Positions 1 through 64,000 of a stretch of 64,000 nt of DNA are shown here, one piece after another. Each line of letters opens with the position of its first letter. The first letter of the stretch is position 1. Origin of the DNA: Siphonodentalium dalli (lineage: Eukaryota; Mollusca; Scaphopoda; Gadilida; Siphonodentaliidae). Where the stretch lies: the NCBI GenBank assembly GCA_032622095.1, contig CP136065.1, positions 249,177,474 to 249,241,473 on the forward strand. The letters are read 5' to 3'. A program made the translations under genes and the position numbers. The notes beneath the pieces are model-generated. The model made no database searches, had not been told where the DNA came from, and was given only the letters and a program-made list of their open reading frames with translations.

Positions 1-3
1 GCT

Positions 4-920
4 CACAGTTATTGGCCATTATATATAAGTAGTAGCCCTAGAGTAAGAATAATAGGAAAGTTGGGAAACAACATGATAAAACAAAACGAATACGCTTCGG
101 ACATGAATAACTACGTATGCAAAACTATCGAATATCGATAATCACACTTACCATACATTTCTTGAGAGGTATAGATCCAGAAAAACTACTTTTATCAGGT
201 GAATATAATCAAAATCACGATAAAATTTGGCTCGACACAACATCATTAGCACGGAAATGTTAGGATCGATAACTCTTTCGAAAGTCGGGTTGGCGATTAC
301 CGCAATACGATATGGGAACACTGAGTACGTAACGTAACTATCACAAGTATAACGTACTCTGATAACTTATGACACTTATCGCCAAATTCATGCTTCAAAC
401 ATTTTAAACATGTCATCTTCAGCTTCTTTCATTTTATTTTTATGAAAATAAATAATAAATGGGGTGATAAATATGTATAAAATGACAAATAGAATCAAAT
501 TAGCCATTTTCCACGTGAAACTAAGGACAGGTACAAAAATTGGTGAAATATGAGTACGAACGTCAAAGTGTTCCCCTATCGTATTGCGGTAATCGCCAAC
601 CCGACTTTTCGAAAGAGTTATCGATCCTAACATTTCGTGCTAATGATGTTGTGATTTTGATTATGTTCACCTGATAAAAGTAGTTTTTCTGGATATACCT
701 CTCAAGAAATGTATGGTAAGTGTGATTATCGATATTCGATAGTTTTGCATACGTAGTTATTCATGTCCGAAGCGTATTCGTTTTGATGAGATTTCAAGTG
801 CAACAGGGGATATGGGTGGGTTTAAAAAAAATGTATTATCATGTTGTTTCCCAACTTTCCTATTATTCTTACTCTAGGGCTACTACTTAACTTATATATA
901 AATAATGGCCAATAACTGTG
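4..920. mobile_element. Foldback (long inverted-repeat) element
   Basis: Positions 4-320 reappear as the reverse complement at about 568-920, with small indels, leaving a central loop of roughly 250 bp. The outer ends read CACAGTTATTGGCC and its complement. The 8 bases after the right end are tgtttgct, and the only 3 bases visible before the left end are gct, which fits an 8-bp target duplication cut by the window edge. An 8-bp duplication would suggest hAT-type mobilisation, but the superfamily is uncertain. The loop holds an exon-like ORF on the minus strand, described separately. Confidence 0.7.
388..520 (-). CDS. Possible terminal exon with a transmembrane segment
   Basis: On the minus strand a good acceptor (pyrimidine tract, then CCTTAG at about 526-521) is followed by 1 nt and 43 codons ending in a stop at 388. 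The peptide has a strongly hydrophobic stretch (ANLILFVILYIFITPFIIYF) followed by a short Lys/Glu/Asp-rich tail. It could be the last exon of a type I membrane protein that begins at 3738 on the same strand, but no linking exons were identified. It lies in the loop of a foldback element, so it may instead be a captured fragment or chance. I do not recognise the family. Confidence 0.25.
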
Positions 921-2150
921 TGTTTGCTACGGTCTTGGTCACAAGTTGGTGGTCTAACGCTCACGATCACACAAAAATACGGGACTGAGCTTCAAAAGTG
1001 ATGACTGAGTCTGAGGTGAGTGTTGTTAATGTTTTGATTAGTGAAAGTAATGGACGACCACGATTCAATCGTAAGTGGAGGAATCAGGCCTGACAAAATC
1101 GTGGATAGTTTGTTCACAAAATTGCGATCGCCGATGTTGTAGATGACAATATCATGGGTTCTTCATAAGCATGTCATTGACTACCCTACACTCTTTCCAG
1201 CTATGATTTTTACTTACACGCGGCTGTGATTACGTCGCATGAGGAGGTAACCAAGGATACGCCACAATTCCGTAACTAAAATCAAACAGTGCTTGATATT
1301 TTTTTACTTGCAAACTTGACGTGAGCGTGAGCATGAGCAGTCCAACTACAGGTAACTTCCTATGAGGGAAATCTTTCCACTTATGATTGAATCGTGGTCG
1401 TCTGAACGTTCATTTGTTTTTCTTTTATTGTCCTTTTATTTATTCAATTTCAATTGAATCATTGAATCAACTTATCAAGATTCAAGGTTCAGAATCAGAT
1501 TCAGACTTTCAAGTTCAATTTCAAATTGCGGTACCTCTCAGCTTCAATTTCGCCTTCCTCAGTGTTCTGTTGAGAATACATACGACTCAATGTTCAGAAT
1601 ATTAGTGAGTTCTGATAATTATTATGATATTGAATGGATGCAAGATTGTACTAGATCATGGTTATAAACAGGAAGATGATACGTAAATCATGATAAAACA
1701 GCGCCCCCTGTGTAGAGCAGAATAATCTGCCCCTGGTTTCGAGTGTGTTCGATTCGACAGTCATAATTCCTGTCAGTTCGTCCAATCAAACCCACCAACC
1801 AAAATGTCTGCGCCCTGTAATTTTTGAGGTGACGTGTTTGATATAATTTTGTGTATAATTCATCAAAACAAAGAATTACCGAGCCAGTTGATTGCTTAAA
1901 TTATAGAAGTTTGTTACATGTAGATTATAAACTTTTCTGGCAGTGACATTGGGCCGATTGGCTGAGCAAATGAGCGACCAACCTCAGCCCGGCCCCACTC
2001 CCAGTCTCAGACCAGGTCTGCCAAATTGTGAAAATTCAAATTAATTGTGAAAGTTCATCTTAAATGTAGCTTAAAAACTGATTAAATTATGTATATCTAT
2101 AATACTCCACACCTGGTAAGTTTCATGCAATCATGCAAAAAACGGTCAAT
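921..2150. other. Upstream non-coding sequence, nothing recognised
   Basis: AT-rich sequence with no convincing coding exon or ordered repeat. Short ORFs near 1387-1605 are AT-biased and have no recognisable motif. A 5' untranslated exon of NFXL1 could lie anywhere upstream of 6602, but nothing here marks one. Confidence 0.4.
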
Positions 2151-2723
2151 CAGGCCTGGCCTTTTAAGGCGGGCGATCGCCTTCGCCCGCCTCCGCCCGC
2201 CTGAAATTAAAATAAGGAGGGCGCCTATCGCCCTCCTCGCGTAAGTATAATAAATAAAAAAAAAAAAATTCGGTGTTGGTATCTTTTAATAAGTATATAA
2301 ATATTATGGTTTACATATGCAAATACATATATGCCTATACAGCAGAGTGCTCTACCTATCATTAGCTTATGTCAGCTTCCGGTGGGTAAGACATGGTACC
2401 TCTAATTGTGGACTCTTCTGCTATAGGGCATCCCCCCTTTACTCACATAATGTGGGTCACACAAAACTACATTTTTTCCCTCAAGAAACACAACAAAATC
2501 CACAAATATATGCCAGAATCGCTCTCAGGGACACTACATATTAAACATTTCCCGGGGGAGGACCCCCGGACCCCCCTAATCATGAGAGGGGGACACCCCC
2601 TCTCAAACTCACCCCCGCTCGCCTCTGCGAGACTCGGATGATGCTTCGCATCATATGGTCAGATAAAATAGCCCTCCTGGGATAAATCATTGCCCTCCTT
2701 CCAATTTCAAAGGGCCAGGCCTG
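2151..2723. mobile_element. Non-autonomous hAT-like element
   Basis: The ends are CAGGCCTGGCCTTTT and its near complement ...AAAGGGCCAGGCCTG. The flanks share gtcaat on both sides (2145-2150 and 2724-2729), a shortened or mutated target duplication. The interior is GC-rich for this window and contains small palindromes (for example cccgggggaggacccccgg). No intact transposase frame is seen. The CAGG termini fit the hAT superfamily; that assignment is inference. Confidence 0.55.
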
Positions 2724-3101
2724 GTCAATAGGGATGCAGACTGGACCGGTTCGATCAGCGATCCTCCCCTGGACTTGAATAAGTTGGGATGGGGCGAATA
2801 TCGATTATGCTCTGTCTGTATCTGTATGATTATGTCCAAGATCCCAATAATGGTAATGTAGGACTGTAGAACTATAAGGTGTGGATTGACTTATGCAGTG
2901 ATTAGTACTACCAGTATATATAATATATAACTATGTTACATAGGAATTGCTAATGTTGCGGTCCATTGCGCCCATGGGTATCAGACAAAATCGGAAAACG
3001 TAACAATGTTTGTGTCTCAAAATAACCCTTTTAAAGCGGCACTCAGCTGTTTACAATGCGGTCAGAACCTTCAACATCAACGCTACATGGTTGTGGATTT
3101 T

Positions 3102-3343
3102 ATAGCATGTTGAAACTGCATTGAAGTTATAATGGATTATGTTGAAGATGAAAGAAATCACTATGCTATTATCGTATATATATTGCACAATAGACTAATT
3201 AACACAATTCAGTGTTGGTATACTTTTTAGGCACTGTGATGGGACATTTCAACGCTACTGCCTATGTGCGTTTAACTTGAACGTGATTTCTTTCATCTTC
3301 AACACAGTCCATTATAACTTCAATGCAGTTTCAACATGCTATA
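3102..3343. repeat. Inverted repeat with about 60-bp arms
   Basis: The left arm (about 3102-3162) and right arm (about 3283-3343) are near-perfect reverse complements, starting atagcatgttgaaactgc and ending with its complement. The roughly 120-bp loop has no ORF. It is probably a small MITE; no clear target duplication was found. Confidence 0.65.
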
Positions 3344-3573
3344 TTATCGTACCGGTATATTAATTTTTTTGTTATTTATGTTCACCTCAGAATTTTCCCA
3401 CTCCTATGTTCTCCAATCGGATGGCAGTGTAGTTGCCATTCAAAATGATGTTGGAAAAGATGACACGATAAATTAGGTTTGATTGAGCCCTTTAAGGGAA
3501 ATAAGTTCGGAGATCTACAGCATTTGAGATCTTAACTTGTCTGGTGACAAGTTGTGGTAATCTGACAACTTAC

Positions 3574-3738
3574 CGGTAGTGTCATGTAGTCTATACCATA
3601 CTGTTCTGTCATGCACATTTTACCTATTAATTCCTCACTTTTGTCACATTCCAGAGTGTGGATCCTGGGATCAAAATTGGCTGATAAAATCATGAATATC
3701 GCGATGAAACAAATCATAGACACAGGTCTGCCCATCAT
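3574..3738 (-). CDS. Possible first exon of a secreted or membrane protein
   Basis: On the minus strand an ATG at 3738 opens 55 codons that end exactly at a strong donor (CCG|GTAAGT, intron starting at 3573, phase 0). The peptide starts with a typical signal sequence (SMICFIAIFMILSA) followed by a short ectodomain with two cysteines. The frame continues briefly into the presumed intron before a stop. Exons further along the minus strand were not identified, except perhaps the transmembrane exon at 388-520. The family is not recognised. If real, this gene is divergent (head to head) with NFXL1. Confidence 0.35.
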
Positions 3739-4807
3739 TTTGTGTATTCTACCCCATCCAAAAATTTAGTAAATACATGGAATTATACATGTCAGAAGAA
3801 TTGACTTTTCTGTGGGTGAAAACTATTGACAATAATTGGTTGCTACATTGTATTTAATCTTCCATTCCACGGATTTCATGTCGTTTGACATGTTTCCGAT
3901 TCCAGGTAGGACAGTAGGAACATGTAGTTCGTCATTTTTTTTAAAGAAAGAGATTTTTTATAAATAGTAAGTGTGTTGATTTTATAACATACTAGTAACT
4001 ATCTGTGCCATTTTCTTATATAATTGTAATGAAAATTCCATTTTATTGTCATTTAATTCAGCAGAAATACAACTTGTACACAAAACATGTAAACATCATT
4101 ATTAACAAGGAAACTGAAAGTAAGATTCTGGAATCATATCAGGTATGGCAGTTTCTTAATCAACTACCGCATTTTATTAGCCATCAAGATAGCCTGAAAA
4201 TCACCGTTATATTATATACGGTAGCATATAGATGACAATATATCTGCCCATCATATCATGGTCGGCAGGCCCGTTGTCGGCAAAAACAGGCCTCTCAGGT
4301 CATCACAAAGATTACCGATGTATCGCTGATGGAACCCATGGCATCGTTCTGTTTCATTCAGAGTCGCCTCCACCGCAGTATGTTGCACTGACGGTTATCT
4401 CTACCGCTTTGATGTAACGACATTGAAACTGTGTTCCGTTAACAATAGAACCATGTTGACAGTCAATTTTCAATGTGGTCTCATGGCGGTTCCAATGATG
4501 CTTCAATGTGTCATCCAGACTGACACTTATTTTGAGAATATGTGTGTACATGTATGTTATTTGCAGACATGGTTGATTGATCAGTATACATGTAGTTGTT
4601 TATTGAAGTTAAAATATTGACAGCCAGATGTGCTTTCAGATTAAAATGAATAAAATGTCCCTGTTGCTTGCATGATTTGATTTTAATTGACTCACGTCAT
4701 GTATATAGAAGGCCAAATCCACATTATTAATTGCTGAAGAATAATTCATTGTAAGAGAAGTCAATTGCACTGAAGCCCAATTCAATTACAATTATTATTC
4801 TGATCTC
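3739..4807. other. Intergenic sequence, nothing recognised
   Basis: No supported exon or repeat is seen. The position between a candidate minus-strand first exon and NFXL1 makes this a plausible promoter area for either gene. No core promoter motif stands out. Confidence 0.3.
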
Positions 4808-4971
4808 ACACCCCTGCCAGATGACTAGTTAACTATGTGGAGCCAATCGGATTTTAAGTCACACCCCTGCCAGATGACTAGTTAACTACATGTATGTGGA
4901 GCCAATCGGATTGTAAGTCACACCCCTGCCAGATGACTAGTTAACTATGTGGAGCCAATCGGATTGTAAGA
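4808..4971. repeat. Tandem repeat, three copies of about 53-58 bp
   Basis: Three consecutive copies begin cacacccctgccagatgac and end gagccaatcggatt. The middle copy has a small insertion (acatgt). The array ends beside the hAT element that starts at 4985. Confidence 0.9.
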
Positions 4972-4984
4972 CCAAACTATTGAT

Positions 4985-5826
4985 TAGGGCCCTGCGAATC
5001 GGTTGTTTTCATTTCGAATCGAATCACAAATCAAATCAGGCAAACGATTCAAAATCGAATCTCGAATCGAATCATTGTTACTGAGCCAATCGAGATCAAA
5101 TACATAGAACTTCGAAAAAACATCTAAAATTGCCTGGTGAAAACCACCTGGTGATCGTCGATGTAGTGCATTATCCACAGATTATGTGCTTATCTACACA
5201 CTGCTGTGCATTTTCTGTGCCTAAGTAATCATTAAGTACAGATAAAAGAATACATGCATGATAGAACCAATGTCGACATAAATACGGACAAGCCTACCGC
5301 ATTATGCCTGCTTAATTTCGTTGAATAGCGCAGTATTTTCGCTACCCTTGCGATGATTGTGTTGTTGAACTGACAGACTTAACGGATAATGTTTACAAAA
5401 ATAATCATAACTTAGATTCAGACTCGCATTTATGCAAATCAAACAAAGATCTAAAATCTGGCACACATGTGTGTTATGGAATTCCCATGATTCCTGGAAC
5501 AACACGTACTAGCACACAGCCTTGAATGGCAATTTTGTTGTTCTTACAAATTGGGTCGATTAATTATAGATTAGTTCGTGATAACATTACATGTCCTGCC
5601 ATCGGACTCGGATATAACGGTACGTGTATACATGTACGTTTAAGTCGTTTACAACATTATTATAGTGAATTATCTTTTCTGGTGAGAGTAATGTGGTCTG
5701 TAGAAAGCACCAAAAAGCACCTGTCACCAAAGATTTGGCAAAATCCGAATCATGGTAGCCGGAATCAAATCGTATCAGACGAAAGATTTCGAATCGCATC
5801 GAATCGAACCAATTTGCAGGGCCCTA
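4985..5826. mobile_element. Non-autonomous hAT element with perfect 8-bp target duplication
   Basis: The terminal inverted repeats are TAGGGCCCTGCGAATCGG at the left and the complement of TAGGGCCCTGCAAATTGG at the right. The flanking 8 bp CTATTGAT is identical at 4977-4984 and 5827-5834. The sub-terminal regions are rich in cgaatcgaatc motifs on both sides. The 842-bp interior has no transposase. TAGGG ends with an 8-bp duplication identify the hAT superfamily. Confidence 0.85.
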
Positions 5827-6029
5827 CTATTGATGTGCTATTCCTTGGCCAGTTGGGTAATTACAGTATTACGTGGAGGGGATTACCCATTACTTACATC
5901 AATAATTGCGCTGAAGAATTCAATTGCGCTGAAGCACAATTAATTTTTAATTTAGCTAGAATGCAATTGAGTTGCCCTTCAGTGCAGTTGGATTATGCTT
6001 CAGTACAATTGAATTAGCTCAACTTGACT

Positions 6030-6560
6030 TGTCAATGAAATTTGTCATGACTGTAGATGGGAACGAGTCATTTTGGGGTAATTCGGCATAATAACATGGC
6101 CACCACCGGCCATCTTGGATTTCAAAATTCAATCCAGTGGCACGGGCTAAGTCCGTACTGTTTGTCTGATCATCATGAGATTTGTCATGGATGTTCATGA
6201 CATGTGGATGGAAACAAGTCATTTTTGGGTCATTCGGTCATAAAACATAGCTGCTGGCAGCCATTTTTAATTTTGCTCTTTGCAGACCGCATCCCTCATT
6301 TGATCATCACCAAACTTCTAGATGGAGCCATCCAATTTGTACGAATTTCATTGAAATACTTGGCCACCATTGGCCATCTTGGATTTTACTCTTTGTAAGA
6401 CTAAATCCCTCGGCAGACCCTACACCACCTCCCACATCCGATCATCACCAAACTTCATATGGATCTTCAAGGTGACCTCTAGATGGGAGCCTCCTATCTT
6501 TACCGAAATTTGTTAAAAAACATGGCTGCCAGCAGCCATTTTGGATTTAAAAACTTTGCA
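6030..6560. repeat. Degenerate copy of the AGCTCAACTT satellite family
   Basis: Several diverged units contain the phrases gatgggaacgagtcatttt, ggccatcttggattt and gatcatcatgaaatttgtc. The same units form the large blocks at 27166-28560 and 48368-50252. The end sequences of those blocks are missing here, so this is a remnant. It ends just before the acceptor of the first coding exon of NFXL1. Confidence 0.8.
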
Positions 6561-6623
6561 CTCTTCACATATAATCCAACAATCTTATGTTTTTTTTCAC
6601 AGATAAAAATGCTGAATACATAA

Positions 6624-6789
6624 ATGGATACGCAACCTGCCTATCTTCGAGGAAGGGGCAGGGGTAGAGGGCGAGGTGAGGGCCATTTTGGTGGTGGCCA
6701 GCAAGTGGGCAGAAATACACAGGTGAATGGGCAGAACAGATTTAGTGATAGCCAAAAAGAAAATACTGCAAATGTATGGAAAAAACAAG
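6624..6789 (+). CDS. NFXL1: NFXL1 coding exon 1 (start codon, RGRG-rich)
   Basis: The exon begins after TTTTTTTCACAG (acceptor at 6601-6602) with 21 nt of 5' UTR. A four-codon upstream ORF starts at 6609. The ATG at 6624 is the only one that opens the conserved frame. It encodes [16 protein letters not shown]..., an Arg/Gly tract like that near the human NFXL1 N-terminus, then a Gln/Asn-rich linker ending KKQ. The donor is CAAG|GTATGT, phase 1. The start is supported by position and by the repeated RG motif rather than by strong sequence identity. Confidence 0.85.
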
Positions 6790-9700
6790 GTATGTTTATA
6801 GTGGCATTCCAAGTGACAATTTTGGTGTTATTTCACTTCAGAATATCTAATATCACATATATGTATTGAATGACAGATTTTCATCAATAATACCTGCTAG
6901 AATGTGGAGTTCAAATCATCAGCCAATACGCCAAGGATTTGATAGCAAACAATATGTAATCGGGGTTCACGATTGGATGGCTAGTGGCATCTAATCGCGA
7001 GCACGGGTGGCACGTGATGTTCGATTGAATATCAGAATGTAGGGTATCATATAATCCCATATCCCATAATATGTCAAATATAGGGAATTATCGAAATATT
7101 AAATACAACGAAAAAGCGAATTAGGAAAATACAGCGAAATAGCGGAATAAAAAATGCAGCAAAATGGCGAAATAGAGCGAAATATTGAAATAGGAAATTA
7201 TTTTTATTAACTAAATAACGGAGATATTTGAAGAAGTGTTTTTGACGAAATAACGGAAATATTTGAAGAAGTGTTTTAAAGAGCGTAACCCAAAACTCCC
7301 CAAGCCCACCCACCCTATAGAAGAATTTGACTTATATTTCACCAGAGTTGATCTATTGTGGTGTTGCAATTTCTCATACAAATCGCCGTTATTTCGTAAA
7401 GGTACATTCTTTATAGAGTTATTACCCTTCAGATTAAATATGATAGTCAATCGAAACCACGCGTGCCTCCCGTGGTCACGATTGTATGCCAATAGCCATC
7501 ATATCGTGAACCCCGATATGATATCTTTTGGTAGTCAAGTGTGTGCGTATTAGGTGAATCATGACACTGAATCCAATCAGCCAACAGAAGCCACATTCTC
7601 TCTCTCTTTACTAGTATGTAATCATACATTCAGCCTCTCATTCATTTGTAGGGGGAGAACAACCCATAGGCATGTGGTCTATGTCATGGAAGCCATCATT
7701 GCAATGCAAGCTAGCCATAGTGGGTATATGTTCGATTCCCGGTATGGGTCAGGCTGAGAATTATCTTCTAAAAAAAATAGTCACTTTGTTGGCTGATTTC
7801 ATCATTAGGGATGTAATACCATCCAAAAAGGCCGGACTCGGTCAAAAAAATGAAAATAAATAACTTGCCTCTTAATAAAGTCTATAAATGGTGTAGCATC
7901 TCGTTGATAATTATAACTATATATTTTTTCAGCCACCAGGCATAAGGAGGAAGAAGTGGATGTAATACCATCCAAAAATAAATAACTTGCCTCTTAATAA
8001 AGTCTATAAATGGTGTAGCATCTCGTTGATAATTATAACTATATATTTTTTCAGCCACCAGGCATAAGGAGGAAGAAGTGGATGTAATACCATCCAAAAA
8101 TAAATAACTTGCCTCTTAATAAAGTCTATAAATGGTGTAGCATCTCGTTGATAATTATAACTATATATTTGTTCAGCCACCAGGCATAAGGAGGAAGAAG
8201 TGGATGTAATACCATCCAAAAATAAATAACTTGCCTCTTAATAAAGTCTATTAATGGTGTAGCATCTCGTTGATAATTATAACTATATATTTTTTCAGCC
8301 ACCAGGCATAAGGAGGAAGAAGTGGTTGATAATTATAACTATATATTTTTTCAGCCACCAGGCATAAGGAGGAAGAAGTGGTTGATAATTATAACTATAT
8401 ATTTTTTCAGCCACCAGGCATAAGGAGGAAGAAGTGGATGTAATACCATCCAAAAATAAATAACTTGCCTCTTAATAAAGTCTATAAATGGTGTAGCATC
8501 TCGTTGATAATTATAACTATATATTTTTTCAGCCACCAGGCATAAGGAGGAAGAAGTGGTTGATAATTATAACTATATATTTTTTCAGCCACCAGGCATA
8601 AGGAGGAAGAAGTGGTCGATAATTATAACTATATATTTTTTCAGCCACCAGACATAAGGAGGAAGAAGTGGATGTAATACCATCCAAAAATAAATAACTT
8701 GCCTCTTAATAAAGTCTATAAATAGTGTAGCATCTCGTTGATAATTATAACTATATATTTTTTCAGCCACCAGGCATAAGGAGGAAGAAGTGGATGTAAT
8801 ACCATCCAAAAATAAATAACTTGCCTCTTAATAAAGTCTATAAATGGTGTAGCATCTCGTTGATAATTATAACTATATATTTGTTCAGCCACCAGGCATA
8901 AGGAGGAAGAAGTGGATGTAATACCATCCAAAAATAAATAACTTGCCTCTTAATAAAGTCTATAAATGGTGTAGCATCTCGTTGATAATTATAACTATAT
9001 ATTTTTTCAGCCACCAGGCATAAGGAGGAAGAAGTGGATGTAATACCATCCAAAAATAAATAACTTGCCTCTTAATAAAGTCTATAAATGGTGTAGCATC
9101 TCGTTGATAATTATAACTATATATTTGTTCAGCCACCAGGCATAAGGAGGAAGAAGTGGATGTAATACCATCCAAAAATAAATAACTTGCCTCTTAATAA
9201 AGTCTATAAATGGTGTAGCATCTCGTTGATAATTATAACTATATATTTGTTCAGCCACCAGGCATAAGGAGGAAGAAGTGGATGTAATACCATCCAAAAA
9301 TAAATAACTTGCCTCTTAATAAAGTCTATAAATGGTGTAGCATCTCGTTGATAATTATAACTATATATTTTTTCAGCCACCAGACATAAGGAGGAAGAAG
9401 TGGATGTAATACCATCCAAAAATAAATAACTTGCCTCTTAATAAAGTCTATAAATGGTGTAGCATCTCGTCGATAATTATAACTATATATTTTTTCAGCC
9501 ACCAGACATAAGGAGGAAGAAGTGGATGTAATACCATCCAAAAATAAATAACTTGCCTCTTAATAAAGTCTATATAAATGGTGTAGCATCTCGTTGATAA
9601 TTATAACTATATATTTTTTCAGCCACCAGGTATAAGGAGGAAGAAGTGGATGTAATACCATCCAAAAATTAATAACTTGCCTCTTAATAAAGTCTATAAA

Positions 9701-12700
9701 TGGTGTAGCATCTCGTTGATAATTATAACTTTATATTTTTTCAGCCATCAGGCATAAGGAGGAAGAAGTGGTCGAGTCACAACCTCTTAATAAAGTCTAT
9801 AAATGGTGTAGCATCTCGTTGATAATTATAACTATATATTTTTTCAGCCACCAAGCGTAAGGAGGAAGAAGTGGTCGAGAGGCATAAGGAGGAAGAAGTC
9901 GTCGAGTCACAACCTGTAGAGTTGAGGTTTCAAGATGCATCAAAGAAACTACAGGCATCTGTAAAACGTCACGTGGAAGACTTCGACGATGTGTCATCCG
10001 AGGACGAAGATGACATTGCTGACAATGTCATGCAGTCAATTTTCAAATCTTACTCATCGCTTGGTAAGAATATTGCTTGAAATAATCTGATGAATCATTG
10101 TTTCATATACAACCACAATTTTTAATGCTACGGCTCATAACTGGTGAATACATGTATGTGAAACTTATACCAATGAGGTCATTATGAGGAGTAGCTGAAA
10201 AGTATTACTGATATCTATAGTGCACATACATTAACCCTTTACCCAACAGAAGGGCCCTGTGCCAATGCATTCTCTTATATATGCGAGTCGACCATAGGTC
10301 GCCTCGCATATATAAGAGAATGCATTGGCTTAACACATTAAAAATTATAAAATTGTTAAAGAATGTAAGAAAAAATTGGTAAAAAGTGTTAAAAAAAGAT
10401 TTTTTTTAGGCCAATGCATTCTCTTATATATGCGAGGCGACCTATGGTCGACTCGCATATATAAGAGAATGCATTGGCACAGGGCATAACTGTACCTATC
10501 ACAATGTGGTCAAGGAGCCGGTTCCAATGATATCCATATTTGTATGGTTTTATTGAGACAGACCGAAGATATTTTTGGCTGTTGAAGCTTTATTTGGCCG
10601 GTTTTGGCCGGTTTGTTGGGTAAAGGGCTAATTCAGATTGTTTGGCTTCGGCAATCCGCTACAGCAACAGTATGCCGTGGCCCAGTTTGCTTCAGCAAAT
10701 TGCTTCGGCAATGCTGATTGCCGTAGCCAATTATGAAGGCTGTATAGTGCACATAAATCATAATAATCCAGCTACAATTTATAATCACCCCTTGACCATG
10801 TCAATTTTTCACAATGATAATGCATGTATTTTATATTCGCTATCGTGCTTCTTTAAAAATTTTATTTACTGTTTATAGTTGAACACTTTTATTTTAATAG
10901 ACTTGGTTTCATTAAAGGGGTACTGTACACTAAGATAGGTGATTTTTTTTATTTACTCCCATTGAAATAACTTTCAAGTTAGATTGTGTTCGTGTTTTTA
11001 TGAGTTTCGTATAAACCTAATTTAGCGAAGAAAATATTGATCTTGGAAACAAAAATATTACGATTTCAAACTACGCGCCATGTTTTTGACCTTCACCGGA
11101 GAAGACGCAAGTCGCAGGAAGAACCGGAAGTTCATTGCTCACAGCTTCGATTGATGCATTCAATCTCTTCCATCGAACAATCTCACTCCCTATAAAATAC
11201 TTGACGCTTGTTTCTTTCTCCTTTTTTCCCGAATCGGTTATAACGGGCCTTCTTTTGCAGGTAACATGTTATGTTTGCAACTCAATAATGTTCGCGAATG
11301 GCCGCCGATAAAAGACACGCAACATATGCGATTTCAAGAACGGTAACTCGTAATGGCATAATTCTCCATTTTATGACTCCAGCCATAAATGAATTTATAT
11401 TAAATAATTCAATTTTACTTTTACGATAGCCTGTTAACCGGAACGTTTTCAGTAGACATCGTCGACTCAAATTAGTTATTTTATAATATAATATTCATAT
11501 TAGATCGCTATTGTCACTGGGAATTTATTGAAATTGGGGTACAGTACCCCTTTAACCCTTTCTTTTAATACTCAGTTCCCTTAGGAAATGTTCAGATAAT
11601 AGGCCGTTTGTTGAACTTATTATCTGAACATTTCCCACAAATGTATATGAATCTTCTGCACTTGTTTATCTTTTTGTCTGGCTAACGTCTGCTCATATAT
11701 CCTTAAAGTTACTCAATCTGATTCGATGGTCCCCATATAATCAGATTCCAACAACAACAACATTTTTAGAAATGCCGCTTCACTTATCAGAATCGATTAA
11801 TTGCCCGAAAATAATGCTAACCACTGTCAATTTTAGTATAAAATTGCCCGAAATGTGTTATTTATCAACATGTTATTCGATGAAATTTGGCCTTATTATC
11901 AAAACAAAACAAAGCCTCTTGATTTTAGAATCAAATATTTTTTACCCCCGAAAACAAATAAATAGTAATTGAGGGGCGCTTAATTGTATTATGCATCTTT
12001 AACATACCTCCAAATGAATAATAGACTATTCCGGTCTATAATTTTGTAACTGAATGGGATAATTCATTGTTCAGACAAGATATCCTGTCTTATTATAAAT
12101 GATTTATAAATTATCTTCCGGTGTATTCCAGAAGTAACAAAGTTATGAGGGGTTACCGGTTTATAGTAATCAGCTATTCCGTCTGTCCACCAGTCTAGTG
12201 GGGTGTGTACAAGTCTGTCCGTCAGTCTAGTAGGGTGTGTCCACAACTTTGTCCGAGCTTGTATTTATATGTTTTACAGTAAATTTGGTTTTAATCTTGA
12301 CACAGATATTCCATACCATGGAATCCTGTCCACCTGCGATTATGAGGTTCTTCTGACTTTATATAGTAGCGTTATCCCACTTTTCGACTATCACAACATG
12401 TATAATTTTGTCTGAGCTTGTATTTTTTTTTTCCGAAATTTTTTTTTTTATTAATATGGGGACCATTAACCCCTTACACAACAAAACGGCCAAAACCGAC
12501 CAAATAAAGCTTCAACAGCCTAAAATATCTTCGGTCTGTCTCAATAGAACCATACAAATATGGATATCATTGGAACCGGCTCCTTGACCACATTGTGATA
12601 GTTACAGTTATGCCCTGTGCCAATGCATTCTCTTATATATGCAATATAAGAGAATGCATTGGCCTAAAAAAAATCTTTTTTTAACACTTTTTACCATTTT

Positions 12701-15700
12701 TTCTTACATTCTTTAACAATTTTATAATTTTTAATGTGTTAAGCCAATGCATTCTCTTATATATGCGAGGCGACCTATGGTCGACTCGCATATATAAGAG
12801 AATGCATTGGCACAGGGCCCTTCTGTTGGGTAAAGGGTTAATGTACTGCGATGGGTATTCTTAGTCTCATTGTGACAGTCCCACCTCTAGCTTCACTTTG
12901 TATATGTTCTCTATTTACAGACACTGTTAATGATAATACTCCCAATGATAATACTAACAGGGCACAGGACCTGTTGCTGCATGCGTTCCGATCTGGTACA
13001 TCCGCCTGTCTAATCTGCATAGAAACTATCAAGAAGGAAGAAGCCGTGAGTAATACCACCATTGGGTTTAATCTGGATTGACATTGTCCATCTGTGTGTG
13101 TCTCCCATCGGTCCATGTCTCAGCCATGAGTTTTCGGATCTGAGTGAAATTTGGTATGGAGACTGATGGAGGCAGGGTTTCCGTTAGACCGATGTAAAAC
13201 AGACCAGGTTTTTATGCCCAAAAAAAATTAAACAGAATGTAAATCAATATAAAAAGTGTTGTTTTGTACAGGACCAGTTCTTTATTTGATTTCCGATCAC
13301 CGGTCGCTAATGCTACAAACTGCAACAGATCATATGAAAGCAGCCCTCTGTGTTTTACCATTGACTATTTAAATTTCGTGGGAAACAAATCCTAAGAGTC
13401 ATTCCTTAAAATGAGGGTAACTAGAAATGCAAAAATGTCAGCGATTGGGGTGTATATACAAACTTACTTTTCCTTATCAAAAGTATGATTTTGGCGAGAG
13501 AGTCTGTGTGGATGACAAGTGGCAGGAAAAACCTGTGCATGAGGTGACACTCCACAGTTTCGAATGATCAGTAGGGGTGATTTTATAGATATAAAGTGCT
13601 AGTGGTTTCTGGCACCATTCATGTGGTATGTATATTGAGACAAGGTGGGATATGAATTTGTGTAATTATAGAAGGTGTTCTAGACTGATGAAAAAATTAA
13701 GTGCAAGTGACCTTGACCCCACCCATAGACAGCAGTAGCGTTTTCTGCAAAACAGTGGCTCTAGATACTGGGTCAATTTTTTAGCACCCAAAATTTGTCA
13801 TCTGCATTAAAAATTGATTTTCTGGAAAATTTAATGGCGAAAGTTTGAAATTTTTTCACATTGATGTTGGAAGCCAGAGGCCTTTAAACCAACATAGGTG
13901 ACCATGCTTGAAAAAATCTTGTATTCGTGCCTCTTGGGTATGAAAATGCAATATTTTGGTCATTTTTTGAATAAAAATCACATTTAAGATCAAGGGCTAG
14001 AGCTGGGACGGTTATGTGTTTTTCGTGACCGGTTATGAACGGCAAAAAACCGTGATTAACCGGTTAACCACATATTATAGGTAATATTATGGGTGGGTAA
14101 GCCCAGTATGCAGAACGGCGATGATTGTGATGCTCACTGACATGGTAAGTTTGAGAACGGCTCCTGCCCATTATACAAAGAAGTTGTCACCCATGACACA
14201 CATAATCACATATCTAATTAAGTACACATCTTCAATTTATTACTGAATAAAATAAATATACAATGTCATTCCCCTGTGAGGCTGTGTTGTGTTCATTTAT
14301 TGTCCTTGTAAAATTACTCCATCGCCATCGGGATATGTGATCGGGCGGGAAGCTGAACACACCGACACGGAAGTGACGACTAGAAAGGTTTAATATACAT
14401 TCCGGAATATTTTATTGATTATTCCGCAATTTCCGGTAGCTGGGTGGGCGAACAATTATTATTTATTCTTAATGAAATACTTACATATACGTTGGTATGT
14501 GATGTTGTCCGGGGGGGGGAATGGATTGAAGGGCCGGGAGTCTCAAGAAATAACTAGTCGTTGATAACAAAAACAATTATCTTCCTGATAATAATACTGA
14601 ATACGAGTCATGCAATGTGACAATGTTGTAAGATCACACGTGTGCTGACCCTTTGATGTTTCGTTTTGACGTCGGCAGGCTGTTAAATGTAGACTTCAAA
14701 GAGCCGACACACCGCGTTTGATGTTGTTCCGTCAATCTCGGATTCATTTTAATTGACGGAGACAGATTAACCCTCTTATAGCCAGTTATAGCTGACCATC
14801 ACAGTGATCATACACTATAATAGTGATGTTACGGTTAACCGACCACGGCAAATCCGTGACCGGTCACGGCCATAGTTGGTGGTTAACCGGTTAACCGCAT
14901 AACCGTCCCAGCTCTATCAAGGGCCATAACTCTTGATAGCCCATATCTTATGGAAATTATGTATCAAATTCTGAATGCCTATTCTGTACTAATTTCAGGC
15001 ATATATATATTGTCTATATGGTTTGGGATCATAATCCAGATAAATTTCAATGAATCTATGGGCCCCCTAACTGTGGAGTGTCACCTGAGTTAGACATGGT
15101 TGATCAGTCGAGTTTTTCAAAAACTCGACTTATGGTTTGACGAGGGACGGTTGGCGGGCGGGCGGGCGAACCTAAAGAATGCCTTATAACTTTGACATTT
15201 GTGAACGGATTCAAAATTTTGTTGGTATGGCAGTTGCTCCCAATGACTATTTACTGCCTGTAGAAAATGGGTCACGTCCGAACTTTTTTACAAGAGTTAT
15301 CCATCTTAGATGGTTTTATGGAAATTTATGGAAATTATGTATCAAATTCTGAATGCCTATTCTGTACTAATTTCAGGCATATATATATTGTCTATATGGT
15401 TTGGGATCATAATCCAGATAAATTTCAATGAATCTATGGGCCCCCTAACTGTGGAGTGTCACCTGAGTTAGACATGGTTGATCAGTCGAGTTTTTCAAAA
15501 ACTCGACTTATGGTGACACTCCACAGTTTCGAATGATCAGTAGGGGTGATTTTATAGATATAAAGTGCTAGTGGTTTCTGGCACCATTCATGTGGTATGT
15601 ATATTGAGACAAGTTAGGATATGAATTTGTGTAATTTTAGAAGGTGTTCTAGACTGATGAAAAAATTAAGTGCAAGTGACCTTGACCCCACCCATAGACA

Positions 15701-18700
15701 GCAGTAGCGTTTTCTGCGAAACAGTGGCTCTAGATACTGGGTCAATTTTTTAGCACTCAAAATTTGTCATCTGCATTAAAAATTGATTTTCTGGAAAATT
15801 CAACGGTGAAAGTTTGAAATTTTTTCACATTGATGTTGGAAGCCAGAGGCCTTTAAACCAACAAAGGTGACCATGCTTGAAAAAATCTGGTATTCGTGCC
15901 TCTTGGGTATGAAAATGCAATATTTTGGTCATTTTTTGAATAAAAATCACATATTCGATCAAAATATCAAGGGCCATAACTCTTGATAGCCCATATATTA
16001 TGGAAATTATGTATCAAATTCTGAATGCCTATTCTGTACTAATTTCAGGCATATATATATTGTCTATATGGTTTGGGATCATAATCCAGATAAATTTCAA
16101 TGAATCTTGGGCCCCCTATTTCTGGGCCCATACCTGTTGAAACTGTGGAGTGTCACCTATGGTTTGACGAGGGACGGTTGGCGGGCGGGCGGGCGGACCT
16201 AAAGAATGCCTTATAACTTTGACATTTGTGAACGGATTCAAAATTTTGTTGGTATGGCAGTTGCTCCCAATGACTATTTACTGCCTGTAGAAAATGGGTC
16301 ACGTCCGAACTTTTTTACAAGAGATATCCAGCTTAGATGGTTTTTAATTAAGTTTTTCACCGATAGCACGATAACTCGCGCAAATATTAACCATTTTCAA
16401 CAATATTTGGTATATGAGACTCTTGCAACAATATCTCGGACGAGTTCGAAAACCAGGTTTGTCCGAATTTTTTTTCCGGATTTATGGGTCTTAGTTTGTC
16501 TATTTTTAGCAAATTTATCACCGTTAGCGCGATAACTCGTTGAAATATTAACCGATTTCAACAATATTTGGTATATGAGTCTCCTGCAACAATATCTCGG
16601 ACGAATTCGAAAACCAGGTTTGTCCGAATTTTTTCGCGGAGTTATGGGTCTCAGTTTGTCTATTTTTAGCAATTTTATCACCGTTAGCGCGATAACTCGA
16701 TGAGATATTAACCGATTTCAACAATATTTGGTATATGAGTCTCCTGCAACAATATCTCGGACGAGTTCGAAAACCAAGTTTGTCCGATTTTTTTCGCGGA
16801 GTTATGGGTCTTAGTTTGTCTATTTTAATCACAATTTTATCACCGTTAGTGCGATAACTCAATGAAATATTAACGGATTCAATTGATATTTGGTATATAG
16901 GTCTATTGCAATAATATACCACCGTCCAACTTTTTTTCCCGGAGTTGTGCACCTTATTGGCAGAAGTTTGGTTCGACTGCCAAAAACTTGACAAAAGCAT
17001 CTTAGATGCGTACCCCTTGTTTAGCATTCGTCTGGTATGTACTGTACGTAAAATCAATCCTCTGTTAATCCATCCTTATATTTCTCTCAGAAAATTATGA
17101 GTTTAAATGGGAATGTACAATCTGTGCCATGAATATCAACTTATATAGTACCATTGACAATTTCACAAATAGTAATTCCGCATTCAGGATTAGATTATTT
17201 TTTTCACCCTGAAAATGATGTAAACAAATAATTATTCATAAAACTTGAATTAATACTCACCATATTATAACTTGTTTCAGATTTGGAGTTGCAAGGGTTG
17301 TTACTGCATGCTACATTTAGTTTGTATACAAAAGTGGGTCAAAGAAGGAGTACACCAACATTTTTACAAATCGGAGGAAAATAGCCCCAACACTGATATA
17401 CCATGGTTCTGGTAAGTTAATACAATAACCCCAACACTGATATACCATGGTTCTGGTAAGTTAATCCAATGCATACCTTAGTTGTGGTGAGGTTTCACAG
17501 TTTTAAAGGCCTCAGGTGGTTTGGAGCCTCAAACAATACTTAGGCACTGTTCGCATACGTTACACTATGCATCAGTTAGCGACCGTATTTAGGTCGTATC
17601 GACGTCTTGTTTTGATTGTCACACACAGAGCAAGATGATATAACAACATATTTACTTGAGTAAAGGTTACCCAAGTCAAAATGGCCATAAACTTATCTGT
17701 CAACGCAATAGAATCAAGACCTAATTAATGGTGGATGTTATTCATCTTGTGACCATCAAAACAACATGCTGATCAATACGACCTAAATATGGTTGCTAAG
17801 TGATGTGTGGCGACCTAAATATGGTTGCTAAGTGATGTGTGGCGTGACCTAAATATGGTTGCTAAGTGATGTGTGGCGTGAGTGAACAGTAAATATGGTT
17901 GCTAAGTGATGTGTGGCATGAGTGAACAGTAAATATGGTTGCTAAGTGATGTGTGGCGTGAATATGGTTGCTAAGTGATGTGTGGCGTGAGTGAACAGTG
18001 CTTTAGTAATTATTCCATTTTGTCACATGTTTTATGCAGTTTCAGGGTCCAAAATAAGTCCATTTAAGAAATGGATGTTGATTTGCTTGCATTTCATGGA
18101 GTATGGATGCAAGTTGGTCTGACATTTTTTGGGGAATGCAAAAATGTCAGACAAATATGCATCCATATTCAATGGAATCAGCCTTCATTTCTTGTATTTA
18201 CAGTCAACAGATTAATAGAGCATTTAGCCAGCTGATTAATTGAGCATTTAGCCAGCTGAATTATATTAATAGAGCATTTAGCCAGCTGAATTATATTAAT
18301 AGAACATTTAGCCAGCTGAATTAGATTAATACAGCTGAATTAGATTAATAGAGCATTTAGCCAGCTGATTAATTGAGCATTTAGCCAGCTGAATTATATT
18401 AATAGAGCATTTAGCCAGCTGAATTATATTAATAGAGCATTTAGCCAGCTGAATTATATTAATACAGCTGAATTAGATTAATAGAGCATTTAACCAGCTG
18501 AATTAGATTAATAACGAATTTAGCCAGCTGAATTAGATTAATAGAGCATTTAGCCAGCTGATTAATAGAGCATTTATCCAGCTGATTAATAGAGCATTTA
18601 GCCAGCTGATTAATAGAGCATTTAGCCAGCTGATTAATAGAGCATTTAGCCAGCTGATTAATAGAGCATTTAGCCAGCTGATTAATAGAGCATTTAGCCA

Positions 18701-21700
18701 GCTGATTAATTGAGCATTTAGCCAGCTGATTAATAGAGCATTTAGCCAGCTGATTAATAGAGCATTTAGCCAGCTGATTAATTGAGCATTTAGCCAGCTG
18801 ATTAATTGAGCATTTAGCCAGCTGATTAATAGAGCATTTAGCCAGCTGATTAATAGAGCATTTAGCCAGCTGATTAATAGAGCATTTAGCCAGCTGATTT
18901 AGCGCCACTTAGAAACATGTATATTAATGAGGTATCTCCTTAGAAACATGTATATTAATGAGGTATCTCCTTAGAAACATGTATATTAATGAGGTATCTC
19001 CTTAGAAACATGTATATTAATGAGGTATCTCCTTAGAAACATGTATATTAATGAGGTACGGTATCTCATGATGGTGAATCCCCTGCATATTTGAACTGAA
19101 TTTATGAGACAGAGAATAATGCCAATAAATATGACTGATAATATTTTAATAATATTTGTTTTTATAGATATGATATGAGTTTTGATAAAGATATGAGTGT
19201 CATTGCTTCAAATCAACTACATTTTGGTTGTCAATAAGGAACGGACTTAACAAAAGCTTGAAGTTTAAACCAAATATTATCAAAAATGTATGTCGGAATA
19301 TCCAGGGAGAACAGGCAATCGACCTACCGGTATCAGAATATCTGTTATATGCAGCATTATGTAAGGTGCAGTAACCATTTTCATTATTATCATTACAGCC
19401 CAAAATGCCGATATGAATATAAACAGAAGGACTGTCCTAAGAGATATCACTGTTTCTGTGGAGTAGAACAGGATCCGAAGTTTGACCCGTGGCTGGTACC
19501 TCATTCATGCGGGAACAAATGTGGTAAACGACTAATACCAAGCTGTGGACATGAATGTTTGCTGCTTTGTCACCCAGGTATTTGGAGTTATATCCCTTTA
19601 TACCTGAATGGAATCTTTCATTCACATTAGGCCCCTGTGAATAGTGGGATTTTGATTGCATCAGATTTCGAATCGAAAAATTGAAAAGTAAATCGAATAT
19701 CTCATAATTTTGGTCGATGAATTGATAAGATAAATATATGTTTCCCATTTTTGTTTGTATATCAGAATTATCTGAAATAAAACACATCGTCATCTTTTTT
19801 TGTAAATGGTGGATCGACAATTAAAGACATAATTTCTTTAAAATATAGCAAACAATTTGAAAAATACAAATTTGTCAATTTTTGTGCGTGTAAATAAAAA
19901 CTTCCGGTATCGAATGACATCACTATTGGGGAATTCCACACTTTATCGATTCAAAACGTGGAATAGGAGATGGACCATTGAAAAATTTCTATGTCTATTG
20001 TATATTTTCCACTTTAGGCCTCAGAACCATCCTGAACACCTCTGTTGGCAAATTGTGTTATATAAGAACCTAATATATCTGTCAGTTGTAACTGAGAATT
20101 CCCTTAAGGCGACACCAATTTTTAAGTCTGGTTTACGAACATGTGGGGAGAAAAAAAGTAGATGCAGGAGGGAAAAAAAATAATAATAAAAAAAATTGTC
20201 CCCCCAATTTATATCAAGTAAATCGTGGAATTTTACATGAATTTTACAAAAATTGTAAAAAAAAATGTTTTTGAATGAAATTCTGAACCAAACAAGACAT
20301 TTCTTGTCATGAAATACATGAAAATATGGATCTGTAAATGATCATAAGCAGAACCGGATGCGACAGCACATGAAAATCAGTACGCGTGTAAACAATTTTG
20401 GGAGAAAAAAGTTTTATTTTTTTTCATGGTGTTTGTAAACCAGACTTAAAAATTGGTGTCGCCTAAGGTATTTATTTCTATATTTCAGGTGCATGTCCAC
20501 CTTGTCCTAAGACCGTTAACGTGAAGTGCCATTGCGGGAAACAGCCACCCACTGTAAAACGATGCAGCGCTCGGACATGGTCGTGTGCACAGCCGTGCTT
20601 ACAGCTTCTATCATGTGGCCATCATAACTGTGAATGGTCGTGTCATGAAGGTGAGAACTAGAGGGCAATATAGGAGATATCTTCTCCCTAAAATGTGCCA
20701 ATTCTGCATAAATTTGTCATTGGGAGAAGTGACTTCTTTCTCATATACGTGTATGCATATCTCCAAACAGAATACTAAAACTGTATTTTTCTCCTGAAAA
20801 TTAATTTCGGAGGACTATAGAAATCAGCACTGTCCATCCGTGTGTGTGTCCATTCGTCCATCTATCCGATCCGGTCGTAAGCGCAATAACTCAAACAAAT
20901 ATTAACCACTTTCAAGGATTTTTTGTTTATGAGTTGGTTGCCACAATATCTCGCTTGAGTTCAAAAACCAGTTCCGTCTGATTTTTCTTACCTGAGTTAT
21001 GCCCGTTAGTTTGACAATTTATCGCCATTTTTCGTCGTAAGCGCAATATCTCAAACACATATTGACCTATTTCAATAAATATTTGTCTATGAGTTGGTTG
21101 CCACAGTATGTTGGACGAGATCGAAAACCAGTTTCGTCCGATTTTTCTTACCTCAGTTATGCCCCTTAGTTTCTCACTATTTTTTTGTCATAAGCGCAAT
21201 ATCTCGAACAAATATTAACAGATTTCAATAATTTTTTGTTTATATGAGTTAGTTGCCACAATATCTTGGACGAGTTTGAAAACCAGTTTCATCCGAATTT
21301 TTTAACCGAGTTATGCCCCTTAGTTTGACAATTTTTCGCCATTTTTTTGTTGTAAGAGCAATATCTCGAACAAATATTAACAGATTTCAATAAATTTTTG
21401 GTTTATGAACAAAATGCCCCTTAGTTTGATGATTTCTCGCCATTTTATGGTCGTATACTTTTAGTTATGTTTCTTTAATCAGAGTAAAATTTGTTATGTG
21501 GAATAATTAATTTTATTCCTAACACTGCCAATCTCTGAGTTAGCCTTCTCCGTAATAACAATCCACTTCTCCCTAATAACCAAACAGGGAGAAGTGAATT
21601 TTCCCAATTTGAAACCCCTAGGTTGGTCTCAGCACTGCACGATTTCCTTTTCAAGCCTTGTAATAGTGTGTCTGTCATTTGCAGAATGAGGTCCCCAGAG

Positions 21701-24700
21701 GGTTAATTTAGTGAGACCGGTTTTTGAGTCTCACTGAAATTTGGTATGAATGTTCACTACTATGAAGGCAATCAATTGAGTGTTCAATCATTATATTGAG
21801 TGTTCATTTTGTATTGTATCTAAGTCTGTGATTTCAATACCTTTTTATTTCCTTCATGTTCAGGAGAATGTCCAGCCTGCCCTAAGACGAGCACACAGAA
21901 ATGTCAGTGTGGGAAGTGTGCACTGATGCGACCATGTGCTAGCATAACGTGGCAGTGTGATGAGGTGGGTGTCATAATATCTTTTAGGGAAACTTGTAAT
22001 ATTCAGGCAAATTCTTTTCTTCATGGTACACATTGTTTGCTTTTAGGAGTTTAAATCAAATTTAGTGTATTTTTCAACCAATCAGAAAAAACTTTTTTCA
22101 TTTTCTGAACAAGGAAGTTTCTTATTACCCAATGACAATGCAAAATTATTAAGGAAAAATATGGTGAAATGATTCCACAACAAGCATCTACTAACATACA
22201 AGGGATTGCACTGAACATAATTATCTACTAACATACAAGGGATTGCACTGAACATAATTATCTACTAACATACAAGGGATTGCACTGAACATAATTATCT
22301 ACTAACATACAAGGGATTGCACTGAACATAATTATCTACTAACATACAAGGCATTGCACTGAACATAATTATCTACTAACATACAAGGCAGTGCACTGAA
22401 AGTAGGTATCAATCTAATAATGTTCCATATTTTATGGTCCTCGCCCCTGCTCTGACATCAGAACATTTCTGCTTGGAGGATAACTGTTTGTGGTGTGTGA
22501 AGTATTATGGATAATTTACTTTTGAATTATTTTGCAGATTTTCACTTGTCTGTTCAATAGCTTGTGCCATGTTATTTGGGTTTCCATAATTATTTTGTGT
22601 ATAGAAGTGGTAATTCAGTAACTTATGCCACAATAGAGACCTGTCGCTAAATCACGATTACGGATATGGACAATATCATGCGATTCCTGCCAGTATATGG
22701 CCAAAAATTTGATCTTGACACACGGATAAGGACATGGGATCTGAAGGTGACACACATTACTTTTCCATCAAATATGTGCCTGAATATAGTGGGCATATTC
22801 AAATTATTCACCAATTAACCATCGTATGTAAGTTGTGATGGTGTCCACCTTACTAGGACAATACATCCTATCTGTAATCGTAATAGTGATTTTGCGAAAA
22901 GTCTCTAATGAAGATAGATATCAGAAAAGTTATAAGAGCAGAAATATGGTTAAGCGGTATTTTGACAACTTCAGTCAGAAATAACCGTCATAATTTGGAG
23001 GCTTAAATGAGCAATAACTATTGAAACAAAATAAAACAGAATTTAAATTTAATGATTCATTCAGGTATGGCTGTAACGATTCATCATGAATTTAATAAAT
23101 CGCAATAGACTTTCAAACTGTATGCGTATCGTATCCTGTTATGTGTATCATGATACAGGAAATCACGTAATTTCTGAAGATGGGCATGTGTAAAACAGCC
23201 AAAACTAATAATATAAAGAATATTAATTATATTATAGGGTCCTCACACAAAGCATGTTTTAGTAGGACTATCCCAATGATAATAGAGACCTTTCGCAAAA
23301 TCACGGATATGAAATTAAATATATGTCCTGATTATGTTGATTTTATTTATGAAATATATGTCCTGATTAGGGACCTGCGAATATTCGAGATTCAATTCGA
23401 TGTCGATATCGATATCCGGCACCCGATTCGAGATAGACATCTGCTGATTCAGATATTTTTAAATCGGTGTTACTTTTTGTAGTCTCGATTTTTGCGTCTA
23501 GATAACACATGACAAATGACCTGAAATCACAAGAAGTGAAGCACAAGGTTGCCAACGTAGGTAATTATGAATGTATGCCATTCAGAATAGATGTGCATTA
23601 TGCAAATTATGTGCTTCGATCGCAACCCGTGACGGTGATTAATCACCGCATATATTTGTAATCTGTTTTGACACTATCTAAATTGTCTACACAGTGTGTG
23701 ATCGCTAGATTGATTAACGTATGTTTAGAACTTCGGATATCCAATTCAGATTATACGAATAAAATTCAATGTCAGCCACCGTTATGCGCGACAAATAGTA
23801 GAGTGGAATGAACAGAAACCTTAGAACAATCGGTCTATTACGTTTTTAAATGGACATCATTATGTGCGACCAGTTATCTGCGACACTGCCGGCAGAATTT
23901 ATAGAAATTTCCTATTTTCAGTTTCTGTTTCCCGGGAAATCGAGCGTGTTGCACCAACTTTCTGTTTTCTGGGACCCCCTCCATGAAGACAACTACTGTG
24001 AATAGGTGTTTGAACTATTGTGGGTTGAAAAGTTTTAACAATAACAGTCACAGATAACTACCATTGGTATCGGACTACAACAATTATATAGCTGAACGGT
24101 GTACCCATGTCCAAGTGTGTCAAATCTATATTATCTGTATTAAATAATGTAGACAAATGACTTTCATTCCATGGGGTTTGTGATACGTTGATTGAACTGT
24201 CTTTTTGTTTCTTACTATCACTTCTTGTGTCATGTTCGCCATGACACAGTTAGATAGAAATTCAATGCAACATATCCCAAACCCTCCATTAGACTGAGAG
24301 TGACTTGACTATGTCATGATTTTCCTAAAAATAAAACACAAGTTCCAACTGATGTTTATGGAGATTAACATTGTTATATAGTATCTGACGAATTTTGCAT
24401 TTTTTTTGTCATGAGACACCGAAATAAACACTGGTAAACAATGTCAATCACTGGCTGATTCGATTCGAGATTCGATTAGATGTCGATATCAGGAAAGAGA
24501 TTCAATATCGAGATTCGATTTGATGCAAAATCCCTGATTCGCAGATCCCTAGTCCTGATTATGTTGATTTTGTTTATTAAATATATAAGATTTCAAGATT
24601 TTATTTGATAACGAAAGCTCCATGTCGGAACATCAAAATTTGTAAATAGTAGAAGAAGAGAAGAAAATATAACAATAAATAATAAATAATATAACTATAA

Positions 24701-27700
24701 TAATAACGTGCACCAGTTTTCTGTATAATGGAGAGTAACTCTAATAATGCCTAATGTATTTCCAATGGCTATGTGCTAATTACGCTAGTATAGTATGAGA
24801 TTCTAAAGGAGTAGATTCTTTAAAATTAGTTAATTACATCATTGAATAAAGATATTTTTACACTAGGGTTATATCCTGATTATGTTGATTTTATTTACAG
24901 CCCTGTGGTAAGACTCTAGATTGTAAGCATCATAAATGTGAGAGAATATGCCACTCTGGGCCATGTGGGTCATGTCCGAGGTCTGGTAATCGGAAATGTC
25001 CATGTGGGAAAACAGGTACGTTCTATAATCAATATCTGTGTGGGAAAACAGGTCAGTTCTATAATCAATATCCAAGTGCGAAAACAGGTAAGTTCTATAG
25101 TCAATATCCAAGTGGGAAAACAGGTAAGTTCTATAATCAATATCCAAGTGCGAAAACAGGTAAGTTCTATAATCAATATCCAAGTGCGAAAACAGGTAAG
25201 TTCTATAATCAATATCTGTGTCCATGTGGAAAGACAGGTAAGTTCTATAATCAATATCTGTGTGCGAAAACAGGTAAGTTCTATAATCAATATCTGTGTG
25301 CGAAAACAGGTAAGTTCTATAATCAATATCCAAGTGCGAAAACAGGTAAGTTCTATAATCAATATCTGTGTCCATGTGGAAAGACAGGTAAGTTCTATAA
25401 TCAATATCTGTGTGCGAAAACAGGTAAGTTCTATAATCAATATCTGTGTCCATGTGGAAAGACATGTAAGTTCTATAATCAATATCTGTGTGGGAAAACA
25501 GGCAAGTTCTATAATCAATATCTGTGTCCATGTGGAAAGACATGTAAGTTCTATAATCAATATCTGTGTGGGAAAACAGGCAAGTTCTATTATCAATATC
25601 TGTGTGGGAAAACAGGCAAGTTCTATTATCAATATCTGTGTGGGAAAACAGGTAAGTTCTATAGTCAATATCTGTGTGGGAAAACAGGTATGTTCTATAA
25701 TCAATATCTGTGTGGGAAAACAGGTAAGTTCTATAGTCAATATCTGTGTGGGAAAACAGGTAAGTTCTATAATCAATATCTGTGTGGGAAAACAGGTAAG
25801 TTCTATAATCAATATCTGTGTGGGAAAACAGGTAAGTTCTATAATCAATATCTGTGTCCATGTGGAAAGACAGGTAAGTTCTATAATCAATATCTGTGTG
25901 GGAAAACAGGCAAGTTCTATTATCAATATCTGTGTGGGAAAACAGGCAAGTTCTATTATCAATATATGTGTGGGAAAACAGGTAAGTTCTATAGTCAATA
26001 TCTGTGTGGGAAAACAGGTAAGTTCTATAATCAATATCTGTGTCCATGTGGAAAGCCAGGTAAGTTCTATAATCAATATCTGTGTGGGAAAACAGGTAAG
26101 TTATATAATCAATATATGTGTCCATGTGGAAAGACAGGTAAGTTCTATTATCAATATCTGTGTGGGAAAACAGGTAAGTTCTATAGTCAATATCTGTGTG
26201 GGAAAACAGGTAAGTTCTATAATCAAAATATGGCCAACAACACCATAATTTTCTCATGCTACCATGTCATCTATTTTAAAACTTTATATCTTCTACAATA
26301 ACCATTTCTTTACTAAATGGACTCTCCCATTAATTTATAAAAGTATACATTGGAATGGCCTATTATTCATTTTGAGGGGTATACAGGATAAACTAGCAGC
26401 TGACAATCAGACGAAAAGATAATACAAGTGCAGAAGGATTCATATTCATTGGCAGGAGATGTGTAGATAATAAGTTCAACAAAAGATTGTCTGTTGAACT
26501 TATTATCTGAACATTTCCTATGTGAACTAGTCATCAATGAGTGTTTAGTATAGAAAAGGTTAACATCCCTTGAAATGTGAGCCATTTTCAGTAAAAGAAG
26601 ATAAACTATGCCTGTATATTGAGTTGAAAACAATTGGAAATAAAGACAATGCTCAGTAGAATATGATGAATAATTATACTATTGACCTGTTGAAGATCGT
26701 GCCACTTAGAATATGGTGATAGTTGACATGCGGATACATGCATTATACTTATTTAGGAATCTGTAATCATGTTTTATCCATGCAAACAGACATGTTATAT
26801 GGCACCATGCTGGTCACATGTGGCAATACTATGTGTTTACATTTGTGACAAAACTTGTACTCATTGACGAGTAGTTCAGATAGGAAATGTTCAGATAATA
26901 AGTTTAACAAACGATTGTTCATATTCCCAAATGTTTATTTCAGAATTTGATCTGCCATGTACAGATGATATTCCCACATGTGGCGATACTTGTGACAAAA
27001 TGTTGAATTGTGAGATGCACCAATGCTCACAAAGATGTCATCTCGGTCAGTGTGGCACTGTAAGTGTAGACAATATATATAATAAAAACAACAATCCATT
27101 TATTACACGTATTCTACAGATATTGGGCCATAAAAAAAAGATATTTGATTCTCATGCATTTTTTTAGCTCAACTTTTCTTTGTAAAGTTTGAGCTATTGC
27201 CATGGCTTTTGGTATCCGTCGTCTGTGTGTGTGCGTGTGTGATTCGTCAACAATTTTCTTTAGCACGGGCTACAGGATGTACCTTTGCTCGGATCATTAT
27301 AAAATTTGGCATTGCTGTGGACATTGACATGTAGATGGGAACGAGTCATTTGGGGGTCGCTCGGGAAACAAACATGGCTGCCAGCGGCCATCTTGGATTT
27401 CAAAATTCAATCCATTAGCATGGGCTACAGGTCGTACATTTGTCTAATCATTATGAAATTTGTCATGGATGTTAATATTGACATGCAGATGGGAACGAGT
27501 AATTTTGGGGTCGTTCGGCCAAAAAACATGGCCGCCAGCAGCCATCTTGGATTTTACTCTTTGCATGATTAAATCCTTTGGCGCGGTCAACAGGTCGTAC
27601 CTTTGGTCGGATCATTATGAAATTTGTTACGGCTGTTGACATTGACATGTAGATGGGAACGAGTCATTATGGGGTCATTCGGCAAAAACACATGGCCGCT

Positions 27701-30700
27701 AGCATCCATCTTGGATTTCAAAATTCAATCCATTAGCACGGGCTACAGGCCATACTATTTGTCTTAATGTCATGAAATTTGTCATGGATGTTAATATTGA
27801 CATGTAGATGGGAACGAGCCATTTTGGGGTCATTTGGTAAAAAAACATTGCCGTCAGCAGCCATCTTGGATTTTACACTTTGCATGACTAAATCCTTTGG
27901 CACGGGCTACAGGTCGTACCTTTAGTCGGATCATCATGAAATTTGTCACAGATGTTGACAATGATATGTAGATGGGAACAAGTCATTTTGGGGTCATTCT
28001 GCAAAAAAACATGGCTGCCAGCTACAGGCCATACTGTTTGTCTGATCATCATGAAATTTGTGGTGGATGTTAATATTGACATGTAGATGGGAACGAGTCA
28101 TTTTGGGGTCATTCGGCCAAAAAATATGGCCGTCAGCAGCCATTTTTCATTTTACTTTTTGCATGACTAAATTTTTTGGCACAGGCTACAGGTCGTACAT
28201 TTGGTCGTATCTTTATGAAAATTGTCATGGCTGTTGACATTGACATGTAGATGGGAACGAGTAATTTTGTTGTCATTCGGAAAAAAACATGGCCACCAGC
28301 AGCCTTCTTGGATTTCAAAATTCATTCCATTAGCACAGACTACAGGCCGGAGTGTTGGTCTGATCATCATGAAACTTGTCGTGGAAGTTAACATTGACAT
28401 GTAAATGGGAACGAGTCATTTTGGGGTCATTCGCAAAAAACATGGCTGCCAGTGGCCATCTTGGATTTTACTCTTTGCATAACTGACCTTTAAACTTTCC
28501 ACATTCCTAATCACTGCATTGACTGTAACACATGAAATTATTCCCTTTCCAAGTTGAGCTGCAGTGTCATTGACACTTTCATTTTTTAAATCAATGCGGG
28601 AGCGAGGGTTTTATTTGAATTATTTATTCTTTTTCTGCCCACTGACTGGCATAGTAAGCATGGGTTATTATAGCTTCCCAGATCCAGAAAAAGTAGGGAG
28701 AACTTTGTAATGGATTTAAACTAATTTAATCTGATATTAAGAATTACAAATTATGACATTATACTACCCGTACATATAGAGATTACCTAGAATGATATAT
28801 ATATTGATATGATTTTAATATCGGCACAATCATATTTAACAACATGCTCAGAACTGCATATCCGATTTATATAAAAATACGGAACTTAAATATAGTCGAA
28901 ACAAAAAGATAAAGTGATCTTCCAAACTATCATAGAAAGTCTTGATTCACTTATTCCGCTGACTAATTAGAGACTGTATATGTACTGCAATGGATGATAG
29001 ACTATAAAACTACAAATAAGTTATTTTGAAATAACCATCATAAACATATCCAATATACATCGCTTTTCAAACTGTATTGTGGTCCAGTTTGCATATAGCT
29101 TCCATTGCAATAGCATAGCAAGGGGGGAAACTCTATCTTGAGGGTTACTTACTTTCTGTGCAAAGATCAAAATATTTCTTCACATTTGACCAATAAACTT
29201 TGGGTTTTGGACAGCCTGTGGTGACAATATACCTGATAATTATCATTGCCTATGGTCTTTTGTTGAATACCCACACATACAACGTTGTATTTAGCTCCTA
29301 TTCGATATTTGAAACAAAACTAATTTCCGTTTGACAGTTTAATATTTTCATGTTAGCGGCTTTCAACTGCGGTGAAAATTTTAAATCCAATAAAATGGTC
29401 CAACACAGCCATTTTTTTCGATGCGGCTATGCCTGAGAATCAAAACCCCTTTTTTATTAGCCTTAGTTTCATTGGATGGAGCAAGTAAAGCTCCGCAACA
29501 GAGATGTTGCCAGCATGGGCATAAATTACTATCAAGCATTTCTGCCACAAGCCAGTTATTCAATTTACAACCAAGGTTTCCCTCAATAATCACAGTACTA
29601 AGTCGCTTATCAAAGGCAACTAACACAGTGTAATGAACAAATTGCAGCAAGTTGGATTAAAATGCATGGCATCTTCACACCATGACGTTACATGTAGATC
29701 ATGCTTGCCACTGGATTGCTGTGTCACTGTTAGCTGTTTGTTTGTTAGAACTACAGTAATGCCCCAATTAATCGACTCCATAACCACAGCAGAATTATGG
29801 GTAACTTTTCAGGATTTAGTCGGAAATATGGCTAAGTTATCCATAATTCTGCTGTGGTTATGGAGTCGATTAATTAGGGCATTACTGTAGCTAAATTTTC
29901 AGAAATGATATTGCAAGCTTTTCATGTTGGCTATACACTTTTCGTATAGTTTTATCTTCTAAGCCAGTGCATTCTCTTATATATGCAAGGCTCTCTATGG
30001 GAGACTTGCATATATAAGAGAATGCACTGGCACAGGGTATTTAATGCTGCACCAGCGCAGCTCCCATCATTAAAGGGTTAAAGATCATGTGCTAAAAAAA
30101 TCATTCTTTATTATGTGCATATATATATAAGAGAATACTGGCTTACAAGGTCAAGCTAAATATTGTTAGGCAAATGCATTCTCTTATATGTGTGAGGCTC
30201 CCTATGGGAGACTTGCAGATATAAGAGAATGCAATGGTGCAGGGTTTTTGCCCGTTGGCAATTTTTGGGGGGAAATGGCCAAATTTCAAGGCTGTATTCA
30301 GAAACCACCTTTCAAATCAAGTTATCATCAGATCTGAAACTCTTAGTTCATTAACAGCTGAACAGCAGTATGTATGGATAACTATTTATTGAAAGTCACA
30401 CCTGCTTAAACTTATCAAAACAATAATGTTTACCACTAGAACGGTGTTCTTTCCTGAGGCATTATATTTGTTATTACTTGGTTTACGGATTTCCCTACCC
30501 CAAAAAAGCTGTTTGTCAAAAAAAAAAAATTCGTTTTTTTTTATTTCCGCCAATGGGAATATTAATCCAGACATATAACAAATTTTTTTAAAGTATAAGT
30601 TTGCATAAAATATACAACAACGAAGCCTCCATTATGGTATTTAATGTCAACGACAACATCACAGACATTGGTATTGGCGATATTTTTTCATCTATCAGTT

Positions 30701-33700
30701 TCTTGCTTTAAAGACACATCTAAAAAAAAATAATAATTTCCTATGTAAGTGGACAAGGGCAAAGCATATCTGTGGGTGATGTGGTGGCTTGTTTTAGATG
30801 ATATTATTATACAGCAAGTATTTTATTTCTCCCGACCCTATTTTTTGACAATTTAAACTAAACAAAAATTATACGGATTTTATCTTAATTTTTTTCTCTC
30901 CCACCTCCCCTACCTTTTAGCCAAAACAATCTGTAAACAAAGTAATAAATAATTAAATGCCTTATCAAGTGACAATACTTTACTGTTCATTTGTTGATGA
31001 TCTCATATTTTGGTTTTTCAATTTTGCCAAAGTTTCTCCATCAATGACTCAGTTGACTCAGTTGACTCATGGTCAGTGACTAACTTTTTATGTGTACCCA
31101 TACCATGTATGGTACACATAATGCCGACGTCCGGATCAACCATCCGTCGTTCGTCCGTCCGTCTGTCCGTCTGTCCGTCTGTCTGTAGACACTTGCTATC
31201 CGATTCGATTACTTGAGTAGTTTTTATCGGATCATGTTCAAATTATATGTGCATGTTTATGATGACAAATGGCTCACCTGTATAGTTTTTGGTATCGATT
31301 GGTTGATCGGTTTAGAAAATAATTAACCCTGCTCACAAATGCTATCCGATGTATCGAAGTCAAACAATTTTCTTCTGATCTGCCTCATATTTCTTACCTA
31401 GGTCTTTCTTAGCACGTTCTTCATCTGTATGGATTTTGGTATTGTTTAGTTAACCCTTTCCACTCTTGTTTTTAAATAGAATTCATCCAAGCCAGGATGA
31501 CTCAAACATTTTTCATCTGATCGACACCAATTTTGGTATATGAATTTCTGACCCCTAAATATAGATCAAGTGCGAATATGGGTTTGATCCGGTATATATT
31601 AACAGAGTTATGGCCCTTTATAATTCATACCTCTTTTCCATGCACTATTAAATTTGAATAGAACAAGACACAACACACACCTGTGTTATTGGAAGGAGAT
31701 AATTTATTGCTTTGGACACAGTGACCTGATAGTTCCACTTGTGGCTGCAGACTTATAAACATCTGTCAAACTTTGATTGATGTTAGACTCTTTATTCCAG
31801 TTCTGTTCTCTGTTGAAACCATGCAGTTCATGGCATTATTGTTTACAGAGACACTGTTGTTATAACTTAGAAAATAATTAATACAGCATTCCTTAGTTCC
31901 ATCATATGATGTCATTGAAAATGATTAACCCTCTGCACACATCATATGGTCTTCTGATGTTTTTTATTTGATCATTCTCCTATTCTATGTACATGTTGAT
32001 GGTGATCCACTTTTAATTTGCATGGATTTGGGATTAAAATTAACCCATTCGATTGACTCATATTATCTGTTAGACATATATTAAATTATCACTTTAACTT
32101 TGAGCCAGGTTCAGTCAGTGTTTCAAGAAATGACCAATTGAAATTCATCATTAGAGGATATGTCTTATTTTGAAATTCCCTCAATTGCATTTGGGCTACA
32201 GGATAATATTAATAGTGCTGGGATTCTTGAGACTGACTTATTGTATGGGTTTCTAAATCCAATGACATGCTTTTTGTTGACTACTCTGTGTTTATCAGTT
32301 CATTAGTTTGGGTAAGATTAACCCCTTACTATCCAATTTGATAACTCAAATATTTCCATTGATTATGTTTATAGTTCTGGCACAGTTTATGATAACACAC
32401 CTCTAACCTGCATAGTGAGGGTCATTTGGTTTATTTGCTTAAATATATTAACATCCTTCACCAATCCTGTTGACACAATGTGATAGCTAAATATTTTTTG
32501 CATGATTACTCTATAAATAATCACATCTGTGATAATCATGACACATTCTTCACCTGTATAGATTTTGGTGTCGATCGAATGGTTGTGATAATATTAACCT
32601 TAACTTTAATTATATTTAAACTGTTCACAAACATATCTTTCTAATGATCAACTTACAAGAAAATTAACATTTATATCCAATCATTAGCAATCATATTTTA
32701 TATCCAGGTCTATACATCCCTCACTTCTATAGTTGATCAGGTATTGATTGTTTTTTAGTGGTTGTTATGAATTTTTATTATGCAGCTGACACAAAATATA
32801 ATAAACAAAAAAATAGTAATGATAATAAAAAAAAACACACAATATGTAATGTCTCATGTTCCAATGTAATAAATAGATAAATTGAGTTGCTATGATGTTT
32901 ATCTACCTAATTTCTTAACTATTTGATATTTAACAGCTATGGTGCTTCTCTCCAACTATGGATTGAGCTTAATTAGCCTTATAACTCTATAAGACATACA
33001 TGTATCTGTGTTGGAGTCACTAATAGGTTGAAATCAAAGCCACGTCTGTTAACATTGTGTTAATGTGAGCAAGGTGCCGAATAAGTGTGATTTCACTTGT
33101 GAATTAATAGTAAGGTGTGAATTGTTTAAAGTTTTGCACTCATGAAAAGGATGGGGTAAGGATATATGAAAATAGCTCATCGCTGTCGCCAAGGTATGGG
33201 TTAAACATCTGCCGATCGTGATCGGCCTCTCGTTATTATTTGCTTGCATATTTACTCTCTTTTTTTTAAGTGCTTGCAAATGGTAACAAAGAAATGTCGA
33301 TGTGGACAAAAACAGAAAGAGGTGCCATGCCATAAGGAATTCACTTGTGACGTGAAATGTCCTCAAGTTAAAGACTGTAAGAAGCATCAGTGTAAGAGGA
33401 AGGTAAATCACAAATATTCCAGCATTATTTCTCAGCATGAAACTTTATTTTACTTTTATTCACCTGGAATTAGTCAAGGTGAACACTTTGGCAGTGTCAT
33501 TAGTTACCATAGGAATGTGTGGTGTATGCCATTTTTTTTTCATCATTCCGCCAGAACTGTTTATTGTTCGGATGATAACTCGATTAAAATTTGACTGGAT
33601 TGGTACACCATAGGGCACTATTAATTGTCTTTTGGTGGACATGACGTTGCAAGCAGCGAACCATTGTTCTCTATCCTATGAAGTTTGATGCCTTGATGCC

Positions 33701-36700
33701 TAGCACTAATGTCGGGGTTCGTACGCCCCTACTGGAAACTTGAATATACTGGAAAAAGCAAATTCAACTTTCCAGTACTGGAAATATACTTGAAAAACGA
33801 TCTCCGGCCGATCGATACTGGAATATACTGGAATCGGCAGATTTTAGGTAGCACCGGTCACTGGCACTGGATGTTATTTTTCGTAACACCGGTAAAACAC
33901 AACGCGGTGCTTCCTGTTTGACCATTTATTTTCTCGTGTCTTATGTCTACAACACCGGTTTATAAATTTAGAATAGAAGTATAGTTCAGCGCGAATTCTA
34001 GATGAAATTTGTACATTACACATTTAACACATTCAAAACATGCGCTGGAGGTGTGTTTTTCGCGAGAATTGGCTTGAGATTACCGAGTTTAGGGGATGGT
34101 TGGCTGCCGTCGATGGAGATTGACATCGTGCGAAGTGTCTTGTATGTTCAAAGACATTTGACATTGGAAATAGACATTAGATTAGATTTATTCGATGGTT
34201 CAGGATATATCACATGGTACATGATACACATACTATGGGTATGTTTACAATTTGAGTAAATAGGATACATAACAGTATATATAATATTATAATTATAATA
34301 ATTTATATTAAATATACATATGTTATATGTAGGGTTCTGATGAGACAGATAAAGTTCAGACTGTGCAAATAATTGATATATAAGAGAATATATCAATTTT
34401 CTCAAGAATTAATTCATTTTATAGAGGTTGCCTTCAGAATATATGATAAATTATGTGGCAGAAATCTGTATAAAATAGAAATACTCATGTGACCTGAGAC
34501 CATCAGGGATAACGCAAAAAGTTCTCTAAATGAGAACTTAATTTTCCATTGCGGTCCCTGATGGATATTACAAACTACTTGCATGGTTTTGAGGTACTGT
34601 TTATAGACAGTGACTTAAATATCACTGACATAATGAAGCCAACACGTGAATTATCATTAAAAAGGATGTTTGGGTGAGTTCATTGGTTCAAATCTTGGTT
34701 TGGTGGCCGTAAGGAGTCGTAATACTGAAGTTGGGGGGCGTAGAGACTCCCGTCACCTCTCTGGCTAAGTCTGTGACAGTACGTAACCCTAACCATAAAC
34801 CTGGGAGCGAGTAGAGTAGTCCTAACCCTAAACCTGGGATCGAGTAGAGTAGCCCTAACCCTAACCCTAATTCGCCATACTGGAAATTCATAACATCAGT
34901 ACTGGAAATATACTGGAATATACTGGAAAATGATTCCAGACAGGGTGTACGAACCCTGTAATGTATGCAATGGCATTTCACTAGTGTAATACTGTGGCAC
35001 AACTTGGCCACGAAACTTACATTTATTAATATAATTTATACCAATCTCATGTCACATTCTGTGCTATAGAATTCCAGTCGACTAATTTCGTGGATTCCTT
35101 TGAATTGCTCTGTTTATTTCTAATCGAAATATGGAACGATATCCTCATGTAGCGGATACAATTTCTAGAAGGAAGTGATATGGATTGTTTGTTCACTGTC
35201 CATCATTTCCAGTTCACCATCTCATTGGCAGATTCTAGTGTACATATCATGATTTTTCAGGCGGTGTGAATTAGAATGGGGATAAAAATGCTGTCTGATG
35301 TGATATTGGGATGTTTATCGGTGGATTTTCCAATGAATAATATCTGTTTTACCAGCTCCTCGCATCACTGGTATAACTGCATTTTCCATCATAAAACCGA
35401 CCAATAAATGTCCCAAAATCACACCACACCATAATTATCCTCATTTTCTCAGGTCATCTGTGCTATATGATGAGATGTTAACATTTATAATTTGATTTGT
35501 TTTCTAGTGTTGTGATGGAAACTGCCCAGCATGTGAATTAACTTGCGGGAAGGCACTCGGTTGTCGGAATCACAAATGTACAAGCCTGTGTCACAGAGGT
35601 AAGTATCTTTTTTATTTTTGGCTGTATCTAGGCAGTCAGTCTATAGTATTATTGATTTAGTCCACAGAGGTAAGTATTTGTACAGATTTTGACTGTCTAT
35701 GTAGTCAGTCTGTAGTAATAGAGACCTTTCGCAAAATTCACCATTACGGATAGGACATATTGTCCTGTTAAGATTGACACCATCACAATTTACCTACGAT
35801 GGCTAATTGGTGAGACGGCATATGCCCCACTTTATTCAGTTACACATATATTTGATGGGAAAAGTAATGTGTGTCTATTTCAGACCCCATCTTTTTACCG
35901 TGTGTAATACATCACACGGATAATGTTAGAGCATCCCCAAGCAGGACCGGTGGCACATTCTCGACACATCTGCACATAATTAAACTGTGTGGGGTACATT
36001 TCGTCTCACATAAGAACCCCCGCATGTAAATGTCGATTTTGGCCATATACTGACAGGATATTTCCATATCCGTAATCGTATTCGTGATTTTGCGAAAGGT
36101 CTCCATTATTGATTTAGTCCACATACAAGTCACAATTGAAAGTATCATTCACACATTTTTCACTGTATTTACAGATGCAATTCATCTTGCATTTGCTTAA
36201 AAGCGTACCACAGTTATTTAGTACAGATTGTATTTATTTCTGTTGTATAAAACGTAAATAAAAAGGTTTGCATGTGCAGGGTTTCTGGACCATACGAAGA
36301 AACAGGAAATTGAATTTGCGTGGCCTAAGAGGAATTATTTAAGTTTTGTTTACATAATAATGGTTTCAACACCCATTTTTATACGCCCTTTTTGAAAAAA
36401 GGTCGTATTATGTTATCAGTCTGTCCGTCTGTCTGTCCGTCTGTCCGTCTAGCCGTCTGTCCGTCTGTCTGTCTGTCCGTCCGTCCGTCCGTTAACATTT
36501 TTGGTTTCCGATCGATAACTCCAGTTTGGATTATTTGATCTGAACCAAAGTTGGTATGTGTATTTCCCAGCTAAAGATACAGGCCAAGTTCGAATATAGG
36601 TTCCGTCCAAATATTTTTACATGAGTTACGGCCCTTTTTCGACTTAGAATTTGACCGTCATTTAACATTTTTGGTTTCCGACCGATAACTCCAGTTTGGA

Positions 36701-39700
36701 TTATTTGATCTGAACCAAAGTTGGTATGTGTATTTCCCAGCTAAAGATACAGGCCAAGTTCGAATATGGGTTCCGTCCAATTATTTTTACATGAGTTACG
36801 GCCCTTTTTCGACTTAGAATTTGACCGTCTGTTAACATTTTTGGTTTCCGACCGATAACTCCAGTTTGGATTATTTGATCTGAACCAAAGTTGGTATGTG
36901 TATTTCCCAGCTAAAGATACAGGCCAAGTTCGAATATGGGTTCCGTCCAGTTATTTTTACATGAGTTACGGCCCTTTTTCAACTTAGAATTTGACCAATT
37001 TCATAACATTTTGGTTTCCGACCGATAACTCCAGTTTTGATTATTTGAGCTGAACCAAAGCTGGTATGTGTATTTCCCAGCTAAAACAACAGACCAAGTT
37101 TGAATATAGGTTCTGTCTAATTATTTTTACATGAGTTATGGCCATTTTTTCAACTTAGAATTTGACCACATTTTGGCATTGAAATTAGGGGTATATCATA
37201 TTTTCTTCAAATGTAAGCTCAAAGTATTATCTTATTTTGCGATAGTACAATTCGAAATGGCTAAAGGGCGTATTTTGCCACGCCCTAGCGATGCTCTTGT
37301 TTTTTTTGGAAAACTATCAATAAAGGATGTAAGTTGATAAAACTATCAATAAAGGATGTAAGTTGATAAAACTATCAATAAAGGATGTAAGTTGATAAAA
37401 CTATCAATAAAGGATGTAAGTTGATAAAACTATCAATAAAGGATGTAAGTTGATAAAACTATCAATAAAGGATGTAAGTTGATAAAACTATCAATAAAGG
37501 ATGTAAGTTGATAAAACTATCAATAAAGGATGTAAGTTGATAAAACTATCAATAAAGGATGTAAGTTGATAAAACTATCAATAAAGGATGTAAGTTGATA
37601 AAACTATCAATAAAGGATGTAAGTTGATAAAACTATCAATAAAGGATGTAAGTTGATAAAACTATCAATAAAGGATGTAAGTTGATAAAACTATCAATAA
37701 AGGATGTAAGTTGATAAAACTATCAATAAAGGATGTAAGTTGATAAAACTATCAATAAAGGATGTAAGTTGATAAAACTATCAATAAAGGATGTAAGTTG
37801 ATAAAACTATCAATAAAGGATGTAAGTTGATAAAACTATCAATAAAGGATGTAAGTTGATAAAACTATCAATAAAGGATGTAAGTTGATAAAACTATCAA
37901 TAAAGGATGTAAGTTGATAAAACTATCAATAAAGGATGTAAGTTGATAAAACTATCAATAAAGGATGTAAGTTGATAAAACTATCAATAAAGGATGTAAG
38001 TTGATAAAACTATCAATAAAGGATGTAAGTTGATAAAACTATCAATAAAGGATGTAAGTTGATAAAACTATCAATAAAGGATGTAAGTTGATATAAAGGA
38101 TGTAAGTTGATATAAAGGATGTAAGTTGATATAAAGGATGTAAGTTGATCTATTTTCCATGTTCTTAGTGCAGCTGTTTTTAAAGACTTTAATATTTTTT
38201 TACACATTAGCCCACTCTGAGTGCCTTGTGTCCCTTCAAATGAAGAATTTAAATTAACTACCCACCAGTGTGTACACTGTTCTAAAAGGCTTAATGTTAA
38301 CCTTTGTCATTTCACTCTACAGGTCCGTGTTATCCTTGCCCTCTGACTGTGTGGAGATCTAAAAGGCTTAATGCTAACCTTTGTCTTTTCACTCTACAGG
38401 TCCGTGTTATCCTTGCCCTCTGACTGTGTGTGGATATCTAAAAGGCTTAATGCTAACCTTTGTCTTTCACTCTACAGGTCCGTGTTATCCTTGCCCTCTG
38501 ACTGTGTGTGGATATCTAAAAGGCTTAATGCTAACCTTTGTCTTTCACTCTACAGGTCCGTGTTATCCTTGCCCTCTGACTGTGTGTGGATATCTAAAAG
38601 GCTTAATGCTAAACTGTATCTTTTCACTCTACAGGTCCGTGTTATCCTTGCCCTCTGACTGTGTGTGGATATCTAAAAGGCTTAATGCTAACCTTTGTCT
38701 TTTCACTCTACAGGTCCGTGTTATCCTTGCCCTCTGACTGTGTGTGGATATCTAAAAGGCTTAATGCTAACCTTTGTCTTTTCACTCTACAGCTCCGTGT
38801 TATCCTTGCCCTCTGACTGTGTGTGGATATCTAAAAGGCTTAATGCTAACCTTTGTCTTTTCACTCTACAGGTCCGTGTTATCCTTGCCCTCTGACTGTG
38901 TGTGGATATCTAAAAGGCTTAATGCTAACCTTTGTCTTTTCACTGTACAGGTCCGTGTTATCCGTGCCCTCTGACTGTGTGTGGATATCTAAAAGGCTTA
39001 ATGCTAACCTTTGTCTTTTCACTCTACAGGTCCGTGTTATCCTTGCCCTCTGACTGTGTGTGGATATCTAAAAGGCTTAATGCTAACCTTTGTCTTTTCA
39101 CTCTACAGGTCCGTGTTATCCTTGCCCTCTGACTGTGTGTGGATATCTAAAAGGCTTAATGTTAACCTTTGTCTTTTCTCTCTACAGGTCCGTGTTATCC
39201 TTGCCCTCTGACTGTGTGTGGATATCTAAAAGGCTTAATGCTAAACTGTATCTTTTCACTGTACAGGTCCGTGTTATCCTTGCCCTCTGACTGTGTGTGG
39301 ATATCTAAAAGGCTTAATGCTAACCTTTGTCTTTTCACTGTACAGGTCCGTGTTATCCTTGCCCTCTGACTGTGTGTGGATATCTAAAAGGCTTAATGCT
39401 AACCTTTGTCTTTTCACTCTACAGGTCCGTGTTATCCTTGCCCTCTGACTGTGGATATCTAAAAGGCTTAATGCTAACCTTTGTCTTTTCACTCTACAGG
39501 TCCGTGTTATCCTTGCCCTCTGACTGTGTGTGGATATCTAAAAGGCTTAATGCTAACCTTTGTCTTTTCACTCTACAGGTCCGTGTTATCCTTGCCCTCT
39601 GACTGTGTGTGGATATCTAAAAAGCTTAATGCTAACCTTTGTCTTTTCACTGTACAGGTCCGTGTTATCCTTGCCCTCTGACTGTGTGTGGATATCTAAA

Positions 39701-42700
39701 AGGCTTAATGCTAACCTTTGTCTTTTCACTCTACAGGTCCGTATTATCCGTGCCCTCTGACTGTGTGTGGATATCTAAAAGGTTTAATGCTAAACTGTAT
39801 CTTTTCACTGTACAGGTCCGTGTTATCCTTGCCCTCTGACCTTTGTCTTTTCACTCTACAGGTCCGTGTTATCCTTGCCCTCTGACTGTGGAGATCTACT
39901 GCTTTTGTAAGACTACATCAATCAGCGTACCATGTGGGAGAGAGAAGACGACCAAGCCCCCACGCTGTGGTTTAGCCTGCAGGTAATACTGATTAATTCA
40001 TACAGGAAAATTGACAGTGTCAACATGTATATTACTGTGTGAACTAGGCTATACCTGTGATCACCGTATCCTGCCAAATGCTGATGCTTTAGCCTCATGC
40101 TTAGAAGATTTTGATACATTATTTCACAAATTACATAACAAATATACTCAACTATTGGAGGATTTATAATTACCATATATTTACATAATGGAAGGAAAAT
40201 CAGCTGTTTTACTATCCTAACTGTTTTTTGTTGACTCGTAGATAGCCCAAATATCCCATTTCGGTTACCAGTCGCCATTTTATACTGGTTTGTTTCTGCG
40301 AGTCCAGGGAGCGGTATAGTTTTTATGTTCTTATAATTTGTTCTTATATTCTATAACAATTTTTATCTTTTTTCTTATATTCTTTAACAATTTTATCATT
40401 TTTTATCATTTATTCTTACATTCTTTAACAATTTTTATCTCATTTTTTCTTACATTCTTTAACAATTATAAAAAATAATATACAATTTGTCAGGCCAATG
40501 CACTCTCTTATATATGCGAGGCGACCTATGGTTGACTCGCATACATAAGAGAATGCATTGGCACAGGGTTTTCACCTTAAGTTATCAGGTCCGACATCCA
40601 CTATGCCATATGGTATTAAGCATAAATCTTTATTAAGACTACATCAATCGGTGTACCATGTGGGAGAGAGAAGAGAACCAAGCCCCCACACTGTAGTTGA
40701 GTTGCATGTAACACAAGTTGATTTATACAGGAAACAAAATTGACACTGAACATGAAGGAGGGGTGTTGTATAGAGATCTATCGTAAAATATTATATCTCA
40801 CGTGATTTTCTCGCATTCAGACTGGCTGCACACTGCTATACTATTTTACGATAGTACCCCAGTAGGATATCTACATGCCTACTATTCTTTTTCTATTTAT
40901 AGTAACAAATTCATTTCGCGAAATCGGGTTGCCGCCTGAAGATACGGCCAATCTTAAACTATACCTTGTACGACAATTGTTGCAATATTGGTATATCATT
41001 AGATTTATTGGTGAATTGTAATGATCTTACAAATGTCCGATCATTGCTATCCAGTGTATTTCCAGTGTATTTAATAGTTTGTCCATTTAGTTGGCAAGCG
41101 GCCAGTCCTAATTTTGTAATGCCAGTGGACGTTATTTCCGTTTTAATCGAAGTTAAGCAAGTTAACTTCTAAAATTTTGCCAAAATGACTTTGCTAATGA
41201 CGTATTTATAGAAATAAATGCATGAATCACAAAGAAATGCTGTTAGATGTAACTAATAACATAGTTATGCTCCCCTGCCATCATCAAAAGATTGCCGTAA
41301 ATTGTAAAATCTGAGACCGAATTCCAAAATTCATGGTAAATAAAATTGTGACAAATCAGACATGGAAATTGTGTGAGAATTGGCACCAATGTTCGATATA
41401 ACATAATAAATAATGAATGTCTTGTCGTTGACTATGCCAAAATAGTGGTCCGTGGACTATTCCTCCCCTCGGACCACTATTTTGGCATAGTCAACTCCAA
41501 GCCATTCATTATCTGTATAATATATAAATATTGCACGGCTTGGAGGTGACTATGCCAAAATAGTGGTCCGAGGGGAGGAATAGTCCCCGAGCCGGAGGCT
41601 CGGGGACTATTCCTCCACCGAGGACCACTATTTTGGCATAGTCTCCGACAAGCCGTGTAATATTTATTATATTTTATCGAACGTTTTTCTTTCTGTCCCA
41701 GGACCCATAATGTCAAACAATTCACAATCATCTATATTCCCATGTATTTCCTTTTCATTGCAGAACGATTTCAATATTTTCAATGCAAAGTTTTGTTGTT
41801 TCTTTTTTTATTTTGCTTGTCAAATTTTCTTCAATAAATTGCCGGGCTTCTATTTGGGCAAATATTAAATTTTCTTCCTCAGGAATTATTAACAATGGAA
41901 AGCAGCCGTCGTTGTTGTTGGTGTTGTTATTAAATAATGACATCAGTTCAAAACATAACTTTTTTTTTACCGAAAACAAACTGAAGATTTGTTCAGAAAA
42001 TTTAGTAGCTTGAACTAAGGAAATAGACAAAAATATCAAAGCGATATTGTGATCAGCGGAGAAAGGAACATGATAAATCGCCACACCAAACATGGATAAA
42101 ACATCACAAATAACATAAAGAAATTGCTTACGATCATTTATTGTGCTCTAGTTGTCGATTACAAAGACTTTTCGGATAAAAAAGTGTTGAACTTTTGCAG
42201 CGAGGTTGAGATGACTTTCAAATTACCTCCCCGGAATAGTGGGCATGCTAAAAATAGATTTATGGATTTTCCAAGCGATAGTGGGTGTGCTAAAATTAGG
42301 AGGCCCACTATGGCTTCGTGAACAACACTATCGATAATAGTGAATGTCAATCAACCAATCACAAGCGTGGATAAGGCTTAGATAGTCACGTGAGATAAAA
42401 TATTATATTACATATATGGTTTGTGATTGAGATGAGAATATACTTTATAATAAATTCTATATAAATTATAGATAACTGAACAAATAACTCATGTTTTGAC
42501 CCAATATTCGAGGCTCAGGCCAGAGAATATGGTGCTGGACATTTTCAGTATAAGGTCCACAGAGGGTGAACTTAGTGATGCTACCCCGCATAGCATGCGA
42601 TCATCGCCAAATTCATCCTCTGGGGACCTCATCTTCTATGTGAGACTGAGACTCAGATTTTAGTTCCCAGATGGTGAATATTGTGATGTGCACCCATTGT

Positions 42701-45700
42701 ACACCTCGATTATTTGCAATGTTCTTGTCTGCCAATTTTGGAATATAGAGAAACTAAACATAAAAAAAAAAGAATCTTTGTGAAGAAACTTTTGTTTGAT
42801 GCTCTCTGAACAGAAGTCAGTATGTTGAAAACGATGTCTTATTTCAGAATTCCTCCAGAATGCCATCATTTGAAGCGAGTGAAGCACCGATGTCATTTTG
42901 GTGCATGTCCACCCTGTTCACAGATATGTCAGAAAAACCTAGTCAACTGTTGTCATATCTGTCCATGTGTCTGTCATTCTGCTGTTAAAGAAAAGAAAAA
43001 AGACAATGTATGTTCAGTTCTTCATTTGCATAATTTTTTTTCCCCATTTTATACATGTGTATCTTGTATGATATAATTAACAATGGATATGTAGAACATA
43101 TATATTATTTTTTAACATTATTCTATGGAGCCACTCTATGTAATTTGTACAACTTGTGCCGCCATCCCATAGATGGAATACAATATTTTACAACAGCGAA
43201 ATTGCTAAATACTGTTCAAAATCACTGCATTAGTTCTCAAAGATGCAAAATCTGATTAAGCGCCCATCAATTACTATTTATTTGGATTCGGGGGTAAAAA
43301 ATATTTGTTTCGAGTCGAGGAACCCACCTATCAAAGCTCAGAGTTAATAGATATTGATTTTTGAAATCTAATATTTTTCACCATCGAGACTTAATAATGG
43401 CCCAGTAAAAAGTCGATGAGCCAACGGTCTCGGACCAAATTGTGGATGAAGATGGATAACTCTAAAATCAAGAGGCTTTGTGTTGATAATAAGGCCAAAT
43501 TTCGTCAAACAATTTGTTGATAAATAACAGGTTTCGGGCAATTTTATAATAAAGTTGACAGTGGGTAGCATTATTTTTGGGTAATTAATCGATTCTGATA
43601 ACTGAAGCGGCATTTCTAAAAATGTTGTTGTTGGAATCTGATAATATGGGGACCATTGAATTGGATTGAGTACCTTTAACTGTAATCACTGAAATATCGA
43701 AGGAAATTCTGTAAGTTCATTAGTACTTGGCATCAATCTTGAGTTTAGTGCCTGTCATTTGCAGAATGAGGTCCCCAGAGGGTGAATTTAGTGATGCTAT
43801 CCCGCATAGCGGGCTACCATCACCAAATTCACCCTCTGGTGACCTCATTCTGCATGGTCTCATGCTATGGGAGACACAGACTCATTTTGAAGTTCCCAAA
43901 TGGTGAATATTGTGATGTACACCCATTGGGAACCTTGATTATACAATGTGTTGTCTGTAGAGGTGCCACGATTATTGATTTTGATAATCGATAATCAGTC
44001 GTCAATAATCGACTATAATTGATTAATCGTACCTAATATTAATAATAACAGTGGAATTATTCCGTAATATGACCTATTGGCTGGGTGCTGGTTCACTCAA
44101 TAACTGCACTGTCGCTTGTTGTTTGAGGCATCGGCTGATGTCATTTTTACGTTAATAAAGTGCATCATAAACCACTGTTAATGACTAATGAGCACAATGT
44201 ATTGAATACCAGCACAGTTCTCGGCGATGTTATGGTTATAATATTTTTGAGTTCATTAGAATGAACGTAGCGATTAATTTCAGTATATAAAACAATATAA
44301 AAGTAGGAATGAACGATGGACCGCCGGCGGTTCCTAAAAAAAGGAATCAAATGTTACAGAAACTATAAGTTTCATCAAACTTTCAGAGCGTGATTAACAA
44401 TCACAACTGTGTGCCCCCACCCACAAATTGCAGGACTCAGAACAAGCTAAGTATTTGATAATAGTCAGTTTCATTCAGCATTCACCACACGATATGTGAT
44501 AGCCTTTACTAGTAACTTCTACATGTAAGTATACATTTGTACTTATGCAAACAAAGTACACTCGCAATTAGATTGCGGAGAACGTCGCTGATTAAAATGC
44601 CGTATTTATTGGTTCCCTGGTTTTAGAGAGAATGTCAATCAACTTCCCATTGGTCCAATCAGATTCAAGGGCGAGTGCATTCAGTTCATTGAACAAGGTG
44701 ACAGTCAGCACATTTCAAAGACATAGTGCCACCTTTCAAGTATAAATATACAACAACGTCGCAATGTGTTCAAATCTGCAGTGCCGCCAATTTGTAGAAT
44801 ATACAACGACCCGACGAGAAACCATGTCGCATCATCAAATGAACAGCCGACTGTTTGCAACATATATTAGTAGTACTCATGTTATTGGAATCTCTTTGAT
44901 ACGCGATCAGAGGATGTTAACACCTCAGTTGTAGATTAAACTGTGTAAAAGACGGTATTCAATAATACTCGGCATTTTCTGACGTCCGAAATAAATAACG
45001 CAGATTAATCGACGATCAAAATGGTGATCGATTATCGGCTTTATCAACGGTTCATCGATTATACGATTAACCGTGGCACCCCTAGTCATCTGCCAGTTTG
45101 AGGATATAGAGAGAAACTGAACAAAAAGAAATAGTTCTAATCTATGTGAAGAAGTTTCTATAGAAATTTGATAATAAAGAAACTTTCCAGAAAAGATGAG
45201 GCCTAAGCAGAATGAGGTCCCCAGAGGGTGAATTTAGTGATGCTAGCCCGCTATGCGGGATAGTGTCTCTAAATTCACCCTCTGGGGACCTCATTCTGCA
45301 AATGACAGGCAGTGTAAACTCAGACTTGTTTGGCATTACTACCTTTTTCCATTTTACGTCACATATATGATTGTGGTTCATGTACAAGCCTTGAAATAGT
45401 GAATAGTTTGTCTGTCATTTGCAGAATGAGGTCCCCAAAGGATAGTGTTACCAAATGCACCGTCTGAGAACCTCATTCTGCTGAGGCCTCAACTGCTATG
45501 GAGGTCTAGGATCAGATTGAAGTTCCCCAGTTGAAGTTGGTGATGTGCATCCATTAGTCACCTTGATTATGCATTTTATCTTCTGCAAATTAGGGGATAT
45601 AGAAACTGAACAGAAAGGAAAAAAGTAGCTAAAAACAATGTAAATTTGAGACTATTGATACTTCCCAGAAGATGAGGCTTAAAGACCATTTAATACTATT

Positions 45701-48700
45701 CTAATTATTCAACACTTTTCTATTGCAGGTACCTCGTGCAGGTCCATGGGAAGGAAAGGCAACCATAAGGATTCAAACTGTTAATAAACCCTGTCCACCG
45801 TGTAAGGTTCCCACGACCATGGAGTGTCTGGGTAGACATGAGGTATGTTTCTGATTTGCTCTTTATCAAATGTATGCACAACCAGAATCACTAAGAAAAA
45901 ACAATGTAAAAAAAATAGATAGAATTTGTTTTTATTTTTAATATTTATAACTCTTCAATATAAGACATTATGCAGTTGTCGCCTGCTGTCGAGGGAGACA
46001 TTGAGATTTGTCACCCACTCGAATGTCTCCTGAGGAACGCAGCTCTGAGGGAGATATTCTGTTCTTGAGCGGGTGACTAATCTCAATGTCTCCCGAGAAG
46101 AAGGGCAACAACTGTTTTGTTATCCGATTACTTAACCCTTTACCCAACAAAGCGGCCAAAAACGCCCAAATAAAGCTTCAACAGCCTAAAATATCTTCGG
46201 TCTGTCTCAATAACACCATACAAATATGGATATCATTGGAACCGGTTCATTGACCACATTGTGATGGTTACAGTTATGCCCTGTGCCAATGCATTCTCTT
46301 ATATAGGTCGCCTCGCATATATACGAGAATGCATTGGCCTAAAAAAAATTGACACTTTTTACCATTTTTTCTTACATTCTTTAACAATTTTATGATTTTT
46401 TCTTACATTTTTAAACATTTTTTATAATATATTTCTACATTCTTTGACAATTTTATCATTTTTAATATGTGTTAAGCCAATGCATTCTCTTATATATGCG
46501 AGGCGACCTATGGTCGACTCGCATATATAAGAGAATGCATTGGCACAGGGCCGTTTTGTTGGGTAAAGGGTTAAGACAAATTCTTTGTCGTTCACCTGCA
46601 CGATGTTGCACTGAGTCTTTGCATCGCACGAGTGCTTCTCTCGTGATTATAGTTTCAGTAAATTTGTATTGTCTTATAGGATGTATATCATATTAGTTTA
46701 GTCCGAATGTTAGGATGTTGACAATCGCCTAAATTTACCATTATTTTGGTGGTTAAATCAGCTGTTTAAATCATCAAAACCACTCCATGAAATATGTAAA
46801 CCAAAAAGCAATAGCACTATGTTCTTCTGCAATTTGGCATATTTATGGGCAGGATGTCGTAATGTATGTGACATTGACATGTAAAGTTAATTTCATTATG
46901 ATCCTTCCCAAAAGCTATTGGGAAGTTGTCAGTTTCATAAATGCAATGAATACTCTCAAGAAAATACCACACAAAATACATCTATGTTATAATAATAACA
47001 ATGCAAATACGCCAAAGACATAAGGTATAAGCATACAGTCGAATCCTGTTCACGACAGAAGTATATATTACGTTGTACACCAGCACAATTTATAACCAAT
47101 CTACATCAAACCAGCGACTCGTTCAATATCGCACAATAATTTCGACAAGAATATATTCAATTACCCAGACGTTTCGATGGAAAAAGTATAGAATAGCACT
47201 TTCCCAATAAAAGTATCAATTTAAAGTTTGAATATTAGTGTCAACTAAATATATGTAAATTAGCCAATACAGATTAACGATTATGGTACGTATATATGAA
47301 ATACCTGAGTTACTGCTCTGTGTGTATGTGCGGGCTTGGAGATATTTTGCAATATATCATCAGGCAAGCAACAAAAACAATGTCACCCTGCTGTGTTATT
47401 TGTCGCCCGGCACATGACAGGACTTGGGCAAATTAGCAATGCAGACTGAATCGCCCTGCCATGGACTTTTTAACAGACAATAATATATTTTAAAGCACCG
47501 ATTAAAAGTATATAACCTTAATTTGATTGGCCGATGCAGTCAGGTGGGTTAGCTTGGACAAAATGGCAAATTATGAGCACATTTCACTGCGACAGCTCTT
47601 GCTTTTTTAAAGAATAAACGAAGATTTCCAATGTAACTTCACATGGTACAATCTTTAATTAGTTTTGGAAACTTTTATCTTAATTTTCCGATAAAAAGCT
47701 TACCTCTGCGAAACACTACTTATCTACATAGATGTGTTTTCAAATGTGCCAAAGCGGATGGCGATGTGTTTGACAACCGGAAAATTTGTTTTTGTATCAT
47801 AAACGCAAATTTACTCATCGCAGACGATTTTCCAGAAGCTAGATCTGGCAACAATAGCCACTTCTGGCTATAGTAGCTCCAGTTCAGGTTGACCCAGACC
47901 TGTTGATAGCCATCTAATACATTTGATATTTACAGCATGAGATGTGTTGTACTGATAGTCGTCTTATTCATATGATATTTAGCTGTAATTTCACTGGTTT
48001 CTTTTCATTACAGACTGGAACATTTGAGTGTGCACAGCTCAAGCCATTTTCTTGTGGTGCTAAATGTGGACGATTGCTAAAGTGTGCACATCATACTTGT
48101 AATCTAGAATGCCATGACATCATAGATGCTTCAGACACTGAAAAGGTTAGAGCAAATGTTACCTTCACATTGTACTATGGTCTTTATTTTAGAAAAAAAT
48201 ATCATTCCTTTGTCCAAGCTAATATAGGACTTAATTTGTGCTAGTTGATAGTAAAATTATGGATGTCCTGTTGTGTTTGATTGTGGGATGTAAAGAGATT
48301 TTGAATAGTGTCCCACTGAACTTAATGCCCCATTGTGGTTTGAAACCTGAAATTATTCTCCCTTTTTAGCTCAACTTTACTTTGTAAAGTTTGAGCTATT
48401 GCCATGGCTTGGTATCCGTCGTGCGTGTGTGTGTGCGTGATTCGTCAACAATTTCCTTTAGCACGGGCTACAGTTCGTACCTTTGGTCCGATTATTATGA
48501 AATTTGTCATGGATGTTGACATTGACATGTAGACGGGAACGAGTCATTTTGGTGTCATTAGGACAAAAAACATGGCAGCCAGCGGCCATCTTTGATTTCT
48601 AAATTTAACCCATTAGCACGGGCCACAGGTCGTACTCTTTGCCTAATCATCATGAAATTTGTCATGGATGTTAATATTGACATGTAGATGGGAACGAGTA

Positions 48701-51700
48701 ATTTTGGGGTCATTCGGCCAAAAAACATGGCCACCAGCAGCCATATTGGATTTTACTCTTTGTATGACTAAATTCTTTAGCACGGGCTACAGATCGTACC
48801 TTTTGTCTGATCATCATAAAATTTGTCATGGATGTTAACAATGACATGTAGATGGGAACGATTCATTTTGGGGTCATTCGGCCGAAAAACATGGCTGCCA
48901 GCAGCCATCTTGGATTTTACTCTTTGTATGACTAAATCCTTTAGCACGGGCTACAGGTGGTACCTTTAGTCTGATCATCATAAAATTTGTCATGAATGTT
49001 AATAATGACATGTAGATGAGAACGAGTCATTTTGGGGTCATTCAGCCAAAAAACATGGCCGCCAGCAGCCATCTTGGATTTTACTCTTTGTATGACTAAA
49101 TCTTTTAGCACGGGCTACAGGTGGTACCTTTAGTCTGATCATCATGACATTTGGCGTGGATGTTAATATTGACATGTAGATGGGACCGATTAATTTTGGG
49201 GTCATTCAGCCAAAAAACATTGCCGCAGCAGCCATCTTGGATTTTACTCTTTGTATGACTAAATCCTTTAGCATGGGCTACAGGTCATACCTTTAGTCTG
49301 ATCATCATAAAATTTGTCATGGATGTTAACAATGACATGTCGATGGGAACGAGTCATTTTGGGATCATTCGGCCGAAAAACATGGCCGCCAGCGGCCATC
49401 TTTGATTTCAAAATTCAATTCATTAGCACGGGCTATAGGTCGTAATGTTCGTCTGATCATCATGAAATTTGTCATGGATGTTAATATTGACATGTAGATG
49501 GGATCGATTAATTTTGGGGTCATTCGGCCAAAAAATATGGCCGCCATCAGCCATCTTGGATTTTACTCTTTGTATGACTAAATCCTTTAGCACGGGCTAC
49601 AGGTCGTACCTTTAGTCTGATCGTCATAAAATTTGTCATGGCTGTTGAAATTGGAATGTAGATCGGAACTAGTCATTTTGGGGTCATTCGGAAAAAAAAC
49701 ATGGCCGCCAGCGGCCATCTTGGATTTCAAAATTCAATCCATTAGCACGGGCTACAGGTCGTACTGTTCATCTGATCATCAAGACATTTGTCGTGGGTGT
49801 TAATATTGACTTGTAGATGGGAACGAGTAATTTTTGGGTCATTCTGCCAAAAAACATGGCCACTGGCAGCCATCTTAGATTTTACTCTTTGTATGACTAA
49901 ATCCTCTAGCACGGGCTACAGGTCGTACCTTTAGTCTGATCATCATAAAATTTGTCATGGCTGTTGAAATTGACATGTAGATGGGAACGAGTCATTTTGG
50001 GTTTATTCGGCATTAAAACATGGCTGCCAGTGGCCATTTTGGATTCTACTCTTTGCATGACTAAAGCTATCAAATGTTTTTGAATTGTTGGAAAACATAG
50101 CCGCCAGCAACCATCTTAGATTTTACTTTTTATATACATGTATATATATATCTTTTCATGTTGATAAACTAGTATTAGACATTCAACTTTCCACATTCCT
50201 AATCACTCCATCGACAGTAACACATTAAATTATTCCCTTTCCAAGTTGAGCTACAGTGTCATTGACACTTTCATTTTGTTATATCCTGGGCCCTGTACTA
50301 TAAACTTCTAATGTGTAAATTACAATACTTAACACAATACGGTAAAAATGAAAGTCAGTAGTTTATAACCCTGGGTGCTGATATTGATAATGTGCGAAGA
50401 TACAAATTTTATGAAAAATTTGGTTTGATTTTACTTCAACATGTATCAATAGAGGGCGATTCTTGTTACTCTATTTCTGATATGGTAACAATAGAAAGTG
50501 TTTGTGCGAAAACTTTTAAATTGCTGACTTTGACAAGAGTATAGTAAGAGGTAGATAGGTAACTTGTGCTATTGTCCACCTATCTTGTCCTTCCTTCCAA
50601 TTCATAGATATAATTTGGAGGTTCAAATGTGCCAAGTCGGTTTAGATCACTCATTTTAAATCACTAAAGCACATGAACTATTCGAAAAAGGTCTATTTTT
50701 CTTAAAATAGCATCTTTGATTGGCCAGAGAGCCACGCAACATATCCCATGTTTACGTCTAGACCCATCAACATTAGGGAAACCAAGACAACCGTTCCATC
50801 ATATCTAGCTGGTTTGCATTTTTTTGCTAATAATGACAAGGAATATCGGCAGAACATATATATAACATTAATAATGACAAGGAATATCGGCAGAACATAT
50901 ATATATACATTAATAATGACAAGGAATATCGGCAGAACATATATATATACATTAATAATGACGAGGAATATCGGCAGAACATATATATATACGTTAATAA
51001 TGACGAGGAATATCGGCAGAACATATATATATACGTTAATAATGACAAGGAATATCGGCAGAACATATATATATACGTTAATAATGATGAGGAATATCGG
51101 CAGAACATATATATATACGTTAATAATGACGAGGAATATCGGCAGAACATATATATATACATTAATAATGACGAGGAATATCGGCAGAACATATATATAT
51201 ACGTTAATAATGACGAGGAATATCGGCAGAACATATATATATACATTAATAATGACGAGGAATATCGGCAGAACATATATATTTACGTTTATATTGGCGT
51301 TGATTTACTGTAACATGATGTGACATTTTTTTGCTAATAATGACAAGGAATATCGGCAGAACATATATATATACGTTTATATTGGTGTTGATTGACTGTA
51401 ACATGATGTGACATTGACGGCTAATAATGACAAGGAATATCGGCAGAACATATATATATACGTTTATATTGGTGTTGATTGACTGTAACATGATGTGACT
51501 TGCTAATAATGACAAGGAATATCGGCAGAACATATATATTTACGTTTATATTGGTGTTGATTGACTGTAACATGATGTGACTTGCTAATAATGACAAGGA
51601 ATATCGGCAGAACATATATATATATACGTTTATATTGGTGTTGATTGACTAACATTTTTTTGCTAATAATGACAAGGAATATCGGCAGAACATATATATA

Positions 51701-54700
51701 TACGTTTATAATGACAAGGAATATCGGCAGAACATATATATATACGTTTATATTGGTGTTGATTGACTATAACATTTTTTTGCTAATAATGACAAGGAAT
51801 ATCGGCAGAACATATATATATATGTTTATAATGACAAGGAATATCGGCAGAACATATATATATACGTTTATATTGGTGTTGATTGACTGTAACATGATGT
51901 GACATTGACATTGACATTGCCGCATGTACATGTATACCGGGGTTATCCAATGTGACATTCACTGAGAAATACCATATTGGGGTATATATGCGGGTAATGA
52001 CTGTATTAGAGTTCAATCAAGTAATCACTCGTCAATGAGAAAAGTCATATCACAAAGACTATATTTATAGGTGATAATTGTTAGGGTTATAGAAATTAAA
52101 TGTTGTAATCACTCGTCAATGAGAAATAAAAATTATTAGAATTATCTCAGGTGGTGATTATATTAGGGAATATCAAGTTTGAATTACTAACATGGATGGG
52201 AATAGATGTAGATATTAACCCTTTACCCAACAAACCGGCCAAAACCGGCCAAATAAAGCTTCAACAGCCTAAAATATCTTCGGTCTGTCTCAATAAAACC
52301 ATACAAATATGGATATCATTGGAACCGGCTCCTTGACCACATTGTGATAGTTACAGTTATGCCCTGTGCCATAGGTCGCCTCGCATATATAAGAGAATGC
52401 ATTGGCCTAAAAATTTTTTTTAATTTTTTCTTACATTTTTTAACAATTAATATGTGTTAAGCCAATGTATTCTCTTATATATGCGAGGCGACCTATGGTC
52501 GACTCGCATATATAAGAGAATGCATTGGCACAGGGCCGTTCTGTTGGGTAAAGGGTTATGCCGCGACTCCAAACTGTCTCACCATATTACCATCACATCA
52601 ACAACAATAACTTGTAGAAGTTACTATAGCATTTTGTGTACTTTCTCTAACATTGTGTACATTCTCTAACATTGTGTAATCTTGTGTACTTTCTGTAATA
52701 TTGTGTAACTTTCTCTGTTTCAGGCTGGTGCTACGTGTCAAGGTTGTGATAAGAAATGCACTCAGCCACGCCCTGAAGGCTGTACACATACATGCTTATT
52801 AACGTGTCATCAGAAGGCATGCCCTCTGTGTAAATTAATGATAAGAATGAGGTGCCACTGTAGTAGTGTACAGAAGTATATCGCATGTAACCAATGGACA
52901 TCTGCTGATCCAAATGGCAAAGACAAACTTCGCGTATGTGGTGGTCCCTGTCCTAAGAAGGTGAGTTACTAGAGTAATTGGTTACTTTTGGTACAAAGGT
53001 ATCAAACTGATTAATTAACCCTCTCATTACTGAAATTTCGCGAAAACCCTGTGCAATGCATTCTCTTATATTTGCGAGTCTCCCATAGGCAGCTTATGTA
53101 AGACAATATATTGGGCTAACGATATTTACCTTGTCCTTGTAAGCCACTGCATTCTCTTATACAGACGATCCCACTTATTAACATAACGGATAAAAACATA
53201 TCCCGTTTATAACCATATTTTGTTCCTGCACCAAACCATTTACACTGTATTATATGTTAATTTCTACCCTCTAATAACATAAGATTTTGATAGACCACCG
53301 GTTATAAACATAGAAATATGCAATAACATGTTAGCCACACGGGTGAAACTATGCACACATGTCAGTTAATCGAGAGGCCATAATAGTTAATTATGTAATG
53401 CAATCAATGCAAAGACGGCAAACAAAGAGAAACAAGCTGTGAATGACCACATGTGCGCTTAAGATACTGATAGGCCTGCCCTTGGCTGCCAGCTAATTGG
53501 TTTTTATCACTTACAATCCGGCATGTGTGCTCTTTTTAATCCATTTACAATGGGACTTGAATGTACTTTGACAGGGCTTCGAATTCCGTGTCCGCAACGT
53601 TCATATGTCGCGACATTGCATCACCGAGATCACGCTTAAAATAAGAACCTAATTTATAGGAAACGGATGAGTATGTTTACTTAAACCCGGTGACATAGTC
53701 CCACGCTGTCTGACTCATATCATATAAAACTCAAGCCATACTTTCTCTCATCATAACCTTCCAAAATGTCTAAACGTAAACGTAACGATTTGTCACTCGG
53801 TGTTAAATACGAAGTTGTTAAATTGCTTGAGCAAAAGCTGTACACACAGACTGAGTTAGCGAAGAAATTTGCGTGTTCACAAACGCAGATTTCTTACATC
53901 AGCAACAAACGCGACGAGATTAAATGTATGAAATGTATGAAACAAAGGAGAATCACGACAGGAAGCGACAGCGATTAGGCAAAGATGCGATGGTTGAAGA
54001 AGCGCTGAATACGTGGGTAGAGAATGTTCGTAGCCGGGATCTTCCACTATCTGGAGAGATAATCATGGACAAATAAAAAAAACTCGCCAAACACCTAGAC
54101 AAAGAATTCAATCCAACAACTGGGTGGCTGTGTCGATGGCAGAAAAGAAACTCGATAGTTTTTAAGCGCTTCCACGGAGAGAAAAAAGATGCTGATGTTC
54201 GTGCTGCTGAAAAGTGGCTGGACGAGGAAGTGCAAACGCTTCTTGACAAATATTCTCCAGACGACATCTACAATGCTGATGAGACCGGTCTCTATTATCG
54301 CGCGTTACCGAGTGGGACTCTTTGTAAAAAATCGGACAAAGTAAGTGGTGGGAAAAAATCTAAAGAAAGATACACAGTGCTCGTGTGTTGCAACATGTCA
54401 GGAAGTGATAAACGGAAACTTCTTATCATAGGAAAATCAAAAGATCCACGCTGTTTTTAGGGGAGTTTGCGTGTTACCAGTCACCTACAAAAACAATAAA
54501 AATTCCTGGATGACGGCAGTTCTCTTTACGGATTGGTTGACACAATTAAACAAGAACATGAAACGTCAAAAGAGGAAAGTTTTGCTCATGGTAGATAATT
54601 GCAGCGCACATCCACAAGACTGTGTTTCAAAATTTTCCAACATCGACCTTGTTTTCCTGCCGCCTAACACGACATCTATCATTCAGCCTTGCGATCAAGG

Positions 54701-57700
54701 AATAATCGCCAATTTAAAACAAATATACAGAAAAGAGATCGTTCGAAAGGTTAATGAAGAAATAGATTCCGACGAAACTGTGACCGCGGGTAGCATTGCA
54801 AAAAAACTTAACCTTCTGGAGTCGATTCACATGCTAACAGAATCGTGGACTAATCACGTTAAACCGCAAACAATTTCCAATTGTTTCAGAAAAGGTGGTT
54901 TCATTCTGAAAGATGAGACAATTGACGACAGTGTGGGTCAGGTAGAATGTGTCACATCTGATGACCTTGATCTACCGGGATCATTGAACAAGGAAGATGT
55001 GGACAAATTTATTTCTGAGGAGGTTGCGGTAGAAACTGTTGGAGCACCCACCGACGAAGAGATATGCCAGGAAGTTATCGACAACCACACAGAAAATCAC
55101 GAGGACAGCGACGATGACGATGAAGAAATTAGAATTCCAATAACAACATCAGAAATGAGGGAGACATATAAAACACAACGACAGTTTTTAAAAGGAAAAC
55201 GATATTCCGTGATTTAGTTTTCCAAACTTTTATGAAAACCAAAAAGCATTCCAGGAATGGTGTCGTAAGAACACGCGGCAAGGAAAAATCACAGAATTCA
55301 TCAATTGGATACCTTGAACAATTGTGCTACTGTGTGTGTAATGTTTATGTAATAATTTTATTTGTTTTATTGTTTTAATGTTTGTTTGACAGATGATAAT
55401 AAATAATGAAAGTAAAAGTAAAGCTTGTTTTTTTTTGTGGAATTCCCAGCGGGAAATCCCCTATTCACTACAGATAGAGTTACTCCTCCTGACTTGTAAC
55501 CGGATGTCGAATTTAGTGAAAATGGCAGCCGACTCGCGGCGCTTAAATTGACTTGTTTCTGGTTCTTTTTCATGCATAATACATGCATAAAGATTGATTC
55601 TATAATCATTCATTAAAGTTATGTTGTGTCAAGTTAATTTTGGTGACATAAAAAGAAGAATATTAGAAAAAATAAATAAAACAACCGTCATATTAAATGA
55701 TTGATGATGGCGACGGAAAACGTGGTCAAATGTCCATAGAAATTACACACAAAATGGGCCAAATATCGGAATCCCGCACATTAACATACACGCTTATTAA
55801 CATAGATTCCTCTTGCACCGAGGCTATGTGATAAAGCGGGATTAACTGTATATGGGAGACTCGCATATATACTGATGCGAGAATGCACTGGCACAGGATC
55901 TTTAAATGCCGCTGCGCTGCTCCCATCATGAAAGGATTAACCAAAGTGGGGAGGGGTGAGCACCCTTCTTTTCTGGTCCCTAGAATTATTTAATATCAAT
56001 CAACAGGGTTTGTACACAAAATGAAAAGTTCTTAAATTTTGATCCACTCCTTTAAAAGTGCTTAAATCGATTTCTTCCTTTAACCCTTTCAGTGCCAAGT
56101 CCGATTTTTGTATCAACCCATATTTCCTTGATCATTTTTCAAATTTATTGATTATAATAATGTGATACATTGATGGAAAGAGCTCTCAGAGCTCTTTCCA
56201 TCAATGTATAACGTTATTATAATCAATAAATTTGAAAAATGATCAAGGAAATATGGGTTGATACAAAAATCGGACTTGGCACTGAAAGGGTTAAAAAGTA
56301 CTTAATAATCAACCACTATCCTTGAAAAGTCCTTAAATTCCACATAAAATGGTTCACATGTGTCAATTTATTGGAAATCTCAAGTAAAAACCTCGAGCAT
56401 ACAGCCAATATTAATATCATTGATGTCGGTTACTATAAATATGTTCATTTCACCATGTTGAACATTGTAAACTGACTTAAGAGTGATGTGTTTATTGAAG
56501 GTTACGATAGTAAAATAGTCCTTAAAAACTCTTTACCAAGTCCTCAAAATATGATCCCAAGAATCACGTACAAACCCTGATCGATAAACGATACACCAGG
56601 AAACAGCCAAACACACGTTAATTAACTAACCCTACTTAGCACGTTAGCAGGTGAATCAGTGTGGCTCACCTGTCATCGTCCAGTCGGGAGTCGTATATGC
56701 GTGTGGCTCACCTGTCATCGTCTGGTCGGGAGTCATACTTTTGCAAGAATTTTTGTTCTTTTTCTTAATAAAATCCATTGACCCACAAAAAAGGCACCTC
56801 GCTTCAGGGAATGTTGGGTCTACGACATTTTCAATGCTCTTTCATTATGGACATTCAGGATTTTCCATGTTTCAATGAATTTAGAATTTTCCATACTTTA
56901 ATAACATGTAGGATATGCATTCAGGATTTTCCATGTTTCAATGAATTTAGAATTTGACATGCTTTAATAACATGTATTATTAATTAGCTATAGGTTATCG
57001 GCCGCAATAAGTTGAAAGCTGCCCACATCATAAGTAGCATCGGCCAATAAGTGGAAAACATGGCCAATAAGTAAAAAAAAGTCGGCCAATAAATAGAAAG
57101 GCGACCAATAAGTCAACGGTTACGTAAATGACGTCATACGTATTTAACTCGATCAGGCAAAGAATATTGGGTTGACAAAAGATAGATTGCAGTTGATTTT
57201 GGATGAATTATGGACAGTCACTGTTTTTTTGGGAGTAAATATATGGAAACAACCAATTAATAACATATATGATTTGTCATAATTTTGATCAGCGATTATG
57301 AATTTAGAATTTGTCATGCTTTATTAACATGTAGATTTTGACATAATTTCGATCAGCGATTATGAATTTAGAATTTGACATGCTTTTGATCGGCGATTAT
57401 GAATTTAGAATTTGACATGCTTTTGATCGGCGATTATGAATTTAGAATTTGACATGCTTTTGATCGGCGATTATGAATTTAGAATTTGACATGCTTTTGA
57501 TCGGCGATTATGAATTTAGAATTTGACATGCTTTTGATCGGCGATTATGAATTTAGAATTTATCATGCTTTATTAACATGTAGATTTTGACATCATTTTG
57601 ATCAGCGATTATGAATTTAGAATTTGTCATACTTTTGATCGTCTATTGCAGCTAACTTGTGGCCATCTGTGCAGCCTGTTCTGCCACCCCGGTGATTGCA

Positions 57701-59653: not shown

Positions 59654-61072
59654 TAAATACCTTCTTAATGTAACTCTGCAACCCCTCTGGTTATACAAGC
59701 TGATAAATGCCTTCTTAATGTAACTCTGCAACCCCTCTGGTTATACAAGCTGATAAATACCTTCTTAATGTAACTCTGCAACCCCTCTGGTTATACAAGC
59801 TGATAAATACCTTCTTAATGTAACTCTGCAACCCCTCTGGTTATACATGTACAAGCTGATAAATGCCTTCTCATTGTGACACTGCAACTCCTCTTACTAT
59901 ACAAGCTGATAAATACCTTCTTAATGTAACTCTGCAACCCCTCTGGTTATACATGTACAAGCTGATAAATGCCTTCTCATTGTGACACTGCAACTCCTCT
60001 TACTATACAAGCTGATAAATACCTTCTTAATGTAACTCTGCAACCCCTCTGGTTATACATGTACAAGCTGATAAATGCCTTCTCATTGTGACACTGCAAC
60101 TCCTCTTACTATACAAGCTGATAAATACCTTCTTAATGTAACTCTGCAACCCCTCTGGTTATACAAGCTGATAAATACCTTCTTAATGTAACTCTGCAAC
60201 CCCTCTGGTTATACAAGCTGATAAATACCTTCTTAATGTAACTCTGCAACCCCTCTGGTTATACAAGCTGATAAATACCTTCTTAATGTAACTGCAACCC
60301 CTCTGGTTATACAAGCTGATAAATACCTTCTTAATGTAACTCTGCAACCCCTCTGGTTATACAAGCTGATAAATACCTTCTTAATGTAACTCTGCAACCC
60401 CTCTGGTTATAAAAGCTGATAAATACCTTCTTAATGTAACTCTGCAACCCCTCTGGTTATACAAGCTGATAAATACCTTCTTAATGTAACTCTGCAACCC
60501 CTCTGGTTATACAAGCTGATAAATACCTTCTTAATGTAACTCTGCAACCCCTCTGGTTATAAAAGCTGATAAATACCTTCTTAACCCTTTACCCAACAAA
60601 CTGGCCAAAACCGGCCAAATAAAGCTTCAACAGCCTAAAATATCTTCGGTCTGTCTCAATAGAACCATACAAATATGGATATCATTGGAACCGGCTAATT
60701 GACCACATTGTGATAGTTACAGTTATTCCCTGTGCCAATGCATTCTCTTATATATGCGAGTCGACCATAGGTCGCCTCGCATATATAAGAGAATGCATTG
60801 GCCTAAAAAAAATCTTTTTTTACCATTTTTTCTTACATTCTTTAACAATTTTATAATTTTTAATGTGTTAAGCCAATGCATTCTCTTATATATGCGAGGC
60901 GACCTATGGTCGACTCGCATATATAAGAGAATGCATTGGCACAGGGCCCTGCTGTTGGGTAAAGGGTTAACCTAACACTGCGATCCCTCTTGTTATACAT
61001 GTACAAGCTGATAAATGCCTTCTCATTGTGACACTGCAACTCCTCTTACTATACAAGCTGATAAATACCGTC
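59639..61072. repeat. 50-bp minisatellite carrying the stop codon of NFXL1
   Basis: The unit ggttatacaagctgataaat, accttcttaatgtaactctg, caacccctct repeats about 20 times. It begins inside the last codons of exon 18 (GGT TAT ACA AGC TGA). A subset of units carries a tacatgtacaag insertion and gacactgcaactcct variants. A TTAA MITE (60581-60970) is inserted in the array, which resumes to 61072. The array forms the presumed 3' UTR. No clear AATAAA signal was fixed. Confidence 0.95.
60581..60970. mobile_element. TTAA-flanked twin-hairpin MITE (copy 5) with empty-site proof
   Basis: It sits in the 50-bp array at the TTAA of accttcttaatgtaactctg. The left junction is accttcTTAAccctttaccc and the right junction is gggtaaaggg-TTAA-cctaacactg. 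Neighbouring units of the array supply intact empty sites, so TTAA is shown directly to be the duplicated target. Both palindromes are complete here. Confidence 0.96.
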
Positions 61073-61471
61073 TCAATATAAAGCTAGAATGTAGTGTTCT
61101 AAGAGATATTCTGACAAGAGCACTGTCTGGTATTCCAAAACTTAGATGTACAGTAATACTATAATTATGGCATGCAACTTGGTTCAGTAATAATTCTGAA
61201 AAAATGTTCAATTGGTTGACAACCCCACTGATGCCAAAAATTGTGGAAACAAAGTCCACACATTGTCAATTTTTTGTTTCTTCGGCCCACGTGCATGTCG
61301 CACTCTCACGTGTCAAATCTTTTTATTCACATTTAATATGTCGGAAAAAATTATATTTGGTAAGAAATAATTGCTCTACGCTTTTATACAAACTGAGACC
61401 CATTTCACGATTCAAATTAGCGACTCATTACTGTAATTGGTACAAGCCTTGAAATAGTGTGTCTGTCATTT

Positions 61472-61564
61472 GCAGAATGAGGTCCCCAGAGGGTGAATTT
61501 AGTGATGCTACCCCACATAGTGGGCTAGCATCACCAAATTCACCCTCTGGGGACCTCATTCTGC
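61472..61564. repeat. 93-bp palindrome (GCAGAATGAGGTCCCC family)
   Basis: A complete copy with centre ctaccccacatagtgggcta, preceded by the common flank caagccttgaaatagtgtgt. Confidence 0.92.
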
Positions 61565-61575
61565 TTACACCTCAC

Positions 61576-61668
61576 CTGATATGTTAAACGTGTGGTGCAT
61601 TGCGTCTGATATGTTAAACGTGTGGTGCATTGCGTCTGATATGTTAAACGCGTGGTGCATTGCGTCTG
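61576..61668. repeat. 30-bp tandem repeat, three copies
   Basis: Three copies of gatatgttaaacgtgtggtg plus cattgcgtct. Confidence 0.95.
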
Positions 61669-61779
61669 TAAACTCAATAGAAACATGTCAATGATACTTT
61701 ATTGGGTGATTTTAGATGAAATAAATCACATGGAATCTATCAACTCATTTTTATGTTCAAGAAATAATGGCTGCGGGCA

Positions 61780-62030
61780 AATTAAACCCAGTGCAGGCTG
61801 ATTCATAGATGAAATTAAACCCAGTGCTAGCCGACGCAGAGGTGAAATTAAACCCAGTGCTAGCCGATGCAGAGGTGAAATTAAACCCAGTGCTAGCCGA
61901 TGCATAGGTGAAATTAAACCCAGTGCTAGCCGATGCAGAGGTGAAATTAAACCCAGTGCTAGCCGATGCATAGGTGAAATTAAACCCAGTGCTAGCCAAT
62001 GCATAGATGAAATTAAAACCGATGCAGTGG
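61780..62030. repeat. 33-bp minisatellite (gaaattaaacccagtgctag)
   Basis: Seven or so copies of gaaattaaacccagtgctag plus ccgatgcagaggt or ccgatgcataggt. The unit length is divisible by three and gives minus-strand ORFs (LGLISPMHRLA-type repeats) that are artefacts. Confidence 0.93.
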
Positions 62031-62059
62031 TGGAATGTGTCCTTGGCATATGCCCCATA

Positions 62060-62305
62060 AATTGAAAATTAAATTAACAACCACTCGCACACATGCTTTA
62101 AATTAAATTAAAAACCAATTGCACACATGCTTTAAATTAAATTAAAAACCACTCACACACATGCTTTTAATTAAATTAAAAACCAATTGCACACATGCTT
62201 TAAATTAAATTAAAAACCACTCGCACACATGCTTTAAATTAAATTAAAAACCACTCGCACACATGCTTTAAATTAAATTAAAAACCACTTGCACGCATGC
62301 TTTAA
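62060..62305. repeat. 34-bp minisatellite (aaaaaccactcgcacacatg)
   Basis: Seven copies of ttaaattaaattaaaaacca plus ctcgcacacatgct with few changes. Confidence 0.93.
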
Positions 62306-62687
62306 AAAATATTTAGCCAGAGAAATGGGAAATTGACTTGGTATTTGTCAAAATTTTAATAGAAATTTCTCATGATTTCTATTATATTAATGAGATCCAA
62401 ATAAAAGAAGGGGGTGGAATAAAAATAGGGGGTGGAAAATATCCCAAAATTAAATAAAAGTAGGGGTGGTAAAACTGAAGGCTATTCTCAGAAAATTTTA
62501 TCTTGAGTTATTGCTTTTTATGGGTTGTGAGCTAACTTTAATAACTGAATGTTTTCAAGATATCTGCTTCACTAGCAATGTTTGCTTAAGTGACATCACG
62601 TTAGATAATAATGATAAACAGATTGATGATTAATGATTCTCTGTAATTACCTTTAATATCACATGAGGTATTTTGTTCTGAATCATA

Positions 62688-62822
62688 ATGTCCATTATAT
62701 TCGGCCTGCGACTTGTCAATTCGTCTGTGATGTCCACTATATTCGGCCTGCGACTTGTCAATTCGTCTGTGATTTTAATGTCCATTATATTCGGCCTGCG
62801 ACTTGTCAATTCGTCTGTGATT
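62688..62822. repeat. Tandem repeat of about 40-46 bp, three copies
   Basis: Three copies of atgtccattatattcggcct plus gcgacttgtcaattcgtctg, separated by variable short spacers. Confidence 0.92.
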
Positions 62823-63038
62823 TTTAATAAGCTGTTTATATGTGTATCGTGCTTTCCATCTTTGGCGGGTGACATTTTAACCCGCAGGTCTTAAAATCCA
62901 TAGCATTTTTCGAGAATCAAACATAGCATTTCTACAGCGAAGCAGTTGATTTTACAAGAAACTGAGAATTATGATTCTGATTCCCGTCAGAATTTAAGCC
63001 CGTACTCATCCAAGCCTTGAAATAGTGTGTCTGCATTT

Positions 63039-63234
63039 GCAGAATGAGGTCCCCAGAGGGTGAATTTAGTGATGCTACCCCGCATAGTGGGCTATCATCA
63101 CCAAATTCACCCTCTGGGAACCTCATTCTGCTGAGGTGTAAGCAGAATGAGGTCCCCAGAGGGTGAATTTGGTGATGCTAGCCTGCTATGCGGGGTAGCA
63201 TCACTAAATTCACCCTCTGGGGACCTCATTCTGC
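63039..63234. repeat. Two tandem 93-bp palindromes
   Basis: Copies at 63039-63131 and 63142-63234 stand 10 bp apart in opposite loop orientation (cgcatagtgggc and gctatgcgggg). The second is followed by the complement of the common flank (aaatgacagacaccctatttcaagg), so each copy retains a flank on its outer side. The plus-strand ORF starting at 63147 is read through this repeat and is not a gene. Confidence 0.92.
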
Positions 63235-63524
63235 AAATGACAGACACCCTATTTCAAGGCTTGTCTCTAAGTCAGTGTAGACATGCTCCAAACATACTTT
63301 GGTGTTATGAAAATAATTGTTTTCCTTTTACATATTTTACATTTCAGAGTTTACCCTTTCCAAATGTATATAATAGAGAATATAGAATATATAATATAAC
63401 CATGATCTTGAACACTAGATCTGACTTTCATCCTTTCTTTACTAAATACTCATTGACCAGTAGTTACCTTATGAAATGTTCTGATAATAAGTTCAACCTC
63501 CAAATATTAAAGCTCCTTTTGTAT

Positions 63525-63605
63525 GGGAAGTTTAGCCAAGAGGTAGCATACTGGTCTCTCATGTTAGCGGACTGGGGATCGCAACCTAGTCAGGGTATTC
63601 TTACA
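63525..63605 (+). repeat. Possible tRNA-like SINE fragment
   Basis: The segment gccaagaggtagcatactgg, then gactggggatcgcaaccta, has the spacing of a tRNA A box and B box (tagcatactgg; gggatcgcaacc). The match is weaker than at 7655 and no full fold is seen. Confidence 0.3.
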
Positions 63606-63689
63606 AAAATCAGAACTCCATCAGATACCAAGTTTGTCAGTCTGAAAAGTCTCATTCGAGATCACTGAATAAAGATTCAAATGCAAAAT

Positions 63690-63886
63690 GCCGACTCCCC
63701 CCCCCCCCATTACAACACTTGTCCAGGTATGTTGTCGTGGTGCAGTATGCTGTCCAATCGGGTGGAGGCATTAACTGCTTACCTGTGTACATGCCTCGGT
63801 GTGTGCACGTTAAAAAACGCCTGTAACACCACAGGGTTATAAAGTTACTTGGCCGTGGTAGCACCTGGACCAGTGTATCTATAAGT
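63690..63886. other. Sequence with poly-C tract, possible retroelement fragment
   Basis: A run of C (about 63698-63708) is followed by a GC-richer segment with tgtgcacgttaaaaaacgcc. Similar cacgttaaa phrases occur in dispersed retroelements of marine invertebrates (general knowledge, unverified here). No ORF. Confidence 0.25.
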
Positions 63887-64000
63887 AGAGGGTTCATGCA
63901 CTGACATATATACAGGTTTGTTTAGAGAGTTCATGCACTGACATATCTACAGGTTTGTTTAGAGGGTTCATGCACTGACATATCTACAGATTTGTTTAGA
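63887..64000. repeat. 37-bp tandem repeat, three copies, cut by the window end
   Basis: Three copies of gttcatgcactgacatatct plus acaggtttgtttagagg. The array probably continues beyond the window. Confidence 0.93.

Follow-up and report, generated by a model that had tools for sequence, protein, structure and literature searches.

Boundary-spanning minisatellites as the probable source of repeated splice sites in the NFXL1 gene of Siphonodentalium dalli

Exon 8 of a gene in the scaphopod Siphonodentalium dalli (genome of 2.23 Gb in 9 contigs) runs into a tandem array in which every unit carries a splice donor. This raises the question of whether the array provides a protein with a variable number of extra modules or is a repeat that straddles an exon boundary and is mostly ignored by splicing. 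We examined it in a window comprising the whole 64,000-nucleotide stretch of DNA analysed (C5:249177474-249241473). The answer we favour, and hold to be likely, is that the array is one of several minisatellites spanning boundaries of the gene, and that splicing mostly bypasses their extra sites, with exon definition picking the exon-proximal one.

NFXL1 and the donor array at exon 8

Searches with mollusc NFXL1 proteins (tblastn), together with splice signals, identified the main plus-strand gene of the window as NFXL1, and the resulting model of 18 exons (Table 1) agrees with the first-pass annotation, made from the sequence alone, in both the name of the gene and the number of the exon. Five stretches of the encoded protein score over Pfam's cut-off for NF-X1 type zinc fingers (PF01422). 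The top match spans the entire 656-residue query (100%) with 58% identity; among the best 120 of 995 matches the closest homologue, at 58% identity, comes from the freshwater mussel Sinanodonta woodiana, and the named proteins among the matches listed are mostly NFXL1 or NFXL1-like. No near-identical protein from the source species was seen in the protein searches. Every intron of the gene is at least 911 nt long.

Table 1. NFXL1 and its boundary-straddling repeats (positions are those of the window)
Feature	Position	Strand	Description
NFXL1 coding region	6624..59653	+	18 coding exons, open CDS, 907 residues
Acceptor array before exon 2 (9848-10063)	7853..9879	+	Steps of 122 bp in most cases, 56 bp in some; 15 pattern-matched acceptors
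Duplicated donor boundary, exon 4 (17281-17411)	17380..17470	+	44-bp unit; single in second copy
NFXL1 exon 8	24901..25015	+	Own end CPCGKT plus EFDLPC of exon 9 gives the conserved protein
Donor array at exon 8	25003..26226	+	33 donors, 36- and 42-nt units (TRF); each unit joins the exon end to about 23 intronic nt
NFXL1 exon 9	26944..27059	+	From the gene model
Acceptor array before exon 12 (39862-39982)	38281..39873	+	Mostly 79-bp steps; 19 acceptors by pattern
Array of last codons, stop codon and 3' flank	59635..60584	+	50-bp unit, 18.7 copies (2.7 in second copy)

The exon ends defined by the array donors run from 25015 to 26209, a span of 1,194 nt made up of 25 units of 36 nt and seven of 42 nt; the earlier count of about 30 donors, the length of the span and the position of the first in-frame stop (TAA at 26299-26301) were thereby borne out. 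Most donors read CAG/GTAAGT (23 of 33), as had been described, and the others are CAGGCAAGT (five), CATGTAAGT (two) and CAGGTACGT, CAGGTCAGT and CAGGTATGT (one each). Each unit takes its exonic part from the final 13 (or 19) nt of exon 8 and thus holds exon end, donor and intron start, the make-up of an exon-intron boundary VNTR. Since the unit is built in this way, the CPCGKT of the 42-nt unit is the end of the exon, which is how the CPCG of the longer module comes to copy the exon's own sequence, a resemblance already noticed in the first pass.

All 33 donors lie in phase 1, in a frame that stays open as far as the TAA. The idea that any of them could serve exon 9 was right as to phase and slightly too generous as to the join, because the two CAT/GTAAGT donors form a TAA across it and 31 donors, not 33, give an open junction. 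The stop-free frame itself was also as reported, although it is not a special feature: over its length two of the three forward frames and one reverse frame are free of stops, with a single stop in a further reverse frame, so that the open frame is little evidence of coding.

Exact matches to the 21-nt core of the unit number 28 genome-wide: 15 lie in the window, and the remaining 13 belong to an inverted copy of NFXL1 about 245 kb from the window copy. The second copy has 18 of 18 exons without gaps and an intact coding sequence of 907 residues, which differs at 11 of 2,724 nt (eight synonymous and three non-synonymous codons), and intron lengths differ widely between the copies (intron 13, 2,721 vs 8,016 nt). 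Its exon 8 array contains 55 donors in 49 units of 36 nt, one of 42 nt, three of 34 nt and one of 32 nt; two copies of the gene in one assembly, whether alleles or paralogues, therefore carry 33 and 55 donors at the same exon. At the level of the whole window, a near-identical inverted copy with many intron length differences lies at about C5:249402031-249469763 on the minus strand and, judged from its sequence, could be a segmental duplication or a retained haplotype.

Repeats at other boundaries and the choice of splice site

Exon 8, the place noticed in the first pass, is one of five in NFXL1 at which a repeat straddles a boundary, the others being exons 2, 4 and 12 and the stop codon with its 3' flank, and at all five the copy number differs between the two gene copies. 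The units of the exon 2 and exon 12 arrays each hold an acceptor and the start of the exon. When exact-pattern acceptor sites are counted, those in phase and open amount to one of 15 in the window (9848) and one of 24 in the second copy at exon 2, and to one of 19 (39862) and one of 10, respectively, at exon 12, and in each case it is the exon-proximal site. At exon 4 the extra donor sits past an in-frame stop, read-through meeting TGG TAA. Further arrays stop 10-11 bp upstream of the acceptors at 52724, 57652 and 59426.

Boundary-straddling arrays are also not confined to NFXL1, as is evident from two other exons. One, found in a genome search for three successive donors, belongs to USP47 (Pfam USP47_C, E 1.6e-12) and is followed by 11.0 copies of a 41-bp unit, in which one of nine exact donors, the first, keeps the frame; the surrounding 18.9 kb contain two TRF arrays, one of them at this exon. 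The other is a rabenosyn-5-like exon, which matched no Pfam or NCBIfam family over its cut-off and shares 14 of 27 residues with an approximate human rabenosyn-5 fragment. It precedes a long array of 55/56-bp units with a TGA in frame after the first donor, as judged by eye, and a second array like it is present about 0.41 Mb away.

The exon 8 array probably arose and is tolerated as follows. The minisatellite would have been seeded when the boundary between exon 8 and intron 8 was tandemly duplicated, which would account for the donor in every unit, and the array would then have expanded and contracted as non-coding DNA. Because exon 8 is short and its flanking introns are long, cross-exon pairing of U1 at the exon-proximal donor (25016) with the 24901 acceptor would yield the normal NFXL1 mRNA, while the remaining donors would be decoys that are mostly bypassed. 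The same exon-proximal choice would operate at the acceptor arrays of exons 2 and 12 and at the duplicated donor of exon 4. We infer both the site used in RNA and exon definition as the reason for its use; by frame and join, no site other than the exon-proximal one fits the protein at exon 2, 4 or 12 or at the USP47 exon. A splicing decoy cluster had been the second choice of the first-pass annotation, and it fits these data better than the protein-module reading that had been its first.

Experimental results from human genes are in line, by analogy, with splicing at the exon-proximal site. In a set of five human minigenes, each with a pair of identical CAG/guaagu donors and introns of 365 nt, the upstream donor was used exclusively (Carranza, Shenasa and Hertel 2022, PMC9225289), and in CBS 844ins68, where the junction of intron 7 and exon 8 is duplicated, splicing settles on the distal copy (PMC2630376). 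The minigenes resemble NFXL1 in their identical donors and long flanking introns, but have two donors and were designed, whereas NFXL1 is a natural gene with dozens. Similarly, 844ins68 is a duplicated junction of which splicing keeps one copy and makes a normal mRNA, as we propose for NFXL1, although it is a single 68-bp duplication and not an array.

What speaks against bypass is how weak the window copy's first donor is. The two donors nearest the exon had been called weaker than those downstream, and a U1-pairing estimate concurs, with values of -7.4 and -7.5 kcal/mol compared to -11.6 for the 23 consensus donors; the first strong donor of the array is at 25087, and its use would add 72 nt (24 residues). 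With 31 of the 33 donors open to exon 9, there is no sequence penalty for using the array donors of this copy. Moreover, in the human data the stronger of two donors was dominant in 86% of events and, when strength was left unfiltered, about 60% showed a preference for the downstream donor (PMC9225289). Leakage from the weak first donor is therefore possible in the window copy. That it is appreciable enough to generate transcripts from array donors, as an unselected, low-level and functionless isoform ladder, seems to us unlikely, however, given that cross-exon proximity favoured the first donor in the minigene results cited above and that the protein fits the exon-proximal site only at the other exons in question.

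Reading frame, unit variants and protein spacing

The first-pass annotation had proposed that alternative donors insert a variable number of modules, 12 or 14 residues long, between two of the NFX1 fingers, producing an expandable zinc-finger protein. A selected protein-length device of this kind would be in keeping with the uniform phase and 31 open joins of the window copy, with its weak first donor and with donors 1 to 15 of the second copy, which are also open to exon 9, but we consider it very unlikely. In the rest of the second copy's array the 34- and 32-nt units break the frame, and 40 of 55 donors have no open join to exon 9, so that the frame of a coding tandem repeat is not kept in every copy. 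As the coding sequence of the second copy is intact, an intact gene carries an array that is not frame-neutral. Breakage of the three-base periodicity in other individuals had been named beforehand as an argument against the modules, and the second copy displays it, which counts as such if that copy is taken as another individual. The frame neutrality of the exon 8 array in the window looks like an accident of unit length, because the other boundary arrays of NFXL1 are not frame-neutral; neither is that of USP47.

The variation among units likewise gave no sign of coding constraint, in a comparison of distinct variants that has low power as the events are few. In the window copy the variants were four synonymous and 11 non-synonymous, and in the second copy four and eight, with no stop in either, where 21 synonymous changes, 79 non-synonymous changes and eight stops are possible over the 36-column unit (units of 42 nt were trimmed to 36 columns, and the second copy contributed 54 units less the four that measure 32 or 34 nt). 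The absence of stops among these variants is no evidence either way.

Comparison with homologues also argues against the modules. The array's insertion point falls within a seven-residue spacing between CxC and (P/A)C that is kept in 116 of 121 aligned sequences (the window's own and the best 120 of 995 homologues); one of the others has eight residues, and four are off-pattern and, as printed, without room for a module. The first donor (25016) gives back this conserved spacing. A protein search with the array ORF returned eight matches, seven of them NF-X1-type and covering 8-10% of the query and one of low identity, and no protein with the array module was found among the 7,998 candidates, those sharing most words with the query, that were scored.

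An assembly artefact behind the array lengths or the second copy is most improbable, for although the near-identical inverted copy could be a retained haplotype and the rabenosyn-5-like array also has a second copy, unit order and intron lengths differ between the two NFXL1 copies, and no gap or N run is present in one 7-kb piece at the midpoint between them. Even if the second copy were a retained haplotype, its arrays would represent genuine variation in length. The midpoint piece also has no large palindrome.

Wider occurrence and related systems

Genome-wide pattern counts point the same way as USP47 and the rabenosyn-5-like exon, toward arrays beyond NFXL1. Three occurrences of CAGGTAAGT at 20-50 nt spacing had 1,559 matches vs 295 for the reversed pattern, and triplets of AAGGTGAGT had 1,109 vs 61 for the control, the counts being unnormalised, their matches non-independent within an array and the first places listed all on C1. 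Of the C1 arrays examined, those of USP47 and the rabenosyn-5-like gene are at exons, a possible membrane-helix exon with no family match precedes the one at C1:100.42M, no exon was seen by eye at C1:24.34M, 28.09M or 257.63M, and the array fills the whole of the stretch fetched at two more places (L027 and L038). Having been picked by a donor search, the C1 arrays give no information on frequency at exons. A long satellite with GTAAGT-like donors repeated in its units extends over C1:231.99-232.06 Mb (L038-L049).

Within the window, arrays make up 26% of the sequence, and their overlap with exon boundaries is not enriched: five of 36 boundaries are covered, with the ends of exons 3 and 4 one base off, compared to expectations of 8.4 under random placement and 9.3 under circular shifts. 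Array edges show a modest enrichment near boundaries, which is a hint, no more, as it rests on 43 arrays merged by hand from TRF output and on cut-offs picked after the data were seen. Edges lie within 35 bp of eight of the 36 boundaries vs 3.1 expected from circular shifts (1.3% of which were as high) and 3.3 from random placement (1.9%). The corresponding values are five vs 1.5 within 15 bp (circular shifts 1.4%, random exon placement 2.3%) and eight vs 4.8 within 60 bp (10% and 15%, respectively).

The human CBS gene has a 31-bp VNTR at exon 13/intron 13. The unit of this VNTR, by its name c.1444_1467+7(16_21), spans 24 coding and 7 intron bases and occurs in 16-21 copies (PMC2630376). The exon 8 array is of the same kind and the CBS VNTR is the nearest known case, since in both the unit spans coding bases and the intron start, and the exon edge is repeated. 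The two differ in that NFXL1 exon 8 has 33 or 55 copies of its donor, and in that NFXL1 also has acceptor and stop-codon arrays, several in one gene.

Studies of how splice sites are chosen usually set just two sites in competition. NFXL1, a single intact gene, has 33 or 55 donors at exon 8 and between 10 and 24 near-identical acceptors per acceptor array, and its two natural copies differ in the strength of the first donor (GTACGT in the window copy, GTAAGT in the second), making it a natural test in which junction use would reveal how far cross-exon proximity overrides the number and strength of sites. A much broader proposition, which we rate as doubtful, is that junction-biased repeat growth acts genome-wide, leaving many genes with exon ends at which anything from ten to dozens of near-identical splice sites stand in a row, where they would be tolerated through exon definition until the exon-proximal copy weakens, as in donor 1 here, and a heritable, length-variable isoform ladder results. 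If true, such growth would be a source of change in splice sites and intron boundaries.

The introns of the window copy hold other repeats and insertions. In intron 11, away from any exon, 27 units of 29 bp (37310-38093) are 100% alike according to TRF and have a GTAAGT in each, probably as the outcome of a recent expansion. Intron 16 has an insertion of about 2.7 kb (53164-55846), lacking in the second copy, with two ORFs that match the DDE_1 transposase (54077-54460 and 54432-55217). Tandem repeats of about 160 bp at 27258-28484 and 48454-50065 form one family in two introns and resemble stretches in the region of the second copy.
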